From Liolophura sinensis (taxonomy: Eukaryota > Mollusca > Polyplacophora > Chitonida > Chitonidae), in assembly GCF_032854445.1 (NCBI RefSeq), contig NC_088295.1, forward strand, positions 27,081,385-27,145,384: DNA of 64,000 nucleotides, given 5' to 3'. Both the position numbers and the translations under genes were made by a program. This document shows positions 1 through 64,000 of the stretch, one piece after another; position 1 is the first letter of the stretch; each line of letters begins with the position of its first letter. The notes under the pieces were generated by a model that saw nothing but the letters and a program-made list of their open reading frames with translations, ran no database searches and had not been told where the DNA came from.

Positions 1-220
1 GACTGCATACATGTAAGGGTATATACTTGAAGTGTGTTTCTGTAGTATATCCAGTGTAAACTTTCTAGAAGCTGTACTCGGACTTGTATGTATTTGTTAC
101 ATCTAACTAGGTGAATTTTTTTTTTTCAGTTTGAATCCATACCATATTTAATTCACTTTCTTTTTGTACAGACAATTATATTTTGGTAAAGTATCTAGCC
201 TACAACTGCCATTGTTACAG

Positions 221-3200
221 AATCCCCCCAATATTGTGAAGCTGGTAATGGAGTCAGTGTGTGTGATGTTGAGTGTGAAGTCAGAGAGGAAGCCAGACCC
301 TGGTGGCTCAGGGAAGATGGTGGAGGACTACTGGGGACCATCCATGAAGCTCCTCGGAGATCTAAAATTCCTGGATCGACTCAAAACCTATGACAAAGAC
401 AACATTGCTCCAGCGATTATGAAAAAAATCAGAGAAAAGTAAGGGTGTAATTTTAACATATCAACACTGGTCTGCACTCCATGTTCAGTACACTGATGAT
501 ATAGAAGTGGTTATTAGAGTAAACCCTTAACTAGTGATCCTTAACAGATACATTTGGCAATCATACTTTTACTCCCAAAACAATAAAAAGAATAACTGGC
601 TGGTGTAATTTTATACTTGTTTAGTACCATACACTATACTGGGAGTGAACTAGTTATAATTTTACTCATCTGACATTTCCATGTATGGAAACCAAGAGTA
701 TTAAACACAGTGGTGTTCCTAATCTCACTGTTATTGTATGCAGTAAGCATCTGTTTCATTTTCCAGGTATATAACAAACTCTGACTTTGACCCATCTATT
801 GTGAAGAATGCCTCTGCAGCTTGTGAGGGCATGTGTAGCTGGGTGAGGGCCATGGATGTGTATGACAGAGTGGCCAAGGTTGTCGCCCCAAAGAAACTTA
901 AGTTAGCAGAGGCGGAGTCTGAGTTGGCTATGCAAATGGAGAAACTGAATGAGAAGAGAGCTCAGTTACAGGAGGTCAGTTATTTAACATGATTTGAGCC
1001 ATGTAAGAAACTGTTACCTGCATGGTCTTCAAATATATGAGAGTCATAATTAGGCTTTTAAATAATTCGATATGCAAGCCCTAAGATTGTCTTATAATGG
1101 TAGTTTGTATATTAAATGCATATTGGTATGTAGCTATTAAAGGACTAGAATTCAGTTTTGATTGACATTTGTTTTATAGGTGACAGACAAGCTGCAGTCT
1201 CTCAATGATGAATTTGAGGCGATGACTCAAAAGAAGAAAGAGCTGGAGGATAACATAGATCTATGTCAGAAGAAATTGGAGAGAGCTGAGAAGCTGATCG
1301 GAGGTCTGGGTGGGGAGAAGGACAGGTGGACAGAGGCTGCCAAGACCTTGGGGGAGAAGTACATCAACATCATGGGGGATGTGTTACTGTCATCAGGGCT
1401 GGTGGCTTACTTGGGAGCATTCACTGTGGACTTCAGACAGGTTAGAACAACAGAAAGAAACGTTAATGTCTCTGCTTCTGGTACGCGTATAATGCATAAA
1501 TAGAAAGCCAGCTAAAACTGTCATATCTACTTTCTCAACTCCCCCCTTCCCCCACACACACACCCACACCCCTATCCCTTTTTGTTAGGAAAGCATTCAT
1601 AACAGTTGCTAGTATGTAAGGAGAATAACCTGGCTTCAACATATTTTGTGTTTATTATGATCATTATTATTATTATTATGACCAAACAGCAGTAAAATGT
1701 ATTTTAATAATTCTGTCATGAAGTTATACTTACATTTTCCAGGAAATCACCAAGGACTGGCACAACATGTGTGTGGAGAAGAAGATACCGTGTTCACCAG
1801 TGTTCTCCCTGAATGCTACACTGGGTGACCCTGTCAAGATACGAGCCTGGCAGATTGCTGGTTTACCAGTGGATGCCTTCAGTATTGATAATGGTATTGT
1901 TGTCTCCAACTCCAGACGATGGCCCCTCATGATAGATCCACAAGGTAATACACAGCACAGCCTGTTAGGAATAAAGAGAATTGTTCATGGCTATCATGAA
2001 GTCAAAATTTTTATACACATTTCTGAAAAAAACATTGTTCTGGCAATTTAGTCATTTTTAGCTGTGACTATTTAAAACTGCTCAATAAAGTTGGTCGCTT
2101 CATCAGCCAAATTTTTTAATAACCTATCTCTTAATATTAGCACTTCACTTAACAATGGATCTCAGTGCAAAACAACACAAGGATGTTGTGTGGGGGAATG
2201 TCGCAGCATTGACTTTGTAAACAATTTGCTTGAAATGATGGACAGTTAAATTCAGATGGTTTAACACGCCATATTGTCCATTCACATATGTACCTTTATT
2301 AACACATACCCCATTTAATTGAAACTTGACTGCAATCTGGTTTCTGTTTCAAGGCCAAGCCAACAAGTGGGTTAAGAATATGGAGAGAAACAATCAGCTG
2401 GGCATTATCAAGCTGTCTGATGCTAACTATGTGAGGACCCTAGAGAACTCTATCCAGTTTGGTTACCCTGTCCTTCTGGAGAATGTGGCTGAAGAATTGG
2501 ACCCACTGTTAGAGCCCATCCTACAGAAGCTCACCTTCAAACAGCAAGGGGTGGAGTACATCCGATTGGGAGACAGTGTGATAGAATACTCATCAGACTT
2601 CAGATTCTTTATTACCACTAGACTAAGGAATCCACATTACTTACCTGAGGTCTCCGTCAAGGTAGGTCCAACTACACTCTACATCATATCCCTATTAATG
2701 GACAGTGAGTGGTCAGTTTCAAAGGGCAAATTAGTTACATGAATTTCAGGTGATTTATTAAAAGATCATTCAGACGGTGGATACAAGTTTTCTTTAATAA
2801 TTCTCCTTTGTTCTTTAAAGAGTGATAGTATATTCTATATCATTCTGTTTATCACTGTTGACTCATAAATATGCTGTTTTTATTTTAGCAACATTAAATT
2901 TGATGAAATGCACAGAATAATGTTTGGGTACCTATTTGTCTGTTCAGGTGTGCCTGCTGAACTTCATGATCACCCCACAAGGTTTACAGGATCAGCTGTT
3001 AGGTATTGTGGCAGCCAAGGAGAAGCCAGAACTAGAGGAGAAAAAGAACCAGCTGATTCTGGAAGGAGCAGAAAATAAGAAGCAGTTAAAGGAAATAGAA
3101 GACAAGATCCTAGAAGTCTTGTCAAGCTCTCAGGTTTGTTATTTGCTCACTGATGAATTTTATTATAACAATTTAAATTGGGATGTATTTAATATTTTCT

Positions 3201-6200
3201 GGAAAGTGATTAGCAAGTGCATAAGCTTACCATATATCGCCTAAAATTTCAGATACAACAAAGCTATACATTTTAACGGATTCTGAGGGTTCTATTCATC
3301 TTAGAGAGGTGTTTTGAATGTTTTTTTTTTGTTTTGGTAGGTAGTACCAAAAGTAATATTGATGACCTCCATTTGATAACTCAAGTACAGTATTTAATCT
3401 GAATTTTTAGGGCAAGTACAGGATGGGTATTTTTATGCCAGCAATTGTAAGCTTCTTTTTAATGTTACACATTGCCATGGTCAGAGTTTGAAGATTGAGC
3501 AGTATAAAGTTAAACAAATCAGAAATATTCTTCCCTCTGTCATGTGTTTTTTTTTTCTAACTGGCTACACGTATCTTAAAGTTAACCATTACTGTTTACT
3601 TTAATAACCACAGGGTAACATCCTGGAAGATGAGACAGCCATCAAGGTACTGTCTTCCTCCAAGACCCTATCTGAAGAGATCTCTGCCAAACAGGAGATT
3701 GCGGCAGCCACAGAGAAAGAGATTGACGAGACAAGGAATGGTTATGAGCCTGTGGCTGTCCACTCCTCTATCTTGTTCTTCTGTATCACAGACCTGGCCA
3801 ACATTGAGCCTATGTACCAGTACTCTCTCACATGGTTCATCAACCTCTATCTGCAGGTAAGTATTAAAACAATAGAGACCTTTTCATAGTTAGAAGTTAC
3901 AATTAGTTTACCTATTCTAGTTTGAAGTTAGAAGTTACAAGTTCAACTTGTCAATGCTTTACAAAGTCAATGCTTCACTAAAGGCATCTAATAAGCTTGG
4001 ATAACAAATAATAGTATTTATCTATAATTTCAGATAACTCTGCGATGTTTTCTTAAGCAGCATCAGCTAGTATATGTCAGCATAACCCTTGGTTGTTATC
4101 TGACTTTGACCTTTGACTTCTGGCTCACTTGGCTTAAGTGTTATTCTTACCAATGTCTAGGCCTGAAGCTGATGCGTCTGTGGCTTTGTTAAGTTGAAAG
4201 GCTTGTCAAGTACATGACAAAGGATAATGATTTGTCAGGATACTGACCGGAGCAAACTAGAATGCCTGAAGTAAACCACTATCCCTTGCCGTGTATCAGA
4301 CAAAACTCCTGACCTGTCATGTAACTGAAAAATTGATGAGAAAAAGTGGATGGATTAACATTGGGTCATGACCTCAACCACACTGTGTTATACATAGATT
4401 GATTTGTCAGTGTGATAGGTCGTAATTAGATGTATTATCCCTGTTATATTTGTACAGTCCATCGTCAACAGTGTTCCATCTTCTGACCTGGAGGAAAGGA
4501 TCAGCAATCTCAATGAGCATTTTACTGACAGTATCTACAAGAATGTCTGTCGCTCATTGTTTGAGAAAGACAAGTTACTCTTCTCCTGCATTCTGTGTGT
4601 TGGAATCATGAAAGGGCAGTAAGTATTGCACCTTGCCTTTCATAGTATACTTTGATCTTTTGTACAATACTTTCATGTGTGAAAATGAACTGTCACAGAA
4701 TACCATTGGTTTAAGAAGCCAACAAATAATTAGTTATGCTCTCTTTGATAAGAGTTTGTTTAAAGAATTAAAACACCATTTTCTTAAGTTATCATCATTA
4801 TCAATGATTCAATGAGAAATTTTTTTTTCCCCTTTTTTTTTCAGAAACAAGATCGATGATGAGGTATGGAGGTTCCTGTTAACTGGGGGTGTGGCTCTGG
4901 AGAATCCTTACCCTAACCCAGCTCCAGAGTGGCTAGGAGACAAATCCTGGTCAGAAATAGTGCGAGCTTCAAACCTCAAGAATCTGAAAGGATTTAAAGA
5001 GCGTAAGTAGTCTACCCAGGGTCAGTTTCTGTATACACTTACATATATATAAAGAAAGTTTTGAAAAGAAAAGCCAAAGAACTTATTTATTTCGTTTCTT
5101 CTGCACAAAAGCTGAACATATGATGTTATTTCTGTCATAGATGTGGAAGGCTACATCCACCAGTGGAAAGAGATGTACGACTCTGGCCAGCCACAAGAAC
5201 ACAAGCTGCCTGCCCCCTTTGATTGCCTGACTGGTCTGGACAAAATGGTCATTCTGCGGTGCTTCCGTCCTGACAAGATGGTGCCCGCCGTCCAGGAATT
5301 CATCATTGACAACATTGGCCAGTCATTTATTGAACCCCCTACATTTGATCTTGCTGGGTCCTTTGCTGATTCCAACTGCTGTGCTCCACTGATCTTTGTA
5401 CTGTCACCTGGGGCTGATCCTATGGCCTCGCTGCTCAAGTTTGGAGAGGATAAAGGTTACACTGGTAACCGCATACAGACCATCTCCCTGGGCCAGGGAC
5501 AGGTAAAACAGATCAGTTTCCTTTACTGTAATTCCTCAACCTTTTCGCATGTTTGCAAGGTGTTTATTCAAGCATATTCTGAAGGCATTTTTCTCTATTG
5601 ACTGATAAAGTTATACTTTTTGTGAAATCTTGAAACTGGTCAATCCCACCAAAGTAGTTTTGTCACCAAAATCAAATTGAAAATGTGCATAAATTGGACT
5701 GAAAATGGCTCTTTCATATGCGAAAAGGTTGAGGAATTAGGGTAGCACCAAGCAGTTTCTGTTGCTTTCTTGCGGTAATAGGATAAGCAACAATATTGTT
5801 GAAATGCTCTTTTCTTCGCTGAACCATTAATCATTAAAAGAGTGTTACAAATGCTACAGGTCACAGAAGATATTTATTTAAGTTTTATAATCAAGCTATT
5901 TTTTTTTTGATCAGCCACATACTTAAAGAATGTTAATGTTTCCATCACATCATGAATTTATAACAAATATTTTGTGTCGTGTTACCACCACAAGCAGGAG
6001 TTCAAAGGAGTTGAAAGTTAATGTTTAAGTTGTGTTTAATATTCAGGGCCCTATAGCGGCTAAAATGATCGACAGTGCCCTGAAGGATGGAACATGGGTG
6101 GTCTTACAGAACTGTCACCTGGCCACAAGCTGGATGTCTAAGCTGGAGAAGATCTGTGAAGAGGTGTGTGAATCTTTCAGAATCCGCAGTAATAGTCAGA

Positions 6201-9200
6201 AATTATGTCAATGACTGAAATGAAATCTTTAAAAGCACTTGTCAATTTCAACTAGTGTGAAATGCTTTGCAGTTTATCAAATTGGTAATAAGTGGAGATG
6301 AAATATACATATGTATACACTGTTGGCATTAAAGGCAATGCTGATGTGAAAGTAAGCTCGTATCAACAGTAGAAAATGACAGACTCAGTAATATTTTTTG
6401 TTTACTGCAGGTGATTATCCCAGAGAGCACTCACACAGATTTCCGCCTGTGGTTAACTAGTTACCCATCTGATGAATTCCCCGTGTCTATTCTGCAAAAT
6501 GGTGAGACTTTAATGTCAGCTTATACAATTTATCTCCAAATCAAATTGTAGGAAATGTTTAGAGAAGTTGTATCTTTTTTCACACCCAATTGCATTTTAT
6601 ACAGATGTGAAAGTAGTGTCATGTTTGTTTTTTAAAACAAAGCAACATGTTGAAAATATAACCAAAATGTTTTACTGTTGTCATACAGGTGTCAAGATGA
6701 CAAATGAGCCTCCCAAAGGATTGAGAGCAAACCTGCTGAGGTCATACCTCAATGACCCTATCTCAGACCCAGCCTTCTTTAACAGTTGTAACAAGGTTAG
6801 GACTGAGGTCTTCTTGCACTGTGTACTTCACGGTATTCAGAGTTTTATTTACACACCTCCAGCCTTTTCATCTGTGGTCTGCAACTTGTAAAACTTCTTC
6901 CAATCTTTAATATAGCGTTCTTCTTGCATTTGCAGAAGTATTCTTGTTCTTTTTTTAACCTCCCATTATCCAGTAATATTTATTAAGAAGTTAAATATGA
7001 TTATTATTGTTTATTGCGCACGTTAATACAACACACTTGTCTGATGGTTTCAGCCAGAGCCCTGGCACAAGATGCTGTTTGGCCTGTGCTTCTTCCATGC
7101 TCTGGTACAGGAGAGGAGGAAGTTTGGGCCTCTAGGCTGGAACATTCCATACGAGTTCAACGAGTCAGACTTACGTATCAGCTTAAGACAAATGCTGGTG
7201 AGTACTGGGCATTTTAAGTGTTTGGGTTGTATTTGTATCTATACTACACTTACATCCTTAGTTATTTGGAAGATGTATATAGAAACCATCATTATTAGAC
7301 AAGTGTCGTTTTGTCTCTATTTAATCTTTTTATGTGAAGCATGGTAATGAATTGCCTCTTTTTAACTGTTACTAGTACTTGTTTTGCAGTGACATTGAAG
7401 GCAAGGCAACGGTTAATTAATGTGTTAAAAACAGATAAGATATTACTGTCCACTTTTTGTCTCATAAAACTCTCTTCTTCTTTTGTTTTCTTCTTTAATG
7501 AAAATTGTCATGGATTAGAAATGCATTTTAATAAAATATTCTTGCTCATTAAGAAGATATACCAAATATGTGTAAAGTTTCATCCATTACTATTCCGATT
7601 CATTCCTGGACAGATACAAATACTATGTTACCTTAATGACACCTGAGATATGTCTACCTGTTTCAGATGTTCCTGAATGAGTATGATGAGTTACAGCTGA
7701 CGGCCTTGACCTATCTGACAGGAGAGTGTAACTATGGCGGTCGTGTGACAGACGACAAGGATAGGAGGCTCCTCATGTCCATTCTCTCTGTCTTCTACAA
7801 CAAGGCAGTTGTGGAAGATGATAGCTACAAGTAAGCACTGCCAAGAATATTTCCTTAACTGTTGTTTAAATGCTCCTTAACACACTTATTAAAAATGCAT
7901 TTACTTTAGAAGAAGTCAGTAGGGTTTATGGTTCACAAGTTTTATTTTACACCAAGTATGTTAAGTCTGTATTCTCAAACCTACATGTAGATCAAGTCAG
8001 TTTATCTATGTAGTTGCTATTACTTGTCCTCCACAAATAACTGATTTAGACAACCATGATACAGTACAATGCATTTTGGGATAATGCACATATGAAGTAC
8101 GTATATTCATTGTGAAAGGTTAGTGATTGACACTATACTGTTCTTAAAACTGTTCACTCATGTACAACCAGCATGCTTGAAAGTTGTTAAAACGGAGTTT
8201 CTCAGCAGCAGTTAGTGAAAGTTTTACTTGTACTCTAAAGATCCTGCCTCTTGTCATCCAGGTTCTCCCAAAGTGGTTTGTATTATGCCCCCAAGGAGGG
8301 GGACTACCAGAGCTATATAGACTACATCCGTAGCTTCCCGCTCATCCCCAACCCTGAAGTGTTTGGTCTGCATGAGAACGCTGACATTACCAAGGATAAC
8401 CAAGAAACACAGCAGGTCAGTGTACATCTATGCCCGTCATTCATGAAAAGGTTCTGCCCAGAAGAATATGTCAACTGAACAGCTATTTGCGTGAATAAAT
8501 ATGACAACATTGATTTTTAGGGAGCTGTTCTTCATCTCTTTTCAAATGCAGCTTAAAAACTGAATTCATTGAGCAGAAGGTAACTGATACTGATTCTCTC
8601 CTTGTGCTGCAGCTGTTTGACAACATCTTACTGACCCTGCCCCGTCAGACTGGGGGTGGCGGAAAGTCATCAGGAGAGGTTATCCAGGATTTGGCAGCTG
8701 ATATCCTCTCCAAGCTACCCAATGATTACGATTTGGAAAAGGTAAATGTCACTATTAGAACGATTGGTCAATGAAATAATCATTTAGGTTGATCTCACCA
8801 TAATAGAAATTTCTGTGGTCCATGTATGGTGACTACTAGGAACATACTGGGGCTTTCTTTGGAGCCAGATTCTAGGCAAGTCTGTGTGAATAAAACATCC
8901 ATTTAACTTCATATCAGTCAATGCTGTCTGTGGCATTGTATTCTAGTAGGTTGGTATCATCCTAGCATGATGGATTGTAATGAATGGGACCTCTTTTTTG
9001 TTTGCTTCTAGGTGATGAAGAAATACCCTGTACTGTACAATGAGTCTATGAACACAGTACTGAGACAAGAGTTGATTCGCTTTAACCGCCTGACGGCCGT
9101 GGTGAGAAGCACGTTACAGAACTTACAGAAGGCCATCAAAGGTTTGGTGGTCATGTCATCTGAGCTGGAGGAGGTGTTTAACAGTATGCTGGTGGGGAAG

Positions 9201-12160
9201 CTTCCAGCCGTGTGGGCAGCCAAGTCCTACCCATCCCTCAAACCACTCGGCAGCTACATCTCAGATCTGCTGCAAAGGTAGGCCTATACGTCCAATACAG
9301 TACAATTCTTGCAAACACTTACAAGCTACATATAAAGGTCACATGTTATGTGTATGGATTGATACATTCGCTACCCACTTGCCCATAAAGGTCACGTGTT
9401 CATATTGATATCTTCAATAACATTGGGAAAATTTTCATGGTTTTGTTATTTCCTGTTTTTATCAGGTTGAAATTTTTCTCTGACTGGATAGATGCAGGGG
9501 CCCCGCCATCATTCTGGCTGTCTGGTTTCTACTTCACCCAGTCCTTCTTAACAGGTAAGTATATGTTTGCATTTACATGAGAAGTGCCAAGCAGTATGTT
9601 CCGGTACGGAGTGTTCCATACGGAGTGGACATTGTTAACACACATGTATAATTCTGAAGCAGAGCTTGTGAACACAAAACATCAAAAATTAGTTTTCTTT
9701 TCTGATGTAATGTATACTATGCTGACCATCCATGTGAAGCCACTGCGGAAATTTGTCCAGAAATTTGCCTTATCATTTTAACACATTGACATATATTAAA
9801 TTTTAGCCGTTTTTACCCATACACCTTTCCTGAGGTTGGTGCTTTACATGTTAGCTTCGTTGCCCTGTTTATTTACTTATGACTCATGCTGGATATATAC
9901 TATATACACAGGCGTGTCTCAGAACTATGCCAGAAAGTACACCATTCCTATTGATGAGATTGGATTTGAGTTTGAGGTGATGAAGCTGGAGAAATCTGAC
10001 ATTAGCGAGAAACCAGAAGATGGAGCATTTGTCTATGTAAGTATCAGTACAAGAGAAACCACATCATTTAAACAGTCATATGATATGTTGGGTGTATTTT
10101 TTTCCCTCAGCTAAAACATCAAACAAGTGGAATGCACATTGCAAGTACTGTAGGCTTCATTTATACTGGAGATTTTTTGTCTGGCTTTATTGTAAAATAG
10201 TGTATTCATCTGAAGATTTTGATCAAATAGAAATCCGCTGATATCATACCTGGCAATATTTGGAATACTGATTTCTCAACTGCTTTATGTAAACTATCTT
10301 TAGTTTTGCCTTTGTGGCCAGACAGTTGCAAAGAACCATGCTCTATTTTTCTTTTCCATTGCACTTGTGTTTATAGAGGGTTGATTGTCATTTCAGGGTC
10401 TGTTCCTTGAAGGCGCTCGCTGGGACAAAGAGACTATGCTTATAGGAGAGTCACTACCAAAGATTCTCTTTGATCCCTTACCTATTGTATCCTTTTTATG
10501 GAAAACAGCTTCTTTGAGCCTGAACGTGTCTAGTATTAATTTTATATTCTTGCTAGCTCTAACCTGTCATTATTTATGATTGACAAAATACATTAAGGTT
10601 ATATTTATTTATTTATCTATCTGGTTGGTGTTTTACTCCCAGCTCAAGAATATTTCACTTACACGATGGCAGCCAGCATTATGGTGGGAGGAAAACACAG
10701 AGCCTGGGGGAAACCCACGACCATCCGCAGGTTATTTCCAGACCATCCCACTCACGGCCAGAAAGGAAGCCAGCATTGGCAGCCACATTAGTGGGAGGCT
10801 CCTGGGTCATTGCGCTGCGCTGGCGATGCTAATGCCCTCGGCTTTAAGGTTATAGAAGATCAGTGTACATGTACAGTATCAAAAGTACATAGACAGAGAA
10901 CAGTATGCCACACTCTGTTTATTTGATTCCCCATTAGAATGGGGGCATACCCTTATGCAGGATAATTGGTGCATTCAATCACAGAAACAGCTGATCTCAT
11001 GTTTCTATGCAAAGAAAAATGTGCCATAGTGGATTTTGGTAAAGGAATTGTGTGATGTTTGCAGTAAAATGTCTTAGATATGTGCTGGGGAAAACTGACA
11101 TAAACCTGTATTTCTATTCTAGCACATCCAAATTTATCCCAAATGTTACTGTTTTTAATTAGTTCCTTTCGAAAACAATGAAGCTTTCACCCCCACACAC
11201 ATAAGCAAACAGTAAAAGTTCAAATGTAAAAAAACTGGGGAGGCACGTTATCAATTATCGAGTATGTTTTATTGAAATATCCAAACTGAACTTTTCCTTT
11301 AAACTTGACAACACGTGTGGTTATTTTAGGATCCATTTTGACAACAGCATGTAAATTGTTTATACTTTGATTGAAACATACAACAATGATGACCCTAAAG
11401 TATCCACCATTTATTTGGAGTACAACTTTACTCGGCCATCACAGGTGTAAGTTATGGCAAGATAAAAATATCAACATGCTATATGACATCTGTCTCCTTT
11501 CTAAGTTAAAAATTAACAAATGTGTTATAATTGACAACAGTAGAAATGTTTCATAAAGCACATGTAGCACCACATGTACATGTACTACCATTTTGACACA
11601 ATAAACGTACCTACAGTGCAGATTGCAATGGAAGTTTTGTGCAAGTAACAGTACGTGCCTTTGTGATATTTGTCTCAGATCATGATTTGTAGACGATAAA
11701 TTATTTTCCCAACATCATCTTGTCTATTTTTCGTGACATCGCTCCACTGGTCAGTCATGCTGGAAGGAGCAGACATGTGAACTGTCCTTCTACATTGTGG
11801 CATACTTCTATTAATGTACTTCTGATAGTCTCCTTTTATGCTTATGGTATGATGATTTTGTTTCAGTCCAGCTAAGTTGTTGCAGATAAGTTTATCATAC
11901 GTGTCTATCAAATGTGACAGTATTGACATCAGTTCCTTGACAAGTTACCACAGATCTGGCTTAAGCCAAGCCAAGTGTCCAAGTTCAAGAAGGTGCCCGC
12001 CTATCCTACTCCAGTGTACAAGACAAGTGCCCGCAGAGGAGTGCTATCCACGACAGGCCACTCAACCAACTTTGTCCTCTTCATCCAGTTACCCACAGAC
12101 AAACCTATCAGCCACTGGATCAACCGGGGCGTGGCAGCTCTTTGTCAGCTAGATGACTAG
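221..12160 (+). CDS. Axonemal dynein heavy chain, C-terminal part (5' end outside window)
   Basis: Motor subunit of an inner-arm axonemal dynein, acting in cilia and flagella. The 22 exons are 221-438, 767-974, 1180-1440, 1743-1944, 2354-2661, 2948-3133, 3614-3856, 4458-4618, 4845-5002, 5141-5502, 6047-6163, 6411-6501, 6689-6795, 7054-7197, 7667-7830, 8262-8415, 8613-8741, 9012-9277, 9466-9554, 9912-10036, 10397-10486 and 11954-12160. They encode 1329 residues with consistent phases. In order they hold the microtubule-binding tip ([12 protein letters not shown]), the second stalk coiled coil (exons 2-3), AAA5, a further coil, AAA6 and the C-terminal domain ending [11 protein letters not shown] and CQLDD. 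The AAA1 P-loop lies upstream of the window. The C-terminus resembles the single-headed DNAH3/DNAH7/DNAH12 group; I cannot choose between them, so no symbol is given. The first acceptor (TTACAG at 215-220) is inferred. Confidence 0.95.
5529..5739. mobile_element. MITE-like element, copy A, in dynein intron 10
   Basis: The ends are near-perfect inverted repeats: TAATTCCTCAACCTTTTCGC at the left, and the same sequence in reverse complement at the right. The element is 211 bases, has no coding capacity and is bounded by TA at both ends. Its ends resemble those of the elements at 25801, 27909 and 50729, which points to one non-autonomous DNA-transposon family. Confidence 0.75.
10602..10849 (-). 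repeat. tRNA-derived SINE, family 1, in dynein intron 21
   Basis: This near full-length copy is in reverse orientation. Read on the minus strand, it starts with a degraded tRNA-like head (GCGCAGCGCAATGACCCAGG), has the conserved body ending near CTTGAGC, and ends in an AAATAAATAAATAT tail. About 100 bases beyond the tail (10499-10601) match the flank of another copy inside MRE11; see the separate finding. Confidence 0.85.
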
Positions 12161-12681
12161 TGTGGAAACCTGTAGAGAAACTTTTCTAGACGTTTGGACA
12201 CATGGCTTGGTTTGCCTGTTTCACACATACAGCATGCTATTTGATGGAGCTTATGGTTCTCACTTCAAATCAGTCATTGTCATTATATACATGCAGTGGA
12301 TTGGACTAGAAATCCCCAGCCTTTACCCATTGCTTGTTAACAGTGTTGGAAATTTACAATGCCTATTTTTATAGAGTGTAATGATAGTAACACAGGGTTG
12401 TTTTGCCTGTTAATGATTTTTCATTACCAATTTTATTTACCTGGAATTTTAGTGGATAATAGCATTCCATGATCTGTGATACAGGTGTGGAATGTTCTAT
12501 ACAGCTTCATCATTACACATGGATAGTAATGATAATGTACATGCATAGTTATGTTTATGTAAATATAGTTTTGATAAATAGTTGTATATATTACTTTCCA
12601 TATAGCCCATGGACCCATAGGTTGTGTGTGTGCTTGATGTGTTGACTGCTGCAAAATCAAAGCCATGGTATCGTCAGAGTG

Positions 12682-12687
12682 AATAAA
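12682..12687 (+). promoter_or_regulatory. Probable poly(A) signal of the dynein gene
   Basis: A canonical AATAAA lies about 520 bases after the dynein stop codon. It is the first such hexamer downstream, so the 3' UTR probably spans 12161 to about 12710. Confidence 0.5.
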
Positions 12688-13247
12688 GGGATTTCCTATT
12701 CTCCTCTCAAGTCATGGTTTTGTCTGCCAAAATAATAGCTGTGATCATTATTGTCAAATTATACAAGATTTTATGCCTTTTATTTGCTATACATATATTT
12801 ACCTCATCCCCCACTATTGATGAAAATAAACACAACCTGCTGAGTGTTGTATCAAAGTGCTTGTCTTATTTTGTGAACATATGCACATCCACTTTCTTTA
12901 TCAGTATATCCAAAATCTCTTAGTCACTTTACACATTGTGTACAACACATTTTGTTTTCTGATTAAAAATTTAGTTCTGCTAAACTGTAATACTGAGTAA
13001 CTGAGCTTCACAATTATATCCATATAACATTCTTTCTGTCACTTAACAAGGCATTTGCATGATTTGTAGCCAACAATTCGAGAGAGCAGCACTATCTGAT
13101 GATCGCCCGAATGTGATGACATGAAGGAACCACTGATAATCAGCAAACTATACTATACATTAAATGACCTTAAAGTTACAATTTACAGGTTCATATTACA
13201 CGTCAAAATTACACACGGCCCCACTCTCTTACTACATGAAACTCTTG

Positions 13248-13253
13248 TTTATT
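13248..13253 (-). promoter_or_regulatory. Candidate poly(A) signal for MRE11
   Basis: A minus-strand AATAAA lies about 810 bases past the MRE11 stop. No stronger candidate was seen nearer, but AT-rich sequence makes chance matches common. Confidence 0.25.
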
Positions 13254-14062
13254 GTAGACAACTAGTTTGTAGCTTTACCAAACTGGGGCAACACAGATTA
13301 GCCTCACAGGTGAAGCAATCAATGAACGGAGCATGGCCATCAGCATTGGACATTTTCCACTTAGCACATACAGGAATTCAAGGATCTCTGCACTCTTCTT
13401 TAATCCAAATTTTCATGCACACTTTTACACAGATGCACTTGACATGAGCTTATATACAAGTATTCAGGTAATGTAAGCCATAGGACATACTAGTAAACAT
13501 GCTATTGTATCTGCTAAAATAGAGTGAATATTGTTAGCAAGACTGATATGTTGATAAACATTTGACTTTGAAGCTCATCTGATTCTAAAATATTATTTCA
13601 TATAAATGTCATAATGATGCATGTACAAACTACAGAAACAGTACTGCACGTGTAAATGAATACAGGAAATCAATCACTGCGCAACAAAGCAAAAGCCTTA
13701 CCATGTTCATGGTGACATTCGTATCAACTCACTGCTGCCAGTGACAACAACTTCCTGAAAGATACCTTTATGTCATTCCCTTGTCAGAAAACAAGGCAAA
13801 AAGTCTAAGTATCTGAGAATACCCAGAAAAAGTCTTAATTAAAGCAATAACAAAAAGATTGATAGGCAGCTGAAACATTAAGTGCTCTCGTTTCACATTT
13901 GGAACTTAAATAAAGTCACTTGGTGCTGCTTGACCATTCAACGAGCGAGCTTTGGTTTAGCTAGTTCTCTCGCTTTTCCGTTGATTTAGGCGACACAGTA
14001 AACTCCTGTGTTGGCAACACATAACTGGTCATAAAATCACAGTTGCAGGGATATGAATCTTC

Positions 14063-17000
14063 CTATCTTCTTCTCTTACTGGGCATAACTATTATCTCAC
14101 TGTCTGAATCTGATGAGTCAAAGGCCACGCCCCTTTTCTTCTGACTTGTGGTCGATCGGCGCCCATCTGACTGGGTGGGTTTCTTTCGACTAGATGATGG
14201 GATGTCTTCAAAAGGGTCATCATCATCTGAGAGATCACTACCAAGTACAAAAAGATGTGAATGGTTAAACATTTTCACATTCAAATAAACCTACTATAAT
14301 GTAGAAAGATGTTTTTCCCCCCAATACAAAATCCCCAAAGCTTGAGTGATTGGTTTTTTCATGCCATATTCAAGAATTTATCACTTTTTATTATACCATG
14401 GCATGTTATGGATGGAAACAAAGCCTTTTGCCCATGGTAGCCTAACAAGTTGTTTTCCACAAACATTGTAAAGTTAGGGAATTTCAGATGTTCGGGTATC
14501 TTTGGACAGATTATAAATTAGCTCATCGGGAAACTATTGCATTGTACTTCAAATAATCTGCAAAAGCTGAAGAGACAATCTAGGGAATATTGTCTGGCTG
14601 TCGGACTGTGTTATTGTGTAAAAAAAAAAAAAAAAATCAGTTTGATGTAAATATTTACACACTGTTAATATAAGAAAAAACTGTTTAATATAAGAAAAAA
14701 ACAAAGGTGTCCAAATGTCCCTGAGATATTTCGGAAATTCCCCAACTGTGATGTCCTTGATAGTCATCAACCAATAAATAAAGCATACGGGAAAGATATC
14801 AGCTGTTCTTGAGCCTATATTCAAATTCTCCACTATTCGGTAGATTTCACCTAGCAAAGATGAGGAGAGAATCTTTAGTATTTTTCTTCCTTTGGCCATG
14901 TGTATCCGAAAGGACTTCACCGTAGACTGCACGCACAGACCTCAAGTACAGCGTCAAGCAACACCAAAATGAATTAAAGCTGTTATCCAACAGCACTGCC
15001 AGGGCCCACACTACTACCTGTACCACTTCAGGTAGCATAATGTCTACAAAGTTCATCATGATTGGGGGAAAAAAAGCAAAAAAAAAGATTGGCAGGAATG
15101 AACATGATTTAAATCACAGCAAGCCAGATACAATGTAATTGGGGCTTGTGTAAAGACCAGTGAATAGAAAATAACCATTGCTCTCAGACAGCAGTGCTGG
15201 GCATACATGTATAGCTGTTGAGCACAGCTATTCTGGGGATTTTCTCTGTACGCTCTGCATAAATTACATGCTGAATAGCAGAAATAAGAACGAAAGAAGA
15301 AAAAATGTGCAAAGGAATATTCTGGATTTGAACTGTCGACTACCAGGCATCATTTACAATGGGCCTAGTACTGAAGACTAGCACAGAGATTAGGCAAAAA
15401 CAATACAATGTTGAAAAATTGATGCCTGTTCCCACGAAAACTGTAGTGAAAAGTTTTTTGGCAATCACGTGAAAACCACAGCTCAAATGGGAAAAATTCT
15501 TTCAAATTCATAATTCTAAGGTCAAGGTATTCTCAGAAATGTTTTTTTTTCAATACAATTGTGCATTTACAACCTAATTTGCATACAAAACACAAGAATA
15601 TTTGGAATCTTTGTTGGGTCATCCACTTAGAAGCTTATCAATAAAATTCAAAATGGCTGCTGAATCATGTCTGGCAAAACAGCACAAAACGTCAAAAGTT
15701 GCTTCGTATGTTCATTATAAAAACTGCAAAGTTTGGTTTTGCTTCCTTCACCAGTTTTTGACATATTGTAATTTTACAATTTTAATAATAATAATAATCC
15801 TAATGATTTGCAGCTAGGATACAGAGGACCACTAATAATACAAACAATGTCCAGTTAGGATAGCATGGATCACCAATAAATGAATTCATAAAGTAAATAA
15901 ATATATCAACATCTGTTTCATCAACATTTTTCTTGTACTAGATACAAACATTCCAAATATTTACAAACAGAAGATGACAAGTACTTTGCCCTGCTGTATG
16001 ACTGTCGTGAAGTGGAGCTCTGGGAGGCTGCGGAAAACACGTCAGCTATGGAATGGCCCCTAGGTTCTGCCACTACAGGGCTCTTGCCCCTGCCCCCTCG
16101 GCTCCCTCTCCCCCTCCCTCTACCACGGGTGGGTTTGGTGGATGTGTCAAGGTCCAAATCTTCTGAGGTTTTCTTCCCCTTGCCTCCATGCGCCCTGCCT
16201 CTCCCCCGACCCCGCCCACGACTTGTGCCAGGGGACGGACCATTTTCATCTGAGTCCATGTCATCAATGGTAGTCACGTCCATACTATCTGCCGAGCTTT
16301 TCTCGTGGACGCGTTTTAACACCTCCTTCACTTCCTCGTCTTCTTCACCTGCTTTTTTCTTCCTCTCATCCTTGTATCGGCTGACCTCTGCATCAATCAT
16401 CTCCTCCTCGGCGTTCCTATCCTTCAGCACACCCTGAAAACAGGCAAACAGCCAGATAAGACACAGGGCATGTTAGGCAATTAAAACACACCAGAAATTA
16501 GTATTTCTGGCTAAAAGTATATCAAACTCTCTTTATGTTCGCCTTTTGAGACTGTTTTGCTTTAGAACACATAAACTTTTGTATTTGTAGCAAGGGGCAA
16601 TAAGGTCTTAAATCAAATTCTACTAAATATAAAAATAACAATATCTGTAAGGATGGGGGCCAGGGGTGGTGGGGGGGGGGGCATGGAGAGAAAGCCAGCG
16701 AGAGCCTAAGCTGTAACTGAATAAATGGCAACTTCAGAATGAACTTGGTTCTCAGGCATTACTGTTTCACTAAATACATCCAAAAAATACATCTGGTGCA
16801 TATGTATAACCATGATGGGTGTAGAGAAAACAGAAGGTAACATGTCTTCACTAGACAAAAATATCTTCTTTGGCCTTTTGGAGATGGTGGGGGGGAGGGG
16901 GGACCTCAACAAAGAGAAGAGATACAACCCAAAGCACTTTTACCAGCAGGCATATATACCTGCATTTTCTGTAGCTGATATTTCACCAGCTCTCCTATGG

Positions 17001-20000
17001 CATCCTTCTCTTCTTTGTCCACAAATTCAGACACTGCGTCACCCATTCCCTTTTCGGACAACACTTGTAACTGTAGAGTCTACAACAAAATTACACTATT
17101 TCAACATAACGCGATCATTAAAACTATTCTCATACTCTTATGAATCATGCACAATCACACATTCCAACCACTTCCTTCTCTGGTAAAAACTGTAGTCTCT
17201 ATCATTCCAACAGTCTTTGTAAAAATTATGTTCATTTATACTCTTAACAAATTATTTATTTGAATTTTGTTTAACTCGATACTCTAGAATTTTTCAGTTC
17301 TGCTATGGCAGCAATTTTATAGGAGTTGGATAAAACTGGAGTGCCCAGAGTAAATCAGACTTCTGGTAAACTACTAGTGAGCTTTCCCATTCCTGTTGAT
17401 AGCCTTAATACCTAATTACGCCATTAATTGTTTATCCCAAGGCACTGTCGGTAAATTCTGGGATCACACATGGTTGCAGTTAAAATGCCACACTTAAAAG
17501 TTACCTGTCTACAACTTCAGAGAACGAGATTTCATTCCAAACAGTGTGTGCAAAATCTAAATGTTTTTTCTTATTTCGGTAATATTCACTGTTAGACAGG
17601 AGTAGAAAATGTTACTGCCTTCAGCTGAATTCATTTTATAGATTTAGCAGAAGAATGGAGAGCTTTGGTCAAACCTAAGTTGACAGATGTTCTCTTGTAC
17701 TGCATGGGTAATGTGTTTCCAGTTTGTTCAGAAAATATGATCGCAGAGGCAGGTATGCACATCACATTACACGGTTTGGGCCCAAGTTACTTAAGGTGGC
17801 AAAGGTTCCCCATTCTTCTCTTTTGTACCAACCTTATCTGCCGCAGAGAAGTAATCTCTGACCATATCCTCAACTCTGATACTGTCCACTTCATTTGTCT
17901 TGAAACTGTCAAGGGCATCAGCATCTGCAACATGCCAAGTTTCATTCAAATTAATTGACACTGGCCGGACAGATTTAGTTTATGCTTCAAGCCACTGACC
18001 CTTGACTCAAACAGCTACAGGTTCCAGTGAAGACCAAAAAACACACTGAACATTGTACGTGTCGCTACCCTTAAATAAGCAAAATATTTTTTACTTCATT
18101 GTTGAATACCAATTAAGTTAATAAAAAGTTAATAAAACAGAACACATGGGGGATCAGTGGCCAGATTGGTCAATATTCATATATTTATCGTGTGCTTACA
18201 CCATTCAAGAGCATAAAGAAAACCTGACTTCCTGGAGTAAACCACCATCCTTCAAAGTGAAAATAAACCTCCCCGCTTAAGGCTTCAACTGGATTTGGTC
18301 AATACTGCATGCAACATGGCATGGGGACATCTCAGAATGTCATGCCACCCAAACACAACACCCAGTATTACATCACCACATACACCCATACCAGTCCATT
18401 TAGACGGCAATATGTCATTGGGTTTAGGTACATAATGCTTCAGGTCATCCACAACTATAAAATGTCAGGAATGTTAATCATGCTGGCAACGGTTCACCCG
18501 TATATTGTCATACTGAAAAGTTTTATTTTAACTCTTGAATACCAAAAGAAAACTTCCACTAGTAAATCTTACACACTTAAATATGAGCCTATTTTCTACT
18601 GTGGCTAAGATTTACAAGAGAATGGTGATGTAAAGGCAAGCAGCGATTGTGTCAAAACGTGCGTAAATATTTTAACTTACATAATTGCCTAGCATTATGT
18701 GTATCTAATCTAACACGCATGCATCGGACTTGAACGATGGGGTTGCTCTTTGCAAGCATTATACCCGAATCGGGTCCACACAGCTCTTGGGCTAAGGGTA
18801 GCCAGCGGTCCTCGCGTATCAGTATAAATAAGCCACCCTCAGACCGAGGTCTCGGACTACACCTCACCTAATTTAACATCCTTCTTATCGGTCTGAGTTT
18901 TCCTTTTCATGAAATGCACAATATCCTTTGGGTTAGCCACTCTGTCCACAAATTTTTGACCAAACCTGCAAAATAATTATACACTAACTAAGACAGAATG
19001 TTCTGATTAAAATTAGAAAAAACACAAATTAATGAAATGTGTAGATATGTTGGTATCTTTTTCCCTAGCAATCACTAAATCCGAATCTGAAAGTGTCCTG
19101 TATATTTCTTGAACATTACCAAGATAATAAAAAAAAAATGTTATTTCCTTTTCATTTATGGTTGAATAACAAACTAGGACACTCATAACTTAGGAAGGAA
19201 TGTGGACCTACATTTACTGCAGTGCAACTGGGGAGTGATCAGAAAGCTCCTCTCACCTATGAATGCTGAAGGGTTCAAAGCCGCCGCTGTAATCCACCCT
19301 TATCCGGATCAAAGGTTTGTCAGGCTGCTTCTCATTCCCTGTGTGCTCAAGTACTGCAAGTGAAAGTACAATACCGGATTATCCACTTTCAGGGGCCTCG
19401 GTGGCTGAGGGGTTATCACACCAGCGCAGCGCAATGACCTAGGAGCCTCTCACCAATGCGGTCACTGTGAGTTCAAGTCCACCTCATGCTGGCTTCCTCT
19501 CCAGCCATACATGGGAAGGTCTGTCAGCAACCTGCGGATGGCAGTGGATTTCCCCGCGCTCTGTCTGTTTTCCTCCTACTATAATGCTGGCTGCTGTCAT
19601 ATAAGTGAAATATTCTTGAGGTTAAATATAACCTTTAAAGTATTTTGTCAATCATAAATAGTGAGCTAGCAAGAATATAAAATCAATACTGGACCTGTTT
19701 ATGTTCAATGAAGCTGTTTTCCTCACACATTAATGCTGGCCTTCATCGTATAAGTGAAATATTCCTGAGTATAAATAAATCAATCAAATAAATAAATAAA
19801 ATATCCACTTGCCACACCATTTCATTATAAAGGACCAAACACATGTGCTAAAAAAAAAAAATCTTTAGATATGGAGGAATTTTTGCCTTTAAATACATGT
19901 GCAACAGTGTTCGTATAACAATGAATGTGAAGCCTTCCAAATAGCAACAGCGTTTTGAGGCAATTGTGCTCAGCCTTGTGCTCAGTTGTCTTCCACCAAT

Positions 20001-21213
20001 ATGGTGTGCAGGTCTGTTGAACATGGGGAAACTTTGTCAGTAATTTAACCATAGTTTCCTACACCCATAAAACTGGCTGCTAACAAATTTATGAAGTGAC
20101 TTATTACCTTCTTTAGAAACTAAGGTGTTAAACAACAATCACGTAAATAAATACATTCAGTCTTGTAAACGTACCTGCTTTGTCAAGCAACATTTCTACT
20201 TTCTCCTGACAATATGTCTCCACTTTTTTACTGATGTCATGGTCATCTGGGTCCAGATTGGTCTCACTCAGAATCACATCCTCCATGTAGAACTGTCGCA
20301 CAGTCAACAGAGGAATCTTCTCCATTTTAAAATCTTTGCCATGAATTTTCAATATGCCAATGTGTTTCTTGACAGTCTCTCCCTCGCTGAGTGAAGTGGC
20401 GATACTACTTCCAGGCTGGGAGACGTAGAAGTTTTGAACGCCATTCCACTCAGGATCAATACGACATTCATGCTCATGACCCCAGATAATGAGATCAAGA
20501 AAGTCATCGAGGAACTGTTCTGGGATGTAATTGGTGGCAGAATGCTTTGAGCGATTTTGATGAATGACAAACATGTTAAACCAATCATCTTTGTTTTCCT
20601 TGGGGCGAAGCATTGAAATGTTTTTATGAATGAACATACGATGGAGGCGTTCGTCTCGAACAGATCCCAGACCAAACATTGCTAGCTTAGTGCTGCCTTT
20701 CTGGAACAAGATAGGACTGATTTCTATTTTTTCTAATGACGATGGCTTCCCAAAATAATTGACCAGCCCACACGAGTGAAGGAGGTCGAGAGAGCAGAGG
20801 TTACCCAGGCCTGTTGGGTCATCATGGTTACCATGTATAGAGAACACCGGCACCGACACATTAAGATTGGAGTCCTCATAATTCAGCATAGGAAAGTCAC
20901 AATGGTAAAAATCTACAGACTGATCACTGAGAACTTCAAACTGGACAGGGTTATCTCCTAGACAGTACTTCCTTAGCAACGCTATCGTCCCATTAACCGC
21001 TTTACGTGACGGCTTGTTGTCATGGTATAAGTCACCCCCTAATAAAACAAAGTCCACTTCATGTTTCACCGCAGTCTCTAGTATTTCCTCAAAAGTTTTC
21101 AAAGAATCCTTTGCTCGCTCTGGGTCTTTCTCACCATATCCAACATGACAGTCTGTGGCCACCAATATCTTGAATGTATTCTCATCATCATTCCCATCCG
21201 CTGCTCGAGGCAT
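14063..21213 (-). CDS. MRE11: MRE11 double-strand-break repair nuclease
   Basis: Manganese-dependent exonuclease and endonuclease of the nuclear MRE11-RAD50-NBS1 complex, which senses and resects DNA breaks. Coding exons on the minus strand are 21213-20175, 19353-19257, 18965-18868, 17924-17833, 17070-16960, 16433-15985 and 14237-14063. They give 686 residues, close to the roughly 700 usual for animals. Phosphodiesterase motifs are intact: D21 and H23 (ATDCHVGY), [10 protein letters not shown] near 61, GNHDDP near 128-133, VIHQN and WGHEHE. The capping domain follows ([10 protein letters not shown], then [10 protein letters not shown]). Exon 6 carries two arginine-glycine runs (a GAR motif, the known PRMT1 target type). 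The tail is Ser/Asp-rich and ends in SKRRR. The start is fixed by family alignment. A splice acceptor (TTTTTAG) lies four bases upstream of the ATG, so a 5' UTR exon exists further upstream. Confidence 0.97.
16655..16681 (+). other. G-run cluster (G-quadruplex motif) in MRE11 intron 5
   Basis: Runs of 5, 4 and 11 G separated by 3-4 bases fit the G3+ N1-7 pattern. A second purine tract (16889-16902, 7 G then 6 G split by one A) lies in the same intron. Both are on the template strand of MRE11. Confidence 0.5.
18570..18864 (-). repeat. Dispersed repeat R, copy 1, in MRE11 intron 3
   Basis: On the minus strand this begins CCGAGACCTCGGTCT and runs to CTCTTGTAAATCTTAGCC and GGCTCATATTTAAG. It aligns over its length with the plus-strand sequence at 23072-23344. 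It contains a TTCAAGTCCGA stretch like an RNA polymerase III B box and an upstream TAGCCCAAGAG like an A box, so a tRNA-derived SINE is possible. The family is not one I recognise. Confidence 0.7.
19392..19630 (+). repeat. tRNA-derived SINE, family 1, in MRE11 intron 1
   Basis: Forward copy with the head (GGGGCCTCGGTGGCTGAGG), the GTGAGTTCAAGTCC B-box region, the conserved body and ATAAGTGAAATATTCTTGAG. Instead of the usual terminal AATAAA repeat it continues into the segment shared with the dynein intron. Confidence 0.9.
19631..19800 (+). repeat. SINE-linked spacer plus second SINE tail
   Basis: 19631-19721 matches the reverse complement of 10499-10590 (for example TTTTGTCAATCATAAAT and GCTAGCAAGAATATAAAA). 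From about 19724 a second family-1 tail begins (TAATGCTGGC, then GTATAAGTGAAATATTCCTGAG) and ends in AATAAATAAATAAA. Confidence 0.75.
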
Positions 21214-23071
21214 ATTTCTAAAAAGATAAAAAAAATAAACACCAATCAGTGATCAGCAACTGCATTATTTTGATTGGCATTTCATGCTACAAAGTACTTC
21301 AGTTAATTTTGGTGGTCAGGTTTATGGGTAAAAGAAATAAAACAAGAGGGAAGTTTCGAGTTCGAACTCTTGTCCTTAAAGGTAAAGATAGTCAAAGCAT
21401 ATATTAATATTCAACTTGTCTAAAATGTTCTGGATACACAAATTCAGAAGTTCACAAACATTCAGAACCTCATTTTTTTTTCCTATGTGAAACTTTTTTA
21501 AGGCACACATGTTATAGTAAATGTAATCAAAAATAGCTGACTTACATTTTTCACAGGTCACATGGTATAGTAGGATGTTTTTTACCTACAGTTCAACAAG
21601 GGACTATCAGTAAGTAAGCCTCGGACTGCCAGATGGCACAAATCGACATTGACCTTGAGGAAAACATATACAACATGTGCCCATCTACAAAATTCTATTC
21701 AAATTCGGATTATCAACTTTAAAACCAAAGCAGGACTAAGTCATTGGAGAACTTCTACAAATGGTGAAAGTCCGCACCTCTGTGTGGTTCTCTGACGATG
21801 TACTAACATACCAAGCAGTACAGAGCCACATCTAAACCTGGAAGAAATCAGCCGGGATTAAGAAGCCTGTTCTTGCAGTCACGTGACTTGGGGATTCCCA
21901 TGAAACATCATCTGGTTTCGGGATACAAATAAGTAGGTGGCTTATGTAGTAGCTCATACATATTCAGGCAGCCCTACTACACACAAAGATAAAAACACTC
22001 AATCTCAAGTGCCAACGTGCTGGTGGATATCTCCAAAAACATAGCGTACAACTTGTAGATACGAGACGAAGCCACTCGGTTAGAACAACTGTCAGCAATA
22101 CAACTTCATAAACTCCGTCATTTTGTAAATATCTTCGTCCCTTGGTGAGTTTCATGCATGTCACCTGACATCGCAAAGGACTGCGCGGTTATGTCAAAGA
22201 GAAACAAGGCTTTTGTTCTCAGAGATGAAGACCTCCACAGTGGAAACACACTGATTTACTGTATACATTGACTGAAAATGCTCAAATAGATTTGATCTTG
22301 TTGTTCACATAGAAATGTACAAGGTCAGTCCTGTTTACATTGCATTTCCTAAGTTTTCTGCTTCCAACACTGGTGATTTCATCCGAGAGTGGGTGAAGCT
22401 GACCTGCTTGGTACATTAGTGCATTGTTAAATCGGATGTCAGCTGCACTTGTGGAGTTATGTTTTGATGTGATCTGCACGCAGATTTGGGCTTGTCAAAA
22501 CAGAAGATTTCCTTGGCTGCTTTCCTCGGCTTGAAACAGAGGCAGTTCACGCTGACAGAAGAAAGGTTGACGGCTATAACCTCGGCTATAATTTGGCTTC
22601 ACCAAATTTATGTGTTATTGGCGATATTCTGGGCGCATGATGTTGTTACATGTTGTAACATGTTGCATAACATGGCCATATGACACTGTATCAAGTCAGA
22701 GCTATAAAACACAGGATCATATTATACTGAACTAATCACATACCATGGACATAAACATATCCATCCATATCCATCCAACTTTAGATGGGAGTTGTAAAGA
22801 CTAGGGTAATGCATTCTGACATCATTTTTTTCCCACGGTCACATGCTTTTACCGACTTTTCATTGGTTAAAATTGAATGGGGAGATGTTCAATTTGCACA
22901 CAAAGTCAAACAGTGTAAATAAGACACTAGAGATGTTGTGCTGGAGCATGGTTTTTAGATGTCTTTAGGGCAGATGAACATGGTAAGAGATGAATGCGCA
23001 TGTGCGTGTGTCACATGCTTTTTGTCACATGGACTACATCTGAAAAGGGTCTCCTCCATATTTGGTTAGCC

Positions 23072-23344
23072 AGAGACCTCGGTCTAAGAGTGGCTGATAT
23101 ATACTGATACACGGGGGACTGCTGGGCACCCTTAGCCTGTGAGCTACGTGGACCCAATTTCGGTACAATGCTTTCAAAGAGCTACCCTCTCGTTCAATTC
23201 TGAGGCATGTGCATTAGGTTCGTCCTGAATGCACATAAAGCATGGTGCTTCTGAAAGATAAAATATTTATGCAGATTTTGCCTTTACATCACCCTTCTCT
23301 TGTAAATCTTTTCCAAAGTCGAAAATGGGCTCATACTTAGCAGG
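23072..23344 (+). repeat. Dispersed repeat R, copy 2
   Basis: Plus-strand counterpart of 18864-18570. Shared blocks include AGACCTCGGTCT, TATACTGATAC, ACCCTTAGCC, TGGACCCAATTTCGG, CCTTTACATCACCCTTCTC and TTGTAAATCTT. The two copies are inverted relative to each other and about 4.2 kb apart. Confidence 0.7.
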
Positions 23345-24651
23345 TCACCACACGCTGCCATGTCTTTAAAATCAGGGTCAGCGAGGCACGCATGCACATC
23401 AGCAGTTGACCTTTCTGTGAAATTCAGAATGGAATGGATGCAGGAGATAATCCCCCTTTCTTTACTGCTAACTTTATTTTACAATTTGTACAAACTGTGG
23501 GGTCTGTCATTCTGCTCCAGTCAATTGCAAATTTGTGCCTCTGCAGTAAAATAGCTTTATGTTGGTCAAAACTGACAGCTAGCTGATTAAAACATAGTGA
23601 CATTGTGAAGGTCAACCACGGGGAGCATGCACGGGGAGCAACAACCCTGTTTATTACTGTAAATTTGTTTTGTTTTTTTTTTCATATTTTTAGTCAATCC
23701 TTTAGTTGTGTTGTATTATTTGTGTTGTGTTGAATTCTTTGAATGAAAATTTCAGTTCAGTCACAAATGTGAATTATCTTGGATTTACTGGTTGTAAAAG
23801 CTACAGAATGTGAAAAAAAAAAATGGCAGAGGAACAGAGAATGTCTTGGTGAACACAATTTATTGGAGTTTTACCAGATTAATGCATGTATTGTTCATTG
23901 TGCACGGATTTTTGTTGCGCAGAGTTTCTCCACGCTAAGATGCTCTTAAATATTTTAACCTGGAAGACTCCTCGACTGTGATCTATGACCAGCCCAATAT
24001 TAGAAGATCACAGCAGAGACCCTCTACTCCATATTTGGCAGCCTAATTTGGGGAAGCACGAATGAATCGACGTCAGTAGTGACGTAGAAAGTTACACGTA
24101 AATACTACCCTTGTCCTTACAACTTCCCTTTAGTTTACTAATTAGCCTTCATCTTGTTGTTGTTGAAAACCAAACACACGCATTGGCTACTTTCAGTTTT
24201 ACCTTTTTACCTTATATCAATGTTTTTGTGTGACGCAGAGGAATGTCTGAATGATGTCAGAAGACCGACAATACTTCAAGGCCAAATGGACAGCTCATTG
24301 ACGTACGATCTGTGAACGCCACTGATTAAACCCTTTGAAAAATGCGGGAAATAGCATACGTTTCGTTCTCTGCCAGAGGGCTCCTTATCTTTACTTCCGG
24401 TCAGTAATACCCGGAAAAGCAAACTGCTTTCTTTGACAATCGTTTTTAAATTCGTAAAGGATTTTAAGTATCAGATGTAGGAAAACAATTCCTGCCGCTA
24501 AAACTTAGATCACACAGTATACGTTCTGATGCAACCCAAAAATATCATATATTCTTAGATAAAGAGCGCAGCAAGTGGAGTGCGTTCAAGTTTTTGCGCT
24601 GTGTTGTTGTGACGGGTAACGAGACCAGACCTGCCCTGCGAGGAGTTTGTA

Positions 24652-24665
24652 GTCTCCATAGAAAT
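24652..24665 (+). promoter_or_regulatory. Candidate RFX X-box near the CFAP96 promoter
   Basis: GTCTCCATAGAAAT fits the X-box consensus GTHNYYATRRNAAC at 13 of 14 positions; only the last base differs. It lies about 140 bases before the putative first-exon donor at 24804, a plausible promoter distance for a ciliary gene. Confidence 0.35.
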
Positions 24666-25800
24666 TATGACAACAACATGTTGCAGTCCGTGAAAATGGC
24701 TTGAGAGGGTTTAATGTTTCTCGGGTTGTTTGTCACTGTTTGCTCATACAGTTCCACCTGCGCTCCGGGGTCAATGTAAAATAACTAAAGGCAACATACT
24801 GCAGGTAATTATTTCAGAAAATAGGTCATTCATTACACAGTTGTGAATGGTTTTAATATGCAAATCGTTACAAGATTGACAAATAACATTAGGCTTAGTG
24901 TTCTGTATACAAAATACAATGTAGATTGTAGTATCGCTGATATTTTCTTCCTCTTCCTTTTTCTTGTCTAACCCACTGTTATCAGGATGTATATGCCCTC
25001 AACAAAGGTGTTTGTGTGAATCAAAGTACAGGTATGCATATAGGCCTACATGTACAAATTAATAATGATTGATAATGTACAGAATATCTGTAACATTTGA
25101 TTGTGTACAATGGATAACATTTAGGATTGAATACAAAACTTTTGCATTTATTTTTGCAGCTTTCACAAGATATCTTAGAAATAAGACATAAGCTATTTCT
25201 GAATGTCTGGCATAGTACACCACTAGTGCAAATCTTAGAAACTTTTCAATATAGTGAACGTCCATAATATCGTAAGATTTGTGTCACATTGCTTTTAAGA
25301 TGTCAGGAGTTCAGGAATGGTCTTGGCTCCCTCGTCTCATATAATCAGTTACATATAAGAAAAGTGATGCAGCAGATGAATGAAATATGATCGGCATTGC
25401 TAGAAACATTTGGTACCCATCAGTTTAAACCACACTCCAGCAGTATCCATATGAACAACAAGAGAAAAAAATCTCTCTCCATGTGGATAAAAACTGCACT
25501 GTAATGTCTTTATAATCTCTCACTGCTATATGAGCTGGGTATAAGAAATGAACAACCTTGCTCTGTTACAGAAAATGTTTGTAGAAAAACAAACAACCAT
25601 GAATTAATTTAATTTCCAAAACCAAAGCATTTATTTTGTTAGCTATTAAGTATAATACCTCAGTAGTTCTTACAGTTACATGTGTCCTGTACATCAATTA
25701 GTGAACTGAAATACCATGTGGTGTTGATGGGCAGTAAATATGCACCTTATTTTGATAAATTAATCCTTAGCTTTATTTCACTAAATAATATGATATGCTC

Positions 25801-26144
25801 TAAACCTTCAACGTTTTCAACCACTAAGGCATTTTCTTCCGTGGAATGTTTCCATACAATTATCAAGAAAATGACACCAAAAATTATTTGTTTGTGTTGA
25901 TAAGGATGCAAACTTCATACAACTGTACAGATCTATTATTTCTCTTAATCTCATAGTTTTCTCAGAATGTTTCAAAATGTTGGTTGCATTGGTCGTTGAA
26001 AAGGTTGAAGAGTTAGAGTGGTTTCTCAAACTTCATACAACTGTACAGATCTGTTATTTTTCTTAATCTCACAGTTTTCTCAGAATGTTTCAAAATGTTG
26101 GTTGCATTGGTCGTTGAAAAGGTTGAAGAGTTAGAGTGGTTTCT
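25801..26144. mobile_element. MITE-like element, copy B, with tandem-duplicated right half
   Basis: The element runs from TAAACCTTCAACG at 25801 to GTTGAAGAGTTA at 26015. A 118-base unit (25909-26026) is then repeated almost exactly at 26027-26144, so the right inverted repeat is present twice. The internal block CTCAGAATGTTTCAAAAT is shared with copies C and D. Confidence 0.75.
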
Positions 26145-26257
26145 CTTTATGATGCATTTAGGATGTTGGTCTTTTTCTCATTATTATAGGTCAAGCATTT
26201 AACAAAAAAAGAAGAAGAAAAAGTAGTTTGAAAAGTTCCACAGATATTCTAATAAAT

Positions 26258-28727
26258 ATGGCGGGAAAAACTGACATGGAGAGGATTGGAATCTTCCAGG
26301 AGATGGGTTACGTCTCTATTGGTGACCGCTACAAAACAAAAGGAGGTAACTTCTGCATGATTTAGATGTTGTGAATATTACCTTACTTGTGTTGCACACA
26401 TTTAGTTATTTGTGTAAAAAAGTATTTATGAATGTCGTCATTGGCAAAGGCTACTAAGGTGTAAACGTGTGATTGATTCTTTTCAATATCTTCAAATCCT
26501 CTTATGCTTGTATGTATATTGTTTTCACACTGATCTGGTATTGTACTCCATCTGATGTTTAACAGAAAATCATATCATCAGCACTTAGGAGTTTATTGAT
26601 TTAATTATTTACCTGATTTGTTATTATTGCTGTGCTTTTCACTTTTATGTCAACAATCAGGCATTTAGGTGGAGGAACTGGAATGCCCAGAATAGACCAC
26701 AGACATTTGCTGGGGTTTCATTTATCTCAGTTTCTGTGTATGTGAACATTATGAAATGTAACATTACCTATATCATGGAAGCTTGTTTTCATGTGAGTGA
26801 ATGCATTTCCTGTTTTTGCAGTTCAGTTCAATACTTCAGCTGGCAAAGGAAAGCAGATGCTTCCTGGAGGATCAAAAGAAAGATCTGCTCTCCAAGCTGG
26901 TTATTTTGATAACAAATTCCAGAGAATTTTAGAGGGGGAAGCATACTCAGATCCTATCAAATTACGAAGACTGAATCGATTAAATGAGGCCAAGAAAAAC
27001 ATTGGGAAGGCATTTTTCCCCAGCAACACTGGGAAAAGACCGTAAGTTATACCACCAAAGACCAAGTCACTGTACCTACATGTATCTGAGTGTCTAACTG
27101 TTGTAGTCAGATTTTCGCATCGTTTCATATTTTTCATATAATGTACAGTAAAGTTTTAGGATTCTTGTTATTTTAAGATATGAAAGTTTACATGATTACA
27201 TTGTCTAGAATAAAGGCAGAAACAATGATCTAATCATCCAAGAAGATAGTTGAACAGTATGCTTTATTAGGTTGATAGGCTATGTTTGGAAGGCAACATA
27301 CATGTAGGTCAGTAAACAGTTTTACACACGCAAGAGAAACGGAAACTAAAGTACTGTACAATACACTTGCCTTAAATTCATTTTGCAAATAATCATTCAG
27401 ATGTGTCTGACTGAAATTTACTTGTTTCAGATTATTGACCAGGCAGATATACCAGGCTGACAGCCATCCCAATAAATGCATTTGTGTGTCACTAAAGTAA
27501 GCTGAATTCTGAAATGTTTAAATCTGATTTTCATCTGAGTCAAGTATTACTTGTTGTGTTTTAGCTCTGGTCTGGGGAATCACTACGGAACATTTGCTGG
27601 GGCAATTGGAGCATTCAGTCCCATCTCTAAAGGAAGATCACAGTCTGCAACACACAGCAGGAATTTTGTGACAAACCCAAGCAAAAAAGGCACTGGTTAT
27701 GGGTAAGAAAAAACTTTTCTGGTTAAAAGAAATTTAGCAATTCTTTGATATGGTTATGATTAATATATCCCCTGCTATTACGAATGGTATTTATTTAGTA
27801 TAAATATGTATACCAAATGGATTTATTCCATCTATACATTTGCCCTTTAATATTTGTCTTTATTACTACAATGATTTCAATGGCCCCTTCCCATAATAAC
27901 ACATACTGTAAATCTTCAACTTTTTCAACCACCAAACCACTTTATTCAGTGAAATTTGTACAGTCGTTATGAAAATTATGTTCAAATTGATTTGTTTGTG
28001 ACACAAAATATGCCAGCTTGGCAAAACTGTGCACATGATGTCTCAGAATGTTTCAAAATATTGGTTGCAGAGGTGATTGAAAAGGTTGGATTTTAATTTA
28101 ATTTATAAAGCTGTGATTATAATCCAGATTATATTATGTATTAATCGTGGTGGGGTGAAGTTTGTGCCTAACTAATTACCAAATTTTCTTTTGTTTGATG
28201 CATTTATTCTTTATGGATTATTTTCTTTTTGACTGTTTACCTACATGCATAATATATATACCTGTCTAGCTAGAAGTGATGCATGGGACTGAAAAATACA
28301 AAATCATACTCCAACATTTTCATAGAAAATTAAACATTATAGTGTCTATACTTGTTTCCAGTTACGTAAAAGTAACTTTAGGTGAATATGAGAAACACTT
28401 ACCTGACCCATTTGATACACATAAAGAGATGACAAAGGTAGGTTCTTTGGGCGATATCATGTGCTGGTAACACCTGTGTTTTGATACTCACTCACTGTGT
28501 GCACTGCTAAATCAGCTGCTGTTTTCATTTTTTTTTTTTATCTTCAAATGAGCCACATTTTTATTTTTGGTGTTATACTTTATGTTAACCAAAGCCTACT
28601 GAGCTTGTGCTCTCACTTATATCTGGCGTCCTGATTATATATGGATGTTAAGAGGTTATAAAACAATGTAAAGGCAGTCAACTCACATCTATAGGCTCAG
28701 GATACTTTTTAAAGTGGTATATATATG

Positions 28728-28792
<65 letters not shown>

Positions 28793-31700
28793 GAAGATAC
28801 AGTGGTGACTGTAGGCCTACATGAGGATACAGTGGTGACTGTGTTCATTTGTCCATTTTTGCAGTTGCCATGGTTACCACACCATTGCCATTTTCCCTGA
28901 ACCTGAACTTTGTTTATCATTTGGCAGATGACATTAAAATAAGGTTTTTTCATAATTGTATGCACACATTTGGAGAATGATGCAAGATTTCTGAAACATC
29001 AAACAGATAATAGTTCAAATTTTTAGAGCTGACAGCTTTGTTGCTTGGATTAATGTTGAGGCTTGATTTTGTTTAATTGTACCAGTTATGTGGTACCAGC
29101 ACTGTGGTTTTTGCAATAAACAGCTGAGTCTGTCAGTAAATCATTGAGGAGATAGTATACCTGCTGAATACATACAAACTCACCTAAAACTGACAGACAC
29201 AAGTGTACATCTTATTGATAATCAACTACATAATTACTTCAGTAATTGCAAGCATTAAACAGCTGGTGTTAAAATATTTTATTAATTCAGTAATTCTTGC
29301 AAAACCATTTAATGTGGGATAGCTTTGGAGTCATTGTGGTTAGAGAGGGTCCAGGGTTCTGAACTAGGTCAAACCCAAAAATCTTAACATAATATGTTGC
29401 CTTAACTTACACTAAGTATTTTGGTCAAAGAATAGCCCCATGTATGCTATGACACAGTATGTCAGGTCTTGTGCCCTTGGTGTAATGTTTTAGTGAGGCA
29501 GCGCTATGACATACAACAAAACTAGGAATTGCAAACTGAATGGAATTAGTGGCACCTTTACCATGGACTATAAGCATACTAGGGACTTCCTCTTACCTAT
29601 GCCAGGGAAGGGGCACAAGGGATAGTCAGCTTGGTGTCAGTATGTTGTGACATGAAATGTCAAATCTTGTGTCTTTGGTGTGATGTTTTAGTGAGGAAGC
29701 ACTAGAGTATACAACAGACCCAACAATCTCAGTGTTACACCTTCATATGATATGAATGATGTTGACAAGTAACTAGCAAACCTACCACCCTACCAACCTA
29801 ACCTATTTATTGTGTATTATTGTGATCTGTCACATGTGTGCAATCAGTGGTGAGCATCAGTTTATGCATAGTGTGGGTATTATGTTGTGGTTTGGTCATT
29901 TAAACTATTATCACCTATTGAAATGTGCTTTGTTTTGTGATTAACATTGTTTTTGGCTTTGCTTTTGCCGTAGTTACTTGTCAGTAACAATTGGTCCATA
30001 CTATAAACATGAGACTGATCCTTTTGACAATCCACGGCGAATCATGAAGGTGGGTTAATCTGTTTGAAATCAGTGAATCTTATTAAAATGTTCATGTTAG
30101 TTTATCTATTTGTATTCTATTGTGTGTCACAGCTTACAATATTGTGTATTTATGCAAGAATTCAATGAATATTGAACTCCAAGTTGTTGACAAGCTGGAT
30201 GTAGAGCATTCATGTTTAATCTCGAAAAAATTCCATTTCAATATTCTTGTTTACACACTTAACATTATAGTAGTTTGTCTAGATCAGAAAACTGCCATTT
30301 AGAAAAAATCACCAGTTTTTTTTTCTTTTTGGGAAATTAGTCTTGTAAAAGTTCAACTTCATATAATGACTTGGTTTTATTCTGTACTGATCAAACATGG
30401 ATATATGTCTAAATGATCATTCTTTTTGTTTCCTCTAACTGTCATTGATGGATACTGCCTTATGGAACACCTGAATTGTCATTTCATGCACATATTTGCA
30501 GAAAGAGAACGAATCCCACAAGGCAGCCTTGAAAGGCGCAGCGTTCAAACTCAACATGCATCCTAAGGCTTACTTTGATAGTAACCCTTACGCCACAGAC
30601 AAACCCCTGGGGCCCAAAAAGGAGGAGCCCAAGAGAATACCGGTGAACCCATTCAAACCTAGCTCGCCGGGCAAAAGTGTAAGTGTACAGAAAACATATC
30701 TAATTAACTCGGGGTAATGTAAGAACCACATGTTTGTTAGACACAATCTCGCTACAGTCACCTTCAGTACCATATTTCACCTAAAGTTTCGTATGTAAAA
30801 TTGCTCTTTTAGAAGCACAAAAAGATCTCAAAATGATACCTCTGAGTTTTTCTGATAAGAAATTAATCAGACTAGACAAAGAAAGCTCTTAAGGTCAATG
30901 AAATCAATCAGATTCAAGTGTATCAGTGCGAGACTTGAAATACATGTATGCTACCAAACTTCAGGTGAAATACACTAATCTGAAAGAGAAAGTCTTGAAT
31001 GTATAGTTAAATGATGTTAAGCAATAACAGGAGCAAATTTACAAGGTGCATTCTTTTAGTGATTGATGACCACTATATATCACTTTGGAATAGAACTGAA
31101 AAGGATGATAGCCAATCTGAATATTCCTGACACTGGCTGTAGATATGCTGAAATACAGGGTATGGTACATGAGGACTTCAGTATTCGGAGTCACTGTTTT
31201 GTTCCTTCTTAAAACCCAAGTTGATCATTGAACTATGAATGACTGCTCTTAAAACATCTTTTACCCCATTATGTTAGAGTTTGTGGCAGATCATAGTACA
31301 TGTATTTCTATATGTATGTCTTTTGTAACACTTATCTAGGAATATGTGTATGTGGGAAGGTCTTCCAGCAACCTGTGGATGGTCGTGGGTTTCCCCGAGC
31401 TCTGTCCGATTTCCTCCCACAATATTCCAGGCTGTCATCGTATAAGTGAAATAATATTCTTGAGTGTGGCGTAAAACCCCAATCAAATAAATAAATAAAT
31501 AAGCCTGGAAATATGTACTAATCAATGGCCATTATTTGCTTTGGTTTATTTACTGATCAACATTTACTTGCTTTCTTTTATTTTAACATTCTTATTTGAA
31601 CTATAATTCTTTTAACCACATATTTGTTACACAGCCAGCAGGAATGAAGGCAGGCACCTTTGACCCCTACCCATCCCACTCTGCTGACCCGTACAAGGTG

Positions 31701-32303
31701 CTCCGCAACACACGGGCTGTGAACATTGTCAACAAAACTGGCAAGACCTTCATGCCCACACCTGGCCCTAAATCTACACCTGTCACCTCAATAGTTAACC
31801 AGAATGTTCAAAGGTAAAGCATCCATCATGCTAGGTAGTAAATGCAGTCACATTGAATCAGCGAAATTTTGTTTTGAATACTCAGTTACCTGTTCATTTA
31901 AATGTTACCTGTGTTAAATGACTAATGTGGCCAATCACCTCATTCAGTTTCTCCTGAATGTATCTTTCTTCCATGTAGAATACACACTACATATTATTAC
32001 TGTATACTGTCCTAGTCATCTTCAGGTCAAATTTAGATACAAGATAATATGATATAATATATATATTTTAAGACCTAATTTCTGATTATGGGTGGCAATT
32101 TCAGTATTTTCCCCATTAAAAATTTCATGCTATATTGCATAAATTTGAGATTGACATGTATTTATTTTTTCATTTATAAGGTTTCCAAAGATTTAGTGCT
32201 TTCCAAATTTTGTCCATTGTTAATTATAAAAATGAATGAATTTTTTTCCAGATCCATAAACAGTCAGAACTACAGATCCTATACAACACTATCAGCATTT
32301 TAA
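26258..32303 (+). CDS. CFAP96: CFAP96 (C4orf47-like) cilia and flagella associated protein
   Basis: Homologue of vertebrate CFAP96 (formerly C4orf47), a small protein of the cilium and centrosome region; its molecular role is poorly known. Exons are 26258-26345, 26822-27041, 27565-27702, then either 28362-28437 or 29974-30049, then 30502-30678, 31635-31813 and 32252-32303. With one alternative exon the product is 309 residues, which to my recollection is about the length of the human protein. Conserved blocks visible are GKTDMERIG at the N-terminus, KQMLPGGSKE, LQAGYFD, GKAFFPSNTG, NPSKKGTGYG, GAAFKLNMHP, NPFKPSSPGK and AGTFDPYPSHSADPY. No membrane segment or coiled coil is evident. The ATG follows a 5' UTR acceptor at 26188-26189 and matches the family start. 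Probable ciliary regulation is suggested by the X-box-like site at 24652. Confidence 0.95.
27909..28095. mobile_element. MITE-like element, copy C, in CFAP96 intron 3
   Basis: 187 bases from TAAATCTTCAAC to GGTTGGATTTTA, with the shared internal block TCTCAGAATGTTTCAAAAT and GAGGTGATTGAAAAGG near the right end. Confidence 0.65.
28362..28437 (+). CDS. CFAP96: CFAP96 alternative exon 4a
   Basis: 76-base exon bounded by TTTCCAG and GTAGGT. It enters with one base completing a Gly codon and encodes YVKVTLGEYEKH, then DPFD and EMTK. It is homologous in sequence, length and phase to exon 4b at 29974-30049. Confidence 0.85.
28719..28795. repeat. (AT)n microsatellite
   Basis: Long alternating TA tract in the intron after CFAP96 exon 4a, interrupted only near its left end. 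Confidence 0.95.
29453..29725 (+). repeat. Degenerate direct repeat between CFAP96 exons 4a and 4b
   Basis: 29453-29525 and 29651-29720 share GTGTAATGTTTTAGTGAGG-type sequence followed by a GCGCTATGACATACAACA-like stretch, about 195 bases apart. The origin is not recognised. Confidence 0.6.
29974..30049 (+). CDS. CFAP96: CFAP96 alternative exon 4b
   Basis: 76-base exon bounded by GCCGTAG and GTGGGT. It encodes YLSVTIGPYYKH, then DPFD and RIMK, the same 25-residue length as exon 4a. Joining it after 4a would shift the frame and reach a stop within about a dozen codons, so only one of the pair can be used per transcript. Confidence 0.85.
31345..31502 (+). repeat. 5'-truncated SINE, family 1, in CFAP96 intron 5
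   Basis: Body and tail only: GTGGGAAGGTCTTCCAGCAA through GTCGTGGGTTTCC, CGTATAAGTGAAATA and a terminal AATAAATAAATAA run. Confidence 0.85.
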
Positions 32304-33185
32304 CTCTGGTGTGTTCCTTTAGTGAAGAGTGTATATTGTACATTTTGACTTCTTTCCCTGATGTGTCAAAACTGAATCTGGAAGACTTGCTCAGTATTTT
32401 TGACAGACCAACTTTTCACTCCTGTTACATCTGTCAGACTTCATGGTCTGATATTTCACAGATTTGTGCTGACATTATACTGCTGATCCAATTGCCCCTG
32501 TATATAGTTATGTTTTGATAGACAGTATCAAAGTTTGAATTCTAAAAGCCATGGTCTTAGAAATTGATATCTTGAGATTAACTATATCAGAGATTTTTTT
32601 AGACTACCGGTACATGTGTGCCAGTGACGTACTTTTTGATATAATCATAAAGTAATCAGTTGAAAATATTTGATTTTATATAACCACAAACAGTATTCAC
32701 TGTATTAAAGATATTGTTTTACACTACATGTATGCCAGTGCAGGACTTTTTGATATAATCATGAAGTAACAAATTGAAAATGTTTGAGTTTATAATCACC
32801 GACAGTTTTGCATACGTACTGCTACATGACTTTATGAACCATCTGTGTTCATTGCTTTTTCGTGTTTCATAATGTAGCTGTATTACTTGCATACGTGAGA
32901 GGTATTGTTTGCAAATTCTAGAAGTGGACCTTGAATTGAGCGTTATCTGCCTTTTAAGGCTGTACTTGTTAATATAGTCATATCGTTTGATTTTATAGGA
33001 CTTTAGTAGTACCATAACCTTTAATTGGTAGTGAATTATTTTCTATGAAGGCATATTTTTCCACCAAAGTATTTACAAATATATTTGTATTCTATCATAT
33101 AGGGATGCTGATGAGACTTTCTTTGAAAGCAGATGTTGGATTAAAGTTTGGTCAAGTTAGTTTGACTGTTGTTGAAAGTGTTGTC

Positions 33186-33191
33186 AATAAA
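33186..33191 (+). promoter_or_regulatory. Candidate CFAP96 poly(A) signal
   Basis: AATAAA in GTCAATAAATG, about 880 bases after the CFAP96 stop. It is followed by T-rich and GT-containing sequence. Confidence 0.35.
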
Positions 33192-33359
33192 TGTAAACAT
33201 ACGTCTACAAATTTGTCGTTCAGGGTGATTTGTTGGAGATATTTAAGACTGATACTTGTCCCCTAATTCCTCAACCTTATATTCAGTCAACAAAGAATAT
33301 TTTTATTTCTGCAATTATATAAATATTGTGCAGAATTATTTGATTTTTACTCTTGCATG

Positions 33360-33490
33360 TAATTTATTTTATTGTTTGATGCCACAGTCAATAATTTTTC
33401 ACTTATATGATGGCAGTCAGTATTACAGGTCGTAAATCACTGACCTTTGGCAAGTTACTGACAAACTTTCCCACTAGGGTGTATGTCATC
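33360..33490 (-). repeat. SINE-like fragment, family 2
   Basis: Contains TTTCACTTATATGATGGCAG, then ACTGACCTTTGGCAAGTTAC and TGACAAACTTTCCCACT. These blocks recur at 41278-41467 and 46357-46530. Confidence 0.6.
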
Positions 33491-33607
33491 TTCAACGAAG
33501 ATTAGATTGTGCAAACAGCCACACAAGCATCACCAACTGCTTATATTGCGATGACTGATGTCTCTACAAATAGTTATAGCAAGGAAATCTGAAAATTTGT
33601 ACTAGGC

Positions 33608-34427
33608 CAGAACTGAACCTACACCTGAAATGAACCTACACCATGTGTCACTATGGTGAAGTGATGTCACTATGTGTGAGGGATTGATAGGAGGAAATCC
33701 GCAAATTCTGTTGGACAACAGAAATGAACCTACACCATGTGTCACCATATGTGAAGTGATGTCACTATGTGTGGGGGATTGATAGGAGGAAATCCGCAAA
33801 TTCTGTCCTACACCAGAAATGAACCTACACCATGTGTCACTATATGTGAAGTGATGTCACTATGTGTGAGGGATTGATAGGAGGAAATCCGCAAATTCTA
33901 TCCTACACCAGAAATGAACCTACACCATGTGTCACTATATGTGAAGTGATGTCACTATGTGTGAGGGATTGATAGGAGGAAATCCGCAAATTCTGTCCTA
34001 CACCAGAAATGAACCTACACCATGTGTCACCATATGTGAAGTGATGTCACTATGTGTGGGGGATTGATAGGAGGAAATCCGCAAATTCTGTCCTACACCA
34101 GAAATGAACCTACACCATGTGTCACTTTATGTGAAGTGATGTCACTATGTGTGAGGGATTGATAGGAGGAAATCCGCAAATTCTGTCCTACACCAGAAAT
34201 GAACCTACACCATGTGTCACCATATGTGAAGTGACGTCGCTATGTGTGAGGGATTGATAAGAGGAAATCCGCAAATTCTGTCCTACACCAGAAATGAACC
34301 TACACCATGTATCACTATATGTGAAGTGATGTCACTATGTGTGGGGGATTGATAGGAGGAAATCCGCAAATTCTGTCCTACACCAGAAATAAACCTACAA
34401 CTTGTGTCACAATGTCTGGGGGATTGA
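33608..34427 (+). repeat. 95-bp minisatellite, about 8.5 copies
   Basis: Units begin AAATGAACCTACACCATGTG at 33628, 33722, 33817, 33912, 34007, 34102, 34197 and 34292, with partial units at both ends. The period is 95 bases (94 once). Units are nearly identical, differing at a few positions. There are no unrelated spacers, so it is a tandem repeat, not a CRISPR array. Confidence 0.97.
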
Positions 34428-34662
34428 AAGGCAAATGTGTTAACCACTTAGCCGCAATCTGCTCCCACTTCACTCGCATGACAGAGGCCCAAATTATGTG
34501 TGGAGGATACTGTGAATATCCCAGAAGTACAATGTAAGGTTAAACTGGAGTTGGATTTGAAACAAATAAGTTCATAATGCCACGGTTAATGGTGTGAAAA
34601 GAGACAGCATAGATAACTTCACTATTGAGCATCAAAGTGTAGAACTACTCAAATGGGACAGT

Positions 34663-34805
34663 TAAATAGAGTATATTGCACAGTGAGGGTTGAATATCAT
34701 AAATATTTTTTGAGTGAGAGGTGAAGCTTCGAGTGGGTTGTCATTTCCATCTTTCACAAGAAAAATATTTATGATATTCAACCTTCAATGTGCAATATTC
34801 TATTA
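34663..34805. mobile_element. Short inverted-repeat element (MITE-like)
   Basis: Arms of about 40 bases pair across a 50-base loop. The left arm is near 34668-34710 (GGTTGAATATCATAAATATT) and the right arm near 34761-34801 is its reverse complement with few mismatches. No coding capacity. The ends differ from those of the 5529/25801 family. Confidence 0.7.
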
Positions 34806-35925
34806 ATTATTAATACTTTGACAATATCATCAGTTTGTGTATTTGAACAAGTTTAAGCAATGTTTTTAGCTATAGGCCTTCACAGACTTGTGCATATAGC
34901 GTAACATGACTTCTTGTATGATGTCATGTCTTGTTGCTTGAAGTAAGAAATGTCAAAGTTGACTGAACTTGTATTATGACGTCATTCCACTCAGCTCGGA
35001 TTGGAACGTAAAAAAACATTTCTTTTTTGACATCATGACATCAGGGTGTGTAGTAACAAAAGTGATATCAAACTGAGCAGTGAGATATCACTCATATCAG
35101 TGAAGGAAATCCTGACATTTCACCTTTATATAAATAATGACGTACTACTCCTGTGTCAAAACCTCTGCATCTTATAAGCAGATTTAAATAAGATCAAGAT
35201 AATGTAAAAAGCTTTCATAAATGTAAAACAACTGCAGTGTATTAAAACCACTATTGTAAGTTTGTAATGGTAAAATGGAAATAACAAAGTTTTTAATCGT
35301 TTCCACTCTTGCCTGGTGTGATGTCACATAAGAATGCATGGCGTTACCCATTGGTCACCAATAGCTATAGACACTGTACTTTCAATGCTCTTCATGTCAC
35401 TTCAGCATAATGCCTTTACTCTACATAATATCTACCCGATTCAACGTCACACATAAGGAATATTGTCATGTCACATCCTGTACTACCCAAATTTTGTTTC
35501 TGAATACACTTCATTTATAGGGGTTAAATAGTGTAAGCCATCGTGAATCTTTTTGAATCATGCTGTTAGCTCTGTGAATGATTTCTTTCATTTACATCAA
35601 CATTTTCACCTAGTTTCTCTTTAAACTGAAGTAGCTAGCACTTTAATAGTCTGTTGTCTCCCAAGGAAAGAAATGGGATTAAACTTGGTGGAAACACTAT
35701 TTCTTGGAAATGCAAGACTTGCCAGACTTGCCATATATCACAGACTCTTAAACTTTACTTTTTTTAGTACTTAATGAGATTTGCAATTTTCTTCTGGTGA
35801 CTCTTAAAATATTTTTTGTGGCAACCTTAAAACATGAAAATGTCTAATTTGTGATCCTTATGAATCATTGCACAGAAATAACACTAACACCCTGAAATTA
35901 CAAAACATTCCATTACATAGTTAAA

Positions 35926-35931
35926 TTTATT
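35926..35931 (-). promoter_or_regulatory. Candidate USO1 poly(A) signal
   Basis: Minus-strand AATAAA about 1.8 kb past the USO1 stop, in AT-rich sequence. Nearer variants could also serve, so this is tentative. Confidence 0.2.
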
Positions 35932-37722
35932 ACTTAACTTTACATAAATAATATATACATAATTAAAATACCATCACCATTTTCTTGAATGTACAATTTA
36001 CATGATGAATCGAGTTCGTGAGACCTCTAGCACCTATTGAACTCCAGGAATTGTCACACCTTGTAAAGTGCCATGCACTGGTTGTATGAAGTGCTACAGA
36101 TTGTAAAAAGTGCCACGACTGTGCACGTAGGAAGTTAGGTGAACATAAACATAAATGTTGTACAAGGTGCCATGGGGGTGTACAAAGTGTCACAATCTCT
36201 GTATCATTCAACCTGGCCATTTACAAAACATAAGATGCTTGCTGTGTTCACAACATGAACACTTTCATGAAAAAGCTAAGGAATCTAACATATGTACATC
36301 ATGGAACTCTAAACCTGTAACTTGCATCTTTAAAACGACGCCAAAACAGGGCAATTTGATGAAAAATTTTTGCAAACTTACAATTTAACTTTCCTTAGAA
36401 ACACACAGAACTTAATATCACCAGTTACTGCTGCCGGTGAAAAATCAACCAAACACAACAAACATGCATTCGGATGTCTTTTTCAATTCAAATGAAGCCA
36501 ATAAAATCTGATTTTTAATTCAAAACATGAATGACTAATACACGTCCTGTATCAGATGAACTGTCATCAAACCACATTTTTCCAACACCCTTAGACAATA
36601 CATGCTGTTATTATTTCTGAAGTAACTATCCATTTACATTATGTATAGTTTTTGTAAAAGCTATGTAAATTTCTCTTCAGTAAAACAATGAATGTTTATT
36701 AACGTAAGCATACTATAATTGCTCATAGATATTGATCTACTTGTAAATTTGTCAATTCTGATGATTTAACATAAATGTTACATGTCACAAAAACAGTGAA
36801 AATGGGAGTGGCTGTAAATACAAAACATGCAAGTAAATATATGGATAAAAAGGAAGCCAAATTGAAAAATACAATAACTACTGCAAGTAATGATTTGAAA
36901 TCTTACCACTCTCGTGAGATTTTTTTTTTTAATGGAGCAGGGCCTTTAAAAGCAAATATTGCATACTGTTATAATGTTAGCTAACCAGTGGAAAATTGAT
37001 ATAACAAATGCCTATTCATAAAGGTTCATTACATGCAAAAGCTACCTTGCTTCATAGAATTTTGTACTGGAAAATGGTGTCTACACACTGGTTATTACAG
37101 TTACGTAGAATTTAAATGAAAAATAGTTGGGTTAAAAAAGGGAGACTCCGACATGAAACTTATTGTCTGATGGGGCACAAATGAATAAGGATAATGATTC
37201 CAAGTCCAACATTCTTATCACAAATATACATCCAATATACTTGGGTGATATAAACTTAGCTTTCATTAGTCAAGATTTAAGTTCTCAACTATTCTTCCAT
37301 AATGACAATTAAGATAGCTCTATCTACATGTACATACCATTTTCATGAGCTATGTTCACACACTCATGGCTATGACAAATAGCCTGTATTATTGATGCAA
37401 TATAATGAATTCATGTGCTTCAGTTATTCACGAAACTTAGTTATACCTTAACATTCACATTCATCTCTTCTTCACAGACTGAAATTGATTTTTTGTTATT
37501 GTCTACATTGGGAAAATGGCGTTAATTTACTTTCCTGTTTTCACACTCAATATTCATCATGAAACGTACTCCAAACCATGCTTTTGGTCACTTCATGTAA
37601 ATTGACACAACAATTAATAGGTATGTCTTCATGTGTTAAAAATGTTTGTTCCCAGTTAAAAGTACCTCCTTGATATAAAGCCATTAGGGCCTGTTTGATA
37701 TCTACATACACACTGTGGTCTT

Positions 37723-40700
37723 CTATTCATCATCATCGTCTTCATCGTCTTCATCGCCATGTTCCATGTAATCATCATCATCATCTTCAACCTGTCAGAT
37801 TGAGCCAGAAAAAGAATAAAATTTTTTCAGAAGTTTGGAATAGATATGTGAATGCAAAAAGAAATTTACAACAAATGAAAATAAAAATTGCTAAAAAACA
37901 AAAGACTAATAAAGTTAAAAGATTACATGGCAGAATCCACTGGCTACAGAAATTTCACTGGTTGTTCCCCGATTAGATGTGCAATAAATAACAAATGCCA
38001 TCAGAACAATTAGCAAACTAAGGTATGCGATACCCCTACATAACCTAAATAACCTAATAAAGAATAATACATATTCTTTCGTCAGTATCTGTGGGAAGAA
38101 AAACAGATTGTACACTTTTCACACATACTTATGTCTAGTTGTACACAAATTAGCATACATGCTCGCTCACCTCTTGTCCAAGCTCTTTTAACTTGCTCTT
38201 GTAAGTGGCTAGTTTAGCATCCTGATCAGCTAACAAAACCAGCAGTTCATCTTGTTCTTTCTTCATAGACTCTGAGGATTCCAATGCTTCTGCTTTTTCT
38301 TCTTCTAAAGCTACCTTTGATTTTTCTAACTCCTGCAGAAGCATAAAGATGAATGATTAAATTTCTTTGATGAATCTTTAATACCACACTCCAGAATTCT
38401 CTCCATCTGCAGTCAGTTTAATGGGTGGGGGAAAACCAGAGTGCTCAAGTACCCCACTTGTCGCCTTTTACTGACTACACAGAAGAGATGCCCCCACCTA
38501 TGCAGCCACTTCTGATTCTTCACACTTATATCATAAAAGCTCCATTTAAATAAACATAATAGTTTCTTGCAAAACAGACATTAAATTTGGCATATTGATT
38601 TGAAGGGGTTGAGGGGAGACAACTTACTTATTTCACATTTGACAGCACTGGACTCTTACAGTCTAGTGAATCTCTGGATACCAAAACTAACACATGCAAA
38701 CTCAGATATTAACACTAAGCTGGTTTTAGAGAAAAGCTGAAAAATAGGTGCTGAAGTTGTTACAATGTACCTGTATTTTATCATTTAATGATGATTTTTC
38801 ATCTTCTGAAGCCTGTAATCTCTTTTGTAGACTTTCCTTCTCTTGTCTGATGTTCTCCAGATCCTTTGTTAGGCTGGCAACTTTAGCATCCAACTCTGAC
38901 GTATTTGTAGCTTGTTCACTGGGTTGTTCTGACAGCCTTTGGACCTACAACACACATACAGGCACTGTGTCAAAACCTCTGAGAGGTGTGGCAGAAGTCA
39001 GCAGAGAATATAAAGCATCTTCAGTCCCACTTCTCAAAATGCATTTATGGTTGAAAACAGCAAAATAGGACAGCTACTTTATAATGGTCTCATCGCGTGA
39101 ACATTGGTTCTCATAGCCACAAAATAATATTTTTGTTTAATGTTTTTTATGTTTTTATTTCACATAGATTGTAATCAGGTTGACATCTGAAGAAACCCAA
39201 GCAAGGTATTTAAAGATGAACGTAAAGAAAGTTGCAGTTCTTACAATAATAAGAATTATTTATTTATTTGATTGGCGTTTTACTCCGTACTCAAGAATAT
39301 TTCACTTGTACGACGGCGGCCAACATCATGGTGGGCGCTAACCAACTGAGCCACGGAGGCCCCTAATAAGAATTAAACATTGACTTAAACGAGTAGTAAA
39401 TAAATAAATAAAAATACCAGTCACATTCCTGTTCAAAAGCTGGCATGAACATCAAATGTTTCCACAAACTTCACGATGCTTACCAGCTCTGATTTTTCTT
39501 TCTCTAACATGGCTACTCGTGAAGACAGCCTGGAGACCTCCTCCTGTCTGTCAGTGAGGGATTTGCGTGTGTCCTGTAGCTCAGCGTTTGTCTTCTCCAC
39601 AGTGCTCTGTAGGACAGCTACCTCACTGGGGTTGTTCTCCTTGTTCTCATCACTCTCTATGGTCTGGGCCAGGACACGAGCCTCACTCACTGACAAATCA
39701 TTTCTCTACAGTACAAAAAGAAAACAAAATATCTTTATACAAATATCAAACTTTTTCTTCAATCATTCTTCCCAGTCAAAAATTCTCAAATGACTTTCTG
39801 TTATTCTGTTATTGCACATTTCAGTTCCTACACATTTTAACATTACTTTTCAACCTGTTTGTAATATATATCAAGGTGACATTTTCTAGCTTTTTTAAAC
39901 ATATTAAACCTCTGCATTATTTCGTCAATTTTCATGCACTGAGGTCCATTTACAGGTAGCACTTGAGTTTGTCTCTTCCCTGTACTGTCTACAATGATAC
40001 ACAGTTTATAGTGGAATAAAAATGATTTGGAGGAGCTCAGCTGCTTTGGTACAGGTGCACCTGTCAAACTCCAACTCACCAATTTTTCTATAACACTATC
40101 TTTCTCTCCTATTTGTGCCTTTAAGGACTCTACTTCTTCTTTTAACCTGCTCACATCTTCAGACTGCTTGTTGTTATCCAATACAGGGACACCCTGTGAA
40201 CCTAAAATTCATAGGAAATGTAAAGTTCTGGAAAAGCAAAAACGCTATATCAGCATAGATACTAACAATATATACATACCATTTTTAAACACTCCTGCTT
40301 TTTATAGTAACACATGTTCTTCTTATGCGCTCTTATTAAATAAATATCTGAGAAGTTTAGTTGTTCATTCATCTAAACTGGCTAGATGGCCAGATGAACA
40401 AAATGTATATGGCAATTGTAAAGTGGCACAATACATGCACACATTTCCCATCTGATTTGTTTAGTAGGTTTCCTCTCATCATAATAATTGTATCAAAGGG
40501 GTCAGCTACCATTTTGTGAGAAAGTAAACGGCGGAAGATTCTTGATCTTTTGAGATTTGTCTTACATGAATCATCATACACCTTTCCCCAGAAGGTTTGA
40601 TTCAGCACAAGTTAAATTCCTCCACTTGTTTGTCGTGTGTTAAATGTTACCTTTCTGGGCTTTGATGAGAGCATTTTGATCCTTCAGCTGCTGTACTTGG

Positions 40701-43700
40701 TCTCTTAACTGCTCTAATTCTTTCACATCTTTCTCATGTTTATCCTTTAGTTCGCGTAATTCCTGTTTAGTTGTATTTAACTGTTCGTCCTGAAAAACAC
40801 ACAAATACAAATCCTTATATGATGGAATTACACTCTAAAAAGGAGGTTACCACAGGCAAGGCATCTAGTATACATCAACAGTTATAAGAGGGTACCTCAT
40901 TTCAAGGTATTGGCATTTTAAAAGGCTAGGTAACATCTACCAAAAAAAATCTTTTGCTATAACACAAGAGGAAGAATTAACAAATATGAAAACGAGAGTT
41001 TGAAAGAAATGGTCACAAGTAAATCAAATCGAAAGACTTTCATACTCCAATCTATCAAAATGATGAAGAATTTTAGGCTTAATTCCATGCCATGGGCGAA
41101 TAGATCAGCATAACACAAGGAAAGTACCTGTTCTTTAATCAAGCCTTTGTACTGGTCAACTATACTCTCATGTTCTTTTAAACTGGCCATTTTCTTCCTT
41201 CTCTCCTCCGCATCCTTTCCCTCAGGCTTGACTGCCCGCAATACTTCAACTGAAAGATCACGATAAACATACATTGATTTATTTGTTTGGCTGGTCTTTA
41301 ACGCTGCATTCCAGAACTTACTTACAAGATGGCAGTCAGGTTTACTGGTGGAGGAAAACGGAAGCACCTGGAGAAATCCACTGACCTTCGTTAGGCACAT
41401 GACAAACCTCCCCACTTAAAACCTCTCGTGTAGCAGAGAGAGAGCTGGTGTCAAGCACACAACCTCATAGATCTTAGTTTTATAGGAACTGAATGCTCTG
41501 ACATGTAAGTGCATTTCCTTTCCCATCAGCATTGAATTAATGTCACTGGCATGCATGAATGCTCCTGTCACTGATATATTTCTTTGTTTTCACTCAGAAC
41601 AAACAAGCAACATCAACAAACTTATTATTTATAATTAACACCAAGTATGTAAACTTACTTTAAAAATTTATTCCTTAAGAAGCTTAGTTAATTCCGCAAT
41701 TGAGCTTTAAGACACTGAACTAACAATATGTTATCTTGGTGTTTGTGAAATGTATTAAGTTTCCCTTGACTATGTCCAAGGAATGTAATTAAATGTATTA
41801 TCCCACTTTTATAAAGAATTTTAGGTTTAAATTTCAGACTTTCGGTTTATGTACTATACCTACTCTCTAATGTCTTGAACAACCTGGTGAACTCAAAGTC
41901 AAACATGACCTCGTTTGGCTGTTTGTAGTTCAGATGCGGTTTTTTGGCAGCTTTGGTATAACTCTCATTTTTGTATACTTGAGTCAGTTTGTCATTGAAC
42001 GTTTCCATTCCAATTCGTTTTTCTATGATCTGTTGTAATGAAGCTCTGTTAAAAACAAAGAAAACATAAACACATTTATAGCAGCTTACACAATTGACAC
42101 AATACACAACAGTAACCATCCTAATATGGTGTTTAGTTAGGAGACACGAAACTGCACAAGTAACGAGGATATTACACAACATGGCACAGGCATTCTCCCA
42201 AGCAACTCATGACAATTTATTCATATGGCCCATGTTACATGCTTTTCTAAAATGATACACAAGAGTGACCAACTTCCAAAAGATCACAAAACAACTGATT
42301 CTATCCCATGTACATATAGCCCAATATATGGACATTTTTTTCCGCTTTAAAAATTTTTACGATGCCAAAATCCAATTTAATAATAAAGAAACTGGAAGAA
42401 ACCAGCCTGAAAAACCATAAATTCAGTACAAAGAACATGTATCTTAACTATAGAGATGCAGAACTTTACCTGTTGAAGGTATCATTCTCCTCATTATTGT
42501 AGAGGATAGATATACCCAATAAGAAAGCACAGAGCCCCTGTGCTAAGACCTCTTGCTCCTCCCCTTCTGATGAGGACACCTGGCTAATTAACTGTAGCAG
42601 TGTTAAGGACATTCAGAATTTCTACACTCACTAAGGCAGCAATGAATTCTTCTAATTTCAAGGTCCACAAGTCAAAACTGACAAGAAATCTGTCATACAC
42701 AGTGATTCAAGATAGTTAAGTTCACAAGACAAACAATCTATTTTTGTAAGCTGCTAACTGCGCATAAGAAGGTTATTGTTAGACAACATGTGATCCACAG
42801 ACTTGATCATCTGCAGATAAGCTCATTCACAAATGAGGTCATCCACAGATAAATCCTTACACTTGAATACAGTTACAGTTGAAACTTTGTCTGGGTAATC
42901 TTACCAGGCATTCTGTGTACAAGGCAGATTTACCAATCTCTCCAAGTAAACAACTACTGGTACAAGTATTAAGGGAGAGATGCACTTACTTCAGCTATTC
43001 CATTTCAATACTGCTAATCAAGTAACCTGATAGTTCTCTTAGCCTGTTTAACCCTCTACGATGTGATGTGAAATCTGGAGGATCATGTCAAGCAACCAAT
43101 CTCATGAGTTCGCAGTCTGTGTTAAAATTCCCCAGGAAATATGGACTGTTGACTTCCACTGGTCTGTATCATGACCAAACAACATACAAAGGATACATAA
43201 GGCACGTTGGCAGTGTTGTGGAGAAAGTGAGTGACAGCTATAGGGCAGTTAGCTGTCCAGCCACACAGCAACATCAACAAGCCCACCCGAGTCTGGATCT
43301 TCCCACCCTGATAATTAAAGACAAAGGAGTTAATCTTCAGCTAATAAAAGAGGATAATGAAACAATCACACTGACAATTATTACATCCATGTAATCCCAC
43401 ATTAAACATTTTTTTGTGTTGATCATACAGTCTCTTGACTTCTCTGAAAGCATCATGAACTATTTACATAAAATAAAATTCATTAACAATACATTACGTA
43501 TAATTTCACATCACCCTGCTATACTGTGGCAGTGAATGATCACGTGAAATATCTCGTGATCAACATTAACCCTCACAGGTTTTCATGTGATTTGTTATCA
43601 ATTAATCATCTTTCTGTCAAAAGTTTGAGGAGGGTTAGTAGTTGGTGAAGAAGTCCATTAAATTATCAGTCATTTACTCTACCCAATTCATACAAAGATA

Positions 43701-46700
43701 AAATCTTTTTTCAAGCAAATCATCAATTTATGTATCTGAGAACAAAATAACAGCTTTAGTATGACATGCTAAGCTACATGGCAGCCATTACGCTTTCAAG
43801 GCACATCATTACCCTAACCATTGAGTACTATGGTTTGTATAGCAGGTTTGTGGGTTGATTAGCTGGTGAAGCATTCAAGCAACTTATAGTTTGTTTACTG
43901 CTCACATTTCATATGAAAACACAATTTCTCTTTCTTATATAACCATGTTCCTCTCTCAAGCAAATTATCCATAAAACTTACATGATCAATGCACCTACTA
44001 CCATGTTTACTGTAACATGTTAAGCTTCATAATCATTCAGTTTTCCAGGCACATCAATACATCAATACTAACCTGAGCCAGCATGTTGCAGCACTGCTGA
44101 AGTAGGGAGACTGGGGGATTCCCCACACTGGTGGCCAGCTGTACCCTCAACAGCTGTTCCTTCTGAGTGGGGTTTTCCAGGATGGCATGAAGCAAGGCCA
44201 CAGCAGCAAACCAGTTAGACAAGGAGTCTGCACTGAACAGCCCTCCACATAACAACTGACCTGCTGTTATTGTGTTCACTGAGCAAAAGAGGGAGTAAAG
44301 CAGCATGTAGAAAAACTGTCTAAATATATCTTCACTCCCATCCTTTTGATTTTATTTATTTATTTGATTGGTGTTTTACGCTGTACTCAACAATATTTCA
44401 CTTATATGACGGCAGGCAGCATTATGGTGGAGGGAAACTGGGGGGGAAACCCACGACCATCCGCAGGTATATTATTTATATTAAATATTTCATTTATGCG
44501 ACAGCTGCCACAATTATGATGGGAGGGAAATGGCCAGAGCCAGGGGAAAACCCACAACCATCCTTAGGTTACTCCTGAGGCTCCTGGGCTAACCACTTCA
44601 GCCTCGAAAACCCCCTAATGCAATATCATGCAATAAGCAATGATTCAAGGAGACAACCTTAAAAACGGTAAGTGAACTAGAAGGAAACAACAGAATATTC
44701 TCCAGTCAAGCCTGCCAGTACTCAGAACGTACCATCTGCTGAGCTGGGGAGAAGAGTCTGAACTATCTGAGACTGGCCCACTTCATTCTTATAGAGGAAG
44801 GACTGGAAACAGTAGAGCACTGCACATCGCAGAACAAATGGCTGCTTCTCATTCACCATGGACATCAACAACACAACAATGGCAGGCCTGTTAAATACAA
44901 AAGTCACACTTCAGAGACAACTCAATCATTACAGTAGTTTGTCAATGTTCTCTTTGTTAAACGGCAGTCACTCATCTGAGACAACGCTACATTTACTGTC
45001 ATTCTTCAATCTTCTAGTTTGCTCACCCCTCCTTGATAATAACATCTTCCATGTTTCATTACTCATTACAACATATTGTTCATTACAATGCTTTTGCACA
45101 AGTGTCCTCCCAACTTGTGTTGTTGTTGTTGCATATGTGTGTACATAGTTTCAAAGACTTCAAGGAGAAGTCCTCCAAAAATCGAACGGGGCCTCCGTGG
45201 CTCAGTCGGTTAGCGCGCTAGCGCAGCGTAGTGACCCAGAAGCCTCTCACCAATGCGGTCGCTGTGAGTTCAAGACCAGCTCATGCTGGCTTCCTCTCCG
45301 GCCGTACGTGGGAAGGTCTGCCAGCAACCTGCAGATGGTCGTGGGTTTCCGCCGGGCTCTGCCCGGTTTCCACCCACCATAATGCTGGCCGCCGTCGTAT
45401 AAGTGAAATATTCTTGAGTACGGCGTAAAACACCAATCAAAAAAAAAAAAAAAAAATCCAAAAATCGAAGTAGGCATCACTAAATAGACCACTTAAAAAC
45501 TATGTATAAATATACTTTCATTTATTTTTTTAGATTTTTTTGTGTGAAAAGAGTTAAAGACATCCAAACATTTGAATTCTACGGTAGGCTTTACAGTCCA
45601 TACTATCAGAGTTTAGGAACTCTGACATCACAGGAAGTTTTTCCAACTCTATATCCCGACCGAAATGTTGGAATAACTCTTTTTACCCATGAGTAAAAGA
45701 TAACTGAAGTAATGTTCCCAAAAATTCCTTCTTTCTGGTGAACATCAGGAAAAAAAACATCAGGGTTCCTAGATATCACCAGTATGGCTCATAAAGCCTA
45801 CCATAGTATTCAAATATTTGAATACCTTTCAACACTCTTAAGAAAAATCTGAAAAAAAAAATTAAAGTATTTTTACGCATAGTTTTCAGTTGTCTGTATG
45901 GTGAACCTTAGTTTACATTTAAGCTTTCTTTTACTTTCAGCGTAGAAAACTTCCAGATGTATCTTTTTGAACTGTTGAGCAAGGTACTTGTCTTAAATTA
46001 GCATCCAGTTCTGACAATACCTAATAAATATTCATATAATCAAAATGTGACAGGCTATTATGAGCCAAGGACTCTTGTACAAAACATCTTACTCATAATG
46101 CGGCCCAAAGACTTGTACCAACAAGAGCCTTGTAACAAAGGAAAGGTGTACAAACAATCTGTAAAATTGTGTACGGACAGTTTTTCTTCAGTTGCCACAT
46201 GCTTAACAAGAGAAAAGCCTCACCTTGGTGGACTGGATGGAGCCATGACTGAAGCAAAGTACTCCTGATTGGATAAATTTCCCCGAATGACTTCTGACAC
46301 AGTGTTGATGGTCTGAAAGAGGAAGAAACAACCTTAGTTCATAAACTATTTTACTTACGAAAGTCAGGTTTAAACCACCAACCTTCGGCAAGTGCCTGAC
46401 AAAATTCTTGACTTACAAGCTGCTGATGTAACATTGTGAGCTGGATCTGATCATACTACCTCAATGTTCAAGGGCCTGATAATAGCAGCGAGATAGTGCT
46501 TTACAATCTGAGCCATCCATGTCCCTCAGTTAACTTGTGTTAAAACCATAATAAACATACATACGTATAGATCTAACACTGGCAATGGATTTAATGTACC
46601 GATTTCTATATCGTACAAGTATGAGGGTGCACAAAACTAAATATCAGGAAGTGTGTTTGATCAAAGATTTGTCAAACTATTACCTCAGTCAAGACATCTG

Positions 46701-49700
46701 CAGGGACACCGCTTGCCATTAGTATGCTGCATAACAACTGTAGTAAACCTTAAATAGAAAACACAGAACTAGATTAATTATATCTTTAAACGTATCCATG
46801 CTAACAGAAAAACACATCATCTGTAGAACGCATAAGTCAAGGAGGTTGCCATGGAAACCAAATATAACCTAGCTTGCAATGTGCTATTTTATGTGAGAAG
46901 GCCACGATCTCCAACTACTTACCACATGTGTTCATCAACTTCTGACAGCCACAGTTTCCCATATTCTCTTTTATGTGAGAAGACTGTGATTTATACATGT
47001 AACTACGTACCACATGTGTTCATCAACTTCTGACAGCCAATTTCCCATATTCTCTTTTATGTGAGAAGGCTGTGATTTATACATGTAACTACGTACCACA
47101 TGTGTTCATCACCTTCTGACAGGCCACTGTCTGCTGCTGAGGGTTATTAGGAGATACCAAAGTACGGACAACCTGGAAAACAACACCAGGCAGTTAGGAG
47201 AGACAGGTACACATATAGAGGACAGAGATGACAACAACAAAGGATTTACTACTCCATGAGGACAGATATGATGGTGAGGTAAATATTTCCACTCTGCCAT
47301 AAGGCACTGGAAGCATATGATTATTACCTAATTATCACTATGTATCAGTAACTGACAGATGTATTACAGGTAGGATTGTATCTTCAATGGCAACATTTTT
47401 TTCTCCACTTGTGAAAATCTATCTTAGCCATGTATTTTAGGATCTGATGAAAAGTAACACGTCATCAGTGCACAAACTGCATGGAGCAATATTTAACAGT
47501 GATTATAACCTTGTATCTTTCTAGATATAACCTATGTTAAACTGAAATGTACCTGTAGCATTAGATGTATATTGGTGACTTTCTGAGCTGACCATCCCCC
47601 CTGTGTGTTCATTTCTCCTGATTCCAGTTGAAAAAATGGTGTTAATTTCTGTATATAGCTGCCCTCTTTAAAGAAGTTCTGATTGGAGGAATTGTTCCGA
47701 AGAAGATTGGTCAAGAGCAGCAAACAGTCCTCAACCACGATACCTGACAACACAAACGAGACAAGACTTATTGAACGATTTGTGCTATGATAAACAAGCT
47801 TCCTATCTGAAATCACAGTTTATAACATTGTGTAATTCATGAAATATTCTGTAAATCATGAGATATTCTGTACTTCATGAATCTTCTCACATTAAATGAA
47901 CATGATGTACATGGTCACACAACTTTATTTTCTCAATCACATGTTATCGTACACGGAACTTAAAAGGGCACACTAATAATACAATAATCTGGGTTAATCC
48001 ACCACATGAATTTTAACGAGAAATATTAACGAGAAAAGAAAAGGAAAAAACAGAAACATGTACTGACTTTAATAATGACTGACCAGAGTACATTAGCTAT
48101 GTTTTGGAGTGGGTTCTCCTTCCAAGGCCCCATGTGCAATGGAAGTAGGAAAATTCCCTGACCTAGAAGGGGCTGAACCCATGTCTTGGGGGAACAAGCA
48201 TTTAAAAGACAAGCATCGTGTATGCTTCAAATTTAACATGCTGCTGAAAGCGGAATTCAGTAACTTATCTCACAACCTACCTCCATCACTGTTTCCCTCC
48301 TCGTGAATAATATCTAATAACCTGCCAAATGCATTCTCAAAGGCCACAATTTTCTGCAGGTTTGCATTGCCCTTTGTCAGCTGGATGAGTAATAACAAGG
48401 CCTGTAACCAAAGCATGGAAAACACTGCACATTCACAACAGCAAAAAAACAAGGGACAAATACCACATTAACTCTGAACATTGATTCCAACAAGAAATCC
48501 ATATTTTTATAATTCTAGAAAGTCTTATTTTGCAAATGGTTACATTTGATGTTTAAATTAAGAAGACAATAAAATACAATGCCAGTTAAGAAAATTAAAA
48601 AGTATGAGAGAGTAACTAGATCCTACTATGATTTTTTGGATTTATTTGATTGCTGTTTTATGCCGTACTATATTTCACATATACCACGGCGACCAACATT
48701 ATGGTGAGGAGGATTTGTATGAGTTCAACTTGACCTATTAAATTCAAAATCTGGGTGATGTCATGTATCACCAAACCAGACAGGTTGTACTTCCACTCAG
48801 TTGACCTAATCTATGACAAATATTTCACATACTAGATTCATGACAGTGTGAAAACATCTGTAGTTTAAACGACTTACATCATTGCGGATGATTTCCCTGC
48901 TGTCCACAAGCAGGTCCATCAGCTTGTACACTCCCATAGGACTGACCAGTACAATCTCCTGCATTTCCTTACCACGATTGGTCAGCAGGATGGTCAGAAG
49001 TTTAACGGTTGGCCATCGAACATGAAAGTCATATTCCTGACACGGGAAAATTTGGAAATACAGATACAGATTTTCCTTCTTTCTAATGATTATTTCAGTC
49101 CTAAATAAGAGAAGAATTGTTTTGATGAATCATTGGTGAACACCAAAATCCACTGATATAAACATAAAAAAAACAGTGCACCCAAAGACCTGCAGGATAC
49201 ACTATTGGAAGTTAACATTACAATTTACAAGAGGATTAATCATACGTCATACACCATAATAACACGAACTATGACTAATGCAATTCTACAAATGCAAAAC
49301 TTTCACTGAACTTACCTCCAGCAATGACAAGAGGAGAGAAACACTGTCTGTATTTTTGATAAATATTTCCGTGAACTGTCCACCAAGATCTTCTGGTAAA
49401 TGATTAGGAATTTCATCCTCTGCAGAATAAGAAGTATAAGCATGGTCAGGACAGTGAACCTAAACACTGAAACAATTTAACATAGCAGAAATCTATACAA
49501 GTATATGTAACTGAAGATAGACTAAAGATTATCTTACACATATTACCATTTATTTATGATTCTGACTGAGCAGAAAACATAGTAGAAGTACATGTACACA
49601 CATGTACATGGAATTGATTAAAGATCAATTATTATCTTCTGGGCAATAACATTTAATATATATGAATTTGACTCATAAAAAGATTAACTCTGTTTGATAT

Positions 49701-52700
49701 ATCAAATCTGCAAGTATTTGTGCATACATGTAGTTCACTTTGTGTACTACGGTTGAGTTCGTATGTTGAAGGTAACTGGATCACATATACATCTTAAGCT
49801 CATCATGAAAAAAACACTAGTGAGCAAAAGTTGAGTCCAACAAAATAATTTGAATGAAAGAATTCTGCTACATCAGTTTTTCTTTCTATCTAATTTCTAA
49901 GACGACTCACCCTCCTCCATAGGTTCATTACTCATGATGTTACACAGGGTGTCCAGAGCATAGCCTGTTATCTCTGCGTCATTTCTTAGAGAAAGAAAAG
50001 GTCACATCCATTGAGTTAAATTAAAGCCAATTTCTTCAGAAAACAAAGAGGCAAAGATACAATAAACACATTTTAAACTAACACATTTACCTGCACAAAA
50101 CAAGCGCACATAAGTTACTGTAACATGTATAATTTTCTATCCACAATATATATTCCTCAAGGAATGACTGTATACAAATGCATCTACTTCCACTTTAGAT
50201 GACTCTATGCCCGAGCCTGTTAGCATGCAAGTGCGGCGCAATGACCCAGAAGCCTCTCACCAATGCAATTGATGTGAGTTCAAGTCTAACTCATGTTGGC
50301 TTCCTCTCTGGAGGTTTGTGGATTGTAGATTGTCGTGGGTTTCCTCCCGCTATAATGCTTGCTGCCATCGTAGAAATGAAATATTCTTGAGTACAGCATA
50401 AAACACCAATCAAATGAACAAATAAATATTTCCACTTTACAGGTGTAAAGCACCAGGTATCACATACCTGTCAGTTTCAAGGACATTTCTGAGTATGTCC
50501 ATTGCCTGTGTACCGACTTCAAGGCGGAATTTCTGAAAGGAAAAAAACCAATGACATTATTTCAAAAGGACTAAACTACAGCTTGGGGTAAAAAAATGCA
50601 AAAATTCAGATATGAGATACTAGTATTCAAACTTACATAGAAACCTGTAGCATGTATCCTTTAGCGCATGACAATAAAGAATTGTATAACATACAAAGAC
50701 ACATGTATATATAATAATACATGTACTGTAAATCTACAACCTCTTCAACCACTAAAGCACTTCTTTTCTTTTTGTGAAATTTAAGCATACAATTATTATC
50801 AAGATGATGCCAAAATTATTCACTTTAGTCACATAAGATACAAGCTTTATAAAGCTGTGCAAATTAGTTCTCTACACCCCATAGCTATCTCAGAATGTTT
50901 CAAAATATCAGTTGCAGAGGTGGTTGAAAAAGTTGAAGAATCATCATGTCATCATCAACAAGAATAGACAAACATTTATCATTTTTCAGAACATTTACCC
51001 GAGACAGGGCTTTGAGTGCCCGAACTGCATCTCGCCTGTCATCCAGTAGTGTTGAGGACTGAGCTCTGTCACAAAGCCTCTCCACCTGCAACAAAATACA
51101 TGTACAACACTAATAAAGGAGCCGCAGTAATAATGATGCCATAACATGTGAGGCAATAAGGCAGAACATGATGGAATTTGCCACCCTTTGACTGGTTGTA
51201 ATGCCACAGCCTCACCACCCACACCTAGATTCAAATAAAACCTTACTGGTCAAGGGTTAAGCCATTAGTCAGGTCGAGTGAGTACCAGCTTCACTTGTCA
51301 GTGTAGATACACTAGGCACTTAAATACATGCCATTGTCAGCGTATCATTAGGAGTCTGGTCATGATGTGGCTGCACCTCTCACCTCACCTCACACTTTAT
51401 GATCTTTAAAACCCAACTGTAGAGGTAAGTGTATCTGGATCTGCACTGGATAAACCAACACCATGCCCCTTCAGGCCCTTACCATAATCTACACTGCATC
51501 ACTACTGGTAAATAAACATCAAGATTTTTTTTGATCTTCACTGTTCTAAACAAGTATTACATTTCATAAACCTTGCCAACATCCCTAGTCTGAGCTCATA
51601 AAAATCTAATGTGGTGTCACTGGACACATTTCCAAAATATCACCTCCCATGCATTACTTTGTGTACAGGCCGTGTACAGCTTTCCAGGTGAACAAAGATC
51701 ATGGAGAACATAACAGCCTTACTTTGTTTCACTTAGAGAGTGATGTAAAGGGCACATATGAATCTATGCGAGGTATCAGGGGAGTGAAAGTGAGGCTACA
51801 GGTGGCTGTATTCCATGTTTCAGTGATTTCTGGTATGAACCCAATAATAAAATTTAAGGCCATTGACACCTGATTTCTTGTTACACATCTCAATATCTGG
51901 GAAAATTAGTGCACCAGAGGGAGGTGGAACAATTTTCATTCTCTTCATACCACCTGACAACTTGGCTTGTTCTAAATATAATCAGGAGTGTATACAACAG
52001 AAATGTTAACCAGGTGAAAGACACAAGATGTCCACATGCTGGCTTTAAAAAAATTCTAAAAATGTGACTTTTATGTAGCTCCCTCATAAAATTCATAAAT
52101 GTACACCACTCTGACCATGAACATACCAAGTTGTCAGGCAGTATGCTGTCATCGTCCTCAGACTAGTTTCTCTTATGTACACGTGCATGTGGACACAGTA
52201 CTGCAGCTCTTCTATTTTATATATACTGATGAACGCAGATTTACAGAGTAAATCTGCAAACATTAAGATTCAGTCCAATCCAAAATAAGGCAATATGGAA
52301 TTATGGCAGATTTCAGTAACATGAATGGAGCAGAAATAATAGTGCTTATTATAAGCAAGCCATGGTGGATAACTATATACTTGTAGCAAGGCCATGAAAG
52401 TAATAGCTTTAATGTTAACTTTAACTAACAACAGATAGTTTAACAGGTAAGTTACCCACCATATTTTGTTACCTTTCACTCTGTAACTCTTTTTCCATGA
52501 ACATAATTATGAGGGGGACAGTGCTGTAACTACTATACATGCATGTAACCCTTGCAATTTTCAGGCCCATTCCACAGCTAGGGTAGAGTGCTAGCTTTAT
52601 ATCTTCATTCACACAGGATCCCAACTTCATATAATGCTGTGTACCATATTATGTTGTGCAGACTTACTTATTTTTCTTAAAAATTGCTTCTTTTGCCAAC

Positions 52701-53474
52701 TTTGGGATGCTGTTTGCAATATGTTATACCAACAAAATTTTGCGAACTGCTACAGTGCATATTAAGCCTTCAATTTCCTAAACAGACAACCTGCATAAAA
52801 ATGGATGATGGGGAAAAATAGGGTAAAGTGTGTTATTTACTGTATGCTGACACATTTAGTTTTGCAAGCACTGCATTCGCACTTGGGCGTATGTTATATA
52901 CTCAGTCAACATTCAGCGTTAGTGGTGTCTAGTACGAGACTGCTCTGACATTAGGCTTGGCAAACAAATATGACCGCATCATATTTTTAAATGGAGCATT
53001 CTCTGACGTTCGCTTGGGGCCATCCCAGACCGAACACAATTTTGCCAAAACTAACGTCAGAGGAATCTCGGACTACTAGTGTCCTTCTCATCGTAAACCA
53101 TACAGATATCATCAAACACACTTCTCGCGAATGCTAATTACCAGAAATGTGGTAATATGTGAGAACATTTCAAGAGTGACTCCATCTACTTCTGTAGACC
53201 TACAGACAATGTTGTAGCCGGGAATAATATAACAGTTGTAACTTCTATTAGACCCAGGTTGTAATAAGTGCAATGTTAATGTCATCCGAACCGGCGACAA
53301 TCAAACAGTTTGTCATCGGTATCATTTGGCAGCATTAGGCATGGTTTTAAACCATACTGGGTGGTTTTATTTGCCGTCTTGTTACAAAAACTTAAGGTGA
53401 TTGTTTACCGTTTCCGCCCCACTGGGCTGGCCTTCGGCTTGAGGACCGGTCAGATATTTTCTCAGATAGTCCAT
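37723..53474 (-). CDS. USO1: USO1/p115 general vesicular transport factor
   Basis: Golgi-associated golgin-type tether that links ER-to-Golgi transport vesicles to their target through GM130, giantin, Rab1 and SNAREs (family knowledge). There are 23 coding exons on the minus strand: 53474-53409, 51085-50999, 50532-50468, 49984-49911, 49419-49316, 49036-48878, 48401-48281, 47743-47553, 47172-47097, 46748-46684, 46312-46224, 44887-44733, 44278-44073, 43307-43197, 42591-42470, 42045-41864, 41249-41128, 40789-40651, 40201-40080, 39705-39484, 38944-38771, 38332-38171 and 37791-37723. They give 960 residues, about the human length. The armadillo-like head fills roughly residues 1-640 (DDRRDAVRALKALS, DFHVRWPTVKLLT, NSDGGIVVEDC, VNEKQPFVLRCAVLYCFQ, LLRVQLATSVGNPP). 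A long coiled-coil tail and a very acidic C-terminus (VEDDDDDYMEHGDEDDEDD) follow. The start MDYLRKYLTG is family-like. Confidence 0.97.
39249..39364 (-). repeat. Internally deleted SINE, family 1, in a USO1 intron
   Basis: In reverse, the tail (AATAAATAAATAA, GTACTCAAGAATATTTCAC complement, CCACCATGATG complement) joins directly to the first bases of the head (GGGGCCTCCGTGGCTCAG). About 150 internal bases are missing. Confidence 0.8.
41278..41467 (-). repeat. SINE-like repeat, family 2, in a USO1 intron
   Basis: Shares GATGGCAGTCAGGTTTACTG, GGAGAAATCCACTGACCTTCG and GACAAACCTCCCCACTTA with the copies at 33360 and 46357. It lies 29 bases upstream of exon 41249-41128 in transcription order. 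Confidence 0.55.
44345..44614 (-). repeat. Compound SINE, family 1, with duplicated tail
   Basis: Two tail-body segments lie in the same orientation (44345-44467 and about 44470-44614). Each has a CACTTATATGACGGC-like or CATTTATGCGACAGC-like block followed by an AAACCCACGACCATCC-type block. Only the outer one continues toward the head. Confidence 0.75.
45187..45456 (+). repeat. Young full-length SINE, family 1, in a USO1 intron
   Basis: Complete copy: tRNA-like head with A box (GTGGCTCAGTCGGTTAGCGC) and B box (GTGAGTTCAAGACC), body, tail and an A-run. It is flanked by a perfect 13-base target-site duplication (TCCAAAAATCGAA at 45174-45186 and 45457-45469), so it arrived by LINE-type retrotransposition. 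It lies antisense to USO1. Confidence 0.97.
46357..46530 (-). repeat. SINE, family 2, in a USO1 intron
   Basis: In reverse it has a tRNA-like head (GATGGCTCAGATTGTAAAGC, then CACTATCTCGCTGCT) like the copy at 63141. Its tail has the GAAGGTTGGTGGTTTAAACC block. Confidence 0.7.
46919..47125 (-). repeat. Three tandem copies of a USO1 exon end and splice donor
   Basis: The end of exon 47172-47097 plus its donor and about 60 intron bases is repeated, with a period of 86-88 bases. Donor junctions lie at 47097/47096, 47011/47010 and 46923/46922. Each reads ACACATGTG then GT; the most distal is GTAAGTA, the strongest by consensus. Confidence 0.9.
48104..48190 (-). repeat. SINE-like fragment, family 3
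   Basis: In reverse, GGGTTCAGCCCC, TCAGGGAATT and ATGGGGCCTTGG match in order the plus-strand sequence at 57796-57880. The GGTTCA block may be a decayed B box. Confidence 0.45.
48640..48710 (-). repeat. SINE tail fragment, family 1
   Basis: Only the 3' end remains, in reverse: TTTATTTGATTGCTGTTTTA, then CACGGCGACCAACATTATGG. Confidence 0.75.
50205..50438 (+). repeat. Older SINE, family 1, in a USO1 intron
   Basis: Diverged near full-length copy with CGCAATGACCCAGAAGCCTC, GTGAGTTCAAGTC, AAATATTCTTGAGTACAGC and an AATAAATA end. TTCCACTTTA on both sides may be the target-site duplication. Confidence 0.85.
50729..50943. mobile_element. MITE-like element, copy D, in a USO1 intron
   Basis: 215 bases from TAAATCTACAACCTCTTCAA to GTTGAAAAAGTTGAAGAATC, with the shared internal block CTCAGAATGTTTCAAAAT and GTTGCAGAGGTGGTTGAAAA. 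Confidence 0.7.
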
Positions 53475-53542
53475 CTCTTTGCGTACGCCGACATTCGGGG
53501 AATCCTTGTCGTCGTGTTTCCGGTGTTCTGGGCATGCGTATG

Positions 53543-53614
53543 TTACGTGGCGTCTACAAACTCCGCACAGAGATGAGAATATTGTGAAAAGGGGGCGTGG
53601 CGAGAAAACACGTG
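53543..53614. promoter_or_regulatory. Cluster of CGTGG-type boxes upstream of USO1
   Basis: TTACGTGGCG (53543-53552), GGGGCGTGGC (about 53592-53601) and ACACGTGGCC (about 53608-53617) lie 70-145 bases upstream of the USO1 ATG, in sequence less AT-rich than its surroundings. ACGTGG cores are bound by bZIP factors of the secretory-stress type, and CACGTG by E-box factors. The function here is inferred. Confidence 0.3.
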
Positions 53615-55375
53615 GCCATTCTTATCCATAACATCAACTGTTTGACTCAAAATCCAGCTGCATGTAACATGGGCCTCCCAAACAGTCATGTATATATACA
53701 TAGGCCTATTTGCTTTTTCTTTAGACCAAAATGATGTTGACTTCTTACGCATACCTTAAGCAATAGAGCATTTCCACCCAGTGTTACGTACGTGATGAGT
53801 GCATTTTTCGTGGATGGTTAATTCTGATCATGTCATAGACAATGCTACACCATGTTAATGATAGACTTATAAACTTGTGGTTCAACAGTGCATATATATA
53901 CCACTGCACTTATCCAATGGAAGTGTTTTAGGAAAGATTACAGTAATGGTATATATGGCTGATCCAATGAGTAATCAACTGATTAATGGACTGATCGATC
54001 ATACAACTCAATGATTAATTAATAAACTGATTTAGTATTATTTTCCAGGTCGACCACATTAATTGGTATTTAATGGAGTTATAAAGTTATATATAGAAAA
54101 GTGATTGCATTTCCTGAGTTAGCTCCCTTTTAAGAGCTCTTTTTGCCGTGTTATTTCAGGTGTGCAGCAGGGAAGTCAACCAGGGCGTGGCGAAAGGTGC
54201 ACATCTCGAGGTTGCAGTAAATTGTGGAGTGTAGCCCTATGTACAGAGTCATGCGATAAGGTGTCCGGCTAAGCAGCCTTAGATCTCACGGAGACGACGC
54301 ACGAACCATCATTTTAACCTCATCATACTCAGGTGAAAGTCGCTTTACTTGCATGATGTTTCGTTTCAGTCATATGTGTCCCAGATATCAGCCAGTCAGT
54401 ATATGCAGCGACTGACAAACAGTGAGTTGTAGGTTAACTTTACTATCAAGGAAAGGTGTATGGAAACATTAGCAACCATGAGAAATAATTAATATCGACA
54501 ACAGATGGTTATCTGCCATGTCTGTTCGGGATGATCTGCGTGTAGGCCAATCTTTTGGGGTCGGGCTGGATATTAATTAGATTTTTGTATGTTGGTGTTA
54601 ATATACATTCACCTTGTATATATGAAGAAGCCTGTATGGGTAGCACATGTAGATTTGCCAAGTCAGCAGCTTAAAATGGGCATCATATCCGGGACTGGGC
54701 AGTACCTCACTGTTAGCATTTCTAAGGTATTATACCACGGAAAAATTTGACATAAGTTAAAAATTTAATAGTGAGCAGAAAAGCATAAAGGTGTCATGCA
54801 GCTATGAATATACTGTATCCAAATGTTCATCAACCAACAGTTAATGTACTCTGACTAGGTATTTCCATGTCTTGGGGGTCAGTGACAGGCCTGCTGAACC
54901 CACTAAAGTTCAGATGGAGATTAATGTACCCGCTGTGCACTTTATGGACCACACTGAACAAACCGAAATGCACAATTGTCACAAATCCTCTTTTTAGCTG
55001 TGCAAGTCTGATAGTCTATTGGTTTGAGGTGGCCTTTCATTTGCTGTAATTCATTGTGAAGCCTTGGTGATAAGGGGTGCTTGTGTGGCCGTTTGTTGAA
55101 GACCACTTATCCTTCACCAATATAGGTAAAATACTGTTGGATAGCTGCTTTAACTTTAAAATGTATGATGCAGAAGAATATGCAGATCATGTATGTTGCG
55201 GTTATATTCATGACAAGTGGCTTTGGCATATTTTAGGAGTCGTCAAGTATTTACATCCCAGAGTTTGTATATGGATAACAACTTCGGATTTATTGGTTTG
55301 CAACATTTCGATGTACATTCTAACATGTGTAAACATCACTTTGGCTCAGTGTGGTCCCTTAAATCAAAAGTAGAA

Positions 55376-55648
55376 GAGGCCTCTGTGGCTCAGTTGGTTA
55401 GCGCGCTAGCGCAGCGTAATGACCCAGGAGTCTCTCACCAATGCGGTCGCTGTGAGTTCAAGTCAAGCTCATGCTGGCTTTCTCTCCGGCCGTATGTGGG
55501 AAGGTCTGGCACTACCTGCGGATGGTCGTGAGTTTCCCCCGAATTATGCCCGGTTTCCACCCACCATAATGGTGGCCGCCGTCGTGAAAATATTCTTGAA
55601 CTATTCTTGAGTACGGCGTAAAACACCAATCAAAAAAAAATAATAAAA
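55376..55648 (+). repeat. Young SINE, family 1, upstream of the elongase
   Basis: Full-length copy flanked by a perfect 15-base target-site duplication (AAATCAAAAGTAGAA at 55361-55375 and 55649-55663). The head carries GTGGCTCAGTTGGTTAGCGC and GTGAGTTCAAGTC. A small internal duplication near the tail repeats TATTCTTGA. Confidence 0.96.
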
Positions 55649-55848
55649 AAATCAAAAGTAGAAAAAGTGTTAAAGATACTGAAAACCATACATAGAGGCA
55701 GGGAGAAATGAACTTTTGGATGACATGGATGCAGTGTAAAATTTAGTTCATCGTGTTTTGCTCTAAAAAGGTATAAAACAACTTTATGATGTATTAAATT
55801 TTTAAATATCCTGATTTGCTGTTTTTTTCTTGATTTTAATAGGGCACA

Positions 55849-56987
55849 ATGACAACTACAGTGGATAACATTCAGTACTTTTTGAAGGTTACTGTCAGAC
55901 TACAGACTTTCCCTCTGTTCTGTTTTTACCTGCTGCTGGTGGCCTTATCACCTCTATGGCAAAGGATCTCCTCGCCGCTCAACCTCAGACCAGTAAGTAC
56001 AAACATGTCACATTTAGCCATCACTCAACAATGACAACCATTCCCAAAAAATGTCTTACCATTGGTCAGCAGAGTGCACAAAGTATACACGGAATGGCTG
56101 ATTTAATATTTTTACTGATCGTCACTCTAGCCGAAAATACACTTTACGGCTTCATTAATTCAGAGGATGTTAGTTATATAATAAAATTACAAGAAATTTG
56201 TTTCTTATGTCCCAAGCCTCTTTAAATAGGTGGCATGATTGTGTTTTTGTAAAATGTGTAAACTTTTAACTGTTTTAAACAAATATTTTTGTTGTTTTTG
56301 AAATGAAAATAATAGCAAGAAACCTTTGCGGGTGCATGAAGTATCATTGTTAACTATTCAAATGGAGATAAATAAAGTCATGAAACTGAAGTTTTTCCCT
56401 TTTTTTTTCAGGTATTAATAGTGTACAATTTTGCATGCAGTTGTGTCAGTGCATACACACTGGTCGGTTTTGTCTATGCAATTTACAAAAGTGGCTCCAC
56501 ATTTCACCGTGAGTCCACCTCGGCCATCTTGCCATTCTTTTGGGCTTATTGGATGACAAAAAATTTGGAACTGTTGGACACTGTCTTCATGGTACTCCGT
56601 CACAAACAGCGACAGATCTCATTTCTCCATGTTTACCACCATTCCTCCATCTTACTTCTGAGTGATGTAGCATATCATCATTACCCATGGCCTGCCATCG
56701 CTGTGTTTTTGGGATTAAACTCCTTCGTTCATGTTGTTCTTTATTTCTATTATGGGTTAACAGCCTTGTCCCCAGGAAATCCTCCTCAGTGGAAGAAAAA
56801 CCTGACGCAGTTACAAATATTCCAGTTTTTGATTGGCTTTGTACAAGCCAGCATTGGTTATGCATATCACCATTTCTGTGTATATAGCATTCTGTATGGT
56901 ATGACCATGACTTGTCTGTTTTCTAACTTTTATTACCAGGCATACATTAGAAAGCCCAAGACTCAAGTGAATGACAAAATAAAGTAG
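55849..56987 (+). CDS. ELOVL-family very-long-chain fatty acid elongase
   Basis: 3-ketoacyl-CoA synthase of the ER membrane that condenses malonyl-CoA with a fatty acyl-CoA, the rate-limiting step of chain elongation. Two exons, 55849-55992 and 56412-56987, join in frame (CCA then GTA) and give 239 residues. Signature motifs are KNLELLDTVFMVLR (98-111), the histidine box HVYHH (121-125), NSFVHVVLYFYYG and LTQLQIFQF. Several hydrophobic segments are present. It is shorter than the usual 270-320 residues because the N-terminus lacks much of the region before the first membrane helix. The Y in HVYHH differs from the HVFHH common in vertebrate ELOVL2/5, so I do not assign a subtype. The start is the first ATG after the acceptor at 55841-55842. 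Confidence 0.93.
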
Positions 56988-57795
56988 AGGTGTAGTCTTT
57001 GGCAAATGTGTACCAGATGAGAAGCTTGTACCATAAATATCAAAAATTACATTTAAATCTGTTTAAATTTGTTGTGGACAAAGTTCAACATTAGAAAAGC
57101 AGTAGTAAGACTTAAATATTGTTCTTACACCAACAGGTGAAAACCTGTTCTTTTTACATTGTTTCTATGCAAGTATAGGATTCCTCTTCTTTGATCTGGC
57201 AGCACTGTCTCTAAGTTCTCAAATTCTTGACAAGAGAACACTGATATTTCTGTAAGATCTGTAAATATAGGTATTATTTTAGATAGGAAGATGTTCCTGT
57301 TATGCAAAATCCTTTCAAACTTGCCATAAAACATTCGTGAAGAAATTAGGCATTAGTAGCATTATTCTTTTGAATTGTTTTAACATTGTGAAATATTGCA
57401 TTGCTACTAAAATGTTAAAATACCCTTTGACTCACGTGACATTGAGCTGTTCTTTTATTATTCCACGATATTGTGTGTCAGCTAAGTGCATATTTATTCA
57501 GATATTTGTCACGTGTGTAGATTTTCCATCATCACAGCTGATCTTCACATATTATTGGTATTGCCATGTGTCATTTGTTTGTTATGTTGAAGCTATACTC
57601 TGTGTATGAAAGTTAATCTGTGGTTTAGGTTTTAAACCTGAATCACAAATTAACTTTTATAAGTCTTACTACATGTACATTGATGCATCTGTACCACTCA
57701 AACTCAATATTCATTCGACCCAGTGCCAAATCATATAGAGGCCTTTGTCATGCAAATTTACATGAAAGTTTCTTATAAGATGAAGATATACATCT

Positions 57796-57880
57796 ATGTG
57801 GTGAGGGTTCAATCCCAACCATGGACAGGGAATTAGTAGATCTCCCGCTTTCAACGTTTGTGGGGCCTTGTTAAGCATCA
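57796..57880 (+). repeat. SINE-like fragment, family 3
   Basis: GGTGAGGGTTCAATCCCAAC, ACAGGGAATTAG and TGTGGGGCCTTG match in order the reverse complement of 48104-48190. GGTTCAATCCC resembles a B box. Confidence 0.45.
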
Positions 57881-59026
57881 GCAGTCACTGGAACTCTATG
57901 GACAATCTTAGCAGTTCTGTATAGACATTGTTTAATTTATTTTATTAGACTTAGTCTCCAAGTAAAATTTATTTACTCTGATAACATTTAAATAAACAGA
58001 GCCACAAGCTTTGCTGCTATATTTGAAATCTGAACATTTTATTTTTTTACAGTTTTTCTTAATTATTTAGAAGAAAGTATTGGTGCATAGATTTCAGGAA
58101 TTTTTAAAGCACATACTTGCGCACAGTTTTGTTGTCTAATGTTATCTTATGTACTCCCTTCCAAAGAATTGTTTTTATATGATAACAAGGCAGCTGTGTG
58201 ATCAGGTATGTATATTGCAGTGTATCTTTCTTTTAATAGCATCTCAAGAAAACCAGATGTAAATTTTTTTCGGGGTTTATATATGTATCTAAAGCCTAGC
58301 AATTCTGTGTAAGATATGATATAGTTTATGCATTATAGCATGTCAATTTTTTATTTGAATTACATGTATATTTAGTGAATTTGCATTCCACAGTACAACC
58401 CAAACAATGTGAAAATGATTTGTACACATATTCATGTAAGATCATATTTTGAAGCAGTCTATATTTTTATACATTCATTGAGTGATTAATTGTATATGAT
58501 TTTCAGATTATAGAATCTTGTATGTCAAACTGTAGATTAGCAGTGAAATCAAAAATTGGCCTTTGACATAATACCTGTAATATTTTTCTTTTTTTCGCAT
58601 TATTTTATTAGTATTGAAGAGCAAAATAATTGATTTACAAATTTTTGTATGTAAAAACAACTAATTTTATATATAAACCTTGTTTGTTTTATGCTAATCA
58701 ATTGCATATGTTATAAGGCAATTGCTTTTTTACACCAAGACATTAAATACAAACCACAAAGAAACCCCAATATGTCAGCCAGTAACTCGCATTTCACCTC
58801 TCATGCTTTGGATGGGAGACAACATTGCCAAGATAAGCTTCGTGCTTGTTAACAGAATTTGACATATGTCAACAAAATATGATATATATGTTTGGATATC
58901 TATGTTTGTTGTGTTCCCTGAGTAAATACAACCCCAGGTGTGATACTGATTTGCTCAATTTATGTCATTTAAACAGATCAAAAAAAAAGAATATAATAAA
59001 TGCATGTATGATATTCTGTTTTCTAA

Positions 59027-59465
59027 CTTAAAACATTTGTTCTGTATTCAAGGATTGTGTTACTTTGTCATTGTCACTTCTGGCTTGAAACATTTCTTCT
59101 GTATTCATGCATTCTGTTGCTTTGTTATGGTCACTTCTGACTTGAAAAATTTGTTTTGTATTCACATATTCTGTTACTTTGTCATGATCACCTCTGACCT
59201 AAAACATTTGGTCTGTATTCACACATTCTGTTACTTTGTCATGGTCATGTCTGACTTGAAACATTTGTTCTGTATTCACACATTCATTTACTTTGTCATG
59301 GTCACTTCTGACTTGAAACATTTGTTCTGTATTCACATGTTCTGCTAGTCAAGGTCACTTCTGACCTGAAACATTTGTTTTGTATTCACACATTTTGTTA
59401 CTTTGTCATGGTCACTTCTGACCTAAAACATTTGTTCTGTATTCACACATTCTGTTACTTTCTTA
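59027..59465 (+). repeat. 57-bp minisatellite, about 7.7 copies
   Basis: Unit CTTGAAACATTTGTTCTGTA followed by TTCACACATTCTGTTACTTT and GTCATGGTCACTTCTGA. Because 57 is a multiple of three, the forward frame stays open for about six units and would encode 19-residue repeats. No start context, codon signal or homology supports translation. Confidence 0.95.
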
Positions 59466-60227
59466 CACTCACTTGTCGTTTAGTCCAGGAGATAGCAGAT
59501 GAATCATGTTGTTATTCAACGTTCCCATGCTCCTAATTTTCTCAGGGTCCTGGTCGCAAGACAGTGTCGACTACAGTCTTTTTTCTTTATCTACTCTGAC
59601 CAATACTTTCATCCAAAATGAGTATTTTAAAGACAAACAATAGTCATATAGTACTACTTTAGGTAATGAAGTTTTACATTTTCCAGGAAAATGTCACCCA
59701 CCCTTCCTGGCAAAGCTGAAAACACCTCAAATATGAATCAAATATCAAATAAACATCAAATATGAATATAACTCTCAGAATAAAAATTGACTTACTCATG
59801 CGTGGGGAAATTTCCAAGTCAAGGAGGAGATTTCCAAGTAATTAAGAGTTCAGCATAGCCAATATCTTCGCTCTACAAGCATTCAGTGATGCATCTGTTG
59901 GCCTTCAAACTTGTCTTGGTCTTTCTCGTCGGTAGGTGAGCTCCACTAAGCATCTGGAAGAAAATACTGATTTAGTAACTTTTATCTGTCATAGGCTACT
60001 GCTTAGACCATTATACAGAAAATACCTTCGACGTCAGAGAGCTAGAGTAAATGTTACGTCAACTTGCCCTCGATAATGGAGACGTTCTGAAATTGTGTCA
60101 AGATGAAGTTTCACTGGGTTGAAAAAAAAAATCTCAAAAAATATTTAACGACGGTTTAAGATACTTTGAATGGTAGTTTTTCAGTGGACATAAATATTAG
60201 TCAGGTGCTGTCTTTCACTTTAAATCG

Positions 60228-60285
60228 AGTTGCCATCGTATAAGTGAAAAATTCCGGAATGGGACATCAAACAGCAACCAAATAT
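60228..60285 (+). repeat. SINE tail fragment, family 1
   Basis: GTTGCCATCGTATAAGTGAA, then ACATCAAACAGCAACCAAAT. Only the diverged 3' end is left. Confidence 0.65.
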
Positions 60286-61270
60286 GTCCAATGAATACTA
60301 TTAGCTCAAGCCTACCCATTTCTGTTTGTAAAACAAGCTCTCGGTGTGATTGTCATTTACTATCTTCCTGTGTGATTGAGGAGATGGCAACTGTCGAACT
60401 CGTACACTGCTCTGTCTACATAAAACCGCGTAGAGACGTAATGGTGGTTTATCAACATGATACAAGGCAACAGATAGCACGACTGAAACAAGATAAGCCG
60501 TTACCTGTGCAGGTGTTGTATTCCCCACTAATCTATGTCCACAGGTAGGCCTACGTCTGGATATGAACACGTGTAGAAACCAAACACGTGCTTCGTGCAG
60601 TTTAATCTTAGTTATTTGGTGCTATAGCTCCCTCTCCAGTTTTAGTGACATTTGGTCTTCTTTGTTTTCATTTTACAAGACTACTTGGTATGTCATTATT
60701 GGAATTTGAGGAACTTTGATTCATTACTGAAGGACGGCACGTGGCAATGGACCAACAGTATTTCTTAGACGTTTTAACCTCATGAACGTGGTTTAAGCCC
60801 GTGACACTTAACCCAGTTCAAGGTAACTTTTGTACCAGGTATTTCTCGACGCTTGACTTGGATGGGTTTCGGTGAACTGTATTTTTCTTGTGTAGCGGTA
60901 TTGCTCTATACATGTAATAAAACCCGCCAGGGAGGAGACATAAAGTCAGCCACGCTATTTGACATGCCGTCAAGGACCGGTATGGTTGTAACTCATCGTT
61001 GACACAATTCCTGCTATTAGACCGTTATGTCGTCTGAGACTCTGCTGTTCGAAGAATTTTATACCCGTTTCGAAGGGTTTTTTTGTACCATTTGTTTGCA
61101 TTGCCAAAGTTCCTGACTGTATAACCCTTTGCTCTGGACATCTGGACGCCGTTTCATGGCAAAACACTTAATAGGCCTAATATATACACTGTTACAATGA
61201 AATACTACTGGACGATTGAAATAAGTTCTATCTTTATGGATGGCACAGTGACATTCTAAGGGATTTCACC

Positions 61271-63942
61271 ATGGAAGGGACGTCCAATTTTGGTCCGCCA
61301 AATATAACTTCCAATGGATCAAGTAAATGTGTTCCGGGAAGTTTTGTGGAAGTCATACCCATTGACCCCCGAATCGTGGAGAACCAGACTACCTCGTCCG
61401 CAGGTACTGTGTATCCAGACTGGGAACGTGCAATGAAAATCACATTTTATACATTCTCCTTCATCATGGCCGTATGCGGGAACAGCATGGTGATACTGAC
61501 CATACTTCTGAACAAGAAAATGAAGACAACTACGAATTGTCTCATCCTGAATTTGGCTGTCTCGGATCTCCTTATTGGACTACTGTGTATGTGGGTTCAT
61601 CTTGGAAGCCAGATAGAACCTGAATGGCCGTTTGGATCGGTTGTTTGCAAAATGAAACATTTCGTTCAGGGTAAGCATTGATTTATTTGTTCACGGTTGG
61701 TTTTGACGACAGTATTGAGGAACTTTTTGCTAATACGATGGCGGTCAGGTTTACGATATGGACAACACGTGATAAACCACCGCTCTTTGTCATTTACCTG
61801 ACCTTCCTACTTAACGCCAACGAATCAAAGAGGGCTGGTTTCCAATATTCAATGGGCAGTGACTGGGGGAGCTTTGAACCGAAGTCATCGGTTCCATATA
61901 GCTCTGACAACATAGCCATATTCATGGTAAACAACTAACCTATTGCTCTTTGTCGAACTGCCTCTCTTTGCATGGATCCATACAAATTTCCTACGTTATA
62001 TTCTTTCTTTTTGTAGCTCGTGTTGAACGTTATATTGGAAATTAATCTTTGCAATTATTGACACATAACGTGCACTATATGGCATACGAATGTCTTTTTG
62101 AATGAAAGATTTTATTTTTTACTTCTTTGAAATGTGTATAAGCACCCGAATGAGGATTGGTTTAGGGTACATGTCTGCTTGGAAGTAAATACTCATTGAT
62201 TCTGACATTCTAGCATTTATTGTGCGTCTTGATTATTTGTTGTTGAATCGGTTAACCAAGACCATCGGTACCAAAGGTGTGTCCAACTCTGATTCATTTC
62301 TTTGTCTAATGTCATTTCCGAATAAACTCGGGCTCTGTGTTATGCATGATGTATTCCTTACAGTCCTTTTCTTTCTGGGCGTATTGATGTACTGTTATCG
62401 CTATATTCAAACATGAAAACTAAGTTAGGCTAAATTGCTTTGCCACACACCTGAAGCAACATTGATGTTGCTTTGCGGTATAATTTTAATTTGTCTGTGG
62501 TAATTGTGTGTATCTGTTATGTATTGCAAGTACGTCCTTTTATACTCAAACCGTGACTGTTTGGTTATAGTGATCGTGGTTACCTCAAGCACCCTAACGT
62601 TGATGGTCATCTCAGCTGACCGACTGGTAGCCATTGTCTTCCCATTACGCAGCCGACTTTCCCCACTGTTAACTGGGATGGCCATAGGCCTGACCTGGCT
62701 GATCTCAATAGGAACGGCCTTGCCCCAACTCATCGTCATGGAGCAGAAAGAACTGTTCTGGAAAAATCGTCATGAAGTTTGGTGTGAAGAATCGTGGCCT
62801 CGAGTTTACGTCAACGAAGACTGTGACGTCACCGAGCCTGGCAGGAAGGTGTATTACACTGTCTACGTCGTGGTCATTTACTTCCTGTCTGTCGTCTTCA
62901 TGGTGGCTGCTTATACTTTAATAATGGTTACCATAGTTACCAGGAAGCTTCCAGGCACAGTCACAGACTCCATTGTCGCTGCCCAGGATAAATCCAAGAG
63001 GAAGGTTTGTTTGTCTTCTACATACACCAAATGGAAATTTCTACATGCCTACCGGTGGAATGCTCATATGTTATCCGAGTATTGGTGAACCAAGATCAAA
63101 TGATCAGATGATCAAAATCAGATAATACAAGACATCGATGACTTCCCTCGCTGGCTCAGATGGTTAAAACGCTATCTCGCTGCGTTCACCTAGCCCTAGG
63201 TTAGTGAGGTTGCAAGTTCGAATCCACCTCTGTTCTGAGTTGCGTCTTTAGGTTGGAGAGTTTGTCAGGTACAGGTTATCGAATGCTGCTGGTTTATACT
63301 CAAGGCAATCTGGTTTCTTCCACCTATAAACCTGACAAATGATGAATTACAATCAAATTCTTGGCTACATTTATTTATTGATTTGATTGTTTTTTTTTTA
63401 CGCCGAACTCAAGAATATTTCCCTTTTACGACGGCGGCTAGCATTATGGTGGGTTGAAATGGGGCAGAGCCCGGGAAAAACCCACGACCAGCTGCAAGTA
63501 GCTGACAGACGTTGACGACACCACCATGAGCTTGACTTCAACTTACAGCATTGGTGAGAGGCTTCTGCGTAATTGTGCCCCGCTGGCATGCTAACCCCGG
63601 TCGGCCATGGAGGTTCCCTCTTTACTGCAACGTGAAATACGGATCAAATAAATAAATATTCTTTGATGTATCTCGGGGAAAGTTCTAAGCTTAGCTATAC
63701 GGTATTGTGTAGATTTTGACAGTGAACTATGGTATATTTTATTTTACAAATGCATTAATAACAGAAAAGGGTTGACGGTTGGTATACGAATGTCTGTTTG
63801 GACGCATAGATTAGACAGTTTGTAATTTGCTATTTTCGTGTAGGTTGTTCGAATGCTGATGGCGGTCGTGGTCACGTTTATAGTGTGCTGGACTCCGCAA
63901 CAGTTACTCCTCTTGTGGCAAGTATACAGGGTGCCAGGGGAG
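61271..63942 (+). CDS. Rhodopsin-family peptide GPCR, N-terminal part (3' end outside window)
   Basis: Plasma-membrane G-protein-coupled receptor, probably for a neuropeptide. The three exons seen are 61271-61670, 62571-63004 and 63844-63942 (311 residues, TM1 to about TM6); the gene runs off the right edge. The N-tail has three N-glycosylation sites (N11, N15, N38). TM1 has GN (70-71) and TM2 has NLAVSD with D99. The EWPFG motif precedes the disulfide Cys126 of TM3. The TM3 end reads ADRL (D150, R151) rather than DRY. Extracellular loop 2 has WCEESWP, intracellular loop 3 is short and basic (ending KSKRKV), and TM6 has CWTPQQ. This suggests the orexin/NPFF/SIFamide-like part of the family, but the ligand cannot be assigned. 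The ATG is the first in frame before a typical N-tail. Confidence 0.9.
61681..61895 (-). repeat. SINE-like repeat, family 2, in GPCR intron 1
   Basis: Contains GATGGCGGTCAGGTTTACGA and AAACCACCGCTCTTTGTCA, matching other family-2 copies in order. In reverse, a CGGTTCAAAGCTCC stretch resembles a B box. Confidence 0.55.
63141..63360 (+). repeat. tRNA-derived SINE, family 2, in GPCR intron 2
   Basis: The head has an A box (CTGGCTCAGATGGTTAAAAC) and a B box (GCAAGTTCGAATCC), as in a tRNA, followed by a non-tRNA body. It is too long between the boxes and too mismatched to be a functional tRNA gene. Confidence 0.75.
63367..63617 (-). repeat. SINE, family 1, in GPCR intron 2
   Basis: Near full-length reverse copy. 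The tail (TTTATTTATTGATTTGATTG) is at the left, AAACCCACGACCAGC in the middle and a diverged head at the right. It sits just after the family-2 SINE. Confidence 0.85.
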
Positions 63943-64000
63943 GTAAATATGATATTACTTTTTAGGCCTACACCAAACCCTTTCCGCAAAGCAAATACCC

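Follow-up and report, generated by a model that had tools for sequence, protein, structure and literature searches.

Two alternative versions of exon 4 in the CFAP96 gene of the chiton Liolophura sinensis: a predicted frame-enforced, mutually exclusive pair

Exons 9 and 10 of PKM are known as a frame-incompatible pair of mutually exclusive exons. A similar arrangement exists in FGFR2, where the adjacent, homologous internal exons IIIb and IIIc bring about an early stop when they are included jointly, and for which the decay of the double-inclusion forms is cited in PMC6071210. In clusters of the Dscam type, based on docking and selector sequences, tandem homologous exons are used one at a time. 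At the level of whole genes, passages of PMC11779644 describe how paralogues replace one another (CIMIP2A/CIMIP2B, RSPH4A/RSPH6A and others) across the ciliated cells of mammals, so that different cells carry alternative versions of one axonemal part. The CFAP96 gene found in a 64,000-nucleotide stretch of the Liolophura sinensis genome (hereinafter the window) resembles each of these systems. It differs from pairs of the FGFR2 and PKM type in that the two exons belong to the gene of a ciliary protein and their alternative splicing is predicted from the sequence. Unlike Dscam-type clusters, it contains two exons only, their length is not a multiple of three, and a simple scan disclosed no competing intron pairing clearly beyond that of shuffled sequences. 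In contrast to paralogue replacement, which acts between genes, the exchange would take place between exons, with a putative split by cell type.

The frame-enforced exclusive design is already known, and CFAP96 represents a new case of it as far as the literature listings show. No alternative exon is mentioned in the titles and abstracts on CFAP96 or C4orf47 among the matches listed (subscription papers and supplements fell outside the scope of this search), the sole match for FAP96 is unrelated, and searches for mutually exclusive exons in connection with molluscs, with motile cilia or more broadly gave no CFAP96 case among the matches listed. Two other axonemal families were searched in the same genome, a small sample and a type of search that can miss short exons: PF10629 (CMI2B-like) matched three times, each time far from the other two, and PF14825 (CFAP77) three times in one place, with only six shared profile positions, and no tandem exon pair was found in either. 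None of the pattern matches in the genome_contigs (114) and viral_contigs (72) collections is a relative, and scanning for promoters and terminators of the bacterial type gave nothing informative for this genome.

All the CFAP96 exons lie on the forward strand. In the gene model, the coding part of exon 1 extends from the start codon (26258-26345) and is followed by exon 2 (26822-27041), exon 3 (27565-27702), whose last two bases open a split codon, exon 5 (30502-30678), which starts in phase 0 and can take either 4a or 4b, and exon 6 (31635-31813); all five were recovered as genome matches in the CFAP96 searches. Between exons 3 and 5 lie exon 4a (28362-28437; YVKVTLGEYEKHLPDPFDTHKEMTK) and exon 4b (29974-30049; YLSVTIGPYYKHETDPFDNPRRIMK), each of 76 bases and placed by the gene model, by comparison of the pair and by a genome match with its own isoform. 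The intron between them (28438-29973) measures 1536 bases and harbors a TA run at 28718-28789; the introns from exon 3 to 4a and from 4b to exon 5 measure 659 and 452 bases, respectively. The final coding stretch with the stop codon (32252-32303) gave weak genome matches (E 0.11 and 0.12), and the C-terminus that it encodes can be aligned to chain 8snb_1A. The identification of the gene as CFAP96 (also named C4orf47 or UPF0602) in the first-pass annotation is confirmed by the Pfam profile PF15239 (CFAP96-like), which the 4a and 4b isoforms match with 358.5 and 356.9 bits, far above the curated cut-off of 27 bits, over profile positions 1-295 of 296 and residues 5-291 of 309. The chiton protein shares 55-60% identity with the cow, pig and 8snb chains (the last of which we take to be a sea urchin structure), and the exon-4 segment has the same length in these chains, without gaps. 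The three CFAP96 genome searches returned seven, seven and five matches, every one inside this gene, although searches of this kind have little power to detect one short exon: neither 4a nor 4b came up when the family was searched, and each isoform search recovered only its own exon 4. Within these limits no match falls outside the gene, and a retrocopy, which could have revealed a spliced form, was rejected.

Exon 3 closes with an incomplete codon, for which 4a and 4b can each supply the missing base as their first; 4a and 4b both end in AAG at phase 0, where exon 5 resumes. With 4a alone or 4b alone, the result is an open protein of 309 residues, and the two isoform proteins differ at 13 residues, confined to one segment of 25 residues. 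If both exons are joined, a stop is met at codon 185, 399 bases ahead of the last junction; if both are skipped, the stop falls at codon 159, 325 bases ahead of it. The annotation had described two homologous 76-base exons of the same phase, 1.5 kb apart, each fitting exon 3 and exon 5 in frame, with the frame broken when both or neither are taken, and all of this holds exactly; the design of a mutually exclusive pair that it proposed is supported, at the level of the sequence, by homology, length, phase and frame-enforced exclusivity. According to PMC3228551, 90 of 16180 exons annotated as not exclusive in X-linked fly genes have these features.

The reading that we favor, with a probability of about 0.82, is that exon 4 is a tandem duplicate, both copies of which have been kept and are spliced in a mutually exclusive and frame-enforced manner. 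The duplication would be old, although probably younger than the divergence from the deuterostomes, and the two copies would have been retained as coding exons. The spliceosome would place one of them, 4a or 4b, between exon 3 and exon 5, so that two proteins of 309 residues are made. A transcript that contains the whole pair, or lacks it altogether, would meet its early stop well upstream of the last junction and be removed by nonsense-mediated decay, and in this way the frame would enforce exclusivity at the protein level. We infer that both exons enter transcripts and that the remaining products are decayed.

Exons 4a and 4b are identical at 43 of their 76 bases and at 12 of 25 encoded residues, and their translations reach a BLOSUM62 score of 68. 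In the whole window, on both strands, 442 stretches of 76 bases lie between AG and GT, of which 115 read through without a stop in the required phase; among the 113 other open exon-like frames, the best score to 4a or 4b is 3. In an ungapped six-frame scan, the best 25-residue stretch apart from these two belongs to exon 6 of CFAP96 itself, with a score of 29. A third version of the exon in the window was rejected, none of the other exon-like frames coming near. The 300 bases on either side of 4a and 4b are dissimilar (best DNA match E 0.19). Between the two exons, synonymous change is saturated (pS 0.82) and protein change is held back (pN 0.34; p 0.0016 by Fisher's test after rounding of the counts). 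Both splice sites are intact on each exon, of the ordinary GT-AG type: of nine donor consensus positions, 4a matches seven and 4b (GTGGGT) six, one fewer than 4a, the gene's other five donors matching six or seven, and the acceptors of 4a and 4b each contain 12 pyrimidines in 17 positions, the other four (the first exon has none) 10 to 13.

These data bear on the possibility, which we consider unlikely, that only one of the exons is spliced in, the other being a relic of an old duplication. Predicted extra exons often lack confirmation, as in the human survey of PMC5740500, which leaves many of them unconfirmed (1,741 candidates, including 1,090 newly predicted exons, at single-read level), and 4b fits the urchin segment worse than 4a (28 vs. 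42). However, both exons preserve a family fit that simulated drift destroys: when the 4a segment was drifted neutrally by 33 substitutions, as many as separate 4a from 4b, the PF15239 score fell to 323.0-337.3 bits in 8/8 controls, i.e., by more than 19 bits in each. A stop also arose in most simulated exons, in 72% or 68% of those given 33 random substitutions and in 58% or 53% of those given 16. Averaged over the cow, pig and urchin segments (three of the six related PDB sequences, the three distant ones being omitted), the outgroup fit of 4a is 39.3 and that of 4b 39.7; in this mean the mammals enter twice, as cow and pig, and the chiton side is represented by one species only. The near-equality conceals a split, the urchin segment favoring 4a. 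Taken singly, the cow segment scores 40 with 4a and 44 with 4b, and the pig segment 36 and 47. No open drifted version of 4a (0/5608) reached the outgroup fit of 4b, nor did the reverse occur (0/6331); with 16 substitutions instead, the fit was reached by 44/8446 and 44/9320 open versions. Five residues are common to 4a and 4b and missing in all three outgroups. The saturation of synonymous change, the lone likeness between 4a and 4b and the drift controls argue that both exons are probably kept as code, a preservation that points to the production of two CFAP96 proteins in this animal.

In the favored scheme of two retained, exclusively spliced exons, the choice between 4a and 4b would be made by splicing proteins rather than by paired intron RNA. 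A choice through competing docking and selector pairings between introns, which agrees with that scheme in everything except this guess, seems improbable. Intron 3 and the middle intron can form, at best, a helix of 16 pairs, G-U included, but 5 of 60 shuffles equal it, and the best helices of the other two intron pairs are equalled in 59/60 and 49/60 shuffles, in a scan that was ungapped, allowed no bulges, covered the middle intron except for its TA run and was confined to a single species. The branch point generally lies near the acceptor. Steric hindrance, with fewer than 50 bases between donor and branch point (the threshold used in PMC5740500), would not apply to a 4a-4b intron of 1536 bases. 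Incompatibility between U2 and U12 sites finds no counterpart either, the donors of exons 3, 4a and 4b being GTAAGAAA, GTAGGTTC and GTGGGTTA, none of which is of the U12 type by comparison with the consensus. Eight short splice-factor motifs gave nothing striking in the four 300-base flanks. One TGCATG is located at 28280, upstream of 4a, and means little alone.

It is very unlikely that the two exons are joined, be it with the frame restored by cryptic sites or with the frame lost, as a regulated, decay-based switch that lowers CFAP96. Within 40 bases, 8 of 180 in-frame combinations of cryptic sites leave the double inclusion open (for instance, the 4a donor at +4 with the 4b acceptor at +11), and both double inclusion and skipping put the stop over 300 bases upstream of the last junction; nevertheless, an off-switch alone would not account for the CFAP96 sequence pattern in both exons. 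The first-pass annotation held that frequent 4a-4b junctions would refute the exclusive design, which is insufficient: such reads alone would not do so, because the 4a-4b join shifts the frame, and the human survey accepts junction reads where the join does this and reports them in 83 of 377 such clusters (PMC5740500). An artefact of assembly or chance, i.e., unrelated or wrongly joined copies, is practically negligible, as the pair outscores every other exon-like frame (68 vs. 3) and a search with the 201 bases around 4a returned only itself, and a duplication by the assembly was rejected in view of the 33 of 76 differing bases and the dissimilar surroundings.

A likely use of the pair would be to equip different ciliated cells with one or the other version of a doublet-microtubule protein. 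The location of CFAP96 in doublet microtubules is known from the solved structures of relatives, and the chiton protein would be placed there as well. The chiton gene encodes one segment in two versions, whereas the cattle doublet models from sperm (8otz, 9fqr) and oviduct (9cpb) carry one identical CFAP96 sequence and give no support for a split by type of cilium in mammals. Structural models usually carry a reference sequence, and the cattle models are therefore no test of isoforms. The residue changes first noted between the exons (K to S, E to P, HKE to PRR) are correct; as to the proposed charge variants, K/R minus D/E is -1 for 4a and +1 for 4b, a modest shift.

Within an animal, cilia and sperm tails are built largely from the same axoneme parts, yet they differ. 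For the few tissue-specific axonemal paralogues that are known, the reason remains unclear, according to PMC11779644. A swap of 25 residues within one gene, in proteins otherwise identical, represents a very small and testable change, and RNA libraries from five tissues (digestive gland, foot, gill, gonad and heart; SAMN35319765 to SAMN35319769), made for this genome project, are already public. Genomes have also been published for the chitons Acanthopleura granulata and Hanleya hanleyi, and PMC12005716 refers to five chiton genomes. As a tentative extension, chitons, and perhaps more molluscs, might diversify the interior of the axoneme by splicing, with one gene giving two versions of the protein and each type of ciliated cell (gill versus sperm, for instance) taking one of them, whereas the diversity known in mammals swaps whole genes. 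If the two exons do divide by tissue, parts of the axoneme would be tunable by splicing; if they do not, CFAP96 would still offer a clean case of a structural gene whose exon pair is old and has been preserved.

The CFAP96 gene rebuilt from the window lies on the plus strand and consists of coding exon 1 (26258-26345), exon 2 (26822-27041), exon 3 (27565-27702), two versions of exon 4, i.e., 4a (28362-28437) and 4b (29974-30049), exon 5 (30502-30678), exon 6 (31635-31813), and a final coding stretch (32252-32303). Every intron has GT-AG borders, and translation with either 4a or 4b gives 309 residues, open throughout. Both isoforms match the Pfam CFAP96-like family over residues 5-291 (358.5 bits with 4a and 356.9 bits with 4b, the cut-off being 27 bits) and have six distinct relatives in the PDB. 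Three of these were aligned with the isoforms, whose identity is 60% to 8snb (sea urchin) and 55% to the cow and pig chains, the exon-4 segment being gap-free; the three sequences from 9e78 and 9e2g were omitted as distant (E 2e-12 to 2e-4). In phmmer, the 4a isoform scores 377.3 bits against 8snb, 335 bits against the pig chain, and 334.2 bits against the cow chain; the corresponding scores of the 4b isoform are 370.9, 340.2, and 336.1 bits.

Three CFAP96 searches of the genome (609,464,459 bases in 632 contigs; the earlier species name, Liolophura japonica, has since been corrected to Liolophura sinensis, PMC12441733) gave 7, 7, and 5 matches, every one inside the present gene, which speaks for a putatively single CFAP96 gene. 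These searches are weak for short exons: the family search found neither 4a nor 4b and each isoform search recovered just its own exon 4, so that a stray exon copy elsewhere would escape and a missing match does not amount to absence. Eight hemocyanin-unit matches form a single cluster on contig 8 of the same genome (37880506-37891931), as is typical of molluscs.

Counting both strands, the window contains 442 AG-76-GT stretches, 115 of which are open in the right phase. The BLOSUM62 score of 4a against 4b is 68, while the top score among the other 113 open frames against either exon is 3; the homologous, equal-length, same-phase pair proposed in the first-pass annotation is borne out. When all six frames of the window are scanned without gaps and splice sites are disregarded, the top score outside the pair is 29, for a stretch inside exon 6. 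The exon flanks (nearest 20 to 60 bases) are 30-35% identical upstream and 32-45% downstream, and the best DNA match between the 300-base surroundings reaches only E 0.19.

The two exons differ at 12.5 of 15.2 synonymous and 20.5 of 59.8 replacement sites (pS 0.82, pN 0.34; a Fisher test on the rounded counts gives p 0.0016) and, by codon position, at 9/25, 8/25, and 16/25 first, second, and third bases. Among 20,000 random versions of 4a carrying 33 substitutions each, a fraction of 0.0006 retains at least 12 residues and none attains the score of 68; this shows that constraint acts on the pair. Since the synonymous sites are saturated, the duplication is, on this evidence, old. Five of the 25 residues are common to 4a and 4b and missing from the three outgroup segments (the exon-4 stretches of 8snb, cow, and pig), and the exons are closer to each other (12/25) than to any outgroup (5 to 9 of 25), suggesting that the duplication postdates the split from deuterostomes, a lead from 25 residues and three outgroups rather than a dated event.

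Each exon was also tested separately by its score against the outgroup segments; on average, 4a scores 39.3 and 4b 39.7. With 33 random substitutions, 72% of the 4a versions and 68% of the 4b versions acquire a stop; none of the 5608 open drifted 4a versions attains 4b's score and none of the 6331 open drifted 4b versions attains that of 4a, and with 16 substitutions 44/8446 and 44/9320, respectively, do so. Eight full proteins with a drifted segment score 323.0 to 337.3 bits against Pfam, all at least 19 bits under either isoform. As the drift model assumes equal substitution rates and fixed change numbers, these figures are guides; the gap is nonetheless wide. The equal means mask a split, with 42 (4a) and 28 (4b) against 8snb, 40 and 44 against cow, and 36 and 47 against pig, the last two being near-identical and thus doubly weighted; of the eight positions invariant in the outgroups, 4a retains six and 4b five. 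This uneven fit of 4b favors the idea that one exon is spliced in and the other is a leftover of the old duplication, which becomes slightly more credible yet still appears improbable. The preferred reading, slightly lowered for the same reason, is that 4a and 4b are a mutually exclusive, frame-enforced pair, both probably kept as coding exons (probability of about 0.82).

Exon 3 closes on two bases of a split codon and exon 5 opens in phase 0, so the length between them must equal 1 modulo 3: one 76-base exon fits, and two or none break the frame, in agreement with the first-pass annotation. The early stop expected with both exons does occur, at codon 185, 399 bases ahead of the last junction; double skipping gives a stop at codon 159, 325 bases ahead of it. 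Stops this far ahead of the last junction make a transcript eligible for decay, and by this usual rule both kinds of transcript would be. An in-frame product with both exons is conceivable, since 8 of the 180 in-frame double inclusions found by a brute-force search of cryptic sites up to 40 bases from the four exon ends are open. A human survey describes 377 of 629 clusters as containing exons not divisible by three, i.e., frame-breaking pairs are common, with joining reads in 83 of the 377 (PMC5740500). The exclusive exons of C. elegans are given as 100% triplet, measured by the length difference between alternatives (PMC13247117); on that measure the difference between 4a and 4b is zero, and the pair counts as triplet too.

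As for the choice itself, exon 3 would be joined to 4a or 4b and then to exon 5, the reading frame clearing mistaken products. Docking/selector pairing, i.e., competing pairing of intron RNA, is described as the major mechanism (PMC6071210). An ungapped scan for complementary helices between the three introns, with the TA run removed, gave no clear sign of it (the best helix was attained by 5/60 shuffles for one intron pair and by 59/60 and 49/60 for the others), although a more sensitive scan, or one that compares species, might still uncover such pairing. Steric hindrance is unlikely because the 4a-4b intron measures 1536 bases, as is a U2/U12 mixture, given the donors GTAAGA, GTAGGT, and GTGGGT of exons 3, 4a, and 4b. 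On these grounds, a choice by splicing proteins plus the reading frame is favored.

Several repeats accompany the gene. A 118-base unit is present twice (25909-26145, 97% matches) about 110 bases 5' of the start codon, and a stretch resembling it by eye lies in intron 3 (near 28040-28090); downstream, a 95-base unit is repeated in tandem 8.4 times (33618-34410, 94% matches). Related stretches, by eye, in open frames at 10580-10855 (plus), 31274-31531 (minus), 44283-44578 (plus), 45247-45492 (minus), and 55512-55742 (minus) look like a dispersed short repeat family with one copy in CFAP96 intron 5. Upstream lies a dynein heavy chain gene, to judge by two plus-strand open frames (2323-5598) with matches to its AAA_9 motor region (2323-2739) and D6 P-loop (5116-5598). 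A long minus-strand open frame of 374 residues (20128-21252) with metallophosphatase and Mre11 DNA-binding domains indicates an MRE11-like gene. Pfam also matches a Uso1/p115-like vesicle tether (44040-44351, minus), a fatty-acid elongase (ELO) gene (56376-56984, plus), and a rhodopsin-type receptor in two pieces (61220-63085, plus).

The exclusive-pair design is already known, and CFAP96 is probably a further gene with such a pair; no description of it was found in the literature searched, among the titles and abstracts of the matches listed. The residue changes previously noted from 4a to 4b (K to S, E to P, HKE to PRR) are all present, together with E to Y, and the anticipated charge difference holds (net -1 to +1). 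Models of doublet microtubules that contain CFAP96 come from the sperm (8otz, 9fqr) and oviduct (9cpb) of cattle and from pig brain ventricle (9cpc); the tissues are given in PMC11779644, which describes the known sperm-specific paralogue replacements as few and the reason for them as unclear. The cattle sperm and oviduct entries carry one identical CFAP96 sequence. Since deposited models usually carry reference sequences, this is no isoform test, and it gives no support to a mammalian split by cilium type. In the ascidian Ciona, tubulin isoforms differ between gill cilia and sperm flagella, and tektin use differs too, as reported in PMC4427456; by analogy, the chiton could vary axoneme parts between its cilia through splicing.
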